Of a stretch of DNA of 64,000 nucleotides, positions 1-64,000 are shown piece after piece. The stretch is taken from assembly GCF_016406125.1 (NCBI RefSeq), contig NZ_CP066339.1, forward strand, positions 3,782,001 through 3,846,000, written 5' to 3'. Under the pieces are notes generated by a model. That model had not been told where the DNA came from and made no database searches. It worked only from the letters and a program-made list of their open reading frames with translations. Numbering within the stretch: position 1 is the stretch's first letter; each line of letters opens with the position of its first letter. The DNA comes from Alicyclobacillus sp. SO9. GTDB taxonomy: Bacteria; Bacillota; Bacilli; Alicyclobacillales; Alicyclobacillaceae. Both the position numbers and the translations under genes were made by a program.

Positions 1-2
1 TA

Positions 3-236
3 CAGCAACAGCAGTTTGTAAGCCATTCCGATCAAGTCATTCCATGGAGCGTAACCAACGAAGTGAGAACATCGTTAGCCGCGGTGCGATTCCTGCTGTT
101 TCCGTTAGACACGGATGAACAGAAAGACGCAACCCTGGAAAAAGCAACAGCAGAGCTGTCCCGCTTGGAGCATCTGTTTAATGAAATGGAGCAAGATAAA
201 TTGAAAGAGGCAAATCAGGAGACCACGATTCACTAG
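3..236 (+). CDS. C-terminal fragment, possible HisKA-like (histidine kinase dimerisation) helix pair
   Basis: An open frame enters from the left edge and stops at TAG 234-236, giving the last 77 residues of a protein. A stretch reading NEVRTSLAAVRFLL, followed by an acidic linker and ATAELSRLEHLFNEME, looks like the two-helix HisKA fold (compare HELRTPL... then ELxRLxxLI). The phospho-accepting His position would be Asn here. No ATPase domain follows. It could be a Spo0B-like or degenerate sensor, or simply an unrelated coiled coil. The resemblance is a weak inference from a short stretch; the open frame and stop are seen directly. Confidence 0.4.
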   Translation, partial: QQQQFVSHSDQVIPWSVTNEVRTSLAAVRFLLFPLDTDEQKDATLEKATAELSRLEHLFNEMEQDKLKEANQETTIH

Positions 237-390
237 GGAGCAGGTCTGTTTGGTGAAAAGTTCGCCGGGGCGATGCCGAAGCATGCATCAAAGGGTGTAT
301 CAAGAGTAGAGGTGTATCAAGAACAGATTCGAATATGGGGTTTCAGGAATTAACAGTGGTCGTCAAATAATTTTACCGCACCAAAAGAGT

Positions 391-432
391 GGGCAATTCT
401 CAGCCGCAAAGAATATCGGCTGAGAATTGCCC
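391..432. terminator. Perfect 16-bp hairpin, terminator after the NarL-type regulator
   Basis: Arms 391-406 and 417-432 are perfect reverse complements (GGGCAATTCTCAGCCG) around a 10-nt loop. The hairpin touches the regulator stop codon at 433-435. On the minus strand it is followed by ACTCTTTT, so it most likely ends regulator transcription. It may also stop transcripts arriving from the left. Confidence 0.75.
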
Positions 433-1128
433 TTACTTTGACTCGTCGTCATCATCTTGCTCAATAACATACCCTTCTCGAACTGCGTAGGCCGCGGCCT
501 GCACACGATTTCCGAGATGCAGCTTCTCTAATATATTCCGAACGTGATTGCGGACTGTGTTTTCACTGATATAAAGAGCACTGGCGATGTCTCTATTCGT
601 CGAGCCTACGCTCAAATGGCGCAATACCTCAACTTCACGCTCCGTCAATTCGTCCACCTGCTGTCGAACGGGCTTGGAAGCAGGTTTAGAAAATTCACTG
701 ATAATCTGCATGGCAAGGTTCCCTGGAATGACCGGTTCCCCCGCACTGACACGTTTAACGCTGTCAATCACAACCGTCGGACTGGCGTTCTTCAGAACAT
801 AGCCAGATGCACCCGACTTGACGGCTTCAAACAGCATTTCTTCAGCATCAGACACAGTCAGAATCAAAATCTTCACGTACGGGTGTTCCCGCTTAATCTG
901 CCTTGTCGCTTCGAGTCCGTCACAAACGGGCATGTTAATATCCATGAGGACCACATCAGGCAGCAACTCGCGGCATTTCTCAATGGCGATCTCGCCATTT
1001 TCAGCCTCCGCCACAATATCAATTTCACTCGATTTCTGGAGAATCGAGCAGACTCCTTGACGAAACAATTCGTGATCGTCGACGACTAAAACACGGATCT
1101 TGGACTGAACATCCTCGGTACCCGGCAT
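433..1128 (-). CDS. NarL/LuxR-family response regulator (NreC/DegU/LiaR-like)
   Basis: Cytoplasmic DNA-binding response regulator of 231 residues. The receiver domain begins IRVLVVDDHELFR and carries the acidic pair, the phospho-acceptor Asp in VVLMD (about residue 63), the TVSD threonine region and the LKNAS lysine. A LuxR-type HTH begins at LTEREVEVL, with recognition helix SENTVRNHV near the C-terminus. ATG 1126-1128 is chosen because TTAGGAGCG lies 8 nt upstream; a start 15 codons earlier has no good site. It is divergent from a sensor kinase of the matching HisKA_3 type at 1406, so the two are probably partners. The kinase carries a probable Fe-S/oxygen-sensing cysteine set, which points to oxygen or nitrate control as in NreBC, but the target genes are not known from sequence. 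Confidence 0.9.
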   Translation of the reverse strand: MPGTEDVQSKIRVLVVDDHELFRQGVCSILQKSSEIDIVAEAENGEIAIEKCRELLPDVVLMDINMPVCDGLEATRQIKREHPYVKILILTVSDAEEMLFEAVKSGASGYVLKNASPTVVIDSVKRVSAGEPVIPGNLAMQIISEFSKPASKPVRQQVDELTEREVEVLRHLSVGSTNRDIASALYISENTVRNHVRNILEKLHLGNRVQAAAYAVREGYVIEQDDDDESK

Positions 1129-1405
1129 ATTTTGCGCTCCTAACCTTAAGTGTCGTTCTTTATTCACTATCATACCCTGTTTCGCTTATTTCCTCCATAT
1201 GTGAATGTAATGAGAGCATATAGTTGTATATAACTAAGCAAAATAGTCCATTATAACTACTTTGCAGTCATCCTTGTGGCATGCGCATGTTGCCAAGACT
1301 TATGGTACCTTGTCAGTAAGGCTTCGTATGTCCTTACGACATCGTTTGCACAGAGTCCGGATACACTATCTACGGGCCCAGTCCATGTAGAAGAGAGGGA
1401 GTCAT
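1129..1405. promoter_or_regulatory. Divergent control region between regulator and kinase genes
   Basis: This AT-rich 277-bp region must hold both promoters. It contains an inverted repeat TAGTT-N6-AACTA at 1221-1236, a second TATAACTA at 1252-1259 (the first copy is at 1229-1236) and a palindrome CATGCGCATG at 1280-1289. Any could be an operator. No exact Fnr box (TGTGA-N6-TCACA/T) was found here. Confidence 0.4.
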
Positions 1406-2482
1406 ATGCGGCCTGCAGCAGATAAGTCCATACCAAAACCCCAAGGTCAGACGCAGGCGCTGCCTCAGACCTTGTTTAAGGCTGTTTTTAATCATGCAGC
1501 TGATGGAATGGTTATCTTAGATCAGTGGCGGCAAGTGCTATACATGAACCCTGCAGCTAGAAGTTTGTTGGGGACCGAATTTTCTGAGCGCAGTTTTTGC
1601 GGTGACCTGTTCAAATGCCATGACAATGAGAATGGCACTTTTGACGATGAACGGTGCTTTGGTCAATGTGTCTTATCCAGCAAAATTCCAGTCGAAGATA
1701 TTGAGATGAACATTACGGACAGCAAGGGTAACGATATTCCGGTGGCTGTCACCTATTCCTATATACCGTTTGAGAACGAAAACCCGTATCTGCTGATGTC
1801 AATTAGAGACATTTCCGAAAGAAAACGCCTTGAGGAAGCCCAGAGGCACAATAATGAACTGCAATACACTTTGCAGGAACGAGAACGCCTGGCACGAGAT
1901 TTGCATGACGGAGTGGTCCAAGATATTGCCTATGCCAACATGCAGACGAAGTCCCTCCTCGACGAACTCGAGAATGGACATACTGTATCGCAGCCGGAAT
2001 TAAGCGCTATCAGCAATATCATGGAGAGGAGTTTTACAGACCTCAGACAAGCCATCTACGATCTTACGTTCCGCATCTCTGATGACTTCTCAGCATATGT
2101 AAAACGCTATGTGCTTGATTACGGTGTACGCTACAAAATTCTTTCTCATGTAACCAAAACCCACGATATTCCCAGGGTCGATCCGTTTGTCGCCACCCAA
2201 GCCGTCAAAATCATGCAGGAAGCATTGGCGAATGTACGCAAGCATGCTGAAGCTACGGAAGTCGATGTGAGTCTGCAATACCTTAAGAACAAGAAGGCAA
2301 TTCTATTGGAGGTGTCTGACAACGGAAAAGGATTTGAAACGCAGGATACCGGTGGGTGCGAACACTATGGCATGACTTCCATGAGAGAACGGGCCAATCT
2401 GATTGAAGGCAGGGTAACCGTTGATTCTGCAATCGGGCAGGGAACGAAAGTGATGATTACAATTCCTGTTGTCTCTTCCTGA
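1406..2482 (+). CDS. PAS sensor histidine kinase with NreB-like cysteine cluster
   Basis: A 358-residue soluble kinase with no membrane segment. The order is a PAS domain (about residues 20-140), a HisKA_3 helix with the phospho-acceptor in RLARDLHDGVVQD (His167), and an HATPase_c domain with EALANVRKHA (N box) and DNGKGF (G box). The PAS domain holds four cysteines at about positions 65, 71, 84 and 88 (C-x5-C-x12-C-x3-C). NreB of staphylococci senses oxygen through four PAS cysteines that bind an Fe-S cluster; spacing differs, so a cluster here is inference. ATG follows GGGAG closely. The response regulator is divergent at 433-1128. Neighbouring heme-copper-oxidase-like genes fit an oxygen or nitric-oxide role. 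Confidence 0.9.
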   Translation: MRPAADKSIPKPQGQTQALPQTLFKAVFNHAADGMVILDQWRQVLYMNPAARSLLGTEFSERSFCGDLFKCHDNENGTFDDERCFGQCVLSSKIPVEDIEMNITDSKGNDIPVAVTYSYIPFENENPYLLMSIRDISERKRLEEAQRHNNELQYTLQERERLARDLHDGVVQDIAYANMQTKSLLDELENGHTVSQPELSAISNIMERSFTDLRQAIYDLTFRISDDFSAYVKRYVLDYGVRYKILSHVTKTHDIPRVDPFVATQAVKIMQEALANVRKHAEATEVDVSLQYLKNKKAILLEVSDNGKGFETQDTGGCEHYGMTSMRERANLIEGRVTVDSAIGQGTKVMITIPVVSS

Positions 2483-2633
2483 CACCAAGAACTGATTCGA
2501 TTCATTTTCACAGCACGTGCTGACTGAACGAAAACCTTTGAGACAAGATAAACACAGGGCTGGTCAAAAACCTGCGCGAAGAACCCGATGAAAGAGATAC
2601 AACAAATGCAATAGATACAATAGATACCGAAGG

Positions 2634-2663
2634 AGGACTGTCAGTTGCAGTTGTCCTTTTTAC
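2634..2663 (+). terminator. Weak terminator downstream of the kinase
   Basis: AGGAC (2634-2638) can pair with GTCCT (2653-2657), followed directly by TTTTT. The stem is short, with imperfect inner pairing. It is the only U-tract hairpin between the kinase and the opposing gene. Confidence 0.4.
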
Positions 2664-2697
2664 TTTGCGGAAGTACCGGAACGGGTATAAGTTAAGC

Positions 2698-2856
2698 CTA
2701 AGCCATAAAGGGATTAAATAGACCGAACCAGACGATTGAAAAGACCATTGTCATAATCAGCAGACTCATCATAATTGTACCTGTGCCTAACCTGGATTCA
2801 CTCTGCGTTTCCTCTGACGCTTGCTGCTGAACTTTCACCGCTGTATTACTGTGCAT
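2698..2856 (-). CDS. Small single-TM protein, cytochrome oxidase subunit IIa-like
   Basis: A 52-residue protein. ATG at 2854-2856 is preceded by GGGAGGCGAAACAC, an excellent binding site; a longer frame upstream has none. After a 25-residue polar N-terminus there is one hydrophobic helix (MMSLLIMTMVFSIVWFGLF) and a very short tail. Size, single helix and the SIVWFGLF pattern resemble the tiny subunit IIa of ba3/cba3-type oxidases. That identification is moderate, since short helices are easily confused. The gene lies just beyond two oxidase-I-like genes and next to the redox two-component system, which supports a respiratory role. Confidence 0.6.
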   Translation of the reverse strand: MHSNTAVKVQQQASEETQSESRLGTGTIMMSLLIMTMVFSIVWFGLFNPFMA

Positions 2857-2949
2857 GTGTTTCGCCTCCCAATTAAACTTCTTATACGCAGAATACATGT
2901 AGCGGCAGTGATTCCGACAGGCCAAAAACGACAGACTTGAGTCACTCAT

Positions 2950-2970
2950 TTAGACTATCAACTTAGACTA
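2950..2970. promoter_or_regulatory. Direct repeat TTAGACTA x2, possible operator
   Basis: TTAGACTA occurs at 2950-2957 and 2963-2970 with a 13-bp period, about 95-115 bp upstream of the small oxidase-subunit-like gene. It could bind a dimeric regulator such as the nearby NarL-type protein. This is position-based inference only. Confidence 0.3.
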
Positions 2971-3044
2971 GTTCATTTCGTCTGTTTTAACTATTTGGAC
3001 ACAAATTGAACTACCTGTTCATTAAGCAGTTCAGTCCAACGAGC

Positions 3045-4445
3045 TTATGTCATCGATTCTGAATGCTGTGCGACCTTTTGAGGTTTAGAGAGTACCCATT
3101 GCAGCAAAAAGATGAGTGCCCCGAGTGCTGCCAGAATGCCCCCTAACGCCAGCTGTGCAAATGCACCTTGACCGCCGTGCATGAGCCTGATAAAGGCGAC
3201 AGGCATCAGTATCGCTCCTACGACCGCCATGACAGCCTGTGAAGCCGCTATAACGCGCGGTGGCCCAGTCTTCCCAAGCAACAATGGAAAGACCCTATAA
3301 CCGATACTGTAAACAAGGGTAGTAATCCAGCCCAAAAACAGCAGATGCAGGGCCGCCAGTGACAACGGAGAGATTCCAATCAACAAGAGCGTACCTAGGA
3401 CAAAAGCGAAAAACCATGAAATCATCCACAGTAGTACATGCAGTGTGTGAAACTTGTTTTGCTTATCAAACACACTTTTGCCAGCCCGCATAGTCGCTAG
3501 AAACCCTGCCGCCTGCAGGCCAATTCCCAATCCGACAACGCGGCCGCCGATGGTTTCAAGCGGGGTCCAGAAGCTTGCTGAGAGAAAGAGAAGAACGCCG
3601 ATGCCCCATGCAACCTGAGCTGTCTGAGCATACCACCCTGCAATCGACCGCACTCCAAATAAACGAGGGTACAAATGCATAGCAACAGACAGTACCGTTC
3701 CGGCAATCCAACCATAGTAAACTAATAACTGTGGAGTTCTCCCCGTCTCAAAGGGCCATGTTATGGGCTGCATACAGGAAGCAACAACCATCCAAATTGC
3801 AGCGACTATAAAAATCATCAGACTGACGTCTGTACCCCTCTGCGCCACTTTGTCGGTGGCCTTTAACTCGCTCACGACTCCGAACAGCGATAGAATACGC
3901 TTTTCGTTGCTCCATGATGATGCGACGTCCAAACGAGGTCTTGGGTCCTGATTTAGAGATTGGGATGCGTTTTGCCCCTGCTCCGTTGCTTCCATTTCAA
4001 GCTGCGCTTGCTCAGCATGCTTTGGAAACGACGCTACCTGTCTGCTTCTCTTTCTGCTGATAACCATCGACAAGATATTTGCCATAAACAAAAGCGGCGT
4101 AAGTGCTTGAACGAACAGTCCGACTCTATCCAAAAGAGGACTGTGCAGGAGTAATGCAAGGAGAATCAGCACAATGCTTCCTTCTGCCGCAGTAACGTGA
4201 ACCGCTCCCTGCCAGCGCCTTGGTAACTTGAGACCAAGAGACAGAAAGAGCACAATATAAGTCATGCCATAGATTAGCATTGTCAGCCAGCCAAACGGAT
4301 TTAGTTCAGCATGATAGGCGGACAGAACGGGCCACAAGCTTGTGAAGCTTGCCATGATTCCACCTAACGTCGCGCCAACAATAAAGTTGATGAACGCTGT
4401 AAAAATAAAGACTTTGGGAAGCTTTAAAGCTTGTTGAATCGGCAC
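3045..4445 (-). CDS. Multi-pass membrane protein, heme-copper oxidase subunit I-like / NnrS-like
   Basis: About 466 residues with roughly a dozen hydrophobic helices. Histidine-containing helices such as AYHAELNPFGWLTMLIYGM, AMHLYPRLFG and ALHLLFLGWITTLVYSIGYR follow the H-x(3-8)-G-(W/F) pattern of cbb3-type subunit I and NnrS proteins, which bind heme and copper. The full CuB ligand set of a real oxidase is not recognisable, so a catalytic role is unproven. A cytoplasmic loop of about 60 residues (KHAEQAQLEMEATEQG onward) separates the N-terminal five helices. GTG at 4443-4445 is chosen since GAGGGG lies 9 nt upstream. It diverges from a similar protein at 4584, and the two share an Fnr-type box. 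Likely jobs are NO handling or an accessory oxidase. Confidence 0.65.
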   Translation of the reverse strand: MPIQQALKLPKVFIFTAFINFIVGATLGGIMASFTSLWPVLSAYHAELNPFGWLTMLIYGMTYIVLFLSLGLKLPRRWQGAVHVTAAEGSIVLILLALLLHSPLLDRVGLFVQALTPLLFMANILSMVISRKRSRQVASFPKHAEQAQLEMEATEQGQNASQSLNQDPRPRLDVASSWSNEKRILSLFGVVSELKATDKVAQRGTDVSLMIFIVAAIWMVVASCMQPITWPFETGRTPQLLVYYGWIAGTVLSVAMHLYPRLFGVRSIAGWYAQTAQVAWGIGVLLFLSASFWTPLETIGGRVVGLGIGLQAAGFLATMRAGKSVFDKQNKFHTLHVLLWMISWFFAFVLGTLLLIGISPLSLAALHLLFLGWITTLVYSIGYRVFPLLLGKTGPPRVIAASQAVMAVVGAILMPVAFIRLMHGGQGAFAQLALGGILAALGALIFLLQWVLSKPQKVAQHSESMT

Positions 4446-4521
4446 AGTATCCAACCCCTCGGTTCAGATGTTCAAGATGAATTCTTTGTCTCCCAGTTTA
4501 TCGAATCGCATTCCACAACCA

Positions 4522-4537
4522 TGTGACCCACCTCACT
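4522..4537. promoter_or_regulatory. Fnr/Crp-family box TGTGA-N6-TCACT
   Basis: TGTGACCCACCTCACT matches the Bacillus Fnr consensus TGTGA-N6-TCAC(A/T) at all fixed positions. It lies between two divergent oxidase-like genes, 77 bp upstream of the minus-strand start (4445) and 47 bp upstream of the plus-strand start (4584), so one site could govern both. No Fnr gene is in the window. Confidence 0.6.
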
Positions 4538-4583
4538 CACTCTGTCTCTGTTCATGAGTACACTGATGAAGGAGGGGATGAAG

Positions 4584-5852
4584 ATGGCGAATCAAAACGC
4601 GGCCAAAAAACGCTTATCACCAACCGTGATCTATATCTTAACCGGTCTAATCGCGGCACTACCAGGGCTGCTCCTGTCCACATTCGCACTCCACTCGTGG
4701 CGCGACGGAACAACTTTGACACCTGATTCATTAATGGCCATCCATCTTACCATTCTCGGGTTCATGTTAACCGTTGCCTTTGGGGTTCTGTATCAGATTG
4801 TCCCCATTGCATTTCAGGCTTCGCCTCTGCCGAGACACGTCTATCAATGGCACTTGCCTGCACACCTGTTTGCTGTAGCGGGAATGGTCGTCGGATTCGG
4901 CTTGACGCGGTATCTCTGGGTGGGCATTTTCGGAAGCGTGCTCGTTGCGTTTGCTTGTGCTTACTTGTGGTTTGTTCTCAGGAGTTACCGACACGCGAGA
5001 AATAAAACTCATGTACACCGACAACTCGCGTGGCCGTTCCTGTCTTTTATCGGCGTTACAACCCTCGGGCTGTACCAGGCTTTTGTCGCTTCTCAAGTCA
5101 CACAACCGGTGTTATTGTCTCATGTGGTCTTGGGCGGCATTGGGATGTGGGGTGGATTGGTTATTGCTGTGTCTTATAAGCTCGTTCCGATGTTCTCCTT
5201 GAGTCACGGTTACCATGCCAGGCTCCCGTATGTTACAGGATTTTACTATAGCGCAGTTGTATGCTATCTTCTGGCGCAGATTACGGGAAACCATCTGCTC
5301 CTTGTGCTCGGCATATTGGCTACCGGCGTTGCAGTCGTCGGCTTTTCGTCCGACATCGTAAGAATTCTCAGAGCAAGAAAGCGAAAGCGAATCGTGTTGC
5401 CCCTAAAAGAAGCGCTGCTGGCCCTCGCTATTAGCCTTGGCGCACTGTGTCTTGTTTTGATAGGATGGAGTATTGGACGCACCCATACAGCTCTTGTCGG
5501 AGCTTACCTATTTACATTCGCCGGCCTCATTCCAATGATGATGGCCTACATCCAGAAAATGATACCGTTTCTGTGGTTTGAATACCGATTTAGCAAGAGT
5601 AAAGACAGAAAAACGGCGCCGCTTATTGATGAAATGATATCAAAACCCGTAGCCACAACGGGCTTTATCGGTTACTATATAGGAGTTATTTCAGGTCTTG
5701 TTTACCTACTGTTGCCAACCGAAGAACCGGCCCGTTTCGGCACCGTGTGGCAGGTACTGTTTGGTCTCTTTTGCATCTTTGGTGTATTAGGGATGTTTGC
5801 AGCGTTGGCGAAAGTGGTTACAATCGGAGGGAAGAGGCCGGCAGACAGCTAG
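4584..5852 (+). CDS. Multi-pass membrane protein, heme-copper oxidase subunit I-like / NnrS-like (second)
   Basis: A 422-residue integral membrane protein with about twelve hydrophobic segments. Helices with conserved His-Gly spacing include AIHLTILGFMLTVAFGVLYQ, HLPAHLFAVAGM and LSHVVLGGIGMWGG, like those of NnrS and the cbb3/nor oxidase superfamily. The ATG at 4584 is used because GGAGGGG sits 6 nt upstream; the ATG at 4578 is too close and the frame from 4554 would include the binding site. It is divergent from, and distantly similar in layout to, the protein at 3045-4445. The pair may form a heme/copper protein complex or act in NO tolerance. Exact function is not known. Confidence 0.65.
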   Translation: MANQNAAKKRLSPTVIYILTGLIAALPGLLLSTFALHSWRDGTTLTPDSLMAIHLTILGFMLTVAFGVLYQIVPIAFQASPLPRHVYQWHLPAHLFAVAGMVVGFGLTRYLWVGIFGSVLVAFACAYLWFVLRSYRHARNKTHVHRQLAWPFLSFIGVTTLGLYQAFVASQVTQPVLLSHVVLGGIGMWGGLVIAVSYKLVPMFSLSHGYHARLPYVTGFYYSAVVCYLLAQITGNHLLLVLGILATGVAVVGFSSDIVRILRARKRKRIVLPLKEALLALAISLGALCLVLIGWSIGRTHTALVGAYLFTFAGLIPMMMAYIQKMIPFLWFEYRFSKSKDRKTAPLIDEMISKPVATTGFIGYYIGVISGLVYLLLPTEEPARFGTVWQVLFGLFCIFGVLGMFAALAKVVTIGGKRPADS

Positions 5853-5927
5853 CGGCAGGCTGTTTTAAAAAGCCCTTTGTGTGTTATTCTCGCCGAACCT
5901 AGCAGGTATTCCCGTCCAGGAGGTCAT

Positions 5928-6557
5928 ATGGTGTTTGCAGTAGGCGTCATACTATCTTATCTTATTGGCTCTTTGTCTTTCAGTACGATTATCGGTCGAA
6001 TCGTGGCACACATTGATATTCGCCAACACGGCAGCGGCAACGCTGGCGCGACGAATACACTTCGAGTCTTGGGTGTCAAGTGGGCAATTCTTGTATTAGT
6101 TTTGGACATTGCAAAGGGCGTTGTGGTCGTACTAGCAGCATCACGATGGTTCCCCAACACGTCACCGCTGTTTTTATATTCCTGCGGTATCGCCGTCATT
6201 GTTGGGCACAACTGGCCTGTGTTTTTTCGTTTTAAAGGCGGTAAAGGCGTTGCCACAACTATTGGTGTCCTCGCTGTATCGATGTTTCATCCCGCTATCA
6301 TTGCTGGTGCGTTCGCCCTCGCACTCATTTCCGTGACACGCTATGTGTCACTTGGATCGCTTAGCTTTACGACACTCACATCTGTCTTGGCCGCAATTAT
6401 GTACCCCTCTGTTATACCCAGTATCTTCGGCGCCATTGTGGCTGCATTCTCGATTTTGCGACATCGACAAAATATTGTGCGACTCTGGAATGGCACAGAA
6501 CGCCGCATTTTTGAAAAGAAAGAAGCGAACCTCAGCAGCAAGGAAGAAGAACACTAA
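5928..6557 (+). CDS. plsY: Glycerol-3-phosphate acyltransferase PlsY
   Basis: A 209-residue membrane acyltransferase that moves an acyl group from acyl-phosphate to sn-glycerol-3-phosphate, the first step of phosphatidic acid synthesis. The three PlsY signatures are visible: SGNAGATNTLRVLG after helix 1, VGHNWPVFFRFKGGKGVAT in the middle, and a late loop ending in RHRQNIVRLWNGTE. ATG 5928 follows CCAGGAGGTCAT, a near-perfect site; the earlier in-frame ATG has none. It is followed by a convergent GlpP-family gene, a lipid/glycerol-phosphate neighbour. Length matches the family. Confidence 0.95.
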   Translation: MVFAVGVILSYLIGSLSFSTIIGRIVAHIDIRQHGSGNAGATNTLRVLGVKWAILVLVLDIAKGVVVVLAASRWFPNTSPLFLYSCGIAVIVGHNWPVFFRFKGGKGVATTIGVLAVSMFHPAIIAGAFALALISVTRYVSLGSLSFTTLTSVLAAIMYPSVIPSIFGAIVAAFSILRHRQNIVRLWNGTERRIFEKKEANLSSKEEEH

Positions 6558-6603
6558 TCTCGCGACGGCTAAAGAGGCTTTCATACGTCCGGGCCGAGGT
6601 GAT

Positions 6604-7185
6604 TTACAAGTGCTCTCCCACATTGCCTGGTTGCAGCGCTTTCCGCCAAATCTCCTTAGCTGATGTAGTCACCGCAACAGCTCCGTGACTGAGCGCCGTT
6701 CGGGCATCCGCCATGCTGCGTATAAATCCGCCGGCCAAGATTGGATACTCTATCTGGCTGTGCACTTCCTCCAAAATGCCGGGCATCATTCCCGGCAGGA
6801 CTTCAATATAGTCAGGAGACGAACTCTTCATGATGCGAAAGCTGGTCTCAAGCGAATGTGAATCTATCAGGAAGATCCGCTGGATGCTAATGAGACCGTG
6901 TTTTTTTACCGTTGCAATGACATTTGAATGTGTTGAAATCAGTCCGGCGGGCTTAATCACCTGACACAGAAACTGCGCGGCGGCATCATCATGACGAAGC
7001 CCTTGAATCATGTCCGCATGCAGTAACAGCTTCTTTCCGTTGTCGCGCGCAATCCGTCTTAAATAAATCAATTGTGCGACGTGGATATCCAGATACACTA
7101 CATATTCGTAGGGTGTCTTCATGAGCAACTCAAAATCCTTCATGGACCGTGCTGCCGGTATAATCTTTTGTCCGTTAAAATCCAT
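6604..7185 (-). CDS. glpP: GlpP-family glycerol-3-phosphate responsive antiterminator
   Basis: A 193-residue cytoplasmic protein that starts MDFNGQKIIPAARSMKDFE, as GlpP proteins do, and runs through LLLHADMIQGL and GGFIRSMADARTALSHGAVAV, a TIM-barrel glycerol-phosphate binding fold. In Bacillus, GlpP binds the leader of glpD/glpFK mRNA in response to glycerol-3-phosphate. Those genes are not in this window, so the gene is an orphan here. ATG 7185 is chosen by homology length (192 in B. subtilis) and the GGGAG 9 nt upstream. It stops 46 bp beyond the convergent plsY stop. A terminator lies between it and cheW, so it needs its own promoter. Confidence 0.88.
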   Translation of the reverse strand: MDFNGQKIIPAARSMKDFELLMKTPYEYVVYLDIHVAQLIYLRRIARDNGKKLLLHADMIQGLRHDDAAAQFLCQVIKPAGLISTHSNVIATVKKHGLISIQRIFLIDSHSLETSFRIMKSSSPDYIEVLPGMMPGILEEVHSQIEYPILAGGFIRSMADARTALSHGAVAVTTSAKEIWRKALQPGNVGEHL

Positions 7186-7263
7186 CCTGTCAACTCCCAT
7201 GCATCCAACACCAGGTGAATTCAAGACCTCTACTTTGCCATTATACATCGTTGTAATGCCAAC

Positions 7264-7299
7264 AAAAAAAGCCGCAGCGTGAGGTACCACGTTTGCGGC
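7264..7299 (-). terminator. Rho-independent terminator after cheW
   Basis: On the minus strand GCCGCA (7294-7299) pairs with TGCGGC (7271-7276) with a further CGTG/CACG inner stem, followed by TTTTTTT (7264-7270). It lies directly after the cheW stop and upstream of glpP. Confidence 0.85.
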
Positions 7300-7315
7300 C
7301 GTTGTTAGACTAGGC

Positions 7316-7714
7316 TTACGCCGATGTGGAGTTTTGCGTCTGCTCCACTGTGTCTAAAATCAAAATCAGGTCTGACCCCCGTGACCAAACACCTCGGACA
7401 CGCGGATCTGAACCTTCCCAAGCATCAATCTCATTGTCAGCAATCTCTATGACATCCTGTGCCGAATCTACTATGTAGGCGCCTGAATGGGTGACTAAGA
7501 CGCGCGTCTCGCTTGTCCTCGCGGCTTCTGGTACACGAAGGATAGAATGCAGACTAAGCACAGTAATTAAGCTTCCCCTTAGGTTGGTAACACCCACAAC
7601 ATGTTCTGGGGCTTGCGGCACCGGCCGAATTGTCGGCACCTCTTCAATGGACTGTACTTCATCAACGGGCAGCGCATATCGCTCTGTTCCCATCATAAAG
7701 ACTACGTATTTCAT
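7316..7714 (-). CDS. cheW: CheW-like chemotaxis coupling protein
   Basis: A 132-residue single CheW domain (MKYVVFMMGTERYALPVDEV at the start, VVGVTNLRGSLITVLSL in the middle). CheW is a cytoplasmic adaptor joining chemoreceptors to CheA. ATG is preceded by AGAAGGAGAGATGGT. It is 40 bp downstream of a chemoreceptor on the same strand, with a strong terminator after it, so the two form a small receptor-adaptor unit. No cheA, cheY or flagellar genes are in the window. The unit may feed a signalling array encoded elsewhere. Confidence 0.92.
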   Translation of the reverse strand: MKYVVFMMGTERYALPVDEVQSIEEVPTIRPVPQAPEHVVGVTNLRGSLITVLSLHSILRVPEAARTSETRVLVTHSGAYIVDSAQDVIEIADNEIDAWEGSDPRVRGVWSRGSDLILILDTVEQTQNSTSA

Positions 7715-7754
7715 ACCATCTCTCCTTCTGAACCCTTAACGTCTCTGCTGTTTA

Positions 7755-9050
7755 CTATACCCTCTCAGTGTGAAACCGCAATACTGCCTTTCTAAGATTT
7801 TCTGCAAGTGTATTCAGTGATTCGGCACTCGCCGCAACTTCCTGCATTGTACCGACTTGCTGCCGACCAAACGCGGCAATCTTTTCAAGGGTTTGTGCTG
7901 TTTGCCTTGAGATTCTGTTCATTGACTGCAAAGCCTCTGACGATGTCTTTGCTGAGGATTCAACCAACTTCATGGCCTTGGTTCCATTCTCAGCAGACGA
8001 AGCCCTGTGACCCGCTTCTTCTGCGAACTGAACAAACATACCTTTGGATAGAGAGACGGCATCCGTAGATTGTTTCGTCTGTTGCTGCGCTTCATTCATC
8101 ATGGTACCCGCCTGTATCACACGGCCGTGAATACTCTCTACCAATTGCACGATAAACTTAGCTGCCGTCTTCGACTCGTCCGCCAGCTTCCGCACTTCCT
8201 GCGCTACGACCTCGAATCCTCGCCCTTCCTCACCTGCGCGTGCTGCTTCAATGGAAGCATTTAAAGCTAACAGATTGGTCTGTGCAGCAATACGCTGTAT
8301 CAGCGACATAGTTTCAACAATTCGTTCCACTTCCTGTTCCAACTCTGCCATGACGGTGCCCACATTCTGAATGGTAATTTGAAAACCCCGCATTTGCTGT
8401 TCTGCGGAATCAGCCTGGGCTTTGCCTTCATTCGCGTGAAGCAATGACTGCTCTGATTCTTCATACAAAGTCTCAGAAAATGCACAAACGTCCACAATCT
8501 GCTTCATTGCCTCTTCCATCTTTCGCAGTGCTTCATCGGACTGCTCTTTCTGGGAGAGTGCTGTATCTGCTACTTCCTGAGTCTGATTGGCGGCCTCTTC
8601 AGCGGTGGCCGCTGTTTCTTCAGCACTGGAAGTCAGTTGCTGGCTTGCCGATGAAATTGAATCCGCAGCTCCTTGCATTTTGTAGATAGCGTCCCGAACC
8701 CTTTCTGTCATAGTTTCCAGGTTCTTAGCCAATTGACCAAGGTCATCCGTTGCTGTGACGTCTAGCTGCACATGGCTGAAATCTCCTTCAGCCATGCTAT
8801 TCACCCGGCGGGATAGGACAGATATTGGCTTCATGAGCCATTGAACATATTTTAAGGAGACAATCGTGCCAATCACAACAGATGCAATAACGATTGCCGC
8901 AAATACAGACACTGCTTTTAAATCCTTTAACGCAAGAGCTAGAAACAGCATAACTCCGTTAATACATGCAACAACCACAGCCATTCCAGCCCATAAAATA
9001 CTGATTTTCGTACTGATAGTCCATCGATTAAACACTCTAATGAGCCCCAT
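7755..9050 (-). CDS. Methyl-accepting chemotaxis protein without extracellular sensor domain
   Basis: About 431 residues. Two adjacent hydrophobic helices ([20 protein letters not shown] and [18 protein letters not shown]) are separated by only about 12 residues, so there is no ligand-binding ectodomain. A HAMP domain ([19 protein letters not shown]) and a long signalling coiled coil follow, with the conserved hairpin [23 protein letters not shown] 9050 is preferred over a GTG ten codons earlier because AAGGAGG lies between them; spacing of 12 nt is a little long. It is co-transcribed with the CheW gene. Lack of an ectodomain suggests sensing of membrane state, energy or a partner protein. 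Confidence 0.92.
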
Positions 9051-9302
9051 AAAATCTTCGAACCTCCTTGACCTCAACACTGTTCTTCTGTGATCTGCCT
9101 TGGCGCAGCGCCTATAGTCATTCCATTCATAAGCTGGATTTCCCTACCTTTCCATACCATAAAATGAAACGATTTTATGTCCAATTCTCCTTCAGTCGAC
9201 ATTATAAATTGACCTCCAGAAACAGTAAGTTGAGTGGAACAAAGACCACTCGCTGTGATACGATGTGACAGAATAGTTGTGCAGTGACAAGGAGGAACTC
9301 GC

Positions 9303-9653
9303 ATGGAGCGGATCGTAAAAGACCAAGTACAATCCGAACTGGATAAATACGCAAATCAGGATCTCTATATTCACCTGGAAACTACAAACGGAGCTTATGC
9401 TACGCATAATTCTGAGAGCAAGATGAACGTGGGAGCTTATATTCGCAACGGCAAAATCCGTTACGAACGAGGTGTGATAACTGGAAACGGCCCCCACCGC
9501 GTCGGACTGAAAATGGAAAACGGCTGGGTGTATGCGGAAGGCTTAACCGACTGGGAACTCGACAGTGAAGGAAGGCTGCTGCTGGCGGGACACGACGAAT
9601 TAGGCCGCCTGGCCGTCGCACTTGAAGTCAGCCCGCAACCATTCAGGATGTGA
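9303..9653 (+). CDS. yojF: YojF-family (DUF1806) protein
   Basis: A 116-residue soluble protein beginning MERIVKDQVQSELDKYANQD, with a small beta-rich body (GAYIRNGKIRYERG, GWVYAEGLTDWE). It matches the YojF family in length and in being directly upstream of bshB2, with overlapping stop and ribosome-binding sequences. Its job is not established; the tight coupling suggests a role with bacillithiol biosynthesis. The start ATG follows CAAGGAGGAACTCGC. Confidence 0.85.
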   Translation: MERIVKDQVQSELDKYANQDLYIHLETTNGAYATHNSESKMNVGAYIRNGKIRYERGVITGNGPHRVGLKMENGWVYAEGLTDWELDSEGRLLLAGHDELGRLAVALEVSPQPFRM

Positions 9654-9667
9654 CAGGAGGAAACAAT

Positions 9668-10336
9668 GTGGAACGGCACGTACTGGTAGTATTACCTCAT
9701 CCTGACGACGAGTCCTTTGGCGCAGGAGGTACCATTGCTCTGCATCGTCAAGCAGGTACTCCCGTCACCTATTTGTGCGGAACGCTGGGTCAGATGGGCA
9801 GGAATATGGGAAAGCCGTTTTTTGCTACAAGAGAGCGGCTTCCAGACATTCGCAAAAGTGAACTTGAGGCAGCCTGCGCAGTTCTCGATATTCAAGATTT
9901 GCGGTTCATGGGACTCCGAGATAAAACCGTTGAATTTGAAGATCCCGAAATACTGGCCAACAGAATTCTAGCAGTCATAAACGAAGTCAATCCTACTTTA
10001 ATCATCACTCAGTATCCGGGGTTTGCTGTGCACCCTGATCATAATGCGATGGGACATGCGACGGTCTTAGCTGTGGCAAAGCTGCCCAAAGAGTCACGTC
10101 CACCAGTACATTGCATGGCAATGGCGAGAAATCGCTTTGACGCGTTGGGACGGCCTGATGTTGTCGTCGACATCACTCAGACGTCTAAGACAAAGCTCAA
10201 TGCGATTCGTGCACACCGCTCGCAAAGCGAAGGGTTGCTCCAACAATTTGAAAGCGGACAAGATATGGCAGCAAAGAGGAGAGTTGAGCAATTCCTGCAA
10301 CAAGAAATGTTTTGGCTGTATCCTTTTGAAGACTAG
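9668..10336 (+). CDS. bshB2: Bacillithiol biosynthesis deacetylase BshB2 (YojG)
   Basis: A 222-residue LmbE/PIG-L-type zinc hydrolase that deacetylates GlcNAc-malate to GlcN-malate in bacillithiol synthesis. Metal-binding motif PHPDDESFG is near the N-terminus and the HPDHNAMG motif near residue 125. GTG 9668 is chosen since AGGAGG lies 7 nt upstream, giving the length of B. subtilis YojG. It is translationally linked to yojF (stop 9653). BshB2 deacetylases of this class can also act on bacillithiol S-conjugates, but that is family knowledge. Confidence 0.93.
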   Translation: MERHVLVVLPHPDDESFGAGGTIALHRQAGTPVTYLCGTLGQMGRNMGKPFFATRERLPDIRKSELEAACAVLDIQDLRFMGLRDKTVEFEDPEILANRILAVINEVNPTLIITQYPGFAVHPDHNAMGHATVLAVAKLPKESRPPVHCMAMARNRFDALGRPDVVVDITQTSKTKLNAIRAHRSQSEGLLQQFESGQDMAAKRRVEQFLQQEMFWLYPFED

Positions 10337-10448
10337 GCAGTAGAACAACATTTGAAGTGTTACAATGTTACAACCTCAGAACAGCATTAGGTGCCCGTAC
10401 ACATACCACCCCGCCGTCCCGCCGTCGTCTCTTAGTCCTTCTATACCA

Positions 10449-10479
10449 GAGAAGATAGTCTCTCTGAGACTATCTTCTC
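10449..10479. terminator. Perfect 14-bp inverted repeat between bshB2 and yneR-like gene
   Basis: GAGAAGATAGTCTC (10449-10462) and its exact complement (10466-10479) flank a TCT loop. No U-tract follows on either strand. It may be a weak terminator or mRNA stabiliser, or an operator, since each arm is also partly self-complementary. Confidence 0.5.
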
Positions 10480-10547
10480 CTCATCCTTCTCGGCAGACTA
10501 GTAATAGAGCGATATACACTACCGTCAAAGGAAGGTGTGACGCACCT

Positions 10548-10844
10548 ATGAATATCCAGATGGATGCCAAGTCACTACAATGGTTTCACGACGAACTCCC
10601 AGTGAAAAAAGGAGACGGTGTCAGGTTTTTTGTACGATATGGCGGAGAGTCTACCGTGCACCCTGCCTTTTCCTTGGGGGTAACTGTCGAGTCACCTACA
10701 AACGTCGCTACCAGTGTAACCAAGCATAATATCCTGTTTTTCGTCCGCGAAGAAGATGCCTGGTACTTTAATGGAAATGATTTAAGTGTAGTTTACAATC
10801 CAGATGAGGAAGAAATTCAGTTTCAAGTAGAATCGCTTCATTAG
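10548..10844 (+). CDS. HesB/YneR-family protein lacking cysteines
   Basis: A 98-residue protein of the Fe-S biosynthesis (HesB/IscA-like) fold as found in B. subtilis YneR: GDGVRFFVRYGG, PAFSLGV and a C-terminal YNPDEEEIQFQVE. Real A-type scaffolds carry three cysteines; this protein has none, as is usual for the YneR branch, so iron-sulfur carriage is unlikely. ATG 10548 with GGAAGGTG upstream is chosen; an extension further upstream would translate the hairpin region. Function is unknown. Confidence 0.8.
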   Translation: MNIQMDAKSLQWFHDELPVKKGDGVRFFVRYGGESTVHPAFSLGVTVESPTNVATSVTKHNILFFVREEDAWYFNGNDLSVVYNPDEEEIQFQVESLH

Positions 10845-10949
10845 ATCAGACAGCGGAGCGTTCAGGCTGCCAGTCTGAGTACGTTTATTCACCATTGCGT
10901 GTGTTCATCATCCCGTTGTTCCCTATTACGCTACCCGTGAAGAGTTAAC

Positions 10950-11000
10950 AAACGGCTGCCCCAACCTGGCTGCTAAAGACAGCCAAGGGACAGCCGTTTT
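10950..11000. terminator. Bidirectional terminator between yneR-like gene and qoxD
   Basis: AAACGGCTG (10950-10958) pairs with CAGCCGTTT (10991-10999), with additional pairing inside (CCC/GGG and GGCTG/CAGCC). It ends in TTTT on the plus strand and GTTTGTT on the minus strand, between two convergent genes. Confidence 0.75.
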
Positions 11001-11022
11001 ACGGTCAACATAACTTTACTTT

Positions 11023-11364
11023 TTACGATACGATGGAGTTAAATCCCATAATCCAAACCGACATGAATGCTATGGCGAAGGTAAAAAACAAGCCCAACAC
11101 GAGGCCCATTGCGTGATAGGCTGGCCCGTCACTCTCCGTAACGTGCATGAAGAAGAATAACTGAACGACAATCTGAAACGCTGCCAATATCACAAGAACA
11201 ACAATCAATGGTTGGAAACTCATTGAATGTGTTAATGCTAAGGAGAACGAAATACCCGTCAGCACCAAGGAAAGCAGATAGCCAACAATGTACTTTCCTG
11301 ACTTATGTTTGTGCCTTGGTGTTACTGTCTGCTGCTGGACAGATGTTCCGGTTTGTGCAGACAT
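11023..11364 (-). CDS. qoxD: Quinol oxidase subunit IV (copy 1)
   Basis: A 113-residue protein with three hydrophobic helices and the family motif VQLFFFMHV. Subunit IV of aa3/bo3-type quinol oxidases (QoxD/CyoD) stabilises the CuB centre during assembly. It is the last gene of operon 1 and starts next to the qoxC stop. It closely resembles the copy at 19987-20313, including the VQLFFFMHVTESD-like stretch. Confidence 0.92.
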   Translation of the reverse strand: MSAQTGTSVQQQTVTPRHKHKSGKYIVGYLLSLVLTGISFSLALTHSMSFQPLIVVLVILAAFQIVVQLFFFMHVTESDGPAYHAMGLVLGLFFTFAIAFMSVWIMGFNSIVS

Positions 11365-11994
11365 CTACATCACCACCCCTGACAAATAGACGATGGTAAA
11401 AATGAAGACCCAGACAACATCCAGAAAGTGCCAATAGAGGTTCACAATGAACACCTTTCGAGAGGTTGCAGGCGTCAAGCCGCGTCGAGCCACGTTAATC
11501 ATTGTTAGAAGCATCCATACAATGCCAATGGAGACGTGCGTTCCATGTGTTCCTACGAGGGTAAAAAACGCAGACAGAAAGGCGCTGCGTTGCATGGTTG
11601 CTCCGGCCAGTACGTCCGTTGCAAATTCATGGGCTTCAAAGCCGATAAAAGACAAGCCCAGTAAAATAGTCACAATCATCCAGCTGATAACTGCCCTCTT
11701 GTTTCCATTGCGCATAGATAGGGTTGCAAGCCCGCCTGTAAAACTGCTCGTTAACAAAATGAACGTCTCTGAGGTAAAGCCGGGAACGTCGAACAGTTGA
11801 TGAGCTGTAGGACCGCCGTCTGTATGAGTTCGAAGCACCAGATAGGTGGCGAACAGACACCCAAACAGCAGCATGTCCGTTGCAAGAAAAATCCAGAATC
11901 CCAGGATTTTAACGGAGTCGTTGGGAGTTTGGTACTCCAACGGCAGCTCAGACATAGCAGCGCCTTGCTTGAGATGAGTTTCTGAGACTGCCAT
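11365..11994 (-). CDS. qoxC: Quinol oxidase subunit III (copy 1)
   Basis: A 209-residue membrane protein with five helices, beginning ILGFWIFLATDMLLFGCLFA and containing FTLVGTHGTHVSIGIVW, both typical of heme-copper oxidase subunit III. It has the five-helix form of quinol oxidases (CyoC/QoxC). ATG follows GGGGAGGTTATAAGCT. It overlaps the operon order qoxA-B-C-D tightly, with 3 bp to qoxB and none to qoxD. Confidence 0.94.
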   Translation of the reverse strand: MAVSETHLKQGAAMSELPLEYQTPNDSVKILGFWIFLATDMLLFGCLFATYLVLRTHTDGGPTAHQLFDVPGFTSETFILLTSSFTGGLATLSMRNGNKRAVISWMIVTILLGLSFIGFEAHEFATDVLAGATMQRSAFLSAFFTLVGTHGTHVSIGIVWMLLTMINVARRGLTPATSRKVFIVNLYWHFLDVVWVFIFTIVYLSGVVM

Positions 11995-11997
11995 AGC

Positions 11998-13968
11998 TTA
12001 TAACCTCCCCGTGGCTGCTTCTGTCTCCAGAATTTCATCGACAGGGACAGCGTATTCGTCATGAACTTCCAAAGCACGGTGAATCATGATGGCCGCAACA
12101 ATCGCGAGTGCAGCAAACCCAAGTATCAACCAGTGAAAAACGAATCCGAAACCGGCGAAAAAGAACGCGACTCCCATTAAGAAGGGTCGAGCACTGTTCT
12201 TTGGCATTTCAATCGACTTCAAGGTTTCTGCTTTCGGTCGGAGTTCATGGGTTCTGTTGTTTTCCTTTAACTCCCACCAATAATCCCGTTCTGTCACCGT
12301 TGGAATGACAGCGAAGTTGTAGTGAGGTGCCGGTGAAGGCAAAGACCATTCCAGCGTTCTTCCATTCCAAGGATCTCCAGTCAAGTCCCGTTCACCGTAT
12401 TTGATACTGTAAATGACTTCAATGACAATGAACAAAAAGCCGAGACCCATTAGATAAGCACCGATTGTAGAAATGAAGTTGAGAGTACCCCAACCCATGC
12501 CTGCCGGGTAGGTGTACATACGTCGTTGCATACCCATGAATCCCAGGGCATATTGCGGCATGAAACAGACATAAAACCCAATATTAAACAGCACCATAGC
12601 CCACATACCAAGTTTTTTATCGAGTTTGAATCCAAACATTTTTGGCCACCAATAGTACATGCCAGCTAAGAGTCCGTAGACTGTTCCACCAATCAGGGTT
12701 TGGTGGAAGTGAGCAATGAGAAAGTAACTGTTGTGGTATTGATAGTCTGCGGGTGCAACGGCTAACATGACTCCTGTTGCACCGCCCATCAGAAAGTTGA
12801 GAACAAAAGATGCTGTCCACCACATGGGCAGTGACATGGTCACTCGGCCTCGGTACATGGTAAACAACCAGTTGAATACCTTCACTCCAGTTGGAATCGC
12901 CACCATCATCGATGCAACCGCAAAGAACGTATTAACATTCGCACCAGCTCCCATCGTGAAGAAATGGTGAGCCCAAACGAAGTAGCTGATAACGCTGATG
13001 AGCAGAAGTGACGCAACCATGGAACTGTACCCAAAAATCCTTTTCTTCGAAAATGTTGCCACGACCTCTGAAAATATCCCGAAAGCAGGCAAAATGACGA
13101 TGTAGACTTCAGGGTGTCCCCAAATCCAAAACAGGTTGACAAACATCATCGGGTCCCCGCCGTGAAGCATTGTAAAGAAGTGGGTTCCAAAGACTCGGTC
13201 TAAGAGCAGTAACGCCAAAGCAATTGCAAGTGCCGGAAAGGCTGCAATAATAACGATGCTTGCTGCCACTACGCTCCAGGTGAATAGAGGCATTTTCATT
13301 AACTTCATGCCAGGAGCACGCATCTTAAATATCGTCGCAAGGAAATTAATCCCCGTTCCGATACTCCCAATTCCCGTAATCTGAACAGCGAGCAAGTAAA
13401 AGTTTTCCCCGGGTCCCTTGTCAAATCCCAACTCCGTCAACGGAGGATAACTCACCCATCCTGCGTCTGGTGAGCCGCCGAAGACAAAAGACAAGTTGAA
13501 TAATAAGGCGGCAAAGAAGAACAACCAAAAGCTGATTGCGTTTAAATACGGGAATGCAACATCACGTGCACCAATTTGCAGTGGTACAACAATGTTGAAC
13601 ATGGCGAAGATAAAGGGCATTGCCATGAAAAGAATCATGATGGTTCCGTGTGTGGTAAAAATCTGATCGTAGTGCTCTGCAGTCAGCAGATGATTATTCG
13701 GCACAGCAAGCTGTGTTCTCATAAGGAGCGCGTCCACGCCCCCTCGAAACATCATCAGTAAAGCGGCAATCAGATACATAATGCCAATCTTTTTGTGGTC
13801 GACAGTCGTCAGCCATTCATCCCACAACCATTTCCATTTTTTGAAGTGCGTCAGCACACCTATGATTCCGACGGATGTAAGCAAAATGAGCACATCTGAT
13901 GTCCAAATCATGGGGCCTTCATTCCACATGAGATATGTGTTGGCAAAGTGCCAAAACCATTGCGGCAC
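11998..13968 (-). CDS. qoxB: Quinol oxidase subunit I (copy 1), heme-copper catalytic subunit
   Basis: About 656 residues and 14-15 helices. It carries the binuclear-centre residues: GHPEVYIVILPAFG (CuB His and cross-linked Tyr), HHFFTMG (two CuB His) and HNSYFLIAHFHQTLIGG (heme ligands), plus the low-spin heme His in THGTIMILF. The Glu in GHPE marks an A1-type oxidase with D and K proton channels. It reduces oxygen to water with electrons from quinol and pumps protons across the membrane. GTG 13968 is chosen from AAAGGAGTGATTTTG upstream; the TTG at 13986 sits too near its own GGAG. The C-terminal helix extension is typical of QoxB/CyoB. Confidence 0.96.
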   Translation of the reverse strand: MPQWFWHFANTYLMWNEGPMIWTSDVLILLTSVGIIGVLTHFKKWKWLWDEWLTTVDHKKIGIMYLIAALLMMFRGGVDALLMRTQLAVPNNHLLTAEHYDQIFTTHGTIMILFMAMPFIFAMFNIVVPLQIGARDVAFPYLNAISFWLFFFAALLFNLSFVFGGSPDAGWVSYPPLTELGFDKGPGENFYLLAVQITGIGSIGTGINFLATIFKMRAPGMKLMKMPLFTWSVVAASIVIIAAFPALAIALALLLLDRVFGTHFFTMLHGGDPMMFVNLFWIWGHPEVYIVILPAFGIFSEVVATFSKKRIFGYSSMVASLLLISVISYFVWAHHFFTMGAGANVNTFFAVASMMVAIPTGVKVFNWLFTMYRGRVTMSLPMWWTASFVLNFLMGGATGVMLAVAPADYQYHNSYFLIAHFHQTLIGGTVYGLLAGMYYWWPKMFGFKLDKKLGMWAMVLFNIGFYVCFMPQYALGFMGMQRRMYTYPAGMGWGTLNFISTIGAYLMGLGFLFIVIEVIYSIKYGERDLTGDPWNGRTLEWSLPSPAPHYNFAVIPTVTERDYWWELKENNRTHELRPKAETLKSIEMPKNSARPFLMGVAFFFAGFGFVFHWLILGFAALAIVAAIMIHRALEVHDEYAVPVDEILETEAATGRL

Positions 13969-13992
13969 CAAAATCACTCCTTTCAATACTCC

Positions 13993-14895
13993 TTAATGAT
14001 TGAGTCCAGCAGCCTTCATCATATGATTCATGTATTTTCCGCCCTCTTTCGAAACCACGTCCTTGTATAGGTTGGGCGGAAAGCCTGAATAGGACTTCGT
14101 TCCCACAACACTAGGGTCTGTAAGTTGTTTGTATGCCGATTGCGTCAGTCTTGGCGACGTAGCCTTGATTTTCTTCACCCATTGATTGAACTGTGTCTGG
14201 GACTTAGCAACAACGTGAAAATACATGTGTGCAAAACCTTTGCCGGTAAAGTTAGCCCCGTGGCCGTAATAGGTCCCGGCCTTATCGGCTTGCAACCACA
14301 GTCCCATCGACATTCCAGGCATGGTGTACTCTTGTCCTCCCAGTTGAGGTACCCAAAACGAGTTCATGGGTCCGTTGGCCGTAAGTTGAAATCGTACAGG
14401 GACACCAGTCGGGATATCAGCGTAATTAACAGTGGCGACTTGCTGTCCCGGATACTGGAACAGCCATTTCCAATCCAGTGAAGTCACTTGAATGGTTATT
14501 GGCTTCACACTCTTTTCCGGGGGATGAACCAACGCGAATGTAGTTTTCGCAGTGAAACCGCCCAAAACTGCAACGATAACAATCGGAATTCCCCACCAAA
14601 TCAGTTCCATAGTGCGGTTCTCTGACCACTTTGGCTGATATGGAGCCTTATTCCCCGGCTTGTCGCGGTAGCGAATGAGAACATAGACCATGAAGAGAAA
14701 GACCGGAGTAATGATTGCCAAGACGAGGATGGCCGACAATTCAATAAGATGAAGTTCTTCCCTGCCGACAGGACCGGCAGGATGCAACACTACAAACCTG
14801 GACCCGCAGCCAGTCAGCAATACTGCTGTCGCTGCTGAGAGGGCTAGCAGAAACGATTTCGAATGGCGGCGTCGACGTTGATTCGGCGTCTGCAA
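13993..14895 (-). CDS. qoxA: Quinol oxidase subunit II (copy 1), lipoprotein
   Basis: 300 residues. The signal peptide ends in a lipobox (LLTGC), then two helices and a cupredoxin domain with GGQEYTMPGMSMGLWLQADK and ANFTGKGFAHMYF. The CuA ligands (two Cys, His, Met, Glu) of cytochrome c oxidases are absent, so this is a quinol oxidase of the QoxA/CyoA type. The start is TTG, set by AAGGAGATATTGCC. It is first in operon qoxABCD. The upstream region holds a perfect TGTGA-N6-TCACA box. Confidence 0.95.
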   Translation of the reverse strand: MQTPNQRRRRHSKSFLLALSAATAVLLTGCGSRFVVLHPAGPVGREELHLIELSAILVLAIITPVFLFMVYVLIRYRDKPGNKAPYQPKWSENRTMELIWWGIPIVIVAVLGGFTAKTTFALVHPPEKSVKPITIQVTSLDWKWLFQYPGQQVATVNYADIPTGVPVRFQLTANGPMNSFWVPQLGGQEYTMPGMSMGLWLQADKAGTYYGHGANFTGKGFAHMYFHVVAKSQTQFNQWVKKIKATSPRLTQSAYKQLTDPSVVGTKSYSGFPPNLYKDVVSKEGGKYMNHMMKAAGLNH

Positions 14896-14987
14896 GGCAA
14901 TATCTCCTTTCTATTGCTGTCCGTTGGTGAGTACATAGGCAGCATCAAACTGTAGTAACAGAATACGACGCGGCAAAATATTGATTT

Positions 14988-15003
14988 TGTGATCTGCGTC
15001 ACA
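14988..15003. promoter_or_regulatory. Perfect Crp/Fnr-family palindrome TGTGA-N6-TCACA
   Basis: TGTGATCTGCGTCACA is an exact match to the Crp/Fnr half-site pair. It lies 93-108 bp upstream of the qoxA start of operon 1. Operon 2 has no such site, so the two oxidases may be regulated oppositely. Which regulator binds it is inference. Confidence 0.6.
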
Positions 15004-15062
15004 CTTCCAGCGCATAAAATTCCGGCGTTCACACTTTGTTCTATTTTTCGTGACAACAACAA

Positions 15063-15107
15063 AAACGGATTCTCCTACAGCGACAAGGTCCCTGTAGGAG
15101 AATCCGT
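15063..15107 (-). terminator. Terminator with perfect 17-bp stem
   Basis: AACGGATTCTCCTACAG (15063-15079) and its exact complement (15091-15107) surround an 11-nt loop. On the minus strand the stem runs into TTTTTGTTGTT. It probably ends transcription of the metallo-hydrolase gene and insulates qox operon 1. Confidence 0.8.
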
Positions 15108-15241
15108 TCCATTTACAGTCAGGAAACTCCAATTTAGTTTTTACTACTTGACACAATTACGCTTCAGCGAGCCACGCAACAAATAAGCCTTCGTCCTTCC
15201 ATCGTATCCGTACTTCTCCATGTTGTGTGCGGCTAGCCCAC

Positions 15242-15871
15242 CTAGACCATCACTTCCCATAGGTTCCCGCGTTGAACCGGAGTCCCATGAGCTGGACAGA
15301 CCCAGTCGAACGAAAGCTTTCCTACGGTACGAATCGACTGCTTCAACTCACCCTTATTCCAGTTCAGAAAACCGGGAGTCGCTTTCAGTTTCCCTTTGCT
15401 TGAAGTAACGAGATCGCCCGCAAAAAGCGTGTCTTGATACAGAACAGAAACATGTCCCGGGGTATGACCCGGTGTAGGTATGACTTCCAGATTACCAATC
15501 TTTTGACCGGGTCCATAGACAGCATCAACTGTCGGTGACTCGGCCTTGACGAGGGTTGCGATAACCCGCTTTAATCCGTGCCGCTTCTCCGTACCGTGGA
15601 TATACGGCAAGTCCTGTTCCGGCGCCCACAACGTGGCTTTGCTTTGTTCCTGCAAGAACTTTGCATTGCCAATGTGATCGACGTCGTGATGCGTCAGTAA
15701 GATATGTGCAATATCGTCTGGACGCAGTCCGAGTTCCTGCAGTTCTGCAACAATTCTGTCAGCCCGGCCAGGCATACCCGTATCAATCAGTACCGGCTCG
15801 TCACCCATCACCAAATAGACGTAGCTGCCTTTTGAGGCTTCGAGTAAGTAGACATTTGTATGAATTCTCAT
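15242..15871 (-). CDS. Metallo-beta-lactamase-fold hydrolase
   Basis: A 209-residue cytoplasmic protein with the zinc-binding motif LLTHHDVDHIG, a later PTPGHTPGH, an FAGDLVT aspartate and the C-terminal PAHGTPV histidine, so both metal sites look complete. ATG 15871 is chosen for GCGGAGGTGCGTGG upstream; an earlier ATG has no site. Members hydrolyse lactones, thioesters or similar; the substrate cannot be told. It lies between two divergent quinol oxidase operons. Confidence 0.88.
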   Translation of the reverse strand: MRIHTNVYLLEASKGSYVYLVMGDEPVLIDTGMPGRADRIVAELQELGLRPDDIAHILLTHHDVDHIGNAKFLQEQSKATLWAPEQDLPYIHGTEKRHGLKRVIATLVKAESPTVDAVYGPGQKIGNLEVIPTPGHTPGHVSVLYQDTLFAGDLVTSSKGKLKATPGFLNWNKGELKQSIRTVGKLSFDWVCPAHGTPVQRGNLWEVMV

Positions 15872-16022
15872 CCACGCACCTCCGCTCGACCTGTTCGAAA
15901 TCATTATATCGTTTTTTAGCACTGCTGTTGTTTAAGATCCCGGTCTCCCACACATACTAACTGCGCACCATACACTCAAGTGCACGCCCCCATCTATCCT
16001 TAAATGAAAAGGAGGCAGGCCA

Positions 16023-16148
16023 ATGCAGCGCAACCCTAATAAAGGTCTGGGCTCACTTTACTGGTCTATCATCATTACGGTTCTGGTTCTCTTTGTTTTG
16101 GCAGGAGTCCTGTGGTGGTATGATGCCAAGCTGATTCCAGGGCACTAG
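16023..16148 (+). CDS. Tiny single-helix membrane protein (41 aa)
   Basis: ATG at 16023 follows AAAAGGAGGCAGGCCA, an excellent binding site. The product has a polar start (MQRNPNKGLGSLYW), one helix (SIIITVLVLFVLAGVLWWYD) and a short tail ending IPGH. It lies between the two oxidase operons on the same strand as operon 2. Size and placement suggest an oxidase accessory subunit, but no family was recognised. Confidence 0.65.
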   Translation: MQRNPNKGLGSLYWSIIITVLVLFVLAGVLWWYDAKLIPGH

Positions 16149-16254
16149 ACGAAAGAAAACGGCAGCAGATGGACAAGCACTCAGCACGAAGTCCATAACA
16201 TTTCTCCATAGGTAAGTTCTACATAATTCACCGTAAGCGGGGAACAGTATTGCT

Positions 16255-16416
16255 ATGAATAGACAAAGACCAAGACGCGACACAAAGGCGAGAAAAAGAC
16301 TCGTAAATGCTAGAACTGCGACCATTGTTATTGCAGCGGTATTTTTGTTCGTTCTCCTATTGGAATTCCAAGAGTTTGTGCACCTGAGCTCACGCCTGTT
16401 TTACTTCATTCGCTAG
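16255..16416 (+). CDS. Small membrane protein, basic N-terminus (53 aa)
   Basis: An open frame from ATG 16255 to TAG 16416. The first 20 residues are very basic (MNRQRPRRDTKARKRLVNAR), followed by one helix (TATIVIAAVFLFVLLLEF) and FVHLSSRLFYFIR. The binding site is weak (GGGGA 11 nt upstream). The positive-inside layout is typical of a real single-pass protein. It is 63 bp before qoxA2, so probably in its leader. Confidence 0.45.
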   Translation: MNRQRPRRDTKARKRLVNARTATIVIAAVFLFVLLLEFQEFVHLSSRLFYFIR

Positions 16417-16479
16417 AGATTCGTCATGAAAACCATTGGCTTATCTCTTGTACACAGCGGGAAAGGAGTGGCAACAACT

Positions 16480-17358
16480 TTGAAACGTCTATGGAGCAGG
16501 TTGAGCGTGTTATTGCTGTTTACTATGCCCTTGCTGCTAACAGGGTGCGGAGAGAGATACTTTGTTCTGAATTCTGCCGGACCCGTAGCAAGAGTCGAGA
16601 GGAATCTAATTTATACATCCATCGCTTTAACTTTGATTGTCGTCATCCCGGTCATTGTTTTGATGTTTTACATTATCCATCGTTTTCGAGACAAACCAGG
16701 AAATGACGCGCCTTACGAACCACAGTGGTCGGAGAATAAAACCCTGGAAATTGTCTGGTGGGGAATCCCGATTGTCATTATTGGCATTCTCGGTACCCTA
16801 ACTGTGCGAGACACATTTCGACTGGTGCGCCCGCCTGCGAACGTGACGGGAAAGCCTCTGACCGTACAGGTAACCTCCTTAAACTGGAAGTGGTTGTTTC
16901 AGTACCCCGAGCAAAATATTGCGACAGTAAATTACTGCGCAATTCCCACCAATCGCCCTGTCCGGTTTATCTTGACGAGCAATGCGCCCATGAATTCCTT
17001 TTGGGTTCCGCAACTCGGCGGTCAGGAATATACCATGCCGGGTATGGCGATGAGGCTGTGGTTGCAAGCGGATCATCCAGGCAAGTATTTTGGCAGCGGC
17101 GCAAATTTCTCGGGCCGCGGTTACGCACACATGAAGTTCAATGTGGTTGCAAAACCCGAAGGCGGATTCCAACAGTGGGTGAATCAAGTGAAATCCAGCG
17201 CACCAGCATTAACAGTCTCCGGCTATCACGACTTGACAAAAGACAGTGTTATGAAAGAAACTGCGTATTCCTCGTTTCCTCCGGGAAGTTTTGAACGGAT
17301 TGTACGTCAAGAAGGCGGCATGTATATGAAACACAAATTGACCGAAGCAACCGACTAG
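16480..17358 (+). CDS. qoxA: Quinol oxidase subunit II (copy 2), lipoprotein
   Basis: 292 residues from TTG 16480, preceded by GGAAAGGAG 11 nt upstream; ATG 16426 is possible but has no binding site. The lipobox LLLTGC, two helices and a cupredoxin domain with GGQEYTMPGMAMRLWLQAD mirror qoxA1. CuA ligands are absent, so quinol is the donor. The sequence is clearly divergent from copy 1 (for example GERYFVLNSAGPVARVE against GSRFVVLHPAGPVGREE), so the duplication is old or one copy was acquired. Confidence 0.94.
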   Translation: MKRLWSRLSVLLLFTMPLLLTGCGERYFVLNSAGPVARVERNLIYTSIALTLIVVIPVIVLMFYIIHRFRDKPGNDAPYEPQWSENKTLEIVWWGIPIVIIGILGTLTVRDTFRLVRPPANVTGKPLTVQVTSLNWKWLFQYPEQNIATVNYCAIPTNRPVRFILTSNAPMNSFWVPQLGGQEYTMPGMAMRLWLQADHPGKYFGSGANFSGRGYAHMKFNVVAKPEGGFQQWVNQVKSSAPALTVSGYHDLTKDSVMKETAYSSFPPGSFERIVRQEGGMYMKHKLTEATD

Positions 17359-17379
17359 ATATGGAAAAGAGGTGTATCG

Positions 17380-19353
17380 ATGCCTGTTGACATCAAGAAT
17401 TTCCTAACTCACTTCTTCGTAACCGGTTACCCGCTGATTTATGGAGCCGACGCGTCGATTATTCTGGCCACTGTCGCCATCTTGTTTGTCCTGACTTATT
17501 TCAAGAAATGGAAATGGTTGTGGACTGAATGGTTGACAACGGTGGACCACAAAAAGATAGGAATTATGTACCTTATTGCAGCGCTGCTCATGATGTTTCG
17601 CGGCGGTGTCGATGCAATTTTGATGAGGACCCAACTCATGTTGCCGAACATGCACTTCCTGGGGCCCCAACACTACAATGAAATCTTCACAACGCACGGC
17701 ACCCTGATGATTTTGTTTGTTGCAATGCCTTTCATCTTTGCACTTTTCAACATCGTTGTTCCGCTGCAAATTGGCGCACGAGACGTCGCGTTTCCGTATC
17801 TCAATGCGATTAGTTTCTGGCTGTTCTTCTTTGCCGCCTTATTGCTCAATCTCTCGTTTGTCATCGGCGGCTCTCCGGATGCAGGATGGTCCAGTTACCC
17901 TCCACTGGCAGGCGCTGAATTCGACAAAGGACCAGGAGAAAACTACTACCTTTTGTCTTTGCAAATCACGGGAATTGGGAGTATGGCAACCGGAATCAAC
18001 TTTCTTGTCACAATTTTAAAGATGCGGGCACCTGGTCTTACTTTAATGCGTCTCCCTCTGTTTACATGGAGTGTTGTCGGAGCTTGTATCCTCATTATTG
18101 TTTCGTTCCCGGCACTCACTGCAGCCCTGGCCCTGCTCCTGATAGACAGAGTTGCAGGCGCCCACTTTTTCACGATGCTCGCGGGCGGAATGCCCATGAT
18201 GTACGTCAATTTGTTCTGGATTTGGGGGCATCCAGAGGTATACATCGTGGTACTGCCGGCATTCGGTGTGTTTTCCGAGGTAGTTGCCACCTTTTCAAAG
18301 AAACGGATTTTCGGTTACACATCAATGGTAGCCTCCATCATGGTGATTACAGTTATCAGCTACTTTGTCTGGGTTCATCACTTTTTTACGATGGGTGCGG
18401 GACCAGGTGTCAACAGCTTTTTTGCCCTTGCCACCATGGCAATCGCAATTCCAACTGGTGTCAAAGTCTTTAATTGGCTGTTCACGATGTACCGCGGCCG
18501 GATACGAATAACGGCACCAATGCTCTGGACCCTTGGTTTCATTCCCAACTTTGCTATCGGCGGGGCTACGGGTGTTCTGCTGGCTGTTGCACCAGCAGAT
18601 TATCAGTACCACAACAGCTACTTTCTCATAGCCCACTTTCACCAGGTACTCATTGGTGGAACCATCTATGGAATGCTTGCAGGGATGTACTACTGGTGGC
18701 CAAAGATGTTTGGTCACAGGCTCTCTGAAGGGTTGGCGAAACACGCGTTCTGGTGGTTTAACCTTGGCTTCTACATTTGTTTCATGCCTCAGTATGCCCT
18801 TGGTCTGATGGGCATGACGCGGCGGATTTACACCTATCCGAAGGGACTGGGATGGGGGCCGTACAACTTTATTGCTACCGTCGGCGCCTACATGATGGCC
18901 ATTGGGTTTGTCCTTATTGTCGCAAATGTGGTCTACAGTGCCTTTTACGGCGAGCGCGATACAACGGGAGACATCTGGGATGCACGCACACTGGAATGGT
19001 CACTGCCATCGCCTGCTCCTCACTACAATTTCGCCGTTATTCCGCATGTGGACAGACGAGATGCATGGTGGGTCATGAAACAGGAACGCAAGGAGGGGAA
19101 GACAACCCTTGATTTACAGCAGGAACCAATACGCCCAATCCACATGCCGAACAATTCAGGAAGACCCTTCATCCTGGGCGTCTGCTTCTTTACTGTGGGC
19201 TTCGGGTTCGCTTTCAGCTGGTATGCGCTGGTTGTTCTTGGCTTCTTGGCAGTCGCCGTGCTGTTACTCGTGAGGTCCTTTGAATACGAGGATTCACACT
19301 ACATTCCGGTTGAAGAAATCAAAGAAACTGAAGCAGCTTACGGGAGGTTGTAG
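17380..19353 (+). CDS. qoxB: Quinol oxidase subunit I (copy 2), heme-copper catalytic subunit
   Basis: 657 residues. It contains all catalytic motifs of the first copy: THGTLMILF, GHPEVYIVVLPAFG, HHFFTMG and HNSYFLIAHFHQVLIGG, with the GHPE glutamate. Transcribed 21 bp after qoxA2, with AAAGAGGTGTATCG before ATG. Differences from copy 1 are spread along the length and concentrated in the N-terminus and the C-terminal tail. It should form a second proton-pumping quinol oxidase, perhaps used under other oxygen or pH conditions. Confidence 0.96.
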   Translation: MPVDIKNFLTHFFVTGYPLIYGADASIILATVAILFVLTYFKKWKWLWTEWLTTVDHKKIGIMYLIAALLMMFRGGVDAILMRTQLMLPNMHFLGPQHYNEIFTTHGTLMILFVAMPFIFALFNIVVPLQIGARDVAFPYLNAISFWLFFFAALLLNLSFVIGGSPDAGWSSYPPLAGAEFDKGPGENYYLLSLQITGIGSMATGINFLVTILKMRAPGLTLMRLPLFTWSVVGACILIIVSFPALTAALALLLIDRVAGAHFFTMLAGGMPMMYVNLFWIWGHPEVYIVVLPAFGVFSEVVATFSKKRIFGYTSMVASIMVITVISYFVWVHHFFTMGAGPGVNSFFALATMAIAIPTGVKVFNWLFTMYRGRIRITAPMLWTLGFIPNFAIGGATGVLLAVAPADYQYHNSYFLIAHFHQVLIGGTIYGMLAGMYYWWPKMFGHRLSEGLAKHAFWWFNLGFYICFMPQYALGLMGMTRRIYTYPKGLGWGPYNFIATVGAYMMAIGFVLIVANVVYSAFYGERDTTGDIWDARTLEWSLPSPAPHYNFAVIPHVDRRDAWWVMKQERKEGKTTLDLQQEPIRPIHMPNNSGRPFILGVCFFTVGFGFAFSWYALVVLGFLAVAVLLLVRSFEYEDSHYIPVEEIKETEAAYGRL

Positions 19354-19355
19354 AA

Positions 19356-19985
19356 ATGGCAACAACTGAGGAGTCTCTTCATATCCCATCACATTCCCGG
19401 AGTAAGCCATTAGAGTACTCCACAGAGGACGGAGCCCTGCGAATATTTGGGTTTTGGGTGTTTTTGGTTACGGATATGCTGTTGTTCTCGTGTTTCTTTG
19501 CAACCTACGCGGTGCTGTACAGACACATCTCTACGGGTCCAACGCCTTCCGCAATATTTGATGTGCGCGGGTACACCGCCGAAACACTGATTTTGTTAAC
19601 CAGCAGTTTCACGTCTGGTATTGCAACCTATGAAATGCGCCGTCAAAACAAATCCGGTTTGATTACCTGGACCATTATTACACTGCTCCTGGGTTTATCG
19701 TTTATTGGACTTGAAGTCAGCGAATTCTGGTCGGATGTGGTATCAGGTGCCACAATGCAAACAAGCGCTTTTCTGTCTGCCTTCTTCACACTGGTTGGAA
19801 CACACGGCTGCCACGTCTCTTTTGGGATTATATGGATTACATCGGTGCTAATTCAAGTCATCCGCCGTGGAATTACACCTGTGACTTCGAGAAAGGTGTT
19901 TATCACCTCCCTCTATTGGCACTTTCTTGACGTGGTGTGGGTGTTTTTGTTCACCGTTGTCTATATGATTGGAGGGATGTATTGA
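19356..19985 (+). CDS. qoxC: Quinol oxidase subunit III (copy 2)
   Basis: 209 residues, the same length as copy 1, with FGFWVFLVTDMLLFSCFFAT and FTLVGTHGCHVSFGIIW. Five helices. ATG lies just after the qoxB2 stop, with GGGAGGTTGTAGAA overlapping that stop. Expected to support oxygen access and stability of subunit I. Confidence 0.94.
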   Translation: MATTEESLHIPSHSRSKPLEYSTEDGALRIFGFWVFLVTDMLLFSCFFATYAVLYRHISTGPTPSAIFDVRGYTAETLILLTSSFTSGIATYEMRRQNKSGLITWTIITLLLGLSFIGLEVSEFWSDVVSGATMQTSAFLSAFFTLVGTHGCHVSFGIIWITSVLIQVIRRGITPVTSRKVFITSLYWHFLDVVWVFLFTVVYMIGGMY

Positions 19986-19986
19986 C

Positions 19987-20313
19987 ATGTCATCTCCCGA
20001 TGAGCACATGAGATCGACACACAGAGAGCACGGACTAGGCGTACCGATTGCAGGATTTATTCTGTCAATTGTACTCACCATCATCGCCCTGTGGCTTGAC
20101 CAACAGGGTGCGTTACCTAGAGACTGGCTGATTACGGTCGTTCTCGGATTGGCTGTTATCCAAATTGCCATCCAACTGTTTTTCTTTATGCATGTGACGG
20201 AATCCGATGAACGAGCCTGGCACATCTGGCTCCTTGCGCTTGGATTCCTTCTCGTTATTACAATTGTCGCTTATTCTATGTGGATTATGACCTTCGGCGC
20301 CGAAGCCTACTGA
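19987..20313 (+). CDS. qoxD: Quinol oxidase subunit IV (copy 2)
   Basis: 108 residues, three helices, motif IQLFFFMHVTESDE. ATG 19987 is used because GGAGGG at the qoxC2 end lies 10 nt upstream; an ATG at 19969 overlaps qoxC2. It closes operon 2. No clear U-tract terminator follows before the convergent acsA. Confidence 0.92.
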   Translation: MSSPDEHMRSTHREHGLGVPIAGFILSIVLTIIALWLDQQGALPRDWLITVVLGLAVIQIAIQLFFFMHVTESDERAWHIWLLALGFLLVITIVAYSMWIMTFGAEAY

Positions 20314-20449
20314 CGGCGCCGAGGATCCCCGTTCTTGTTCCTTACCCCCAAATATCATGAAGCCGAGCCTTGTCTTTTCATCTGTAGCCGCAGCACTGCG
20401 AATCGTGCAACTGCAGCTTGCGCGTAACAGTTTCTCTCCCTCAGAATCT

Positions 20450-22414
20450 TCATGACTCCTTGTGAATGTCGGAAATCAACTTGTCGAGAATCTCACTGTC
20501 TTCGAGCCCAGTAACATCCCCTTTGACAGTGCCCTCCTGAATGATTTCGCGAAGCATTCGGCGAATAATCTTTCCGGACCTGGTTTTTGGCATGGAATCG
20601 ACAAAATGCATACGATGAGGCCGCGCAAAACTTCCAATATCGTCCACGATTTTGTCCTTCAGTTCCTGCTCAAGTTCCGAAGACGCCGTTACGGTCTTGT
20701 CCAGTGTTACAAACGCAATGGGGACCCAACCCTTGATTTCGTCCGGCTGACTGACAACGGCAGCCTCAACCACAGCGCCGTGCTGAATCAGCGAACTCTC
20801 CATTTCCATTGTGCTGATACGGTGGCCCGAAACGTTTATCACGTCGTCAACACGGCCGAGCACCCAGAACTGCCCATCCTTATCCCGTACAGCGCTGTCC
20901 CCAGTAAAATAGACCCCCGGCATTTGTGAGAAATAGGCGGTGATGTAACGCTGCCTGTCCCCAAACACATCCCGCGCCAAACTTGGAAACACGTTTCGTA
21001 TAATCAAATAACCAGCCTCACCGTCAGCTACCGATGACCCGTCCTTATCGACCACGTCTAAATGATGTCCGAAGAAAGGAACTCCGCAAGAACCGGGCTT
21101 CATAGATACTGCCCCAGGCAAGGATGCCAAAGGCGTTCCTCCGGTTTCAGTCTGGCCCCAGGTGTTATTAATCACAACCTTCCCTTTACCCAAATCATGA
21201 TAAAGCCAATTCCAAGCTTCAGGATTCAGCGGTTCACCGACAGATACCAGTAACTGTAACGCAGAAAGGTCGTACCTCTGCGAAACTTCCGTCCCGTACT
21301 TCATGAGCATCCGAAAAGCTGTTGGCGCTGAAAATAACTTGTTTACCTGATAACGCTCCATGACTTCATAAACACGGCCCGTATGTGGATAATCGACGGC
21401 TCCGTCGTATAGGACGGTTGTCACACCAAGCGCTAAACCTCCAACTAACACAAAAATATGCGATGTCAACCAGCCAATGTCGGCCGTGTTCCAATACACA
21501 TCGGCAGGTTGGATGTCCAACTGGTACTTCGTATAGGCATACGTGCCTAGTAAAAAACCGCCCCCGGCATGAACAATTCCCTTCGGCTTTCCGCTTGTGC
21601 CGCTTGTGAAGATAAGCAACCCGGGAGCATTCGCTTCTAACTTCTCCGGAGGACAGACACTTGCGGCTTTAGCCATGAGTTCACCGTAGTCATAATCACG
21701 TCCCTCTTTCATCGGCGTAGGCTCATGCGGTATTCGTGAAAAAACAATGACATTCTGAACTGGTGTTTCCCCCTGAAGGGCTTCGTCGACAGTATCTTTC
21801 AGACGCAAAACCCGCCCTCGGCGATAGCTTGCATTACTGCATACAACCGCTTTTGCGTTGGAACTGACAATTCGTTCACGTAACGCTTCGGCAGAAAAAC
21901 CAGCAAATACTGTGTTATAAATGATTCCTAAGCGCAGACAAGCCAGTAACACAACATAGGTCTCAGGAAGGTTTGGCATATAGACGCTCACGACGTCACC
22001 TTTTACAAGACCAAAGCCTTTTAATACGTTCGCGAACCTCTGCACCTCTCGATACAATTGACCGTAAGTCAGGGTACGTCGATTGCCTTCTTCGCCTTCA
22101 AAATAAAGGGCCACTTTGTTCTTTCTGTCCGGATTCAAGGCATGTCTATCCACACAATTCTCACAAACATTTAAAAAGCTATCAGGGAAAAACTTAAAAT
22201 CTGGCATCTCTCCGGTCATTACTGTACTGCTGCGTTCTGTCCAGGTCAGTTCGTCAGCAATAGCGTTCCAAAACCCTTCAGGATTGGTAATCGACTCGTT
22301 ATACTTCTTCATATACTCATCATAGTCCGAAACGTAGGAACTGTTGCGATACCCATCGGACGGAGCGATAAGAGGACTTTCTGCAATCATCTTTAAAGCT
22401 TGCTCATCCCTCAC
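20450..22414 (-). CDS. acsA: Acetyl-CoA synthetase (AMP-forming)
   Basis: About 654 residues. Converts acetate, ATP and CoA to acetyl-CoA. The ATP-binding P-loop FTSGTSGKPKGIVH, the adenylate motif NNTWGQTETGG, the hinge region FTGDSAVRDKDG and RVDDVINVSGHRIS, and the acylation lysine in TRSGKIIRRMLRE are all present. GTG 22414 is preferred: GAGGTGA sits just upstream, and a cre-like site at 22491-22504 would be coding if the longer frame were used. ATG 22447 is an alternative. The gene is monocistronic and convergent with qox operon 2. Confidence 0.94.
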   Translation of the reverse strand: MRDEQALKMIAESPLIAPSDGYRNSSYVSDYDEYMKKYNESITNPEGFWNAIADELTWTERSSTVMTGEMPDFKFFPDSFLNVCENCVDRHALNPDRKNKVALYFEGEEGNRRTLTYGQLYREVQRFANVLKGFGLVKGDVVSVYMPNLPETYVVLLACLRLGIIYNTVFAGFSAEALRERIVSSNAKAVVCSNASYRRGRVLRLKDTVDEALQGETPVQNVIVFSRIPHEPTPMKEGRDYDYGELMAKAASVCPPEKLEANAPGLLIFTSGTSGKPKGIVHAGGGFLLGTYAYTKYQLDIQPADVYWNTADIGWLTSHIFVLVGGLALGVTTVLYDGAVDYPHTGRVYEVMERYQVNKLFSAPTAFRMLMKYGTEVSQRYDLSALQLLVSVGEPLNPEAWNWLYHDLGKGKVVINNTWGQTETGGTPLASLPGAVSMKPGSCGVPFFGHHLDVVDKDGSSVADGEAGYLIIRNVFPSLARDVFGDRQRYITAYFSQMPGVYFTGDSAVRDKDGQFWVLGRVDDVINVSGHRISTMEMESSLIQHGAVVEAAVVSQPDEIKGWVPIAFVTLDKTVTASSELEQELKDKIVDDIGSFARPHRMHFVDSMPKTRSGKIIRRMLREIIQEGTVKGDVTGLEDSEILDKLISDIHKES

Positions 22415-22490
22415 TGAATCACCTCTTTCACCATGATTTGGGTGTGCCATAATTGAGTCGCCAACGACAAGCTCTCCCACACCAATTGAA

Positions 22491-22504
22491 AGGAAGCGCT
22501 TTCT
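22491..22504. promoter_or_regulatory. CcpA cre-like site upstream of acsA
   Basis: AGGAAGCGCTTTCT agrees with the cre consensus TGWAARCGYTWNCW at 12 of 14 positions, including the central AAGCGCTTTC. It is about 77 bp upstream of the chosen GTG start. acsA is under CcpA repression in Bacillus, so carbon catabolite control is likely. Confidence 0.6.
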
Positions 22505-22674
22505 TTTAGAATAGAACAACCACGCCAGACTGTAAATATAGAATTTTCAGATACAAATGGTCATAAAGTGTGAAGCTTGCCATCTGACCGTATACAAAGG
22601 GAGTTACCTGTTGCAGGCAACTCCCTTCGTAACTCGCTTACTTATCTATCATCAACCGCCAAGCATAATTTGCA

Positions 22675-24045
22675 TTAACCGCCAAACATGCCTGGGGCGG
22701 AGAACGGGTTTAAACTTGACCCTCCACTACTGGAACTGCCAGATCCACTACCGCCAATATAGCCGCCGCTGCTTCCGCTTCCGCCGATGTAGCCGCCGCT
22801 GCTTCCACTTCCACCGATGTAACCGCCGCTAGAGCCGCCGCTGGATGATTGCTGTTGCGGAACTTGTGTATACTTCTCCAAGGTTATTTTCAGGGTCTTT
22901 TTTGTCTTACCACGGTAAATTTGCACCGTTACAGTCTGGCCAGGTTTCTTTTCAAAAATATACGTTCTAAGGTCTGCTGTGGAGCTCACCTTGTGTCCGT
23001 CAATTGAGACGATGACGTCGCCTTTTTTCAATCCTGCGCTGCTTGCTTTGGACGACATCACTTTGTAAACGTAAACCCCATTATTCACAGGGATCTGGGC
23101 CAGCATACTTTGAGGAACCTGAGACAACGGGATGCCTTCAATCCCCATCTCTGAATGAACCACTTTCCCGTTTTTCATTAACTGAGTAGCAATATTTTTG
23201 ACTTCATTAGCTGGAATCGCAAAGCCCATATTATTAAATCCCTGGGCAACAATTTTGCTGCTGTTAATGCCCACAATATCTCCCTGCATGTTAAGCAAGG
23301 GTCCGCCGCTGTTTCCAGGATTAATGGCTGCATCCGTCTGAATGACACTTTGATAATCTAAAATTGATTGACTCTCTGTCTCAACCGGCATCGTGCGTTT
23401 GGTCGCGCTGATAACGCCGGATGTGACCGAGTCTTGAAACGCGAGTCCCATTGGGTTACCGATGGCTACCACCGGCTGGCCCGCTTGGAGTTCCGTGGAA
23501 TTTGCAAAAGGAACGGGGTTGACATTACTCACTTTGCTGACCGGTATGCGTACCACCGCCAAGTCTGTAAAGGGATCGGAACCGACCACGTCAGCCTTAA
23601 TGTGGACACCTTTGCTTGTGACAACCTCCACTTTAGCTGCACCCGCAACAACATGATGGTTTGTGACCAGATATCCATATTTTGAATTCTTGAAAATCAG
23701 TACGCCGGAACCAACCCCGGTCGCTTTCAACTGACTCTGTTGTGAAAAGTAATTGGTTTGCTTCGTATAATTGACGACGCCCATCACTGCGGGCTTCACT
23801 TTTTGAACCACTTTCACCGTGGCATCACTTGTTTTTATGTTGGCCGTTTGCAAGACCGGAGTAGAACTGCTGCTAGTCGTAAGAAGACCAGTGGTTGAAG
23901 CGGGTTGCTCCTTGGTTAACGTAAATAGAGTTGCTCCAGAACCGACCAAAGCTGAAAGTACAACAGTCGCTGTCCAGCCGGCGACACGACTCCAACCTCT
24001 TCCTTCAAGTTTTGGTCTGTTGTCTTTATTGCTGTAGAACCCCAT
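22675..24045 (-). CDS. HtrA/DegP-like membrane serine protease with Gly-rich tail (HtrA 1)
   Basis: 456 residues. One N-terminal membrane anchor (about residues 22-42), a trypsin-like domain with catalytic His131 (TNHHVVAGA), Asp161 (FTDLAVVRI) and Ser246 (NPGNSGGPLL), then one PDZ domain (GVYVYKVMSSKASSAGLKKG). The last 50 residues are low-complexity, with three copies of GGYIGGSGSS. HtrA proteases degrade or refold damaged secreted proteins. Its ATG follows AAGGAGGTTGAACAT. Direct repeats upstream (24105-24121) match those upstream of the export operon and ApbE operon, suggesting control by the OmpR-type regulator at 31311-31997. A second HtrA is at 32115-33305. Confidence 0.94.
   Translation of the reverse strand: MGFYSNKDNRPKLEGRGWSRVAGWTATVVLSALVGSGATLFTLTKEQPASTTGLLTTSSSSTPVLQTANIKTSDATVKVVQKVKPAVMGVVNYTKQTNYFSQQSQLKATGVGSGVLIFKNSKYGYLVTNHHVVAGAAKVEVVTSKGVHIKADVVGSDPFTDLAVVRIPVSKVSNVNPVPFANSTELQAGQPVVAIGNPMGLAFQDSVTSGVISATKRTMPVETESQSILDYQSVIQTDAAINPGNSGGPLLNMQGDIVGINSSKIVAQGFNNMGFAIPANEVKNIATQLMKNGKVVHSEMGIEGIPLSQVPQSMLAQIPVNNGVYVYKVMSSKASSAGLKKGDVIVSIDGHKVSSTADLRTYIFEKKPGQTVTVQIYRGKTKKTLKITLEKYTQVPQQQSSSGGSSGGYIGGSGSSGGYIGGSGSSGGYIGGSGSGSSSSGGSSLNPFSAPGMFGG
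22745..22835. repeat. Tandem 30-bp coding repeat in HtrA 1 tail
   Basis: Three consecutive copies of a roughly 30-bp unit encode GGYIGGSGSS, with small sequence differences between copies. The tail could be a flexible cell-wall linker. Copy number may vary between strains. Confidence 0.75.
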
Positions 24046-24425
24046 ATGTTCAACCTCCTTCCTTTCTTCTTACTAAAGTTTAGCATATAGCACCTTGCGA
24101 ACTGTAAAGATTATATGGAGATTTTATTGTTTTTGTTTGCAGAAAATCGCCGCGTTTGCCGATAGGCAGCAGGTCGCGCGTGCTATACATATCCGTTACG
24201 GTTCAGTAAATTAGCATAGCCACATCAAGTCTATTTCAAACCACGTTACTAGAATTTTGAGAGTCCGATATGATACAGACTCTTAATTAGATACCAAAAG
24301 AAAATTGCCAAATGAGTTTTACCCGTTTACGGTGGATGTAAAGTGAAAGTAATCTGCCTGCCAGTCTGTTATCATGAAGAGGAACGGTTCACACCGCACT
24401 ACTATTTTAGGGAGATGAACAGAGC
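24046..24425. other. Gene-free divergent promoter region (htrA1 / M29 aminopeptidase)
   Basis: 380 bp with no convincing coding frame. It carries the promoters of two divergent genes and the direct repeat at 24105-24121. Nothing else was recognised. Confidence 0.6.
24105..24121. promoter_or_regulatory. Direct-repeat operator candidate, 11-bp period (htrA1)
   Basis: TAAAGA (24105-24110) and TGGAGA (24116-24121) are spaced 11 bp start to start, 60-76 bp upstream of htrA1. The same layout occurs at 29839-29855 and 36910-36948. Period 11 is typical of OmpR/PhoB-family binding sites. Confidence 0.45.
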
Positions 24426-25670
24426 TTGAAAGAAAAATGGAGAAAATATGCTGAACTCGCTGTCAAAGTCGGCGTCAACCTGCAACCGGGTCAGCACCTT
24501 GTCATAGGGTTTGGTTCCCGACAGGTATACCCTGAACACATCGAGTTCGTACGCATCTTAACAGAAGTCGCGTACGAAGCCGGGGCACGCTTTGTCCAAG
24601 TCGACTGGGGAGACGAGTTGTGGCTGAAAGAAACTGTCAAACACGGTGATTTGGATACTTTAGCGGCACGTTATAAATGGCAGGCTGAATGGGTTGAGCA
24701 ATTGGCTCGAGAAGGTGCGGCATACATAGCTATCCCAGCGTCCGATCCCGATTTATTTGACGGCATGGACTCAGAACGAGTCCTTCAAGCGACAAAATCT
24801 GCACGTACCGCATTTCAGGCATTCAACCAAAGACGAACAAACGATGATTACAGTTGGTCCCTGTTCTCACTTCCGACCCAGGCCTGGGCAGACAAAGTCT
24901 ATCCTGAATTACCAGCTGCACAACGCGTTGACGCGATGTGGAAGGATATTCTCTATTGCTCCCGCGCGGATGGCCCTAATCCAGTGGAAACATGGAAAGA
25001 ACACTTGGCCAATCTCTCAAAACGCGCTGATTGGATGAATGACCTCCACATTCACAAATTGCATTATCAAGCGCCGGGAACAGACTTGACCATTGAATTA
25101 CCCCAAAAACACTTCTGGACGGCCGCCTCAAAGGAGACTCCGGAAGGTGTAAACTTTGTTCCCAATATGCCCACAGAGGAAGTGTTCAGCGCTCCCCTGA
25201 AAACCGGTGTAAACGGGACCGTTTCAAGTACCATGCCTTTGAACCACAACGGAGCTCTCATCGATGGAATTAAGCTTCGATTTGAAGGCGGACGCATTGT
25301 CGAATACTCAGCCAAATCCGGATATGATGCGTTAAAGGGCATCATTGAATCGGATGAAGGCAGCCATTATCTCGGGGAACTTGCTCTTGTACCCGTAAAC
25401 TCCCCGATTTCAGAAAATGGTCGGCTCTTCTACAATACCTTGTTTGACGAAAATGCCTCATGCCATCTCGCCATCGGCATGGCATATCCACTTATTGAGA
25501 ACGGAAGAAACATCGACAGAAGTGAGTGGGAGCAGCATGGTCTTAATGACAGTCTGGAGCACGTTGACTTCATGATTGGTTCGAACCAGTTAACCATTGA
25601 TGCACAGACCAAAGACGGTAAGACAGTTCCTATCTTCCGCAATGGAAACTGGGCAACATCCCTTACCTGA
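24426..25670 (+). CDS. M29-family metal-dependent aminopeptidase (AmpS/PepS-like)
   Basis: A 414-residue cytoplasmic enzyme. Family hallmarks are NFVPNMPTEEVFSAP, with two metal-ligand Glu, the central GTVSSTMPLNHNGALIDG, the stretch GSHYLGELALVP, and C-terminal NTLFDENASCHLAIGMAYP and LEHVDFMIGS. Length fits (about 410). It removes N-terminal residues from peptides, with two metal ions. TTG start with GGGAG 11 nt upstream. The stop is only 3 bp from the next gene (psuK), so they are likely co-transcribed, although no functional link is evident. Confidence 0.93.
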   Translation: MKEKWRKYAELAVKVGVNLQPGQHLVIGFGSRQVYPEHIEFVRILTEVAYEAGARFVQVDWGDELWLKETVKHGDLDTLAARYKWQAEWVEQLAREGAAYIAIPASDPDLFDGMDSERVLQATKSARTAFQAFNQRRTNDDYSWSLFSLPTQAWADKVYPELPAAQRVDAMWKDILYCSRADGPNPVETWKEHLANLSKRADWMNDLHIHKLHYQAPGTDLTIELPQKHFWTAASKETPEGVNFVPNMPTEEVFSAPLKTGVNGTVSSTMPLNHNGALIDGIKLRFEGGRIVEYSAKSGYDALKGIIESDEGSHYLGELALVPVNSPISENGRLFYNTLFDENASCHLAIGMAYPLIENGRNIDRSEWEQHGLNDSLEHVDFMIGSNQLTIDAQTKDGKTVPIFRNGNWATSLT

Positions 25671-25673
25671 ACC

Positions 25674-26630
25674 ATGCATGCAGTGGAGAGACAAACTTCG
25701 TTTTTATGTATTGGCGGGGCAAACGTGGATAGGAAAATCCAAAGTCTTGTCCCGCTTCAGTTGGAAACGTCAAATCCGTCCGTGTCCTCTCACACCTTTG
25801 GCGGTGTGGCGAGAAACATCGCAGAAAACTTGGCTCGAATGGGAGGACGCGTCGGCCTGTATACTCTGGTCGGCCCCGACTCTGAAGGAGAACACCTCAT
25901 TTCCCACTGTAAACAGGCAGGTATAGACACTGTCACAACGGAGGTTGTCCCCAGTGCGCAAACAGGAAACTATACTGCTGTACTGAACCGAGACGGAAGC
26001 CTGGCCGTGGCAATGGCGGACATGCAAATCTATGACCTGTTTACTGTACAGCGGGTAGGGGGAAAGTGGGACACGATTGGACAAGCTGACATCGTTGTCG
26101 CTGACACGAATCTGCCTGCGCCAACGATAGATTATCTGATTCAGCACTGTCGCAGCAAGAATCTGAAACTGTGCATTGTTCCGGTGTCCGCACCAAAAGT
26201 ACAGCGAATTCCAAATGACTTAAATGGCGTTTCTCTTTTCATTTTAAACCGGGATGAATTGGAGTGCTTAATGGGGCTGACGAGCCAAACACAGACCACG
26301 GCCGCTATAACTGAAGCTTGCAGACAATTGCACAAACGAGGCTGCCACAACGTAGTGGTCACACAAGGATCTAAAGAGGTGCTGGTTGTCTCTGACTCCG
26401 GAGAAGTGCTCGTGCAACCTGTTCCAAAAGTGCACGTTGCGGAGGTTACGGGAGCGGGAGACGCATTTGCCAGCGGAGTTACCTACGGATTATATGCACT
26501 GGAGTGTACGCTCTCTGTGGCCATACAGTTGGGACTGTCCGTCGCAAAAGAAACCTTGCAAAGTACGGAAACCGTATCTTCGAGCATCACACCGCTGTTT
26601 CTGAAAGAGTGGGGCACACAGCAGACTTAA
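25674..26630 (+). CDS. psuK: PfkB-family kinase, probable pseudouridine kinase
   Basis: 318 residues of the ribokinase fold: FLCIGGANVDRK at the start, GGVARNIAENLARMG, and the C-terminal EVTGAGDAFASGVTYG, with the catalytic Asp and anion hole. The next gene is psuG, which makes pseudouridine the likely substrate (pseudouridine to pseudouridine-5'-phosphate). Begins 3 bp after the aminopeptidase stop. Confidence 0.9.
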   Translation: MHAVERQTSFLCIGGANVDRKIQSLVPLQLETSNPSVSSHTFGGVARNIAENLARMGGRVGLYTLVGPDSEGEHLISHCKQAGIDTVTTEVVPSAQTGNYTAVLNRDGSLAVAMADMQIYDLFTVQRVGGKWDTIGQADIVVADTNLPAPTIDYLIQHCRSKNLKLCIVPVSAPKVQRIPNDLNGVSLFILNRDELECLMGLTSQTQTTAAITEACRQLHKRGCHNVVVTQGSKEVLVVSDSGEVLVQPVPKVHVAEVTGAGDAFASGVTYGLYALECTLSVAIQLGLSVAKETLQSTETVSSSITPLFLKEWGTQQT

Positions 26631-26732
26631 GAGCAATCTGACAAGAGAGCATACAAGTTCAAAAGGCACCGATTGCAACTTCAAAAGAACTGAAGAAATT
26701 CGGACCACGGCAACAAAGGAGACGGCTCATTT

Positions 26733-27650
26733 ATGAATAAATGGATTCAATTCTCTGCGGAAGTCGCAGAGGCTGCAGCACAGCAGAGGCCGATTGTCGC
26801 CCTCGAATCAACAATTATATCCCACGGCATGCCCTATCCAGTGAATGTCGAAACAGCCCTGGAAGTCGAACAAATCATCCGCGATGAAGGGGCAGTTCCT
26901 GCAACCATTGCCATTCTGGACGGAAAGATTCACGTAGGATTGGCTGAAGAAGAACTGCAACTCCTCGCTCGGACAGACGATGTGTTGAAAGTCAGCCGAC
27001 GCGACTTGCCTTACGCCTTGGCGACCGGAAAACCGGGTGCAACTACCGTCGCAGCGACAATGATTTGTGCGAATTTGGCCGGGATATCGGTCTTTGTTAC
27101 GGGAGGAATTGGAGGTGTGCACCGTGGTGCAGAACATACCATGGATATTTCAGCAGACCTGCTTGAACTCTCCAAAACAGATGTGGCTGTCGTGTGTGCA
27201 GGAGCAAAATCCATTTTGGATATTGGATTCACGCTGGAGTATCTGGAAACCCACGGCGTACCTGTGATTGGGTACCAAACCAACGAGTTTCCTGCCTTTT
27301 ACTCCAGACACAGCGGATTTGAAGCGAATTACAAATTAGACACACCGGAGCAAGTGGCAGTATTTCTTCAAACAAAATGGAATTTGGGACTTAAAGGCGG
27401 AGCCGTAATAGGAAATCCGGTTCCCGAGAAAGATGAACTCCCCCGTCAGCAGATAGACACTGTTATCAATCAAGCGCTGGAAGCGGCGGAGAAGCAAGGT
27501 GTTCACGGGAAGGCGGTTACGCCGTTTTTGCTCGACAGGGTGAAGGAACTAACTCTCGGTGAAAGCCTCACGACAAACATTGCGCTCGTGCGCTCCAACG
27601 CTCACGTTGGAGCCCAGATTGCAATGGCTCTCAACTCAGGAACAGTGTGA
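26733..27650 (+). CDS. psuG: Pseudouridine-5'-phosphate glycosidase
   Basis: 305 residues. Cleaves pseudouridine 5'-phosphate to uracil and ribose 5-phosphate. Family stretches: [18 protein letters not shown] at the start, [43 protein letters not shown] and [16 protein letters not shown] follows AAAGGAGACGGCTCATTT. Together with psuK it forms a pseudouridine salvage pair. Confidence 0.96.
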
Positions 27651-27667
27651 AGAATGGTAGCCCCTGT

Positions 27668-28309
27668 TTATCCTGCTGGAAAAACGAAACGGCGTAGCAG
27701 TGTAATCACAAAAGCTGTCCCTGCAGCAAAGTAGACTAACAAAGCCCAAGCCTGATGTGCATCGGTGCCAGCCCATATGCCGTGTATTGTCACCAGCACG
27801 AACACCGGGAACGTCAGGTAGTGGATGAAACGCCATATACCTATCCACTGTTTTCGTCGCAGTACACTGCTCAGAAGAATCAGCACTATGCCGTAGAATC
27901 CGATGGTGCCGACTGCAGTTGCTGCGACTCGATAGGTTGCTGTACCTGGCACCAGCATTTGTCTCCAGGAAAATGGCACTGACGTATCGGCGTGCAGTCC
28001 GAGTAAATGCAAAGCAAGAAACGGGATTAGCAGCAACGAAGAAAACTGATGCACCAGCGTAACGACGCGTCTCGCACGAAGCCCGTCCCATATTGCTGCT
28101 TTCCCGGTTGCGCCAAGTAAAACTGTTAATGACAAGAGAACGTATGCAATCAGTCCGGACGCTCGTGCCATGTACCAAAAACGAAGGTCAGCCTGTGCGG
28201 GTGCCAGCCCCGCTACGCGGACATATGCAAAGGAAAACAGCGCAATCAGTGTTACGAATACAATGCTTAACATCAATGGTGTTGTCTGTCGTTCATCAAT
28301 CACATCCAC
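27668..28309 (-). CDS. Ferric-reductase-like heme b membrane protein
   Basis: About 213 residues and six helices of the ferric reductase-like transmembrane (FRD/MsrQ/YedZ) family. Two helix-borne His pairs are visible: LVHQFSSLLLIPFLALHLLG and IHYLTFPVFVLVTIHG, suited to bind two b hemes across the membrane. No NAD or FAD domain is attached. GTG 28309 is chosen since GGGGAGGTGAGACACGC lies upstream; it overlaps the apbE stop, so translation is coupled. Paired with a flavin transferase and a Ser-rich surface protein, it may move electrons out through the membrane to a flavinylated or metal acceptor. Confidence 0.8.
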   Translation of the reverse strand: MDVIDERQTTPLMLSIVFVTLIALFSFAYVRVAGLAPAQADLRFWYMARASGLIAYVLLSLTVLLGATGKAAIWDGLRARRVVTLVHQFSSLLLIPFLALHLLGLHADTSVPFSWRQMLVPGTATYRVAATAVGTIGFYGIVLILLSSVLRRKQWIGIWRFIHYLTFPVFVLVTIHGIWAGTDAHQAWALLVYFAAGTAFVITLLRRFVFPAG

Positions 28310-29325
28310 GCGTGTCTCACCTCCCCATTTCGCAGTACCACAACCCAGCCGTTGTTGCGTTGCTTCTGCAGCCATTCGATGCCAAGTTTGCTCCCTTGGA
28401 TGAGCAGTGTTTTTGCCATCCATTCTGCCTCAGTCAAACTTGGGTGCAACACGGATGCTGAGACAATATCCGTCTGTGCAGACCATAACGTTCTCGGATC
28501 AATGATGTGGTGGACTTCCTGACCGTCAAACTTCCAACGCCGTCGATAGGTCCCACTCGTAGCAATGCTCATTGATTGAAGGTCGAGCACCAAAGCATGA
28601 CCAGACACAACGGGGTTTTCAATGCCAACGGTCCAAGGTTTTCCTCCCTTCGACCCGCTGCAAATCATATCCCCACCAGCATCAATCACGAAGTTCATCA
28701 CTGACCTGTCCTTAAGGAATTTGGCAGCCTGTTCAACAATCCACCCCTTCGCAATTCCTCCCAAGTCCACCTCATATCCAGATTGGAGCTTCACTCTATT
28801 GTCATAATGTTCAGACCACTCCAACGGACTTGAAGTGCGGCCATTCACAGATGCATCATCCGAAGACGTATTAGCAAAAGACACAAGCGTATCGGACTGA
28901 GTACTGTCGGTTGGCGTTCCACCGGAAGTGACAGGTAGTTCCGTGACGGAAGACACCGTTACACCTTGCTTTCCATTCACTCTGTCCATCAGGTGAAAGG
29001 ATGTCTTATACCCTAATCCGGCAATAGTCGTTCCCAGAAAAGGATGAAACAGTCCCTGACTGTGTTTAAATGCAGAATCGGCTGCGTGAAGGACACCTGT
29101 CAGTTCACTACTTGCATCGAACCAAGTGCCCTGACTGTGATTGAGTCTGTATAGCTCATTGCCTTCAATAAACCGGGAGAGCTTCCGTTCAAGCGCCACG
29201 ATGATTTCTTCCACCGCTTGCAGCAGTTTCGATGACTCGCTCTCACACTTCACTCCAGCGTCTTCTTCGTGGAATGCGGCCAACGTAACTTCAGTACCCA
29301 TGGCTTTAAAATTTCTCTGTTTCAT
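28300..29325 (-). CDS. apbE: ApbE-family FAD:protein FMN transferase
   Basis: 341 residues, no obvious signal peptide. Contains the substrate region DLGGIAKGWIVEQAAKFL, the FVIDAGGDMICSG stretch and the C-terminal HHIIDPRTLWSA (family pattern HIxxPxT) with the metal-ligand region. ApbE uses FAD to attach FMN to a Thr of partner proteins. An insert of about 60 residues (GVTVSSVTELPVTSGGTPTD onward) in the middle is unusual. Starts 4 bp after the small membrane protein gene and overlaps the ferric-reductase-like gene, so these three form an operon. Confidence 0.92.
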   Translation of the reverse strand: MKQRNFKAMGTEVTLAAFHEEDAGVKCESESSKLLQAVEEIIVALERKLSRFIEGNELYRLNHSQGTWFDASSELTGVLHAADSAFKHSQGLFHPFLGTTIAGLGYKTSFHLMDRVNGKQGVTVSSVTELPVTSGGTPTDSTQSDTLVSFANTSSDDASVNGRTSSPLEWSEHYDNRVKLQSGYEVDLGGIAKGWIVEQAAKFLKDRSVMNFVIDAGGDMICSGSKGGKPWTVGIENPVVSGHALVLDLQSMSIATSGTYRRRWKFDGQEVHHIIDPRTLWSAQTDIVSASVLHPSLTEAEWMAKTLLIQGSKLGIEWLQKQRNNGWVVVLRNGEVRHAWM

Positions 29326-29328
29326 TGC

Positions 29329-29712
29329 TTAAGAAGCTCGGGATGTAAAGCCTGGCGTTTGGCTGGGGCTTATATTTACACTGCCGCTCTGACTGCTGGT
29401 CGTACCGCTTCCTGAACCTGTCTGTCCCGACTGTGAAAAAGACCTGTCATCTGAAAAGCCGCCGTTATCACCGCCCGCATCATCGTGGCGGTGATGCGTT
29501 GTACCGGAAGAAAATGCAGTGCTGGATGCCGCTGTGGTTCCCTGCGCAGCAGAATGCGTACTGGCAGAGGCCAAGTGGTTCCAGATGGTGAAGAATCCAA
29601 CAAAGGCCGCTAAGGTCGTTCCCCAAGTCGATAAAATCATGTAGCGGTTCCGGCGACGTTTGCGGAGCTCTTTCTCTAACTGCTTTTGCTCATGAGTCGG
29701 GGTCCCCATCAT
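29329..29712 (-). CDS. Small single-TM protein with Ser/Thr/His-rich exterior
   Basis: 127 residues: a charged cytoplasmic start (HEQKQLEKELRKRRRNRYM), one helix (about residues 27-48), then about 75 outer residues rich in Ser, Thr, Gly and His, including THHRHDDAGGDNGG and two SGTT motifs. ApbE targets carry (S/T)GA(S/T)-type sites; SGTT is similar, but the usual Asp three residues before is missing, so flavinylation is speculative. No family recognised. First gene of the ApbE operon, preceded by AAAGGAACGAAG and by TGGAGA direct repeats. Confidence 0.65.
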   Translation of the reverse strand: MMGTPTHEQKQLEKELRKRRRNRYMILSTWGTTLAAFVGFFTIWNHLASASTHSAAQGTTAASSTAFSSGTTHHRHDDAGGDNGGFSDDRSFSQSGQTGSGSGTTSSQSGSVNISPSQTPGFTSRAS

Positions 29713-29838
29713 CTTCGTTCCTTTCCCTAAGGATTATTCCATGGCTTCTTTCAAGATGGATTATCTTCTGACTTTGGTTGTTCTGAAGCTACGTTCATTA
29801 GTATATCCAGATTATATTATGAAGAGTTTATGACGATG

Positions 29839-29855
29839 TGGAGATTTTATGGAGA
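29839..29855. promoter_or_regulatory. Direct-repeat operator candidate TGGAGA-N5-TGGAGA (ApbE operon)
   Basis: TGGAGA at 29839-29844 and 29850-29855, an exact repeat with 11-bp period, about 130 bp upstream of the operon start at 29712. The same unit is found upstream of htrA1 and macA. Confidence 0.5.
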
Positions 29856-29943
29856 GCCACACTTGATTTCGCCTGACTCTCCCGCTTAAGTTGTATGGAT
29901 ACGCGTCGTCGCGTTGTCCCGCCGACCCTGAACACATGTCCTG

Positions 29944-31311
29944 TCACGAAGTAGCAGGGGAATTCTCTCGAGGCAAGCTCACGGTAAAGGTCGTACCTTT
30001 CCCCACCTTGCTTTCAACCTCAATCGTTCCGTTGTGGGCTTCGACAAACTCTTTGGCTATCGCCAGGCCCAGACCCGTTCCACCGGTCTCGCGGGACCTG
30101 TCCGCCTGCGCTCGATAAAACCTGTCAAAAATATGACTCAGATGCTCTTCGTCAATTCCGTTTCCAGTATCCGCTACCGCGACAGCAATACTTTCAGCCG
30201 TCGCGTTCATAGAGACGGTCACTGTACCTTCTCCTGGTGTATATCGCATCGCGTTGCCAAGCAGGTTAACAAACACCTGAGTGATGCGATTTGGGTCTAT
30301 GCGGAGGTCTATGTTCGTATCGTCCATGGATTCATAGCGCAGTTGGATATCGTGGTCGTCAGCCTCAACCTGAAAATTCTCAACAACACGCTCAACCAGT
30401 TGTGCAATGTTTGTAGGCACTTTGTGTAACGGAAGTTGGCCAACTTCAGCCAGAGAAAGCCGATGCAAATCCTGAACCAGCGACGTCAGGCGAAACACTT
30501 CATCCTGAATGGGGAGGAGTGTACTCGGCTCGGCAGGCTCCACCCCTTGCTGAATCAACTCCAGCTTTCCTTGCATAATGGTCAAGGGTGTTCGCAGTTC
30601 GTGGGCTACATCGGCAACAAGATGCCGCCGTGCCTGTTCCGTCTCATACAGGCGATCAATCATTTGGTTAAAAGCCGAGGCGACTTGACCAAACTCGTCT
30701 TTCGTATCAAGGGAGAGACGTGTCTCCAAGTCACCCTCTTCGATTTTGTGCATGGCTTTCGTCATGTCCTTTAAAGGCCTCGTAATGCGGCTCGCCAGCC
30801 ACGCACCTAGCAGAACAGCAACCAGTGCGGTTGCAAACAAACCAAGTACAGTAGCTGTTGTCATGGAGTGAAGAAGTCCTTGCTCTATTTGAAATAGGTT
30901 TTGATTGCGTTTGCTCCAGTCGCGCACGGTCAGAGTAGCCACTTGTTTCCCGGAAACAGATGTAATGGGCTCCGTCACTTGGACAGACTTGCCTCTCACA
31001 TTTGGCACAGAAGTCTGCACAATGACGTGATTCTGCGTATCCGTTAATGTCAGTGATTCATTTCTGAGGGCCTCATGCAGCGTTCGGCTGTTTTTCAAAA
31101 GGAATCCCAGATTATTCCACGAATTCCCGTTAGAGTAGTAGTAGTATCGTAAAAATTGCACCCATTGGTTTACACTTTCTTGCTTGGCTGCAGTTGTTGC
31201 ATAGCTCTTGAATAAATGAGCTGTGTACCCTTCTGACAAGGCAAAAAACACTGCTGCCATAAGCAGAACCAAGCTGGCCAAGGCAATGAGAAATTTGTCT
31301 CTCAGTTTCAT
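29944..31311 (-). CDS. Membrane sensor histidine kinase (CssS/BaeS-like)
   Basis: 455 residues: helix at about 8-28, an outer sensor loop of about 120 residues with a tyrosine run (RYYYYSNG), a second helix near 155-175, HAMP (ITRPLKDMTKAMHKIEEGD), HisKA with VADVAHELRTPL (His237), and HATPase_c (NLLGNAMRYTP, DTGNGID, GTGLGLAI). Its ATG overlaps the regulator stop as TAATG. HtrA genes near and the export operon upstream make a secretion- or envelope-stress role likely, as for CssRS; the signal is not known. Confidence 0.94.
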   Translation of the reverse strand: MKLRDKFLIALASLVLLMAAVFFALSEGYTAHLFKSYATTAAKQESVNQWVQFLRYYYYSNGNSWNNLGFLLKNSRTLHEALRNESLTLTDTQNHVIVQTSVPNVRGKSVQVTEPITSVSGKQVATLTVRDWSKRNQNLFQIEQGLLHSMTTATVLGLFATALVAVLLGAWLASRITRPLKDMTKAMHKIEEGDLETRLSLDTKDEFGQVASAFNQMIDRLYETEQARRHLVADVAHELRTPLTIMQGKLELIQQGVEPAEPSTLLPIQDEVFRLTSLVQDLHRLSLAEVGQLPLHKVPTNIAQLVERVVENFQVEADDHDIQLRYESMDDTNIDLRIDPNRITQVFVNLLGNAMRYTPGEGTVTVSMNATAESIAVAVADTGNGIDEEHLSHIFDRFYRAQADRSRETGGTGLGLAIAKEFVEAHNGTIEVESKVGKGTTFTVSLPRENSPATS

Positions 31312-31997
31312 TATTTGGGATTCCCAAAGCGGTACCCAACGCCGTGGACTGTTTGAATGTAGTCCGGAGCAGACGGGTCGTCTTCGATTTTCTTACGCAG
31401 GTGACTAATGTGACTGTCAATCGTACGCTCGTAGTACAGGTACTCATCGCCCATTGTCGCCTTCAATAACTGCAGTCGGCTGTACACAACACCAGGACGG
31501 TTGGCCAGCGTAACAAGTATCTGAAACTCCGCAGGTGTCAGTACAATTTCCTCGTCGCGCTTGAAGACGCGAAAGCTGGCTTCGTCGATAACGAGATCGC
31601 CCCGCTGCAACAGTTCTGCCTCATCGGTCTGCGGATTCAAACGCCGCAGGACTGAACGAATCCGAGCCAGCAACTCACGCAGGCTAAACGGCTTTGTCAC
31701 GTAATCGTCGGCTCCTAATTCCAGTCCAATAATGCGGTCCGTCTCTTCGGTTCTGGCCGTCAGCATAATAATCGCGACATTGGATGCTTTTCTTAGTTCA
31801 CGACAGACATCAATCCCGCTTAACTCAGGCAGCATCCAATCCAGGAGTACCAATTCAGGCTTAAACTCTGCGGCTTTTCGAAGAGCCTCCGTACCGGTTG
31901 TCGCTGTGTCAACTTTGAATTTTTCTCCTTCCAGAAAGGGTTGGAGAATATCAATAACCTTTTGCTCATCGTCCACAATCAGAAGTCTCTCATTCAT
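31311..31997 (-). CDS. OmpR/PhoB-family response regulator (CssR-like)
   Basis: 228 residues. Receiver domain with DD at 9-10, phospho-acceptor Asp53 (LVLLDWMLPE), Thr in MLTAR and Lys in VTKPFS; winged-helix domain with YERTIDSHISHLRKKIEDD and VHGVGYRF. Translationally coupled to the kinase. Lies 117 bp downstream of htrA2, probably in one long transcript beginning at macA. TGGAGA repeats with 11-bp spacing at three nearby promoters are candidate binding sites. Confidence 0.95.
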   Translation of the reverse strand: MNERLLIVDDEQKVIDILQPFLEGEKFKVDTATTGTEALRKAAEFKPELVLLDWMLPELSGIDVCRELRKASNVAIIMLTARTEETDRIIGLELGADDYVTKPFSLRELLARIRSVLRRLNPQTDEAELLQRGDLVIDEASFRVFKRDEEIVLTPAEFQILVTLANRPGVVYSRLQLLKATMGDEYLYYERTIDSHISHLRKKIEDDPSAPDYIQTVHGVGYRFGNPK

Positions 31998-32038
31998 GCG
32001 CTGTCATCCTCGTCATAAAATTCAGCATCAATCCCAGT

Positions 32039-32099
32039 CGGCTGCGGGCATACCCACGGCTTTGGACCGCTGCTGCGGAACCGACCCCGTCCGCAGCCG
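32039..32099. promoter_or_regulatory. Long-range inverted repeat between htrA2 and the regulator gene
   Basis: CGGCTGCGG (32039-32047) and CCGCAGCCG (32091-32099) are perfect complements around a 43-nt GC-rich loop that itself contains CCGCTGCTGCGG. No U-tract follows. It may attenuate read-through from htrA2 or stabilise a processed mRNA end. Confidence 0.35.
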
Positions 32100-32114
32100 T
32101 CCTCGACCCCCGTG

Positions 32115-33305
32115 TCAACGGGTATTTGGTACGGCTGTGCCCAACGTTCCAACTGTTTCAGTGAGCGTCAGCTTCTTGCTCCCGCGGTAGACTTGTAACT
32201 TCACATTCTTTCCAGGTGTTAACTCAAACAATACCGCTCGTAAGTCTGCCATCGTTTGGACGGTGGTTCCATCAACCGCTACAATCACGTCACCGCTGGT
32301 GAGCCCAGCAGCCTGTGCCTCTTTTGACGTTACGGTGTGCACGTACACACCGTAATTGACAGGAACACTGGGTTGCAGCGATTCAGGCACTGTGTTCAAC
32401 GACACACCCTCAATTCCGAGCGCGGGATGAATCGCATGTCCCGTCTGAAGTAGTTGCTTCGCAATTTTCTGCACCGTATTGGACGGTATTGCGAAGCCCA
32501 TGCCCTGTACACTGGGATCGACGATTTTGCTGCTGTTTATACCTATCATATCACCTTGCAGGTCAAGCAGGGGACCGCCGCTGTTACCAGGATTAATCGC
32601 TGCGTCTGTCTGAATAACAGACTGGTAGTTAATCGTGGTGTTCGTCGCTTCATCCTGTACTGGCATCAGGCGTTCCTTTCCACTGACAATACCAGATGTA
32701 ATCGTATCCTGAAAATCCAACCCCATTGGTGTCCCGATGGCCACCACGGGTTCCCCTACTTGAATCTGATTGGAGTTGGCAAACGGAATCGGCGGGATGT
32801 TTTTCACTGCTGTCAACGGGATCCGCAGCACGGCCAAATCCGTGTAGGCATCGGACCCTACCAAATCAGCGGTTTGCTGCTTTCCTGACTCCAATACTAT
32901 TGCAATTTTGCTGGCCCCGGAGATGACATGATGATTGGTAATCAAATACCCGTATTTACTATCCTTTGCGAACAACACACTCGTACCGACGGCTGATTCC
33001 TGAAGCTGACCCTGACTTGTCGCATAAGATTGACTTCCGGCCGATTGAAAATTTACTACAGGGAATACAGACTTCGAATCTGCTTTTGCAACTTTCGTAA
33101 TCCCTTCTCCAACCGTTACGTCTGTCAACTTGTCGACGGGTGCAACTGTTTGCGAGACACCCGCAGTCTGCACTGCGTTTTGAGGCTGTTGTTGAAACTT
33201 TGTAAACGCCAGCGTCGCACCAACTCCACTCACTCCAGAGACCACCACAACAAGTCCCCACCTTGCGACTGATTGCAGCTTCTGTTGCAACCCGCGTTTT
33301 TCCAC
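32115..33305 (-). CDS. HtrA/DegP-like membrane serine protease (HtrA 2)
   Basis: 396 residues with an N-terminal anchor (about 13-35), catalytic His126 (ITNHHVISGA), Asp156 (YTDLAVLRI), Ser242 (NPGNSGGPLL) and one PDZ domain (GVYVHTVTSKEAQAAGLTSG). GTG start. It is a clear paralogue of the protein at 22675-24045 but ends without the Gly-rich tail. It lies between the export permease and the two-component regulator, 55 bp from the permease, so it is likely part of one stress operon. Confidence 0.94.
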   Translation of the reverse strand: MEKRGLQQKLQSVARWGLVVVVSGVSGVGATLAFTKFQQQPQNAVQTAGVSQTVAPVDKLTDVTVGEGITKVAKADSKSVFPVVNFQSAGSQSYATSQGQLQESAVGTSVLFAKDSKYGYLITNHHVISGASKIAIVLESGKQQTADLVGSDAYTDLAVLRIPLTAVKNIPPIPFANSNQIQVGEPVVAIGTPMGLDFQDTITSGIVSGKERLMPVQDEATNTTINYQSVIQTDAAINPGNSGGPLLDLQGDMIGINSSKIVDPSVQGMGFAIPSNTVQKIAKQLLQTGHAIHPALGIEGVSLNTVPESLQPSVPVNYGVYVHTVTSKEAQAAGLTSGDVIVAVDGTTVQTMADLRAVLFELTPGKNVKLQVYRGSKKLTLTETVGTLGTAVPNTR

Positions 33306-33360
33306 TGTACCTCATCCCTTCATTGGGTGATGTTGTTTACTCAAATCGGGTGATGTCCGC

Positions 33361-34569
33361 CTACTCAAATCGCAGAGCATCGATTGGTGAGAGCCAGGCT
33401 GCACGGAATGCCGGGTAGATGCCGAAAATCACGCCTACAACAAGGGATACGACAAACGAGATCCACACCGCGGTGAGACTAATCTGAACGGGTGTACTCA
33501 TCATCTTGCCAATCATCACACCTGCACCGCTGCCGACCCCAATTCCTATTACGCCACCGAGAATACCCACAAGTCCGCTCTCCACGAGAAATTGCCGCAA
33601 CACGGTGCCTTTAGTTGCCCCTAATGCCTTGCGCAATCCAATTTCGCGGGTGCGTTCCGTCACAGATACCAGCATGATATTCATGATTCCGATGCCGCCT
33701 ACAATTAAGGATATGCCGGCAATTCCGCCAAGGAATCCTTCCATGGTAGAGGACACGCCCTGCAATGTACTCAACAGGGATGCCTGGTTTGTGATGGTAA
33801 AATCATTGGATTGGGTGAAGCTTAGCCCGTGGCTCTGGCGCATAATACTTGTCGCGTCGTTTTGTGCCGCGGTCATACTCTGGCCGCTTTTGGCCGACAA
33901 GTAGATGGTGCTAGGGTCAGTCGATCCCGTTAGTCTCGACTGCAACGTAGACAGCGGCACAATAATCTTGTCATCCTGGTTGGTCGGCCCAGACGACCCC
34001 TGTGATTGCAACTCGCCGATAATTTGAAACGGAATTCCGCTGACCCAAACGGTTTTGCCCACCGGATTTGCATTGCCAAAAATGTTTTGTGCCGCGGTTG
34101 TTCCAATTACGCCGACATCGGCGCGTGCGTTTTGCTCCTCCAGGTTAAACTCCCGTCCCTTGGCGATCTTCAAGTTGCGCACCGTGAACAGAGCCGGAGT
34201 GCTTCCTTCAATGGTGGTCTGGTAGTTAGTGGCACCATACAATATCTGCGATCTCGTCGTCTCATCCGGCGCAACTGCCGCAAAGTCGTTGCTGTTTTTA
34301 AGTGTCGTCACGTCCTTTGCGGTAAGACTCGCTGTACCCAAGCCTTGGCTGATACCGTTTTGCACGGATTGCCCTGGTGAAATCACCAGCAAATTGGTTC
34401 CTAGACCCTCGATTCTGGACGTGACACTGCTCGTCGTAGCACTGCCAATGCTCATGAGTGCCACCACTGCTGCAACACCGATGATAATCCCAAGCAAGGT
34501 TAAAGCAGTCCGCAGCGGGTTATGCCAGAGACTTGAGAACGATGTTTTGAGTACTCTCCCTAAGCCCAT
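33361..34569 (-). CDS. MacB/YknZ-like ABC transporter permease
   Basis: 402 residues with the MacB topology: one helix at the start (ALTLLGIIIGVAAVVALMSI), a large outer MacB_PCD domain of about 240 residues, then three helices (FtsX domain) with TERTREIGLRKALGATKGT between them. Such permeases act as mechanotransmitters rather than classical channels. It overlaps the ATPase gene by 10 bp. Together with the ATPase and MacA-like protein it should export peptides or toxic compounds, as YknWXYZ does. Confidence 0.93.
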   Translation of the reverse strand: MGLGRVLKTSFSSLWHNPLRTALTLLGIIIGVAAVVALMSIGSATTSSVTSRIEGLGTNLLVISPGQSVQNGISQGLGTASLTAKDVTTLKNSNDFAAVAPDETTRSQILYGATNYQTTIEGSTPALFTVRNLKIAKGREFNLEEQNARADVGVIGTTAAQNIFGNANPVGKTVWVSGIPFQIIGELQSQGSSGPTNQDDKIIVPLSTLQSRLTGSTDPSTIYLSAKSGQSMTAAQNDATSIMRQSHGLSFTQSNDFTITNQASLLSTLQGVSSTMEGFLGGIAGISLIVGGIGIMNIMLVSVTERTREIGLRKALGATKGTVLRQFLVESGLVGILGGVIGIGVGSGAGVMIGKMMSTPVQISLTAVWISFVVSLVVGVIFGIYPAFRAAWLSPIDALRFE

Positions 34570-35291
34570 GTTGAGGCACCCTCCTTCGCCCGCCGCGGTC
34601 GCTCGACCCGTTCTTCACGCTCAATTCTGCCATCGCGAAACCGGATGATTCGCTTCGCGTGTTCCCCCACGTAGTCTTCGTGGGTTACGATAACTACAGT
34701 TGTTCCTTCATCGTTCAGCGACTGGAACAAGGACAGAATTTCATCCGTGGAGTGGCTGTCCAGATTGCCCGTCGGCTCATCTGCCAAAATCATACTAGGT
34801 TCCGTTACAATTGCCCTGGCAATGGCAATTCTTTGTTGCTGTCCGCCAGACAACTGATTAGGATGATTTCTCCCCTTACTGGCAGGGTCCATACCTACTC
34901 TTTTCATCGCTCGAGCAGCTTGGGCACGGGCATGCCCTGCGGGTTGCTTAGCATACCACAACGGCAGTGCAATATTTTCCAGCGCCGAAGTCCTGCTTAA
35001 CAAGTTATAGCTTTGAAACACAAAGCCCAACTTCTGATTGCGCAGACGTGAAAGTGATTTCTCGGTAAGCAGTGAAGTCGAGATGCCGTCCACGAGAATG
35101 TCTCCGGACGTAGGCTCATCCAGCAGCCCCATCAAGTGCATCATCGTGGATTTTCCAGATCCGGACGGACCCATAATGGCTACGAACTCACCAGCTTCTA
35201 TTTGCAGGTTCACATCACGCACCGCGTAAAATGACACGGGTCCGGTATCATATCGCTTCGACACCTTCTTTAGTTCGATAACGGGCGGCAT
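34560..35291 (-). CDS. MacB/YknY-like ABC transporter ATP-binding protein
   Basis: 243 residues with Walker A GPSGSGKST, the signature LSGGQQQRIAIARAI, Walker B MILADEPTGNLDS and the H-loop VIVTHE. LolD/MacB-type ATPase subfamily. The last 20 residues are basic. Overlaps the permease gene and abuts the MacA-like gene (its start codon shares position 35291), so the three are translated together. Confidence 0.95.
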   Translation of the reverse strand: MPPVIELKKVSKRYDTGPVSFYAVRDVNLQIEAGEFVAIMGPSGSGKSTMMHLMGLLDEPTSGDILVDGISTSLLTEKSLSRLRNQKLGFVFQSYNLLSRTSALENIALPLWYAKQPAGHARAQAARAMKRVGMDPASKGRNHPNQLSGGQQQRIAIARAIVTEPSMILADEPTGNLDSHSTDEILSLFQSLNDEGTTVVIVTHEDYVGEHAKRIIRFRDGRIEREERVERPRRAKEGASTWA

Positions 35292-36808
35292 TAGTTGCCA
35301 CCCCCTGTGCGACTGGAACTGCTGCGGCTTGCACTTCCACCGCCACTGCCCCCGCTGTTGCGGGTACCTCCACGGTTAAAGTTTCCCCCTCCAAATCCAC
35401 CGCCTCCGCTCAACCGGCCAATTCCGCGGAAAGCACTCCCGCTGCCGCCGTTGCTGCTGCTACTGCCGCTGGATTGACTTGCAATCGGCAAGACCAAGGC
35501 GATTTGCTGGCCCGATTTCAGACCACTTGTAATTTGCACTGTATTCCCTCCGTACAGCCCCACGCTCACAGGATGAAATACCAACCCCGACGGTACGTTG
35601 CTTGTGCTTGCAGACTGGGTTTTAGCTGCACTGGATTGTCCGTTGCTGCCGTTACTCGAACTCCCCCCCGACCTGCCGTTTGCACCCGAGCTGGCACTTG
35701 ACCCGCCAGACCCGCCTGTGGCACCTGAGCCGCTCGCACCGCCGGTTCCCGCCTTTTCATACACGCCGATTTGTCCATGAGACTGTGTCAAAGCCGCTGT
35801 CGGTACGGTAACAACGTTTTTCGCTTGCTTCTCCGTGACTTCCACAGACACACTGGCGCCTGGAAGCATCGTGATTCCTGACTGAGTCGGTTTATCAACC
35901 TGAATGATGGCCGGATAGGTGGTGACTCCGCTGGATGTCTGCGGGATCAGCTGCACGCTTTTCACTTTCCCGGTTAAGAATCCCCCACCGGTTGAAGACA
36001 GCGAAATTCTCGCCTGTTGACCAGGGTGTACCTGGGACACATCCGCTTGTGCAACACTGGCTTGGACCTCAAAATGCGAAGACGACAGGTCAGTAATCGT
36101 TGCAATCGTATTACCCGATGCGCTGCCTCCTCCCGATAGGCTTCCTGAGCCGCCGCCTGAGCCTGTTCCCGTGCTGGACGAGGTTGACGAGCTTGTAGAA
36201 GTGGAGGAATTTGGATTAGCCACTGTCATGATGGTTCCTGAAATCGGACTGGTAATAGTACAAGCAGAGATTTGATTTTCGATGGATATCACGTTGGCAT
36301 TTGCCTGGTCCACTGATGCCTGTGCTTGCGCTACGACATTCGGATCGGGCTGTGTTGTCTGCGTTTGACCCTTTACGGTCGTTGTAGTTGGTTCCTGTGC
36401 TTGTGCTAATTTAGCCTGTGCGCTGGAAAGCTGAGCTTTGGCCTGTTCCAGTTGCAGTTCCAGACTGCTTGTGTCAAGATGAGCCAGCACTTGTCCTTTC
36501 TTTACTTTCTGTCCCACCTTCACAGACACGGACTTTAACGTGCCGCTGGCAGACACTGTTGCCTGATTGGTTGGTTCGAGAGTGCCCGAGAAACTCACCG
36601 CCTGGGAAACTGTACCGGTTGATGCCTGAATCCATCGAATCTGGTAAGCTGGAGATGCTGAAGCAGTCGTATGCTGGCGCACGATTGCATATGTGCTGCC
36701 GCCAGCTGCAATGACGACGACCGCAATCCAAGGAAAGGGCCGTTTCCACCATGATTTTTTCTTAAGATATAAGTCCTCTTCGAGTGCTGCCGAATCTTTT
36801 GATTCCAC
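35291..36808 (-). CDS. MacA/YknX-like membrane fusion (HlyD-family) protein with Gly/Ser-rich tail
   Basis: About 505 residues. N-terminal anchor (PFPWIAVVVIAAGGSTYAIV), a biotinyl-lipoyl half motif (SGTLKSVSVKVGQKVKKGQV), a coiled-coil hairpin (LELQLEQAKAQLSSAQAKLA), and beta-barrel domains. Two long Gly/Ser/Asn low-complexity stretches, one inside the domain after YEKAGTGG and one at the C-terminus, are unusual for MacA. GTG 36808 with AAGGAGGCCGTAAA upstream is the start; the frame runs upstream but lacks a better site. First gene of the export operon; TGGAGA repeats lie 100-140 bp upstream. Confidence 0.92.
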   Translation of the reverse strand: MESKDSAALEEDLYLKKKSWWKRPFPWIAVVVIAAGGSTYAIVRQHTTASASPAYQIRWIQASTGTVSQAVSFSGTLEPTNQATVSASGTLKSVSVKVGQKVKKGQVLAHLDTSSLELQLEQAKAQLSSAQAKLAQAQEPTTTTVKGQTQTTQPDPNVVAQAQASVDQANANVISIENQISACTITSPISGTIMTVANPNSSTSTSSSTSSSTGTGSGGGSGSLSGGGSASGNTIATITDLSSSHFEVQASVAQADVSQVHPGQQARISLSSTGGGFLTGKVKSVQLIPQTSSGVTTYPAIIQVDKPTQSGITMLPGASVSVEVTEKQAKNVVTVPTAALTQSHGQIGVYEKAGTGGASGSGATGGSGGSSASSGANGRSGGSSSNGSNGQSSAAKTQSASTSNVPSGLVFHPVSVGLYGGNTVQITSGLKSGQQIALVLPIASQSSGSSSSNGGSGSAFRGIGRLSGGGGFGGGNFNRGGTRNSGGSGGGSASRSSSSRTGGGN

Positions 36809-36909
36809 TTTACGGCCTCCTTCAGTAACCGTGACAATATGAACTTTTGCAGTTCGCCTTTGATGTGTTTTTGACATCTTAAGTCTATTGTTTCTGGGCA
36901 TTTCTTTGA

Positions 36910-36948
36910 TGGAGAAGCTTTGTAAATGATATGGAGAAGATGTGGAGG
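36910..36948. promoter_or_regulatory. Four-box direct repeat, 11-bp period (macA operon / divergent glycosidase)
   Basis: TGGAGA (36910), TGTAAA (36921), TGGAGA (36932) and TGGAGG (36943) start at exact 11-bp intervals. This fits tandem binding of OmpR-family dimers on one DNA face. It lies between macA (start 36808) and a divergent gene at 37033. Confidence 0.5.
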
Positions 36949-37032
36949 CTGGACAAAAAAACCTTTTCTTTTTACGAAGACATCTGGCAGGATTCATGAT
37001 AGATAATATAGAAAGCCCATGGTCGGATAGGA

Positions 37033-38121
37033 GTGACAGATTCAGTGAGACTGCTGCGATTCATTCGCTTTGTCGCAATCACGATGATATATGGTTTCAT
37101 ATCCTGCAGTTTGCTCATATTTCACGGACCGTTTCCCAATGTAAAACTCTTTATCGTTGATTCTTTGACAACGTCGATGCACGGCTATTTACTGCGACCC
37201 TTGTCTATGTATACTCTTCCAGTTTCATACATCAGCGCTCATGCGCCTCAGCTTAGGAATACCAAGGTGCGTACTAGTCCTGTCATGGCGCATATGAATT
37301 ACCAAAGCGTACACAACAACTCAATTCAGGTGAAGACGTACAATGGAAAGACGTTTTCCGCCAAAATTATGCTGATTCGCGATCCCAAGCGATTGAGGGT
37401 TTTGGTCACCAAACATCTCGGTAACGTCGGACAGTCGGTCAGTACCATGGCCAAAGAATACGGAGCCGTTGCTGCCATCAACGGAGGCGGATTCCGAGAC
37501 GGTCATTACAAGGGGACCGGCGGCATTCCCATCGGCATCACCATCGCTGACGGGAAAGTCGTCCAGTCTGACAACAGTAAGCAGGCCCCAGTTATTGGGT
37601 TCACACAACAGGGCGCAATGATTGCCGGCGCCTATTCTCTGCCGCAATTGAAAAAACTGCACGTGGATGAGGCCCTGTCATTCGGCCCTGTCTTGGTGCA
37701 AAACGGCAAAGGTCTTATGCAGGGCAACGGCGGCTGGGGCTACGCGCCAAGGGCAGCCATTGGACAAAGGAAAGACGGTACCATTATATTGATTGAGACA
37801 GACGGGAGAACCCCGCAACACGTCGGGGCTACACTGACTGATGTTCAGAACCTAATGCTGCAATACGGCGCAACCGTGGCAGTAAACCTGGACGGCGGTT
37901 CCAGCACGACTCTCGTTGAAAACGGAAAACTCATAAATCACCCGTCGGACATTCTGGGTGAGCGAAAAGTGGCTACAGCCATCGCCATCATGCCTGAAGG
38001 TTGGAACAGCACATCTGGATCTGGAAGCGGATCTTCGTCTGGAACCGGATCGTCATCTGGCAACGGCACTGCATCCGGGGGCGGATCTTCGTCTGGAAGC
38101 GGCAGCAGCACAGGTAATTAA
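37033..38121 (+). CDS. Exported phosphodiester glycosidase-like (NAGPA domain) protein
   Basis: 362 residues. One N-terminal helix (FVAITMIYGFISCSLLIFHG), then an NAGPA-type domain, with AAINGGGFRDG, the APRAAIGQRKDGTIILIETD block and VNLDGGSSTTLVENG, which fit the family's catalytic DGG(G/S)S motif. The last 35 residues are Gly/Ser repeats. NAGPA-like enzymes remove sugar phosphates or act on exopolysaccharide and wall polymers. GTG start at 37033 or 37045. It is divergent from macA and shares the TGGAGA-box region. Confidence 0.85.
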   Translation: MTDSVRLLRFIRFVAITMIYGFISCSLLIFHGPFPNVKLFIVDSLTTSMHGYLLRPLSMYTLPVSYISAHAPQLRNTKVRTSPVMAHMNYQSVHNNSIQVKTYNGKTFSAKIMLIRDPKRLRVLVTKHLGNVGQSVSTMAKEYGAVAAINGGGFRDGHYKGTGGIPIGITIADGKVVQSDNSKQAPVIGFTQQGAMIAGAYSLPQLKKLHVDEALSFGPVLVQNGKGLMQGNGGWGYAPRAAIGQRKDGTIILIETDGRTPQHVGATLTDVQNLMLQYGATVAVNLDGGSSTTLVENGKLINHPSDILGERKVATAIAIMPEGWNSTSGSGSGSSSGTGSSSGNGTASGGGSSSGSGSSTGN

Positions 38122-38246
38122 AGAAAATTTGTCATCGCGGTGAAAGGAAAACCAGGCAGTTGAGAGACGCAGTACAACGCAAGACGGAAGCCGGGTAGTA
38201 GAGAGAGGAAAGGCACACCGTAGAAAGACGGAAAGGCGGACAGTAA

Positions 38247-39584
38247 TTGAAAAGCAAAACACTACGCAGGTGGACAATCTGGCTGGCTGTTATCACAATC
38301 GCAGAGGTTGGTGTTTTTCATCACTACAACCAGCAGTTGACCCCGAACAGCCAAGTCTCTCCTGTTCGAAAATACAGCCAGAGCGATTTTCATCTGATTT
38401 CAAACATTGGTACAACCAAGTTGCAACATCACCTGTATGCCCTGAGTCCGGACCATTCAAACTTTGCCTATATAACCGCAAAGAATACTTTTTTGGTTAC
38501 TGACACACAGTCTGGCAAAGTCCTTGTGAATAAGCCTCTGAGCTACAAGCCGGACTTTATCAAGTGGATTGATAACAGCCAACTGATTGTGGGAACTGAA
38601 AATCCGGACCAAAATGGGTTAAAAAACATTCGTTTTAATACGTTTGACGTGAACAGCAAAACATTCCGGTTAATTCACGTTTTTAAACAGTACAAACAAA
38701 ACGCATCACTTGAGAATGTGGCCTTCAGTCCCTATACCAATGATGTATATGTCCTCTTAGGAGGATCTAATAAATCCCTAGAATACCATTTTAACACGAA
38801 TAACACGATGTTTCCATATCCACTGTCAGGGCGATTGGTTCGGAATTTAATGGTGTCCCAAACATCCGATCAACTCTATTATCAAGATGTAGCCAACGGC
38901 CAACCCAACGTTTGGGTATATGACTTCCATACTTCAGCGAGTCACTTAATTTCAAGGGATGCCAAATTACTCCATATTAATAATAATACTTTGACCTATG
39001 CTCAGCTAAATCAAAGCGGCTCAGCAACTGTTTTAAAGACGGTTTCCAGTTGGAAAAATGGATCAAAAACACTGCTGAAGTTGTCGTCTCCAATACCCTT
39101 CTCACAGTTGTTCATGTACAAGAATCAAGTTTACCGTGTAGGGTCAACAAAAATGACGAACCTTAAAACGAAGAAGACCATCACGCTACCTGACAATCAG
39201 AGTATTGTGAATTGGCAAGGCAACTTGTACCTTCTACAGGCAAGCGGAAAGGTGTATTATTTTGACCCGTCTGCGCAAACCGGCGCAGCAACCGCCAACC
39301 AGTCCAGTGGAGGCGGAACAAGGCCAGCCGGATCGTCCAAGAAATCCAACAGCGGTAACACAGGTTCGTCCTCATCATCCGGCGGCCAAGGCGGTTCTTC
39401 ATCCGGCAATCAGGGCGGCGGCCAGAGCAGTCAAGGCGGTTCTGGAGGGGGGAGCACCGGTACGTCTGGTTCAACGGGATCGACCGGTTCATCCGGCACA
39501 TCATCAGGCTCAGGAAACTCCGGAGGATCTGGCAGTTCCGGCGGCTCTATTACAGGAAACAGCATCATCACGCCGAGCAAATAA
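38247..39584 (+). CDS. Exported beta-propeller-like protein with Gly/Ser-rich tail
   Basis: 445 residues from TTG. A signal anchor (TIWLAVITIAEVGVFHH) precedes a repeat-rich body resembling a TolB/WD40-type propeller, with blades such as HLYALSPDHSNFAYITAKN and NVAFSPYTNDVYVLLGG. About 95 terminal residues are Gly/Ser/Thr-rich. No enzyme motif seen. It follows the NAGPA gene by 125 bp and ends at a strong terminator. It may be a wall-spanning scaffold or sensor. Confidence 0.7.
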   Translation: MKSKTLRRWTIWLAVITIAEVGVFHHYNQQLTPNSQVSPVRKYSQSDFHLISNIGTTKLQHHLYALSPDHSNFAYITAKNTFLVTDTQSGKVLVNKPLSYKPDFIKWIDNSQLIVGTENPDQNGLKNIRFNTFDVNSKTFRLIHVFKQYKQNASLENVAFSPYTNDVYVLLGGSNKSLEYHFNTNNTMFPYPLSGRLVRNLMVSQTSDQLYYQDVANGQPNVWVYDFHTSASHLISRDAKLLHINNNTLTYAQLNQSGSATVLKTVSSWKNGSKTLLKLSSPIPFSQLFMYKNQVYRVGSTKMTNLKTKKTITLPDNQSIVNWQGNLYLLQASGKVYYFDPSAQTGAATANQSSGGGTRPAGSSKKSNSGNTGSSSSSGGQGGSSSGNQGGGQSSQGGSGGGSTGTSGSTGSTGSSGTSSGSGNSGGSGSSGGSITGNSIITPSK

Positions 39585-39618
39585 ACAATAGACCAGATGC
39601 GGTCTCATGAATCGATGA

Positions 39619-39653
39619 TAAAACCGGCACAATGTCCCGCGTGCCGGTTTTTT
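39619..39653 (+). terminator. Strong rho-independent terminator
   Basis: AAACCGGCAC (39621-39630) pairs with GTGCCGGTTT (39641-39650), followed by TTT, giving a six-T tract. It closes the propeller gene and marks the left border of the repeat array. Confidence 0.9.
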
Positions 39654-39697
39654 GTCCTCAACCTGCCTCGCGGATGAATGGCTCCCGTTCCCTGTCC

Positions 39698-40838
39698 GGC
39701 GCGCGTTGGTTAGGGATCCTTTTGCTCCCTATCACGACGCGCGCCAAAAAATAGTGATCCATTCGATCACTATTGCAAGCGGGCCGTCTTGAATAGGGAT
39801 CCCGTTGCTCCCTATCACCCGCGCTCCATTCTGCCGCCTCCCACATTAGGGATCATTTATGACACTAACGTTCCCGGGCACGGACCATTAGGGATCTTTG
39901 GGATCCCAATCCCAGTGGGCCAGCACCATTAAGGATCATTGCGATCACTAACCGCCGCACGCCAGTCCTGACAGCCTGCGGCGGCAGCGGGATCGACAGG
40001 ATGGAACGGGTTTGAACAAGACATAAGCGGAATGACGGAATTTATTAACTTAGGATACTGTTACATCCAGTTCGATGCACGGCAGACCCGGTGCAGGTTC
40101 TTCGTCTGGGCTCAGTTCTCCGAAATGTCAGCGCGCGCTGGTTAGTGATCCTTTTGCTCCCTATCACGACGCGCTCCAAAGAATAGTGATCCATTCGATC
40201 ACTATTGCAAGCGGGCCGTCTTGAATAGGGATCCCGTTGCTCCCTATCACCCGCGCTCCATTCTGCCGCCTCCCACATTAGGGATCATCTATGACACTAA
40301 CGTTCCCGGGCACGGAGCATTAGGGATCTTTGGGATCCCAATCCCATTGGGCCAGCACCATTAAGGATCATTGCGATCACTAACTGCCGCACGGCCAGTC
40401 CTGCCAGCCTGCGACGGCAGCGGGATCGACAGGATGGAACGGGTTTGAACAAGACATAAGCGGAATGACGGAATTTATTAACTCAGAATACTGTTACATC
40501 CAGTTCGATGCACAGCAGAGCCGGTGCAAGTTCTTCGTCTGGGCTCAGTTCTCCGAAATGCCAGCGCGCGCTGGTTAGTGATCCTTTTGCTCCCTATCAC
40601 GACGCGCTCCAAAGAATAGTGATCGATTCGATCCCTATCCCCAGTAGCCGTCCAGAATAGGGATCCCGTTGCTCCCTATCACATACGCCCGCCTCTGCCC
40701 CCTCCCACATTAGGGAGCTTTGCGATCACTAATGTTCCCGGGCCCGGAGCATTAGGGATCTTTGGGATCCCAATCCCATTGGGCCAGCACCGTTAAGGAT
40801 CATTGCGATCACTAACCCCGCACGCCAGTCCTGCCAGC
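39698..40838. repeat. Tandem array of about 432-bp units built from GATC-centred hairpins (non-coding)
   Basis: Two full copies and one partial copy: first units begin near 39698, 40130 and 40563 (the TAG(G/T)GATCC landmark is at 39711, 40143 and 40576, periods 432 and 433). Each copy contains about six short palindromic modules of the type TTAG(G/T)GATC-N4/5-GATC(A/C)CTAA. The best is a perfect 10-bp hairpin AATAGTGATC / GATCACTATT with loop CATTC (39750-39774 and 40182-40206). About ten GATC sites occur per unit against fewer than two expected. Spacers include GCGGGATCGACAGGATGG and TGACGGAATTTATTAAC. Copies 1 and 2 differ at scattered positions; copy 3 changes inside several stems. Minus-strand open frames inside are by-products of the repeats. 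Function unknown. Confidence 0.9.
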
Positions 40839-40923
40839 TTCCTCTTCCTCTTCCTCTTCCTCTTCCTCTTCCTCTTCCTCTTCCTCTTCCTCTTCCTCTT
40901 CCTCTTCCTCTTCCTCTTCCTCT
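40838..40923. repeat. Hexanucleotide microsatellite (TTCCTC)n, about 14 copies
   Basis: About 14 uninterrupted copies of TTCCTC end 26 bp downstream of the galE stop codon and directly cut off the third GATC unit. On the galE strand this is a purine tract (GAGGAA)n that could form triplex DNA or act as a slippage site. Confidence 0.95.
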
Positions 40924-40948
40924 CTTTGCTTCTGCCCCAACGCGCTGT

Positions 40949-41944
40949 CTAGTTGCCCGCGTAGCCTGCAGGATGAGACTTGTGCCACTTCCAGGCTGTA
41001 GCTACCATGGTCTCCAGATCGTCGAATTGCGGGTTCCAGTTCAGCGCCCGCTTTGCTTCGTTGGACGATGCCACTAAGACTGCGGGATCGCCTGCCCGTC
41101 TATCTGCTTTTTCCGCTGGAATCGCTATTTCTGTAACTTTACGTGCGACTTCGATAACCGTCTGTACCGAGAATCCGTTACCGTTCCCCAAATTATAGGA
41201 CTCTGCTGTTACCTGGCCTGAGCGCAGCCGCTCAACAGCTAAACGGTGGGCACTGGCTAAATCCATGACGTGAATATAATCGCGGACACAAGTACCGTCT
41301 TCTGTGGGATAATCCGAACCGAAAATGCTGACCTGTTCCCTCTGACCCAATGCAGTCTGTAGAATAATGGGAATCAGGTGTGTTTCTGGATTGTGATCCT
41401 CTCCAATAGGCAAGTCCGGATGTGCCCCTGCAGCATTAAAATAACGCAGCCGAACTGACTGTAAGCCATAGGCTTCATAAGACCAGTCCATCATCTTCTC
41501 TATTGCCAGTTTCGTTTCACCATAAGGATTGGTTGGAGTTTTACGATCACGCTCATCAATCGGCATTCTTTCAGGCTCCCCATACACGGCTGCCGTTGAC
41601 GAAAACACTATCCTCTTAACTCCTGTTTCAACCATGACTGAAAGCAAGCGCGTCGTCGCACCAACGTTGTTTTCATAGTACTTGAGAGGATTTTGCACAC
41701 TCTCGCCGACCAAGGAGTTGGCTGCAAAGTGAATCACAGAATCGACCTCATGTTGCCGTATAATCTTGCGCATTTGTTCTGACTCTCTGATGTCGCAGTC
41801 ATAAAACGGAACACCATCCAGTACTGCCTCTCGATGACCTGTTGTGAGATTGTCAACCACAACGACTTGCTCCCCGTGACTGACCAGTTCAGCCACTGTA
41901 TGACTTCCGATATAACCAGCTCCGCCGGTAACTAAAACAGACAT
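40949..41944 (-). CDS. galE: UDP-glucose 4-epimerase
   Basis: 331 residues. Interconverts UDP-glucose and UDP-galactose with bound NAD. Rossmann motif VTGGAGYIGSH at the N-terminus, the SSTAAVYG serine region, catalytic YGETK (Tyr and Lys) and the substrate region RYFNAAGAHP. ATG follows GGGGAGGACTGTTCA. Stands alone; provides precursor for surface polysaccharide. Confidence 0.96.
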   Translation of the reverse strand: MSVLVTGGAGYIGSHTVAELVSHGEQVVVVDNLTTGHREAVLDGVPFYDCDIRESEQMRKIIRQHEVDSVIHFAANSLVGESVQNPLKYYENNVGATTRLLSVMVETGVKRIVFSSTAAVYGEPERMPIDERDRKTPTNPYGETKLAIEKMMDWSYEAYGLQSVRLRYFNAAGAHPDLPIGEDHNPETHLIPIILQTALGQREQVSIFGSDYPTEDGTCVRDYIHVMDLASAHRLAVERLRSGQVTAESYNLGNGNGFSVQTVIEVARKVTEIAIPAEKADRRAGDPAVLVASSNEAKRALNWNPQFDDLETMVATAWKWHKSHPAGYAGN

Positions 41945-42102
41945 TGAACAGTCCTCCCCAGTGTAGAAACCAATGACATCAAAATGAGTCTACCGAAGTC
42001 TAAGTGAATTTTCACCGTTTAAATCTTTTTTAAAAATTTTTGGACATTCTATGTATGTGGTATCCGCCACAAGTCTAAGCAAGATACTCAGGAGGATGAG
42101 TA

Positions 42103-42855
42103 ATGAACAAGAAAGTAAGATGGATGACAATTACAGGGTTAGCTGCAACCGCCTCTATCGTCGGCGCACTGACCTACAGTATTCCAACTACATTCGCCCA
42201 AACCACTCAACCCGCCGTGCAACAAACTAACCATACGACGAAACCGGCACAGTTGAAAACCTATGAAGCACAATTGAAAACAATCCGAGAGACTGAAAAA
42301 CAAATCAACGCGCAGTTAAAAGCAGCCCATGCTAAATGGAAAGACTCACACCAAAACCCAATGAGCCAATTGTCTGATGCCGAAAAGACCCAACTCTCGA
42401 CGCTTCGCAGCAAGCTGAAAGACATACGGGCTACGGAACAAAAGCTGCACGCACAAATTAAGGACATCAACCAACAAATCAAAGACGCCAGGGCCAAACA
42501 TGACAAAGCCTCCGTACAGAAACTAAAGACCACAAGGGCACCCCTGATTGAGCAGGCCAAGAGTCAGCGCGCTGATGCAGAGCAATTGAGAAAACAAGTT
42601 GAATCCTTAGTACCAAAAGACAAAATGAAAGCTTATAAGGAAGCAAGAAAAGCGCTTCAAGCGAAGGTTGCTCCGGTGCGCTCCACACTGAAAGACGCAC
42701 AACAAGAACGTAAGTCTATTGTACAGTCCGTTCAGAGTCATCGCCAGAATAAGGATTGGAGCGCTCTGACAACAGACCTACAGAAATTAATTCCTGTCGA
42801 ACAGCGAATCGTGTCTTCCAAGAAGCAGATTTTGCAGATTGTACAAAACGATTAG
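42103..42855 (+). CDS. Exported coiled-coil protein of unknown function
   Basis: 250 residues. A signal peptide (MNKKVRWMTITGLAATASIV...) with probable cleavage after TFA near residue 32, then an all-helical Lys/Gln/Ala-rich body with heptad-like repeats (QLSTLRSKLKDIRATEQKLH). No cysteines. Layout recalls Spy/CpxP-like or peptidoglycan-hydrolase regulator coiled coils, but no family is recognised. ATG follows CAGGAGGATGAGTA. Confidence 0.75.
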   Translation: MNKKVRWMTITGLAATASIVGALTYSIPTTFAQTTQPAVQQTNHTTKPAQLKTYEAQLKTIRETEKQINAQLKAAHAKWKDSHQNPMSQLSDAEKTQLSTLRSKLKDIRATEQKLHAQIKDINQQIKDARAKHDKASVQKLKTTRAPLIEQAKSQRADAEQLRKQVESLVPKDKMKAYKEARKALQAKVAPVRSTLKDAQQERKSIVQSVQSHRQNKDWSALTTDLQKLIPVEQRIVSSKKQILQIVQND

Positions 42856-42979
42856 ATAACCATCCTTTACAACTCGCACAGACGCTCGGCTGGGTGCCGG
42901 CCACATTCTTGTCCGGCACCTGCCGTCTCTTGGTTCCGTCCAATCACCTTCAAATCAAACGATGAGGGAGGCTAGCCCA

Positions 42980-43069
42980 ATGCACACCTATACCTGGAAA
43001 GAAATCATGTCTGCCATAGCAGCCGCAATTGTTCTGAGTTCCCTCGCTTTCGCACTGAGCTTGTACTAG
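42980..43069 (+). CDS. Tiny hydrophobic peptide (29 aa)
   Basis: ATG at 42980 follows GAGGGAGGCTAGCCCA, a strong binding site. The product has a short polar start (MHTYTWKEIM) and one helix (AIAAAIVLSSLAFALSLY), ending at TAG 43069. It could be a small membrane regulator. Too short for any family call. Confidence 0.5.
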   Translation: MHTYTWKEIMSAIAAAIVLSSLAFALSLY

Positions 43070-43154
43070 TGGGCGGGAATGATTACGAACATAAGAACGA
43101 AGCTGCCTTTGAAACCTTCTCGGAACTTTCCTTTGAATCCGTGGCGTAACAGCG

Positions 43155-43226
43155 CACTACAGTCACTACAGTCACTACAGTCACTACAGTCACTACAGTC
43201 ACTACAGTCTCTACAGTCACTACAGT
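43155..43226. repeat. Nine-bp tandem repeat CACTACAGT x8 at the SDR 3' end
   Basis: Eight back-to-back units; unit seven has one change. The last unit (43218-43226) contains the stop codon of the SDR gene, so the repeat on its strand reads (ACTGTAGTG)n with TAG in frame each time. It looks like serial duplication of the gene end. Not coding beyond the stop. Confidence 0.95.
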
Positions 43227-44008
43227 GCCTTTATCATGCCGCCGTCTACGAGTAGTGCCTGCCCGGTTATGTAAGACTGGGAAAACGATGATAAAAAGAC
43301 AACTGCTTTTGCAAACTCGTCCGCGTCGCCGTACCGTCCGACAGGTATATCTTTCACAAACTGATTGCGTACCGTCTCCATATCCATACCCGTACGTTGG
43401 CTAATCGCTGTATCCAATTGAATGACTCTGTCTGTTAAGATACGGCCAGGTGCAACCGTATTGACAAGAATGTTATCTGATGCCAGCTCGGACGCCAGGC
43501 TCTTCGTGAGAGCGTGCACTCCGGCCCTAATTGTGTTCGATAAAATCAGGTTATCTATCGGCTGCCGAATCGATGAAGATGTTATTGAAACAATTCGGCC
43601 TCCGTTACCTGCTCTCAAATGCGGCAGAGCCGAACGTACGAGCCGAATCATGCTCATTAGGTTCAGATTGAACGCATCTTCCCAATCGTCGTCACTAAAG
43701 TTGCTGAATCCGCCAGCAGGAGGACCACCCGCATTGGTCACCAAAACATCTAGAGAACCAGTGGCAGCGACTGCAGTATCAATTGCCCTCTCAATATCCG
43801 AGTTTTTCCTCACGTCCAGCACACACGTATGGACCCTCATACCTGTTTCCCGTTCAATGTCCGCAGCAGCGTCCCGCAAATTCGTTTCGTCGCGACTGGC
43901 GATGGTCACTGAAGCGCCTTCTCTTGCAAACTGTATCGCACATGCTTTCCCTAAGCCTTTGCTGGCAGCAGTGACCAGAACTGACTTGCCGGCCAATTTG
44001 AGATCCAC
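43220..44008 (-). CDS. Short-chain dehydrogenase/reductase with non-canonical active site
   Basis: 262 residues. NAD(P)-binding Rossmann fold with VTAASKGLGKA and the NAGG motif. At the place of the usual YxxxK pair the sequence reads SNTIRAGVHALTK, so Tyr is replaced by Ser and Lys by Arg; this SNxxR form marks a divergent SDR branch whose reaction is uncertain. GTG 44008 with AAAGGGGAAATACAG is chosen; ATG 44026 falls next to a heptamer repeat and has no binding site. Flanked by different tandem repeats on each side. Confidence 0.85.
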   Translation of the reverse strand: MDLKLAGKSVLVTAASKGLGKACAIQFAREGASVTIASRDETNLRDAAADIERETGMRVHTCVLDVRKNSDIERAIDTAVAATGSLDVLVTNAGGPPAGGFSNFSDDDWEDAFNLNLMSMIRLVRSALPHLRAGNGGRIVSITSSSIRQPIDNLILSNTIRAGVHALTKSLASELASDNILVNTVAPGRILTDRVIQLDTAISQRTGMDMETVRNQFVKDIPVGRYGDADEFAKAVVFLSSFSQSYITGQALLVDGGMIKAL

Positions 44009-44024
44009 CTGTATTTCCCCTTTC

Positions 44025-44064
44025 ATCCATCATCCATCATCCATCATCCATCATCCATCATCCT
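44025..44064. repeat. Seven-bp tandem repeat CATCCAT, five full copies plus a partial one, upstream of the SDR gene
   Basis: Five full CATCCAT units and a partial sixth unit lie 17 bp upstream of the chosen GTG start and touch the alternative ATG. A seven-base period shifts frame or promoter spacing with each copy gained or lost. Confidence 0.9.
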
Positions 44065-44262
44065 GCACTATCATAGCACTTTCCGTTGACGGCACTCCAT
44101 TTTTGTGATGGTCTGCACACAGGCGTTTGTACTGCATAGGATACATAGAGAACAAATTCGGAACTAAGGCAGCCTCAAATGGCAGTTTATTACCAGAGGC
44201 TCACAAAACTCTGCAGCAACCAGGCAAGTTGACGAACGCACTGTAATGGAGGCTGATTCAAG

Positions 44263-44823
44263 ATGTATCCCATGGACCGAAATCAACACGAGAATAAACC
44301 CAAGATTTACTCCGGGCCGTTTTGGGTTTCTGATAATAACCACCCGCAACATGAGAACGATAGATTAACGATTATCGTGACGAACCCAACGAAGCGCGAT
44401 CTGTCGGCATCCCTAGATATCGAGCAGGCTTCGGCACCGGAATCATTTGGAAAAACAACTTTGCCTTTTGTGTTCTTCGCATCGAATGCACCCGTCTATT
44501 CGATTGGACCGACAAATATCTCACCTCAGAAAAGTCTGCAGATCGATCTCGATTTATCCATGTTCAAGGTAAGCGATTTGGCAGGCAGCGGTGCCCTTCG
44601 CATTACCAGTACTGGCGACTACGAGATTAAGCGCAACCAGGTTGTGGCCGGAAAATTGGAAATCCAAGTACTTGGCGGTGCCGGCCGAACAACAGTGACT
44701 GGCGATCCCGTTCCCGGCATCGACGTTCCCGACCCGAGCCTGACGTTTCATCTCCGAGACTTTGTCACCAATACATCAAGCTCACCAACTCAGCGTCCGC
44801 CGCAACAGATGCCCCCATTTTAA
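44263..44823 (+). CDS. Uncharacterised protein, beta-sandwich-like, Pro-rich C-terminus
   Basis: 186 residues with no signal peptide or helix. The N-terminus is polar (MYPMDRNQHENKPKIYSG); the middle shows alternating strands such as RLTIIVTNPTKRDLSASLDI and GALRITSTGDYEIKR, like an Ig-like sandwich; the end is PTQRPPQQMPPF. ATG follows TGGAGGCTGATTCAAG. Possibly a spore or surface layer protein, but nothing was recognised. Confidence 0.7.
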   Translation: MYPMDRNQHENKPKIYSGPFWVSDNNHPQHENDRLTIIVTNPTKRDLSASLDIEQASAPESFGKTTLPFVFFASNAPVYSIGPTNISPQKSLQIDLDLSMFKVSDLAGSGALRITSTGDYEIKRNQVVAGKLEIQVLGGAGRTTVTGDPVPGIDVPDPSLTFHLRDFVTNTSSSPTQRPPQQMPPF

Positions 44824-44959
44824 TTTGTTTCTATGGAATACTGTCCAAATAAGGCTGCCCTTCATTACAACTGCTAGGACGGGCCTCGCGAAGTGTCCCA
44901 TACAATGATTCACACGAATCTGGAAAAACGGTCTTCATAACTTTCGGTCCAATACAAAC

Positions 44960-44999
44960 TTGAAGCAGGATAGTAGCCGTTGGGCTTATCCTGCTTCAA
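44960..44999. terminator. Perfect 13-bp hairpin between convergent genes
   Basis: TTGAAGCAGGATA (44960-44972) and its complement (44987-44999) flank a 14-nt loop. It lies between the convergent genes at 44263-44823 and 45092-45628; U-tracts are poor on both sides. Confidence 0.55.
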
Positions 45000-45091
45000 T
45001 GTCAACTAGATTTTCAGTTAAATCTTACAATGTTTCCAAATGATGAACATGTATCAACAAGTACTGTAATGAACAAGAACAGCCATAACCC

Positions 45092-45628
45092 CTAGTTCTG
45101 CTTATGTGCTTCCAGTTCGATCGAAATCTTGACTTGGTCTCCAACGAGCACGCCGCCTGTTTCCAGAGCAACGTTCCAGACCAATCCAAAGTCCTTTCGA
45201 TTCAGGGTTGCCGCTCCGCTGAAGCCTGCTACTTCGTCTCCAGACATAGGGTCTTTACCTGAACCTTCATATGTCACAGCAAAAGTAATCGGTTTGGTTG
45301 TACCGCGAATCGTTAAATCACCGGTGACATCATATTTTCCGTCGCCTGTCTTCTCAATCTTGGTGGCGTTAAAAGTCAGTTCCGGATGATTCTCAACGTC
45401 GAAAAAGTCACCTGATTTCAGATGTCCCTCGCGGTCGGGATTTCTTGTATCAATACTTGCTACGTCAACCCAGAAGCTAATGTTAGCTGTGGTTAAATCT
45501 TCGGGATCGGCCTCAATAGCAGCGTCAAACTTCTGAAATGTCCCTTTCACCTTGGATACCATCATATGCTTTACGGAGAAGTCAATACTGCTGTGTGCAA
45601 CGTCTACTGCCCACTTCGCTTTTGCCAT
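45092..45628 (-). CDS. YceI-family lipid-binding protein
   Basis: 178 residues beginning AKWAVDVAHSSIDFSVKHMMVSKV, with ISFWVDVASIDTRNPDREGHL and the GVLVGDQVKISIELEA ending, all typical of the YceI lipocalin-like barrel that binds isoprenoids. No signal peptide, so cytoplasmic. ATG follows AAGGAGGATATAA. Divergent from the pirin gene, sharing a 168-bp promoter region. Confidence 0.93.
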   Translation of the reverse strand: MAKAKWAVDVAHSSIDFSVKHMMVSKVKGTFQKFDAAIEADPEDLTTANISFWVDVASIDTRNPDREGHLKSGDFFDVENHPELTFNATKIEKTGDGKYDVTGDLTIRGTTKPITFAVTYEGSGKDPMSGDEVAGFSGAATLNRKDFGLVWNVALETGGVLVGDQVKISIELEAHKQN

Positions 45629-45796
45629 TTATATCCTCCTTCACCAGATGTGTGTGTCTTCGATATTACTTTACAATAGTCACTTACGTTTTGTCAATTA
45701 GATATGCTATGCTCTTTTCGTTATCATAATTAAATTCAACGCACGAGTTTAACAAAAAATACGTAGGTTTTGAAGGAAAGGAGCACACTAAGTCAT

Positions 45797-46639
45797 ATGA
45801 ATAACAGAGGAATACACCGCGAGATTAGCAGTGTCCGGACAATCGAAGCACAACAGGACAGCAACATTCACTCTGTTGGGATGGTGTTACAGCCTGGGGA
45901 TTGGCAACACAACGATCCGTTTCTATTCCTGGCGGAAGACTGGTTTGAACAAGGGACTTTTGATGTACACCCTCATCGCGGCATTGAAACTGTAACCTAT
46001 GTCATTAGCGGTCACTTAAAACACTACGACAACAAATTCGGAGATGGAGAACTCTCGCCGGGGGACGTGCAGTGGATGACTGCCGGAGGAGGCGTGATTC
46101 ACAAAGAGGATCCCGCAGACGGAGAAACAGTGCACAGCCTCCAACTGTGGGTGAACCTTCCTAAAGAACAAAAAATGACAACCCCCAGGTATCAAAATCT
46201 CCGAAGTCAGGATATGCCTGTACGCCGAGAACAAGGGGCGCTTATCCGTGTGTTCTCAGGACGGTCTGCAGACGTGGAAGCGCCCACTAAAAACCACGTT
46301 CCAGTGACTATGGTAGAAATTAACCTGAAACCAGGCGCTTCCATCAGCCAGGACCTGCCTGCAGATTACAATGGATTTATGTACGTGCTTGAGGGACAAG
46401 GAAAATTCGGTTCCAATCAAGTCGAAGGAGCAAAGAAGCAAGTCTTGTGGCTCGGAAATGCAGACGGAGCAGAGGATAGTTCAGTAGAAATTCATGCCGA
46501 CACAAAAATGCGCGTACTCCTATATGCGGGACGCCCACTGCATGAACCTGTAGTCGCATATGGTCCCTTTGTCATGAATACCAAAGCACAAATCGCTCAA
46601 GCATTTGACGACTATCAATCAGGAAAATTTGCACATTAG
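45797..46639 (+). CDS. Pirin-family bicupin (YhhW/YhaK-like)
   Basis: 280 residues. N-terminal cupin with metal-ligand motif DVHPHRGIETVTYVISG, then WMTAGGGVIHKE; a pirin C-terminal domain ends with GPFVMNTKAQIAQAFDDYQ. Members act as quercetinases or redox regulators; the His-x-His, His and Glu ligands are all present. ATG 45797 with AAAGGAG 13 nt upstream; a TTG nine codons earlier overlaps the binding site. Shares a promoter region with the YceI gene, a pairing common in thiol or quinone stress regulons. Confidence 0.9.
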   Translation: MNNRGIHREISSVRTIEAQQDSNIHSVGMVLQPGDWQHNDPFLFLAEDWFEQGTFDVHPHRGIETVTYVISGHLKHYDNKFGDGELSPGDVQWMTAGGGVIHKEDPADGETVHSLQLWVNLPKEQKMTTPRYQNLRSQDMPVRREQGALIRVFSGRSADVEAPTKNHVPVTMVEINLKPGASISQDLPADYNGFMYVLEGQGKFGSNQVEGAKKQVLWLGNADGAEDSSVEIHADTKMRVLLYAGRPLHEPVVAYGPFVMNTKAQIAQAFDDYQSGKFAH

Positions 46640-46798
46640 AAACGGACGCTTTAAACACCTCGGACTCCGACGTACAGAAATGAGTCACAGCCAACGAAGA
46701 CTTATGGTGATCTCTCAATACCCTTCGTAACATGCGCCACTACTGAGCGAGTAGGCTTATAGTAGGGCGCAAATCCTTACTAAGGAGGAGAAATCACT

Positions 46799-47227
46799 AT
46801 GGCTCAAAAATATCGGTTGATTAAGACTGATTCAACAGGGAGTCGGTATTCTCCCTCCGCTGTGGACTCAGGTGCAAAAGACAACATACAACCAAACCAG
46901 ACCAGCCGCATACAATCTGGCTCTAGACCTAGTTATCAACCGGTAAAATCCCAACGAAAGCTCCGATTTTGGAGAACGTTTACTATTGTCTTGTTTTCAG
47001 CCGTAATAGTAGTGGCAGCCCTCTTATGGATGCATAACGTTTCGGGATCGCTGGGTCATATACGGCATTCACTCGTACAGCAGTCCCAGACAAATGCTCA
47101 GCAAAATCGCCAGTTGTCACAGATTCAATCGACTTTGCAAAGCATCCAACACGATTTGGCAACACTCGGGCAACAAATGCAGACCGACTTTCTTAAACTC
47201 TGGACGGCTGTCAGCCATTCCAAGTAG
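46799..47227 (+). CDS. Single-pass membrane protein with outer coiled coil
   Basis: 142 residues: about 60 polar cytoplasmic residues rich in Ser and Gln, one helix (TIVLFSAVIVVAALLWMHNV), then an outer heptad stretch (LVQQSQTNAQQNRQLSQIQS) ending in LWTAVSHSK. ATG follows TAAGGAGGAGAAATCACT. No family recognised; possibly a small divisome or envelope factor. Confidence 0.7.
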   Translation: MAQKYRLIKTDSTGSRYSPSAVDSGAKDNIQPNQTSRIQSGSRPSYQPVKSQRKLRFWRTFTIVLFSAVIVVAALLWMHNVSGSLGHIRHSLVQQSQTNAQQNRQLSQIQSTLQSIQHDLATLGQQMQTDFLKLWTAVSHSK

Positions 47228-47355
47228 TATATCTCAAGTGTGTCCTGCGGAGAATCGCGATTAGTGTAGCTCTAGGTTTAAGTTTTAGGGTTGAGTTTTA
47301 GGGTTTAATGAAGTAACAGTCGCAGCCATGACCGAGTGAAGATAACGATTTTGAT

Positions 47356-47383
47356 AAGCTGTCCTGACTGTTCAGGACAGCTT
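47356..47383. terminator. Perfect 12-bp hairpin
   Basis: AAGCTGTCCTGA (47356-47367) and its complement (47372-47383) enclose a CTGT loop. It sits between the convergent membrane-protein and GNAT genes; the U-tract is weak (TTTCATCTT). Confidence 0.6.
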
Positions 47384-47504
47384 TCATCTTCGCGCATTGT
47401 TTAAGTTGGCGTGACTCTATTGTCATGCCGCCAACTAGCTCCGTGAAGTTAAAGTTCACAGGGAGTTTGCAACACGAACCCGCTTATATTCACAAAGGAC
47501 CACT

Positions 47505-48050
47505 CTACAGAGGCTCCGACTTCAGAGAAAATTCACTCGCCAGAATCCCGTAGATAAACGAACTCTGCCATTTTCCTTTCCAAAACATATGCTCCCGCAA
47601 CACTCCTTCTTTGGTCATTCCTAGCTTCTCCATGATTCTTGCCGACGTAACATTCTCTGGCCTGCATGTCGCATAAATCCGGTGAAGGTTGAGTCTCGAG
47701 AAACCAAATTCGCACAAGGCATGTGCACTTTCGGTTGCAAATCCCTGCCCCCAGAACGCCCGATTGAAACAATATCCAAGTGAAGCCTGCTGGTACTCCT
47801 CGATATGTAGTCCGCTTCCACCAATCAACAAACCGTTAGCCTTGAGCGTAATCGCAAATTCGTATGTCACTCGGGGAGTTTGCTTCTGAGACACTAGCAT
47901 CCTGTCGATATATTCCTGTGTTGCAGCCTCCGAATTAGGTCCCCACTCCATAAACTGCACAAGTTCCGCGTCCGAAGCATAAGCCTGCACTTGCTCCCAA
48001 TCTGCTTCGATAAATTCCCGTATTATTAATCGATTCGTTTCAATTCTCAT
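47505..48050 (-). CDS. GNAT acetyltransferase (RimJ/RimL type)
   Basis: 181 residues starting MRIETNRLIIREF, with the acetyl-CoA-binding stretch FWGQGFATESAHALCEFGF and a typical LHRIYATCRPENVTSARIMEKLG ending. Acceptor unknown (protein N-terminus or small molecule). ATG 48050 chosen by family start; GGGGGACGAG lies upstream. A transposon is inserted only 68 bp upstream of the start, so its native promoter may be separated. Confidence 0.9.
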   Translation of the reverse strand: MRIETNRLIIREFIEADWEQVQAYASDAELVQFMEWGPNSEAATQEYIDRMLVSQKQTPRVTYEFAITLKANGLLIGGSGLHIEEYQQASLGYCFNRAFWGQGFATESAHALCEFGFSRLNLHRIYATCRPENVTSARIMEKLGMTKEGVLREHMFWKGKWQSSFIYGILASEFSLKSEPL

Positions 48051-48302
48051 GGCAAACTCGTCCCCCGCTCCATTTAACCCCTCTTTAACCGTCTTTGTGT
48101 GTTGACTCAAGACTTATCAAGAATGTTTCTGCCACGGCATAATGGCGGAAAGCTGACGGTATTGCCTGTCCAAAGATTGACGGATATACTGGCCTCATCC
48201 TAGGAATGGAAAAGACGCCTCCATTACCTGTGACACTGTTAGCGCAGTGCCACTAGAGGCGTCCCACATTCAACATGATCATTATAGCAGAATTTTCGTT
48301 AA

Positions 48303-48821
48303 TTGAGCAGTCCCCCGGTGTTTTTTGTTCGAAGTGAGGAAGTCATCCCATGTCCGTGTTGCCAGGGACACCTAGGGGTGGCAGGGAGTCGGCGTAGGGG
48401 TTGTATCAAAAGTTCTGGAGAGAAGATTCAACTCATCATTCGGAGAATGCGCTGCGAAGGTTGCAAGCGGATCCATCATGAACTCCCGAACCTGCTTGTG
48501 CCTTACAAACGTTATGAGGCTGAGAGTATTGAGCAAGTTGTTACACAGGAAGCCCCAGCCGTCGGAGCCGATGAATCGACGCTTCGCAGAATCCGAACAT
48601 GGTTTGAAATATGGTCTGTGTATGCAACCAGGTGCTTAGCTTCCATAGCTCACCGAATGGAGTTCCCTGTAGAGAATGGGTCCAATCCTCTGCAATTCTC
48701 ACTTCAAAGCATTGGACAGGCGGAATCTCATCAAAACAATGGATGGCTGGGGAAAGTTGTCCGTCCCATTGTAAATATGAATTTATGGGTACAGACCCGT
48801 TCTGCATTTTTGTCCGAATGA
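48303..48821 (+). CDS. Transposon-encoded zinc-ribbon protein (DUF6431-like)
   Basis: Up to 172 residues. Cys-rich N-terminus (PCPCCQGHL, then RMRCEGCKRIHHELPN), a zinc-ribbon pair, followed by PYKRYEAESIEQVV. Small proteins of this kind (recalled as DUF6431) precede the transposase gene in such elements; the role is not known, perhaps target or end recognition. The start is uncertain: TTG 48303 or the GTG 15 bp further on; no good binding site. Ends 46 bp before the transposase start. Confidence 0.7.
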   Translation: MSSPPVFFVRSEEVIPCPCCQGHLGVAGSRRRGCIKSSGEKIQLIIRRMRCEGCKRIHHELPNLLVPYKRYEAESIEQVVTQEAPAVGADESTLRRIRTWFEIWSVYATRCLASIAHRMEFPVENGSNPLQFSLQSIGQAESHQNNGWLGKVVRPIVNMNLWVQTRSAFLSE

Positions 48822-48867
48822 AGCCAGTCTACATTCATGTTATCCCTAGTTGAAAGAGGAGATAACC

Positions 48868-50223
48868 ATGAAAGATTGGAAAAAAGCGGAGGATATTGCA
48901 GCGTACAGGGTACAACTAATCTCCCCATTGTTAGCAGACGGACTCGATGGAGCGAAGGTCCGGGACATCAAGGCTCAGATCTGTCAACAGCACGGTGTCT
49001 CTGAACGGAGTTTACGCCGCTATCTGGCTCAGTATCGCAAGCATGGATTTGAAGGACTCAAGCCAAAAGGAAAGCAGCATTTCCACTCATCCTCGTCACC
49101 GTTTAAAGACCTCATCGAACAAGCCATTCTGTTACGCCGTGAAGTGCCAAGCCGTAGTATCTCGCAAATCATTCAAATTCTGGAGTGGGAAGGCAAGGCG
49201 CTTCCTGGACAACTGAAACGCAGTACACTTCAAGAGAAACTAGCGGAACGCGGATATAGCGCAAGGCACATGCGTATGTATGCGGAGACAGGGATCGCAG
49301 CGCGCCGGTTTCAAAAACGGCATCGTAATCAGCTGTGGCAGTCAGATATTAAACATGGTCCCTACCTCCCCATCGGTCCGGGAGGAAAGAAGCTGCAAGT
49401 CTACCTGGTAGCGATGCAGGATGACGCAACACGCTTTGTATTACATGCCCAGTTTTACCCCACTATAGACCAATCCATCGTTGAAGATTGCTTTCGGAAA
49501 TCCATCCAGAAGTATGGGGTACCTGAATCTGTGTACTTCGACAACGGCTCTCAATATCGCACCAAATGGATGTCCCGAACCTGCTCTAAATTGGGGATCA
49601 GACTTCGTTACACAAAAAGTTATTCGCCAGAATCCAAGGGGAAAATTGAGAGACTGAATAGAACGATTGACACATTTCTCAGCGAGGTGTCGTTGAACAA
49701 TCCTCAGACACTAGAGCAACTCAATGAACAATTCCAAGTCTGGTTAAGTGAGTGTTATCAACATCGTCCACATGCCAGTCTGGACGAAAATGCCAGTCCT
49801 GAAACCGCCTACCGCAGTGACCGAAAGGCGTTACGCTTTACCACCCCTGAGGCTGTAGCAGATGCCTTCCTGCACGCGGAAAAGAGAAAAGTAGACAAGT
49901 CTGGCTGTATCAGCTTCATGGGTAAAAAGTATGAAGTGGGCCTTTCGGTAATTGGACAAGCAGTGGATGTAATCTACGACCCGGCGGACATCAGCCAACT
50001 TACCATTGAATGTTCGGGCCACAAACCGTGGCAGGTCAAAGAATTATCTATCGGAGAATCTGCAGGCCAGCGGCCTCCACTTCCATCGCATTTGGACACT
50101 CAACCTGCAAAGTCCTCCCGCCTTCTGGATGCAGCAAAGGAGCAGCATCAACAGCGCCGTGAACGAACGACACCCGCAGTTCGCTACGAGGGGCTATGGG
50201 AGGGGGAAACCGAGCATGTTTGA
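48868..50223 (+). CDS. DDE transposase with integrase core (TniA/TnsB/IstA-like)
   Basis: 451 residues. N-terminal HTH (GVSERSLRRYLAQYRKHG), then a retroviral-integrase-type core with Asp160 (LWQSDIKHG), Asp225 (VYFDNGSQY) and Glu261 (KGKIERLNRT), a D-35-E spacing, and a C-terminal Mu-type beta-barrel (KVDKSGCISFMGKKYEVG). ATG 48868 follows GAGGAGATAACC. The last eight bases overlap the ATPase gene. All catalytic residues are intact, so the enzyme may be active even though its ATPase partner is broken. Confidence 0.92.
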   Translation: MKDWKKAEDIAAYRVQLISPLLADGLDGAKVRDIKAQICQQHGVSERSLRRYLAQYRKHGFEGLKPKGKQHFHSSSSPFKDLIEQAILLRREVPSRSISQIIQILEWEGKALPGQLKRSTLQEKLAERGYSARHMRMYAETGIAARRFQKRHRNQLWQSDIKHGPYLPIGPGGKKLQVYLVAMQDDATRFVLHAQFYPTIDQSIVEDCFRKSIQKYGVPESVYFDNGSQYRTKWMSRTCSKLGIRLRYTKSYSPESKGKIERLNRTIDTFLSEVSLNNPQTLEQLNEQFQVWLSECYQHRPHASLDENASPETAYRSDRKALRFTTPEAVADAFLHAEKRKVDKSGCISFMGKKYEVGLSVIGQAVDVIYDPADISQLTIECSGHKPWQVKELSIGESAGQRPPLPSHLDTQPAKSSRLLDAAKEQHQQRRERTTPAVRYEGLWEGETEHV

Positions 50224-51037
50224 ATCCTTTTACGAATTGCAACGCACCCCCTTTTCGCGAGATATCCCCACAGACGAACTCTATATACCGCCTGAACTCA
50301 AGGAGATTCTCGGCAGACTCAAGTATGTAGCAGAACGGCAATGGTTTGCTGTGGTAACGGGCGATTGCGGTATCGGCAAGACAACCACCGTTCGCAGATT
50401 CACAGAAGTCCTTTCCCAGTCGGCGTTTAAAACCCTGTACCTCTCAGATTCTAAACTAACGCCTCGGCATTTCTACAAGGGAATGTTGGAGCAGTTGGGG
50501 TATGAGGCAAAATTTTATCGTGGAGACGCCAAACGGCAACTTCATCGTGAGATTGAGATCATGCGTAGGGTTCATGGCCTACAGCCGGTGGCCATCATTG
50601 ATGAGAGCCATCTGTTGGATAGAGAAATGTTAGAAGAACTCAGGTTCCTACTCAATTTCCGTATGGACTCACAAAGCCCGATGTCCCTCATACTCGTGGG
50701 ACAAAATGAATTATGGGAACGTCTGAACTTACAATCCTACACTGCCATCCGGCAGAGAATTGACTTACAATGCAAACTGGAGTACTACGATAGAGCGCAC
50801 GTTGGCGAGTACATTGAACGACACATGGCCTACGCTGGGGCAGAGCACACCATCTTTTCCGAGAAGGCGGTTGATGAAATTTATCGCTATTCTGCTGGTG
50901 CACCCAGGCTCATTAACAAAGTCTGTACGCATTCTCTACGTAAGCGTCAAACCACGGACACATTGCAGCATCATGCCACATCTGCCAGTATTGAAAAGCC
51001 CCACCGGCTAGCCAGCGGGGCTGTTGTATAGGGTTGT

Positions 51038-52610
51038 CTATCGACGATGTCGGACTTGTTCCGGCAAGCCGTCGGACCAAGGTAACAGGGTCGCCAGTGA
51101 ATCTTCAACGGTCTGGTCGAGGTTAGGCAATTGTTCAAAAAGGTATTCGAGATAGGCAAACGGGTTCAGACCATTTTCTTTCGCTGTTTCCACGATGCTG
51201 TAAGCGACAGAACTGGCTCTGGCTCCGCTGGGGGCGTTACTAAACAGCCAAGACCGTCTTCCGAGAACGAAGGGTTTTATGGAGCGTTCCGCACGATTGT
51301 TATCTATCTCCAGGTTCCCGTCTTCCAGAAATGTAACAAGCTTCTCCCATTGGTTCAAGCAATAGTTTACTGCCTCGCCCAAGGTACTCTTGGGGAGTAC
51401 ATTGTCTTTCTGAGTATGAAGCCATGCTGAAAAAGCGTCGAGAACAGGTCGACTCTGTTTCTGGCGCTCCTTGTACCGTTTCTCTGTACTGGCGTCCTTC
51501 AGTCCACGTTCGATCTTAAACAGTTTATTGCAGAAGTCCAATCCTTCTTTGGCAGCCGTTGGACCTTTGCGTTTGCCTGCAGGCAAAGCTTTCAAAGCCT
51601 CATCAAATTTGCGCCGTGCATGACTCAGGCAACCCGACAGTCTCACATTGGGAATGTCATTGTACCCGACATAACCATCCACGTGCAGATATCCATGAAA
51701 TCCTGCCAGAAAGTTCATTGGATGTTCTCGTCTGCGTGTTTCCTGGTAGTCATAGAGAACAATGGGAGGTCCGTCCCGTCCACTGCGGTATAGCCACATG
51801 TAGGACTTGCTCTCTGCAGCTCTCCCAGCTTCGTGTAACACTTGGACCGTGGTCTCGTCTGCGTGGAGATACGTTCTTTTCAACAACTCTTCATGCATGC
51901 GCTCATAGATTTTGGCCAACCACTGATTCGCTCCATATAGAACCCAGTTGGCCAGCGTCTGCCGAGACAGCGGGATTTTCTGACGCTCGAACTGTTGTTC
52001 CAAGCGATATATGGCATGCCTTGTACGTATTTCTTATCCAGAATGTAGGCCAGCGTCGATGGGGAGGCCAAACTTTTCGGAATCACCGGCTCTGGCATCT
52101 GCGCCTTCACAATGGGGGTATGGATTTCATTACGTTCGCAGCGGCGACAACTATAGATGTATTGTACATGCTCAATGACTTTCACCTGCGCAGGAATGAT
52201 CTTCAGTTCTCGTCGAGTTTCTGTGCTCATCTCATGTGTCGGATTGCCACAACAAGAACAGATCTGCTCCTCCTCAGGCAGCCGATATTCAATACGCTCC
52301 ACAGGCAGGTCTTTGAGTAGCTCTTCCCGTTGGCCAGTTTGCTTCTTCTTTCGTTCGTACGTGATGGTTTCCTTTGGCTCTTCCGGGGTAGGTCTGCTTC
52401 CGACTCTGCCTCATTAAACAGCCGTGTTTGCAATGCGTCCGGATTCGTGCGTTCGCTGGATGCACCAAAACGCTTATGCTGAGCAAGACGGAGTTTCTCT
52501 TCCAGCCACTCTACCTTAGAATGTAACTCATCGTTTTTGTGCTTTAATGTTGTATTTTCATGCTGCAAAGCAGCGACCTCTTCTGTGGTCAAATCAGGTG
52601 ATTTACTCAT
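51038..52610 (-). pseudogene. tnpC: IS66 transposase TnpC, two frameshifts
   Basis: Three overlapping frames together give a full IS66 transposase. The N-terminal leucine-zipper part (VAALQHENTTLKHKNDELHS) breaks near 52385, where an extra base splits EADLP from the continuing [13 protein letters not shown]. The zinc-finger part ([16 protein letters not shown]) runs to about 52010, where GMP loses the next frame ([11 protein letters not shown]). The catalytic part contains [11 protein letters not shown]-like [21 protein letters not shown] and [15 protein letters not shown]. Sequencing indels are the alternative to real decay. Confidence 0.9.
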
Positions 52611-52678
52611 GCTATATCACTTCGACAAAACCTCAGAAAACCCTTGTTGTGACAAGGATTTTCGTGCTTTTTATCTAA

Positions 52679-53038
52679 CTAAATGATGGTCCTTGCTTTC
52701 ACTTTCGGATGTGCCTTTTTCTGGTGGACCGATAGCCCATCCAGAAGCCATCGCAACTCCCGCTGACCCATGACAATGGGACCCGTATGAGAGGCATCCG
52801 GCCACTGAAACCGGCCTTTCTCCAACCGGCGATAATGAATCCAAAAGCCGTTATGCTCCCAGTGCAAGACCTTGAGTTTGTCACGGTTTCGGTTACAAAA
52901 GACAAAAAGACACGGAGAAAAGGGGTCTAGGTGCAGAACCTCCTTCACCAGAACAGAAAGCCCGTCTATAGATTTCCTCAGGTCCGTAGGTCCTGGTGCT
53001 AAATACACACGCTTCTCCAGGTCAAACTCACCAAACAT
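52679..53038 (-). CDS. tnpB: IS66 accessory protein TnpB
   Basis: 119 residues. Starts MFGEFDLEKRVYLAPGPTDL, with LRKSIDGLSVLV and LFVFCNRNRDKLKVLHW, the invariant IS66 Orf2 signature. Needed for IS66 transposition, function not well defined. Start codon touches the tnpA stop. Confidence 0.95.
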   Translation of the reverse strand: MFGEFDLEKRVYLAPGPTDLRKSIDGLSVLVKEVLHLDPFSPCLFVFCNRNRDKLKVLHWEHNGFWIHYRRLEKGRFQWPDASHTGPIVMGQRELRWLLDGLSVHQKKAHPKVKARTII

Positions 53039-53358
53039 TATTCCGCCAACACCTGAACAACCTGTTTGAGTAGTGAGCGGTTGAACCCGTTATGTACTTC
53101 GACGGACGCCGCCCCCACGTGAACAACGAGTGCTGGTTCGGCGTCCTCTACCGAGTCCTCAACCTGAACGGATAGTAGCTTTACTCTGGGTGATGCAGTG
53201 GCATTGGTGGACGTCTCCTTGTCGAACTTCCGAGCCCAACGACGGAACTGTTTCACGTCGAGGTTGTGCTCCCTACACCAGGCCGCCGCGGTTTCACCAC
53301 TTTCTCGAAACTCTTCAACAAGCTTTCTCCAATGATTTCGCACTTCTTCTCTGGACAT
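53038..53358 (-). CDS. tnpA: IS66 accessory protein TnpA
   Basis: 106 residues with an N-terminal HTH (FRESGETAAAWCREHNLDVKQ) as in IS66 TnpA proteins and a variable C-terminus. Starts 84 bp inside the right IS end. Probably DNA-binding. Confidence 0.92.
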   Translation of the reverse strand: MSREEVRNHWRKLVEEFRESGETAAAWCREHNLDVKQFRRWARKFDKETSTNATASPRVKLLSVQVEDSVEDAEPALVVHVGAASVEVHNGFNRSLLKQVVQVLAE

Positions 53359-53522
53359 AAAAAAACACCCCTCCGATTGGTTTGAGGTTATTATCTCTCC
53401 CCATGAATCCTACGACGAGGTGTGCTAGGTTTTACGCTTACTTCTCTACTCTATGGTGTGCAAAATCGCCAACCAATTATCGACGACTACATTGTGAGCA
53501 TTGTGGTTCAAGGTGAACTCTC

Positions 53523-53753
53523 ATGACGTGGTGCAAAGGATTCATCGCCTATGACGAGGAACTTGGACGGTGGGTGTTTGAAGGAGAGGATGCGTGGTAT
53601 AGCCTTCGATGCGGGGAAACGCTTAAACTACATTTTCCGAACCGTACGATGACTGGGAGACTGGAACTATCTCAGAAATGGTATGTGATTCTGGAGAATG
53701 TACCACTCGGACTCCTTGAACGGCGAAGATACAAGGTAACCATAGAAATCTAA
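53523..53753 (+). CDS. Transposon-encoded DUF5348-like protein
   Basis: 76 residues: MTWCKGFIAYDEELGRWVFE, then AWYSLRCGETLKLHF and WYVILENVPLG, a small all-beta protein resembling what is recalled as DUF5348. ATG overlaps the ATPase stop (ATGA), so it was translationally coupled to the now interrupted gene and has probably lost its normal expression. Role unknown. Confidence 0.75.
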   Translation: MTWCKGFIAYDEELGRWVFEGEDAWYSLRCGETLKLHFPNRTMTGRLELSQKWYVILENVPLGLLERRRYKVTIEI

Positions 53754-53759
53754 GTGCTC

Positions 53760-53786
53760 GCAGGAAGGATGTTGCATCCTTCCTGC
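53760..53786. terminator. Perfect 12-bp hairpin after the transposon genes
   Basis: GCAGGAAGGATG (53760-53771) and its complement (53775-53786) around a TTG loop, 7 bp after the DUF5348 stop. A U-tract is weak (TCTCCTG). It lies just inside the transposon right end. Confidence 0.65.
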
Positions 53787-53943
53787 TCTCCTGTATTCTC
53801 ATGGCCAGGATTTCCGTCAAATCATGGACAACTTAGGCCGTCAAACTATGGCCACTATGTTCTGTCAGTAACACAAGAACAGCGTTTCCTGTCAATAACC
53901 CGTGCAATAACGCATGCAACAAAACAAAATAAGTCACAATAAG

Positions 53944-54471
53944 TCAACCCCTCGTGTCAATCCAAAACCTGCAAGTCACATGACCATTGTCATCGATGTA
54001 GTTTGAGTCTTGGATACCCCCATTATTTCGGATCGTCTTTTCTGATGCCACATTTTTTTCATCGCAGGTAAGCAATGCTCGTTGAATGCCTAGGTCTCTC
54101 GCCCGGATTAGCGATAGTTGCAGCAGTTTGGTCGCATACCCTTTTCTTCTTTCAGACGGTCTAATTCCGTACCCAATGTGTCCGCCTATGGTCCTAAGGT
54201 ACTCTGTTAACCGATGACGGATATTCACTGCGCCAATGACGCGATTCGTTGCGTCCACCAGCCAAAATGTAGACGAAGGAACCCAGCCATCTGGTAAATT
54301 CGCGCCGCGTTCATTGTCAAGCAGAAACTCAAGCATGGAGGGAAAGTCTGAGGGGTCTCTGGAGATAACCCAAGGAACCATGTATTCTCCGGAGCTGACC
54401 CAGTCCTGATAGAAGGAAAAGTAGTTGTCTTGAAGTTGCATAGAAGGTCGTACAAGACAAACGTCATTCAT
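53944..54471 (-). CDS. GNAT acetyltransferase
   Basis: 175 residues with the acetyl-CoA motif GIRPSERRKGYATKLLQLSL and the ending ALLTCDEKNVASEKTIRNNGG. ATG 54471 has GGGAG 13 nt upstream. Ends 70 bp right of the transposon; before insertion it was followed by the GNAT gene at 47505-48050 at about 140 bp, suggesting an acetyltransferase gene pair. Confidence 0.9.
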   Translation of the reverse strand: MNDVCLVRPSMQLQDNYFSFYQDWVSSGEYMVPWVISRDPSDFPSMLEFLLDNERGANLPDGWVPSSTFWLVDATNRVIGAVNIRHRLTEYLRTIGGHIGYGIRPSERRKGYATKLLQLSLIRARDLGIQRALLTCDEKNVASEKTIRNNGGIQDSNYIDDNGHVTCRFWIDTRG

Positions 54472-54666
54472 CGTAACAAAGCAACTCCCTTGACTCACCC
54501 ATGACGGGTTCGATCATTTCTCTAAACAGGTTTATATCCGCTCAGTGTTAAGGAAACGATTCTCCTCACTAAACCGCCTCGTAAAAGGACGAGGGACTTA
54601 CGTTTGAAACATCGACCACTCGTTACTTCAACAATTAAACTCTAATTCACTGAAATAGACACACTA

Positions 54667-55404
54667 TCAGTGGCGAACCCAGATATTTGGTTCCGTATAG
54701 GTGCCAACATCACGGTCTCTGTCGATGTAAAGTGTGTTTAATCCATCGGGAATGACGTAATGCCCAGTAGAAGGGAATTTCATCTCTGCCCACTGTTCCC
54801 ATTGTTCGACCGTTCCTGTCATGGTCTGTGAATGGGGAGCCATTGCAATGATGCTGCCTCCCAAACGGATATGCGTTCTCAGCCAGGGGTCCAACGGTAG
54901 CCCATCTGGGCGAACCCACTGACTGTAGGTTTCTATAGGTGTCAATGGGTACCGATGCTTGAGCGTCGGTCGCAAGGGAACAATAACATGAGATAAGTTG
55001 GATGCGGAGGCGAGTTCCTTTAGGGCGAGAATCAGTTCACCTGCTACACCCTTGTTTGCAAACGTTGGGTTTACGATACCTGCGCAAATAACTAACGTAT
55101 TTGGTTGGATATTCGTGTCAGACTCCCGTATCGCTCGTCTCAGTGTGTCCGTATAGCCTGACGGCAGGTCGGTTACCTCTCCCGTCCAACGAATCGGTAC
55201 GCCCCAACCACTTGCCATCGGTTTATCTTCTCTCGCATCGACCAGGGCTATATGGTACTTTCCAAAACATTCGAAAACACGTTCGATGTACACCTCTGCT
55301 ACTGGATCAGCCGTGATAAATGGAGGAAAACCCTCCGAAAAAAGTTCCTCAATTTGCTCATCTGCAAATTGCATAGCATCAAAGCGTTCCACACTATATT
55401 CCAT
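54667..55404 (-). CDS. GNAT-like N-acetyltransferase (long form)
   Basis: 245 residues. The region NPTFANKGVAGELILALKELA fits a GNAT acetyl-CoA loop, preceded by LVICAGIV. The C-terminus (MTGTVEQWEQWAEMKFPSTG then NTLYIDRDRDVGTYTEPNIW) is found in a little-studied GNAT group. ATG follows CAGGGGGGATAACT. A perfect 14-bp palindrome lies 66 bp upstream. Confidence 0.7.
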   Translation of the reverse strand: MEYSVERFDAMQFADEQIEELFSEGFPPFITADPVAEVYIERVFECFGKYHIALVDAREDKPMASGWGVPIRWTGEVTDLPSGYTDTLRRAIRESDTNIQPNTLVICAGIVNPTFANKGVAGELILALKELASASNLSHVIVPLRPTLKHRYPLTPIETYSQWVRPDGLPLDPWLRTHIRLGGSIIAMAPHSQTMTGTVEQWEQWAEMKFPSTGHYVIPDGLNTLYIDRDRDVGTYTEPNIWVRH

Positions 55405-55469
55405 AGTTATCCCCCCTGACTCTTGCCCCTAGGAACACATTATTTGCTGCAGCCAATCAACTTACATTG

Positions 55470-55483
55470 TTGTTTGCAAACAA
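55470..55483. promoter_or_regulatory. Perfect 14-bp palindrome, operator candidate
   Basis: TTGTTTGCAAACAA sits 66-79 bp upstream of the minus-strand GNAT-like start. A palindrome of this kind is typical of a dimeric repressor site; no adjacent regulator gene is present. Confidence 0.4.
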
Positions 55484-55673
55484 TAAAGTTGGTAACCGAA
55501 CTTCTGGCTTCAAGCAGTTCAGCATCTGTCGACGAATAGCAGGATCGACAGCAAAAACCTATAAACATACACTAAAATGTATGTCCAGTCACTATGCTGA
55601 GCATATTCTTATGTAGCTAACGCCCCCGTTACTGCAATAGATTTACTACCAATTCCCTTACCAGAATAGCTAG

Positions 55674-55706
55674 ATGAAAGGACGAATATGGCATCCGTCC
55701 TTTCAT
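55674..55706. terminator. Perfect 11-bp hairpin after the decayed uridine kinase
   Basis: ATGAAAGGACG (55674-55684) and its complement (55696-55706). It follows the kinase remnant; no clear U-tract. Confidence 0.5.
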
Positions 55707-55721
55707 TCAACAGAGTTAATC

Positions 55722-56196
55722 TCATTTAGTGCCGTCCATCACGACAAAGGCTCTTAGTTCGCGGGCGGTGTTCTTGTACATACATGTCTTCGGCGATCAT
55801 CCACTGATTTTCCCATAAATCACGTGCTTCTTCGCCGTCTCGTTCTAATCCTCGGGATAGTCTAACATCTCTAGGACAATCAATCCAAATAGATAAATCA
55901 TACTGGTCAAACAGTTCTTTACGAAGGGAATATACCCCCTCCACAATGACAATTCCTCCAAGTGGCACAGTATGCCAATCGGCTAACGATCCGTTTCCCA
56001 ATCGTATCTTTGGCATTGTCCCTGTTCGTTCTCACTAAGGGGGTTAAATACTTGTTCTAATATCCGTTGCCAGTCAAAGTCTGCTCCAATTGGCTTATTT
56101 ACTGGAAGGTCGTTTAAAATTTGATTCGAAGGTAGATAGAAATCATCCATGTGAATGACGGTTACAATTTCAATAGTTCTTTGAAGCCTGTTTAGA
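55722..56196 (-). pseudogene. Uridine kinase remnant, truncated and frameshifted
   Basis: The protein can be followed as IVTVIHMDDFYLPSNQ and PIGADFDWQRILEQVFNPLS up to QRYDWETDR, where a lost base shifts frame into LADWHTVPLGGIVIVEGVYS, then again near EHRPRTK, where an extra base hides the ending AFVVMDGTK. The N-terminal P-loop is missing: the homologous part begins only about 20 residues before the MDDFY motif, and a stop lies just upstream. Uridine kinases phosphorylate uridine with GTP or ATP; this copy cannot. Confidence 0.88.
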
Positions 56197-56214
56197 ATAT
56201 GTTATTGTGTTTTG

Positions 56215-57039
56215 TTAACTACTATAAGAAACATTAAAGCTTGTGCTAGTGGTTAGAGCGGAGGGAACTAGTTTTCCATACGCACTAGACATTGTGACTT
56301 TCGTTAGGTTGCCACTACCAAGTGTTTCATTCAATCCGCTGCTATTCATCCAGTAGGCACTACTAAAATCGGTCGTCGCAGGAGACCCAGGATCGCTCTT
56401 CGGAGCTTCTAAGATAAAATCTGCCGTGTCACCAGGTACATTGTATGAAAATTCGTTTGCATAATATACGTTTGTTGTTAAGTCATCCACGTCAACATAC
56501 CACATGTTACTACTAAAATCATAACTAACAGTAGCTGCGATATTGTCACCAGGATGTACATTAAAAACATATTGTGGTTTGCTTGGTAGCATCTCATACC
56601 AAGCTTCTTGTAAATTATCGTCAATACCTGTCTGAATTAGAGAAGAGGAATCGACTCCCCCAACCCCTACCCAAGGAGCAACGTCGCCGGTCGAATCGGA
56701 AACATCATTAAAGTGGGCTTGAGCACCCTTACTTTGAGTAGTGTTGACATAATATCCAGACCAGTTGCTGGATGTCGTAGATGTAACATAGCTCATATTA
56801 GGATGTTGCTTTACTTTTGATGGATTAGCTCGATGAATCATGTGATCAGCAACGTTTTTACCCAAAAACTTTTTAGCTAGTGCCTTTGCCTTCTTCGCGC
56901 TAATGTGGTGAAGAACTGGAGGTTTTGGGTCCATGGATTGTTGAGCGTTTCCCGTCGGAAGTGTGTTTGCAAAGACATTAGGAGCCATCATAACAATTCC
57001 GGAAAATAAAGTTACTGTTGTCAATACACTCTTTTTCAT
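56215..57039 (-). CDS. Secreted G1-family glutamic peptidase (eqolisin)
   Basis: 274 residues: signal peptide (about 1-25, cleavage near VFANT), a pro-region of about 55 residues, then the mature domain SSNWSGYYVNTTQSKGA, WVGVGGVDSSSLIQTGID with the catalytic Gln (LIQTG), AWYEMLPSKPQ, HPGDNIAATVSYD and ADFILEAPKSD with the catalytic Glu. These are the conserved G1 landmarks. Such enzymes work at acidic pH; bacterial members are known from Alicyclobacillus. Supports an acid-tolerant host. Lies in an accessory region. Confidence 0.9.
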   Translation of the reverse strand: MKKSVLTTVTLFSGIVMMAPNVFANTLPTGNAQQSMDPKPPVLHHISAKKAKALAKKFLGKNVADHMIHRANPSKVKQHPNMSYVTSTTSSNWSGYYVNTTQSKGAQAHFNDVSDSTGDVAPWVGVGGVDSSSLIQTGIDDNLQEAWYEMLPSKPQYVFNVHPGDNIAATVSYDFSSNMWYVDVDDLTTNVYYANEFSYNVPGDTADFILEAPKSDPGSPATTDFSSAYWMNSSGLNETLGSGNLTKVTMSSAYGKLVPSALTTSTSFNVSYSS

Positions 57040-57143
57040 TACAAGATATTCGCTCCTTCTGTGGAATGATATGCAGTTCCTATTTTACAAACGCAAAAGA
57101 AACTGCACATCGGTCTAAAGACTGATTTTGCTTTGAGTGTTAC

Positions 57144-57476
57144 TCACGGTTTGTTTTTCCCGTTTATATACGCTTTGACGTATACCCCATTCTTCAGCTT
57201 CACAACTATATTTCTTATCGATGCTTTCCCTGGAATCTTATAAATCGCCTCTGCTGAATTATCATTTGTTGCCCAGTAGTTTGAGCCATAGTTGGTTGAA
57301 TGTTTTATGCGCAATTTGTAAATCAAATTGCCGACTTTAGTAGTCTTATTGGAAGTTATCACATAGTAAAACGTATTTGGACCTAAAGTATGAGACACCC
57401 ATAGTTTTCGTTGTCCACAACCGACGATAGACACTAATGTAACCAAGACCAAAATAAATGTATATATGCGACTCAA
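57144..57476 (-). CDS. Predicted lipoprotein, unknown function
   Basis: 110 residues with a signal peptide ending in lipobox SIVGC near residue 20, then a small basic, Tyr/Asn-rich domain (TSNKTTKVGNLIYKLRIKHS, NNSAEAIY-like NDNSAEAIYKIPGKAS). TTG start after AGAGGAG (10 nt). Follows the G1 peptidase upstream on the same strand with a 104-bp gap. No family recognised. Confidence 0.6.
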   Translation of the reverse strand: MSRIYTFILVLVTLVSIVGCGQRKLWVSHTLGPNTFYYVITSNKTTKVGNLIYKLRIKHSTNYGSNYWATNDNSAEAIYKIPGKASIRNIVVKLKNGVYVKAYINGKNKP

Positions 57477-57629
57477 ACTCTATACACTCCTCTGAAGACC
57501 GCAATTATGTCGGACAACATACTCTGAATGTAGCAACCTTAAGCCTAATAGGAGGTTGCCTCATAATCAAACTAGCCTGCCCTTTAGTCCAGTAACGGAG
57601 TCAATCCAATTGTCGCACGAGCAATTGCT

Positions 57630-57896
57630 TCAATGCGCCAGATTGATTACCAAATTGATTGCGGACAAGACAGCAATTAAGAAGCCGATGACAAGCATCA
57701 GTAATGCCCATGCCTCTTTACTATCGGGGAGTCCTTCTGTGAACACGTTTAGCACAATATCCGCAATCGCAAGGAGTATTTCAACAAACCAATTCCGTTC
57801 GGTTTTTGGTGCTCTTCGATGAGATTTTTTGAGAATAAAACCGCCTAACACAAACGGAATGATACCTGCCAAAAGAAAAAAGAATTCTTTGGACAT
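57630..57896 (-). CDS. Small membrane protein (88 aa)
   Basis: Two hydrophobic helices at the start (FFFLLAGIIPFVLGGFIL) and end (ALLMLVIGFLIAVLSAINLV) with a basic loop KKSHRRAPKTERNW between. ATG follows GGAGGGAGGCGGATT, a very good site. Unknown function. Confidence 0.7.
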   Translation of the reverse strand: MSKEFFFLLAGIIPFVLGGFILKKSHRRAPKTERNWFVEILLAIADIVLNVFTEGLPDSKEAWALLMLVIGFLIAVLSAINLVINLAH

Positions 57897-57938
57897 AATC
57901 CGCCTCCCTCCACAAGCGTAAGGAAGCAAAGAATTCAA

Positions 57939-58317
57939 TTCAAGTGAGATTCTGCGGTGATTCTTTCCTATTCTGAGTTATATTACAAAAAGACGTTGGT
58001 TCAGTAACAACGAAAAGAACCTTTGTTATAAAGCCCAAACTCTAAAGTTCAGTGGAGCTATCAAAGCGAAGTACATTCTTCACTTATTTGTTCACGCCCA
58101 AACAACAGATTAACGCAGCTAATTCGAGTAAAGGAATTATATCCATATTCTGTGTGCGAATGTGTCGCATAGCTGCCCGTTAACGACAGAATTTAGTAAA
58201 TTACTTGTTGCATATTTATGCACCTAACAATTCAATTTTTTCTTACTACAGACTCTACAACGCCTTCAACGGTGTTCTTGTCTAAAGTAATTCATGGTTT
58301 AAAAAGGGAGATAGACT
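57939..58317. other. AT-rich gene-free stretch
   Basis: About 380 bp of AT-rich sequence with no coding frame, hairpin or repeat that I can support. Its low GC fits acquired or decayed DNA. Confidence 0.5.
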
Positions 58318-58518
58318 CTAATTAACTAGATGAGTTAGAGCTAACAATAACGCTACTCCGCCCCCAATTAGACCAGTAATCGTTTTAAAGTCAAAACGAA
58401 AATTTTGCTTTCTTTTATTGTTGGGATAATAAACTCGAATAAGAAGCATATACAGCCCGCCGACCAAAGAACTACAAGCAATCATAATGCCTAGCCAGTG
58501 GAAAAAAATGTGGCTCAT
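58318..58518 (-). CDS. Small membrane protein (66 aa)
   Basis: Two helices (WLGIMIACSSLVGGLYMLLI and TGLIGGGVALLLALTHLV) joined by a basic loop YYPNNKRKQNFRFDFK. ATG follows AGGAGGAAAGTGAAAA. Unknown function; similar in style to the protein at 57630-57896. Confidence 0.7.
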   Translation of the reverse strand: MSHIFFHWLGIMIACSSLVGGLYMLLIRVYYPNNKRKQNFRFDFKTITGLIGGGVALLLALTHLVN

Positions 58519-58689
58519 TTTTCACTTTCCTCCTTCGTGCCTGAAATAAAATCTTTCATAGGGACTCTGGGACATTCCTCTCTCTATGATCTTTCGTTTC
58601 CTTTCTCATTCTCGTTCAATCGCAGTTTTTCTCTATCGACATACAAGCAGTTGTGTTCAGGAACAGAGACAAAACCTCGGTAATGAACA

Positions 58690-58950
58690 TCTGGGTATGC
58701 AGGAATAAAGGGTTACCCCCATTCTACCAAAATATGGTTGCACATTGGATGTCCATTTACACCTTTGTGGCTTACCCTCTCATGTCTCCCAGGGTCTCCT
58801 ATGAGCCCGTTACATTCCTTCGTCCTGCCTGCCAAAGGATGGATGCCGTTGTCTGCTGCCCGCCTGGGTCTTTGTCCTAAAGGAATGTGTCGGACCGGCT
58901 GCTCCGTGCTTCGTTTGTCCATGGAGTTACTGCAACTGAACTAGATATCG
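58690..58950 (-). ncRNA. Candidate IS110-family bridge RNA region (3' of the transposase)
   Basis: About 260 non-coding bp follow the IS110 transposase stop on the same strand and are GC-richer than the surrounding DNA. Read on the minus strand, ACATTCCTT (58892-58884) pairs with AAGGAATGT (58820-58812) around a large internal loop; a second stem pairs CTCAT with ATGAG and GGCT with AGCC inside 58768-58808. Structured RNAs with two recognition loops next to the transposase are known for IS110 elements, placed at the 3' side in the IS1111 group. Position and folding are inferred by eye. Confidence 0.5.
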
Positions 58951-58965
58951 AGAGAAACTAAGATC

Positions 58966-60252
58966 TTAGGCGACGTTCTGTGTTCGTTCTAGATGAACAG
59001 GTCCTAGCATTTTAACCGGATCATACGAGACTTCTTTACGTCCTAGTGCAAACAAAACTCGAATCAATCGACAACTCAGCGCAATGGCTGACTGCATTTT
59101 CTTAAGTGGATTCTCAGTTCTTTGCGTGTAGTATTCATGTTGCAACCGAAACTCCGTGTTTTTTGCTAATAACGGGATGACGCACCGGAACAATAGTGAC
59201 CGCAGTCTTGGACGACCACGCTTAGTAATCGTCGTTTGCCCTTTATGTTCCCCAGAACTGTTTTCCTTCAGATTCAGTCCTGCCAACTTTTGAATTTGTC
59301 TGGGATTGTCGTAGCGTGTGAGCTCCCCGACTTCGGCTAGAAATCCAGCCACCGTAACTAGTCCCACCCCAGGTACGCTCAGCATGTTCTGTGCTCCAGG
59401 TATCTCACTGAGCAACTGCTCTACTTCACTCAGGAGTTGGTCTAGCTGCTTTTGGTACAAGTCATATTGACCTAGCAGAATCTCCAGCTCTCGGTGAGCC
59501 ATCTTCAGTCCTTCCGTGAGTCCAATAGATTGTTCAGCCATCTCTTTCAAGAAATTCGCTTTACTTAATCCAACACCTCGTGAAATGCCACCCTGTCTCC
59601 ACTCACAGACAATGTCAAGCGCGGTCATTTGCTCAACATCTGCTGGACACGGGAACTTGTGCAAACACACGAGAGCCGCCTTTCCTTCCCAGTCCTTAAA
59701 GACCTCTGTGAACTCTGGAAAGTAGCGCTCCAACCAGTTGTGGATACGTGCTTGAACTCGTTTTAAGTCTACGGACAAACGGTCTCTTTCGTTCATTCCT
59801 ACCCGCAAATCTGCGTAGATATCTTCCGGAATGTTGGGTTCGGAGTACCGTCCATCCTTGACTAAAAGTGAAATTACACGTGCATCCTTGCGGTCGTTCT
59901 TTGTTGGACTATTGTCTTCCAACTCTTTTGTTTTCTTGACATGAAACGGGTTCACCACCACGACACGAATACCCTCTCGACGCAGGAACTGAGCGAGATT
60001 GATCCAATAGTGCCCTGTGGGTTCAACGCCGAAAACGACGTTGTCACAGCTGTGTTTCAACATGAGGGTCCGAACCCACTTCTTGAGTCCCCGAAATCCA
60101 CGTCTTTCGTTCTTGAAAGTCAACGGAGAACCCAGCTCTATTCCACGAACGTCACAGGCACGTGCTACATGTACCTTCTTGGAAATATCTGCTCCGATGA
60201 CCAAAGTGGACTCTGTAATCCTGCGAATCTTGGTGTTTTGCGTTATACTCAT
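58966..60252 (-). CDS. IS110-family transposase (DEDD recombinase)
   Basis: 428 residues. RuvC-like domain with Asp22 (VIGADISKKVH), Glu77 (VEPTGHYW), Asp120 and Asp123 (TKNDRKDARV), a coiled-coil middle, and the C-terminal Tnp_20 domain (VPGVGLVTVAGFLAEVGE) with the serine region ENSSGEHKGQ. All four acidic residues and the serine are present, so it is probably active. AGGAGGT before the ATG lies in a hairpin stem (60266-60317). Element ends were not located. Confidence 0.95.
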   Translation of the reverse strand: MSITQNTKIRRITESTLVIGADISKKVHVARACDVRGIELGSPLTFKNERRGFRGLKKWVRTLMLKHSCDNVVFGVEPTGHYWINLAQFLRREGIRVVVVNPFHVKKTKELEDNSPTKNDRKDARVISLLVKDGRYSEPNIPEDIYADLRVGMNERDRLSVDLKRVQARIHNWLERYFPEFTEVFKDWEGKAALVCLHKFPCPADVEQMTALDIVCEWRQGGISRGVGLSKANFLKEMAEQSIGLTEGLKMAHRELEILLGQYDLYQKQLDQLLSEVEQLLSEIPGAQNMLSVPGVGLVTVAGFLAEVGELTRYDNPRQIQKLAGLNLKENSSGEHKGQTTITKRGRPRLRSLLFRCVIPLLAKNTEFRLQHEYYTQRTENPLKKMQSAIALSCRLIRVLFALGRKEVSYDPVKMLGPVHLERTQNVA

Positions 60253-60265
60253 GTTAGTGTTCTAC

Positions 60266-60317
60266 CTCCTGATTAGTGGTGTGTTTTCGTCGACATCAAC
60301 ACTATCAGGAGTTTTTT
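60266..60317. promoter_or_regulatory. Hairpin that can hide the IS110 transposase ribosome binding site
   Basis: CTCCTGATTAGTG (60266-60278) pairs with CACTATCAGGAG (60300-60311) with one bulged base. On the minus strand the AGGAG of the transposase binding site is inside the stem, so transcripts entering from outside would block translation. On the plus strand the stem runs into TTTTTT and acts as a terminator. Confidence 0.6.
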
Positions 60318-60392
60318 ATTGCCTCAAACCCGGTTTTGCTTCATAACAGGAATGCTGCCCTTTAACGATACAACAAAATATTCTGAAAGTTG

Positions 60393-60701
60393 CTAAGCAA
60401 CTCCCAAAAATGGCGTTGCCACCAGAAGCAAGACGACCATGATCAGGGACAAAACCCTACCGGTTTTTGCTCCAAAGTTATTTCTGTACTTGTAACCCAA
60501 GATCAAAGCTGGGATGTAGAACAAAAGTGCATAAAACATTGTAAAATGTAGCCCTGAATTACCGTTTGACCAAGGGCTTAACCCTAAAAATCTTAGTATA
60601 CTATCGCCATATGCCACTCCATTATCAAATGAAAAGGAAAATAATATCCCGAACATCAAGAGCAACAATGAAATCGAACCTAAGCCAATTCTCTTCAAGG
60701 T
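60393..60701 (-). CDS. Small membrane protein, three helices (102 aa)
   Basis: Hydrophobic segments LGSISLLLLMFGILFSFSF, FYALLFYIPALILGYKY and VLSLIMVVLLLVATPFL. TTG 60701 chosen because GGAGG lies 7 nt upstream. No family recognised. Confidence 0.65.
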   Translation of the reverse strand, partial: TLKRIGLGSISLLLLMFGILFSFSFDNGVAYGDSILRFLGLSPWSNGNSGLHFTMFYALLFYIPALILGYKYRNNFGAKTGRVLSLIMVVLLLVATPFLGVA

Positions 60702-60771
60702 CAATCCTCCATTCCTGTTCAACAATCCTGCCCGCTAATGACAGATCTCACAGTGTCAACGCAATGAATAT

Positions 60772-60996
60772 CTATACACGTGACGAATCATTCAGATTGT
60801 CCTCGGCTTCTTGCAACAGGTTTTTGAGCCATTTCAGTGGAATCTGACAGTCCTGCTTGTTGGCATACCATACAAGTTCCAGCCCATCCTTGTCCTTGTG
60901 AATGCGTCCCACATCTTGTCCATTGAATTCAATTTCTAGAATTAAGTCGTAATCATGATCAGGGTCATTTACATAAACAGCTTCCCATTGTGACAT
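60772..60996 (-). CDS. Uncharacterised small acidic protein (74 aa)
   Basis: Starts MSQWEAVYVNDPDHDYDLIL after GGGAGGCAGTGGC; a 19-residue longer start is possible but has no binding site. Contains GRIHKDKDGLELVWYANKQD and a helical end. Small alpha/beta protein; no family recognised. Confidence 0.65.
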   Translation of the reverse strand: MSQWEAVYVNDPDHDYDLILEIEFNGQDVGRIHKDKDGLELVWYANKQDCQIPLKWLKNLLQEAEDNLNDSSRV

Positions 60997-61117
60997 GCCA
61001 CTGCCTCCCTGAAACCACTGTGAAGCGTCGAACTCCTTATGGTACTTCCCCATAATCCAATAAAGCGCAGGCGTTCAAAGGGAATATTTATTCAAACTTC
61101 GTTGCGAGTTCCTTCCA

Positions 61118-61594
61118 CTACCGCAATGTCTTACCCATTCTCCATACAACGTGGTTAAATGATTCCTCTTTCAACTTTGCAAGTCCGGCTTTTTCGTAGA
61201 ACCGAACCGCATGTTCATTTGTAGGTGACACACGTAAATGGTATTCTGAAACGCCATGTTGGCGGAACCGCGCTTCAGCGTAATTGGTCAATTGCGCACC
61301 TTGTCCCTGACCACGAGCATCTGAAATAAGGTAGTACAGGCTCACGAAGCCAATCCGCCTTCCCTCGTATTTTCTTATGAAAAATTCCATTTGTCCAACA
61401 ACTTGTCCAATGTCTTCAACCATGACATAGCCCCACGGAAACTGAACTGTCCGCTTTTTCAGCAAGTCGATGTATTCATCTTCGTCCAAGCCATTGTCTC
61501 TGCCGTTAAAGCTCACTCGAAATGAATCTTTCCGAAACTGGATACATGTAGAGAGGTCAGTGTTCAAGTCGATAGTACGAAACGAAAATGCCAT
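61118..61594 (-). CDS. GNAT acetyltransferase
   Basis: 158 residues: FVSLYYLISDARGQGQGAQL is the acetyl-CoA loop (family R/Q-x-x-G-x-G/A), followed by YHLRVSPTNEHAVRFYEKAGL. ATG follows GTGAGGAGAGATCGTC. Acceptor unknown. Fourth GNAT-type gene in the last 17 kb. Confidence 0.9.
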   Translation of the reverse strand: MAFSFRTIDLNTDLSTCIQFRKDSFRVSFNGRDNGLDEDEYIDLLKKRTVQFPWGYVMVEDIGQVVGQMEFFIRKYEGRRIGFVSLYYLISDARGQGQGAQLTNYAEARFRQHGVSEYHLRVSPTNEHAVRFYEKAGLAKLKEESFNHVVWRMGKTLR

Positions 61595-61751
61595 GACGAT
61601 CTCTCCTCACTGCTGCGCTATTCTGCCCCTGACCGATAACAGCCACAAAACACTCAATGAATATTCATGCAAATACGAGCACGTATAACCTTTTTTCCCC
61701 CCTTAAGTGATACTATGAAACCATGTTACTCGGACCCTAGGATGGTGGAGA

Positions 61752-62140
61752 ATGGTTGCATCGTGGATAGGAAGTATTGATTTTGTGATGGTAATCATTT
61801 TATACATATTGCTGGCGTTAGGCTTACCTTTAGGAGACTTCGCTATGGGTGGGAAGCATAGAACCCTTCCTACGGCGTTACGAATCGCATCTATGGTATC
61901 AGTATTCGTGCAGATACTTGCAATCATGGTCCTCCTACAACTTGGACACATTGTGTCCATCCGGTTACCATCCGGTTACCATCCGGTATAGCCAGAGGGC
62001 TTGGGTACTTCTTCACTTTTTATCTTGGCTTAAACACGTTTATGAATCTGCTGTCCAAGAGTAAAAAGGAAAAGTTCTATATGACTCCACTATCGTTTGT
62101 AGCAGCAATTTGCTTTGCAATCGCAATATTTGCTTACTAA
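61752..62140 (+). pseudogene. Membrane protein gene put out of frame by an 11-bp tandem repeat
   Basis: The first frame (VASWIGSIDFVMVIILYILL onward) runs into TAG at 61990 right after three copies of CCATCCGG(TTA). Removing one 11-bp unit puts the upstream frame onto IARGLGYFFTFYLGLNTFMN and PLSFVAAICFAIAIFAY, ending at TAA 62138-62140: a protein of about 124 residues with four helices and a conserved LSKSKKEKFYMTPL loop. So the gene is intact with two repeats and off with three. Either a phase-variable gene or a recent mutation. Confidence 0.8.
61957..61989. repeat. 11-bp tandem repeat CCATCCGGTTA (two full copies plus a partial third)
   Basis: Units at 61957-61967, 61968-61978 and a diverging third from 61979. 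Period 11 changes the reading frame with each unit. Lies inside the membrane-protein gene at 61752-62140. Confidence 0.9.
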
Positions 62141-62231
62141 TGCTAATGCGTCTAAACCCTAGTTGACCTCTACTGCCCAATACTGCAATAAATCTCCTAT
62201 TGACAAAGAAACTATAAGCGCCAATTTCCCG

Positions 62232-62756
62232 TCAAAACGTCATATTGTCGGATTCTACAGTGTCAGCAAACCACCTAAGTAAATCATTGTGATGAGCAAT
62301 AATATCTTTTGCTCGCAGGTTTCCCCGATCCCATGTACTATGGGCGTCTTTAACAAGAACAGCTTCGTATCCAAGACTAAATGCTCGACGACATGTCGTA
62401 TCAACACATATTTCCGTCTGAATACCGGCTAGTACAAGTCGTCTGATATGACGTGAATCCAGTTCATTTTGAAGATTTGTTTTGTAGAAAGCGTCGGGAG
62501 TGGACTTGTGGATGATGATGTCCCCATCAAGTGGAGTGATATCAGGATGTATGTTCCACCCAGGTGTATTGGGTTCAAGGGGATCCCCTACACCTGCGTT
62601 ATGTTGAACGTAGAACACGGGCATGCCAGCTGCTCGTGTCTTCTCCAGCAGTCCGTGAATTCGGTCAAGCAGTAGGCTACCGGAATAAACAGGGTCACTC
62701 TCTAAAAACATTCCAACCTGTACGTCTATCACCAGCAATGCAGCGTTGTTATTCAT
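62232..62756 (-). CDS. Cysteine hydrolase, isochorismatase-like family
   Basis: 174 residues with the catalytic triad Asp11 (LLVIDVQVGM), Lys84 (IIHKSTPDAF) and Cys117 (GIQTEICVDTT). The cis-peptide region GIQTE is typical. Acts on amides such as nicotinamide or carbamoyl compounds; substrate unknown. ATG follows ATGGAGGTAGACA. Confidence 0.92.
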   Translation of the reverse strand: MNNNAALLVIDVQVGMFLESDPVYSGSLLLDRIHGLLEKTRAAGMPVFYVQHNAGVGDPLEPNTPGWNIHPDITPLDGDIIIHKSTPDAFYKTNLQNELDSRHIRRLVLAGIQTEICVDTTCRRAFSLGYEAVLVKDAHSTWDRGNLRAKDIIAHHNDLLRWFADTVESDNMTF

Positions 62757-62888
62757 TGTCTACCTCCATTTGTGAACATCCCTTTTCACTAACTGCGTTA
62801 TGCTGCCCAAGAGCTACGTAGGCGTCGCCATGCGAGAAAGAATATAAATGCAAACAATGTATTTCAGTTAGTGCTCGCATCAAGTGAA

Positions 62889-63230
62889 CTAAAGGGTATC
62901 GAGAAACGCTCTTAGTTCTGGTTGTTTCAAAATCTTAACTGCTCCGGTCGCATCTATCATTTGTATCCTATTTTCCGCCGAACGAGTGATCTGAACGAAG
63001 AAGGGCTGTTGTGGTCCGTTAATTAAATCAATCAAGATTTTACTCTCAGGGTCATTCGGTTCTCGCCGACCATCCAACTCGTTAACTAATTCAACAGAGT
63101 GAATCCATTGACGAATGCTCGATATTTCATCCTCTGTAGCTTTCCTTCCATCCGAGGGTTGCTTTGTTCCGAACAGGCGGCACTCACGTATATTATCCTT
63201 AGCCTCAATCGAAGTAATGGTACTGCCCAC
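62889..63230 (-). CDS. Uncharacterised protein (113 aa)
   Basis: GTG start with AGAGGAG 11 nt upstream. Soluble, mixed alpha/beta; contains WIHSVELVNELDGRREPNDP and PFFVQITRSAENRIQMIDAT. No cysteine motif or membrane helix. Function not recognised. Confidence 0.55.
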   Translation of the reverse strand: MGSTITSIEAKDNIRECRLFGTKQPSDGRKATEDEISSIRQWIHSVELVNELDGRREPNDPESKILIDLINGPQQPFFVQITRSAENRIQMIDATGAVKILKQPELRAFLDTL

Positions 63231-63332
63231 TTAACTCAGCTCCTCTTTCGTTAAGTTCCGGAGACCATAAAACGGCGACATTGCATATCCATGCACCTTG
63301 CCGCACCCTAGTGTAAGTAAGTCTACATTCAC

Positions 63333-63539
63333 TCAATCATCTAGTAGTTTTTCAGGACTATCTACCCACATATGGACCACTTCCCCGCACTTCGAACAGA
63401 CAGATAATTTCAGCGGCAGTCTGTTCCCAAATGGTCCCGTGTGACTTGCTTTTACACTGGCTGCGCCATATACAACACACTCCAGAGCCGTATTCTCTTT
63501 ACAATGAGGACAGTTAGCGTAGTTTGGCTTACTTTTCAT
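63333..63539 (-). CDS. Small zinc-ribbon protein (68 aa)
   Basis: Two CxxC pairs (NCPHCKENT and VCSKCGEVVHMW) form a likely zinc ribbon around a short middle with KASHTGPFGNRLPLKLS. ATG with weak site AAGGCG. Unknown function; possibly nucleic-acid binding. Confidence 0.65.
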   Translation of the reverse strand: MKSKPNYANCPHCKENTALECVVYGAASVKASHTGPFGNRLPLKLSVCSKCGEVVHMWVDSPEKLLDD

Positions 63540-63738
63540 CTGTTCGCCTTCGATTTCATAAGGTATAGCTTAGAGCCTTCTCCTCGTTCATGGACTAATC
63601 AACCTAATTATACCATCCATCTGGAATATTTAAGATGGAGTCGTATTGAGGTAATCTGCCCTTGAGTACCATAGCGATTTCTTATCAAGAGTGAATATTC
63701 ATGCAATGTCTTCATTTTTCAATTAGGCAGGGGACGGC

Positions 63739-64000
63739 TTACCTCACTCCTGGAGCATAAATCTCCATTGTGTCAAAATTGATAATAAAGCGTCCTGGAA
63801 TGAGGATGTCTAAACCGATTAACCCGTTAATGTCCCAGTCTATTTGCCCAAAGTCCAGCGGCTTGCTGGACATCCGATATCCATTGAACTCGATGCTGTC
63901 AACAGTCTTTTCAAATGCGTAATCCGTCCCACCGGCGCCAAAGGAACGATTTATGGGATCACTGATGTCGAAACTTATTCCAATTTCATCAACCGCATCA
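63739..64000 (-). CDS. Retropepsin-like (clan AA) aspartic protease, C-terminal part
   Basis: A frame enters from the right edge and ends at TAA 63739-63741, giving 86 residues. The stretch DWDINGLIGLDILIPGRFII and the ending NFDTMEIYAPGVR match the C-terminal beta hairpin (GLLGLDFL) of bacterial aspartyl protease-like proteins. The catalytic Asp-Thr-Gly part would lie beyond the window. Confidence 0.7.
   Translation of the reverse strand, partial: DAVDEIGISFDISDPINRSFGAGGTDYAFEKTVDSIEFNGYRMSSKPLDFGQIDWDINGLIGLDILIPGRFIINFDTMEIYAPGVR

Follow-up and report, generated by a model that had tools for sequence, protein, structure and literature searches.

The parS centromere of plasmid F (sopC; ParB_F/SopB) is described as twelve 43-bp repeats with 16-bp inverted repeats (PMC6238139). 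The RacA ram sites of Bacillus subtilis are described as dense near the origin (PMC6593407), and NBS and SBS (SlmA-binding sites) as scarce at the terminus (PMC4331003, PMC4726725). RefZ-binding motifs (RBM), in their published account (PMC6657595), comprise five near-palindromic sites placed relative to oriC, at positions conserved across Bacillus. The SegB sites of Sulfolobales are given as tens of scattered chromosomal palindromes bound by a segregation protein, with a 13-bp motif lying mostly within genes (PMC12284271). REPs are characterized as palindromes of 20–40 bp (PMC3733652).

Here we describe a non-coding tandem array in a 64,000-nucleotide stretch of DNA from Alicyclobacillus sp. 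SO9, presumably a spore-former of the Bacillota (the whole stretch is hereafter called the window), together with its copies across that genome. Like sopC, the array consists of tandem dyads about four helical turns apart (43 bp in sopC, 41–42 bp here), yet sopC is one plasmid partition centromere, whereas we found 57 chromosomal clusters, with six distinct dyads per unit and one 53-bp gap. The clusters are numerous and origin-dense, as ram sites are; phased six-dyad units are absent from the ram description, the two being compared by description only. NBS and SlmA sites likewise form sets of tens of palindromic sites that are sparse at the terminus, but these are single short palindromes. The RBM share a near-palindromic form and a placement relative to oriC, but number five at conserved positions, against more than 100 units with a patchy species distribution here. 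SegB sites also are scattered palindromes, unlike the intergenic arrays in lying mostly within genes. REPs and other palindromic intergenic repeats are similar in location and, like the arrays, are a target of IS110-family elements; they differ from the long multi-dyad units found here, with their fixed spacing and arms that do not covary. Among the matches listed in a search of the open-access literature, no report of such repeats was found.

Architecture of the array and its genomic copies

The window array (Table 1) had been described as 432-bp tandem units in two full copies and one partial copy, each with about six modules and about ten GATC sites. This description held: the copies contain 18 modules and 10, 10 and 9 GATC sites, compared with a whole-window density of 2.0 per kb, and the third copy is a core that has lost only its linker. 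The module is a 21-bp dyad with the consensus TAGKGATC-N5-GATCMCTA, to which 3 of the 18 window modules conform exactly, 13 with one mismatch and 2 with three. The perfect stems noted earlier are present, the AATAGTGATC/GATCACTATT stem being without mismatch in module 2 of copies 1 and 2, but many other stems are imperfect and the arms do not covary within a module type; 'hairpin' was the wrong word. Spacers are near-identical among the three window copies; the spacer variation stated earlier is seen between loci and not inside this one.

Table 1 Coordinates of the array, its flanks and the elements inserted in related units (window positions unless a genome stretch, L, or contig, C1, is named)
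Feature	Location	Strand	Description
Three-copy array, non-coding	39699-40838		Period 432-433 bp; TRF and repeat finding
Repeat unit 1	39699..40130	+	Six-dyad core and linker; 21-bp modules start at 39711, 39752, 39794, 39847, 39889, 39930
Repeat unit 2	40131..40563	+	Six-dyad core and linker; modules start at 40143, 40184, 40226, 40279, 40321, 40362
Repeat unit 3	40564..40838	+	Whole core, without linker; modules start at 40576, 40617, 40658, 40711, 40753, 40794
Module 2 of unit 1	39752..39772		Exact dyad TAGTGATC-N5-GATCACTA
CTTCCT tandem repeat	40838..40923		Perfect, 6 bp, 14.3 copies; adjoins the shortened third unit
Left flanking ORF	38247..39584	+	445 aa; convergent with the right-hand ORF
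Right flanking ORF	40949..41944	-	331 aa; UDP-glucose 4-epimerase GalE-like by eye
IS110-family element copies	L077 ~9820-11450; L099 ~9140-10830; L104 ~8775-10480		
Other element	L065 ~8780-10304 (C1 84779-86303)		IS256-like transposase (by eye); splits a fourth unit after module 2

Using the window array as query, we obtained 68 matches in its own genome (5,286,134 bases in two contigs). The exact module TAGNGATC-N5-GATCNCTA occurs at 174 places there, at none when the pattern is read backwards, and was not found in 58 other genomes of the same order. Freeing the loop to 3–8 bases left the count at 174; the loop is therefore always 5 bases, where the preliminary description had allowed 4 to 6. 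Right-hand half-sites of modules 1 and 3 frequently read GAGC in place of GATC.

A six-module template identified 101 units in 57 intergenic clusters and none in the reversed sequence, within 1.27 Mb of own-genome stretches mostly selected for containing matches; arm mismatches totalled 2–13 across the 101 units (limit 18). No unit was present in 28 own-genome stretches picked blind to matches (352 kb). Clusters contain one unit (25 clusters), two (22), three (9) or five (1), and the units lie in both orientations (49 and 52). The exact modules fall inside six-module units in 160 of the 174 cases and in partial or interrupted units in the other 14, the farthest being 2.9 kb from a six-module unit (174 of 174 checked). 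Units grouped by spacer similarity are found at distant loci. Similar loci also occur in pairs 4–5 kb apart (C1 280039 and 285376; C1 227886 and 231595), which suggests local duplication.

Start-to-start gaps within a unit are ~41, 42, 53, 42 and 41 bp. Across 93 units, the first gap is 41 bp in 92, the second 41–42 bp in 90, the third 52–53 bp in all 93, and the fourth and fifth 41–42 bp in all 93; these counts are bounded, as the template accepts only gaps of 40–43 and 51–54 bp. Without a gap limit, 378 of the 389 gaps of at most 130 bp between well-matching neighbours measure 41–42, 53 or 93–95 bp, the last class being 53 plus 41–42 bp spanning a weak module. Expressed in 10.5-bp turns, the mean gap classes are 3.9, 4.0, 5.0, 4.0 and 3.9. 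The best-fit period of these gaps is 10.4 bp (0.925), with 13.6 bp nearly equal (0.900).

Short tandem repeats accompany arrays in two genera, namely CTTCCT beside the window array (40838-40923) and GTGTGCCTGGG in a related genome (G024, L163 ~19073-19557), and may be marks of unit gain or loss. Elsewhere, the window holds near-perfect short tandem repeats at 43155-43226 (9 bp), 44023-44063 (7 bp) and 61957-61987 (11 bp), as well as probable transposase genes, IS21-, IS66- and IS110-like by eye, at 48850-53358 and 58966-60252.

Conservation and independence of the arms

When each cluster was represented by a single unit, arms averaged 0.85 identity, loops 0.66 and spacers 0.52, compared with 0.37 in the 20 bp outside the unit. 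Among the locus pairs with spacer identity below 0.4 (313 of 1,596; mean 0.35, the chance level), arms retain 0.80 and loops 0.51. Neutral copies would erode arms and spacers equally, so the difference speaks for locus-by-locus selection of the half-sites. Spacers of equal length number 3.7 of 5 among these 313 pairs and 2.7 of 5 in the next bin; the spacing of the modules is probably also under selection.

Across the 57 representatives, we counted 2088 Watson–Crick arm pairs, compared with 2122.6 ± 10.2 when right arms were permuted among modules of one type (z = −3.4). At most stem positions the Watson–Crick fraction equals the expectation for independent arms, and pair 6 of module 4 is the sole position much above it (0.51 versus 0.39). 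The fourth bases of the exact modules are T/A in 61, mixed in 64, G/C in 42 and of other kinds in the remaining 7. When module types are pooled, symmetric modules are in excess (103 of 167, versus ~85 expected) because module types differ, for example T/A in module 2 and G/C in module 3. The lack of arm covariation within a module type argues against RNA or cruciform stems and for half-sites that are read independently by protein.

The preliminary description had recognized no CRISPR, REP or rRNA pattern, and for CRISPR and REP-like repeats we agree: spacers are partly homologous between loci (0.52), modules are position-specific, the stems show no compensatory changes and no neighbour gene recurs. 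TIGR arrays, as far as they are described in PMC12045711, were rejected together with CRISPR on the same grounds of spacers, modules and neighbours; such arrays would show one or two repeated words, unrelated spacers and an effector gene close by. A phage or plasmid origin was likewise rejected, one own-genome unit having no match among 50,697 phage records or 72,556 plasmid records (blastn, E ≤ 1e-5). The single-module pattern occurred in 36 viral stretches and a two-module pattern in 2 genome_contigs stretches, which on rescanning with the consensus gave isolated matches or none; both scans may omit the own genome and its near relatives.

Placement, insertion elements and sister arrays

Contig C1 opens with what we take to be a dnaA-like gene, followed by dnaN-, recF- and gyrase-like genes (by eye), and its GC skew switches near 2.65 Mb. 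A distance of 0.6 Mb from dnaA takes in 31 of the 53 clusters with an exact module (12.2 expected, P = 3e-8), and 1.3 Mb takes in 40 (P = 1e-4), the terminus half holding 13; this set of clusters is complete for the genome (174 of 174 modules). The replication arms are unequal, with 35 clusters on the right and 18 on the left. Merging the 57 clusters by spacer similarity into 42, 25 or 9 lineages gave origin P values of 4e-5, 8e-5 and 0.007. Clusters lie between convergent genes in 25 of 57 cases (background 105 of 520, P = 2e-4) and between divergent genes in 4 (background 128 of 520, P = 0.0015), the background being intergenic regions of the same stretches counted with a crude ORF caller. 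Any bias of the units towards one direction of replication is weak at most (36 of 57, P = 0.06). The earlier suggestion that random intergenic scatter, with no conservation of stems, would make a dedicated function unlikely is half borne out: the modules do form a genome-wide intergenic family, but their placement is non-random and their arms are conserved.

Protein self-comparison and inspection by eye of the genes up to 3 kb from the 57 clusters revealed no gene family peculiar to the flanks; the families that recur are common ones (by eye) and the IS110 transposase. In the same comparison, no parA/parB-type family recurs beside the arrays. With no companion gene family, a binding protein would act in trans. 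The genome does encode a Noc-type protein (ParB_N and HTH_ParB at C1 5187415; best PDB matches are nucleoid occlusion proteins, E 2e-78), and the Spo0J and Noc proteins adjoin a ParA-like gene (Soj by eye) near dnaA. For the NBS consensus, 1.27 Mb of own-genome stretches contained no exact, one one-mismatch and seven two-mismatch sites (control word: 0, 0 and 1), the one-mismatch site at 4962274 lying outside the mapped arrays. For the parS consensus, own-genome stretches contained an exact site at 5185639 inside the spo0J-like gene and one-mismatch sites at 5182260 and 5185792, none of them in an array. Because the motifs differ, we rejected the idea that the arrays are the parS or NBS sites used by the resident Spo0J and Noc.

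A 1.65-kb element with an IS110-family transposase (Pfam) splits three units (Table 1), its copies matching at 100% (rounded). All three full copies in the genome sit in module 2 of array units, inserted at the same half-site in whichever arm fits (by eye); one copy, at 4968 kb, has a transposase frame that differs from the others near the C-terminus. Entry of IS110-family elements into palindromic intergenic repeats is described (PMC11208160), as is REP targeting by other elements (PMC1525189). The element with its three full copies in module 2 also provides a naturally occurring target for this family of RNA-guided recombinases.

Self-comparison alone identified tandem non-coding units of 332–404 bp in the first 200 kb of G024, a genome of another genus in the same family. 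Most of its modules retain the 21-bp frame but carry different arms, for example TAAGATAC-N5-TATCCTTA and TAAGGCAC-N5-GATACCTA, and one recurring module measures 22 bp; these sister arrays use GATAC/GTATC-type arms. One G024 unit as query matched 47 places in G024 and 46 in G002, none in 57 other genomes (the Alicyclobacillus sp. SO9 genome included), of which G017 is a third species of the G024/G002 genus. A G024 unit likewise had no match in the 72,556 plasmid records (blastn, E ≤ 1e-5). Across the order, the own type was thus found in 1 of 59 genomes and the sister type in 2, the other 56 matching neither query. G048 begins at a DnaA-like gene, and its first 140 kb showed no repeated array; none of this kind was seen in the 120–200 kb viewed in G020, G010 and G007, stretches that may be off-origin. 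Sister-module patterns, made by eye from the arrays themselves and allowing 4 mismatches, matched 232 times in 19 array stretches and 0 times in those stretches reversed; other G024/G002 stretches totalling 480 kb gave 23 matches, including one run of at least 4. Between their dyads, G024 arrays (L159, L162, L163) share a further recurring motif, GATACCCC / GGGGGTACC, whose two forms are present in 1 of 101 and 0 of 101 own cores, respectively.

The commonest gap in the sister arrays is 53 bp, others being near 62, 73, 84, 94, 98 and 105 bp. With repeated units removed from the gap lists, the 33 distinct values of G024 and G002 together fit best to a period of 10.6 bp; each genome alone peaks at 10.7 bp, with 8.9 bp near behind, and the gap classes of 44, 98 and 152 bp fall out of phase.

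Loci in both relatives were collected with the one G024 query, 11 of 64 candidates being scored in G002 and 11 of 48 in G024; both sets may be incomplete. By coarse and noisy skew, the G024 origin lies between 0.18 and 0.6 Mb, and 5 of its 11 scored loci are at 98–574 kb. The G002 origin lies between 3.3 and 4.1 Mb by coarse skew, with 3 of 11 scored loci at 3.6–4.0 Mb and the rest up to ~2.3 Mb away; this genome shows no evident crowding towards the origin. The own cluster at 4438961 and a G002 array at 5698 kb (L202) each have a cysteine-synthase-like gene (by eye) as a neighbour, and two more G024 flanking genes have relatives 2–6 kb from own clusters at 4439 and 5014 kb. Array position may possibly be conserved between genera, as such shared neighbours would suggest, although this likeness is not separable from chance because the own genes compared are mostly cluster-near.

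Candidate roles of the arrays

What was computed directly is the module with its spacing, the stronger conservation of arms than of spacers, the independence of the arms, the placement and the sister arrays in another genus. From them we infer both protein binding and its job. That a dimeric protein binds the arrays appears quite likely; that their role is chromosome organization or segregation is evenly poised. The combined reading, in which the units are docking arrays of a putative dimeric DNA-binding protein, likely for chromosome organization or segregation, is about an even call. Of the readings offered in the preliminary description, a protein-binding array or segregation site fits best and is partly supported, as far as sequence can indicate. 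In our best reading, the arrays are analogous to, yet distinct from, parS and NBS.

The putative protein would be a sequence-specific dimer encoded away from the units. Each 21-bp dyad would be read by one dimer, with a half-site of approximately TTAGKGAKC, and the near-whole-turn gaps would put six dimers on almost one face of the DNA across ~240 bp. Six dimers aligned in this way could cooperate in binding, or could bridge or bend the DNA. As each locus has one to five units and the clusters are crowded towards dnaA and sparse at the terminus, the likely role would be centromere-like or one of anchoring the nucleoid. The phasing part of this proposal is weakened by the nearly equal 13.6-bp fit, the close 8.9-bp fit and the out-of-phase gap classes of the relatives.

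The main rival, which we consider unlikely, is a selfish satellite-like repeat whose dyads would be recognized by a protein responsible, in trans, for copying or moving it. The architecture would then be kept for mobility and not for the host, and convergent gene pairs would be the least harmful insertion sites. Such a repeat is consistent with the 57 clusters in both orientations, the groups of similar units at distant loci, the patchy occurrence in related species, the simple repeats adjoining some arrays and the avoidance of divergent gene pairs. It remains a serious rival because of that patchiness, the dispersal of units and the unclear placement in G002. The persistence of arms where spacers have diverged to chance points instead to selection on copies in place, and the flanks without a peculiar gene family and the enrichment of own-genome clusters near the origin also argue against it. 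Titration or regulatory sites, be they transcription-factor decoys or arrays controlling neighbouring genes, would account for many copies of operator-like dyads. We regard this as improbable, given the preference for convergent over divergent gene pairs and the absence of a recurring target gene family in the flanks.

A transcribed structured RNA, or DNA that forms cruciforms, draws on fold energies: individual units are more stable than their dinucleotide shuffles by 2.4 to 6.1 SD (8 of the 57 representatives), and the uncontrolled RNAalifold consensus fold of 57 units is −57.9 kcal/mol. The pooled excess of symmetric fourth bases points the same way. Palindromes alone can explain the fold energies, and arm pairing within module types falls below the shuffled level, which contradicts the structured RNA proposed earlier; against Rfam, positions 39500-41000 gave no match at the gathering score, the two sub-threshold ones reaching 17.1 of 37 and 15.4 of 46 bits. 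We consider this explanation very improbable. A GATC methylation-sensitive control region of the Dam/SeqA type, also raised earlier, would fit the 9–10 GATC sites of each unit, and the genome has two D12-class methylase genes (C1 1091538-1092275 and 5160407-5161057, the second ~4 kb from the 5165-kb cluster). The case is weak, and we hold it to be highly unlikely: GAGC replaces GATC in many arms, and the sister arrays use arms of another type.

The docking-array reading has weaknesses of its own. The genome also carries Spo0J, Noc and canonical parS; no gene family is peculiar to the flanks, and 56 of the 59 genomes of the order matched neither query. Similar units occur at distant loci, as in mobile DNA, and the placement is imperfect, with 13 of 53 own clusters in the terminus half, unequal replication arms and no evident origin enrichment in G002. 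Doubtful, though worth stating, is a more specific form of the docking-array reading: a lineage-specific and fast-evolving centromere-like or nucleoid-organizing system, acting beside ParABS and Noc and parasitized by IS110, whose motif and protein would have co-diverged between genera.

The arrays offer a ready bait, as one synthetic unit could retrieve the putative binding protein in a single pull-down. If the docking-array reading is true, some bacteria would have a second large set of docking arrays besides ParABS and Noc, and the motifs of these arrays would change fast, as eukaryotic satellite centromeres do.
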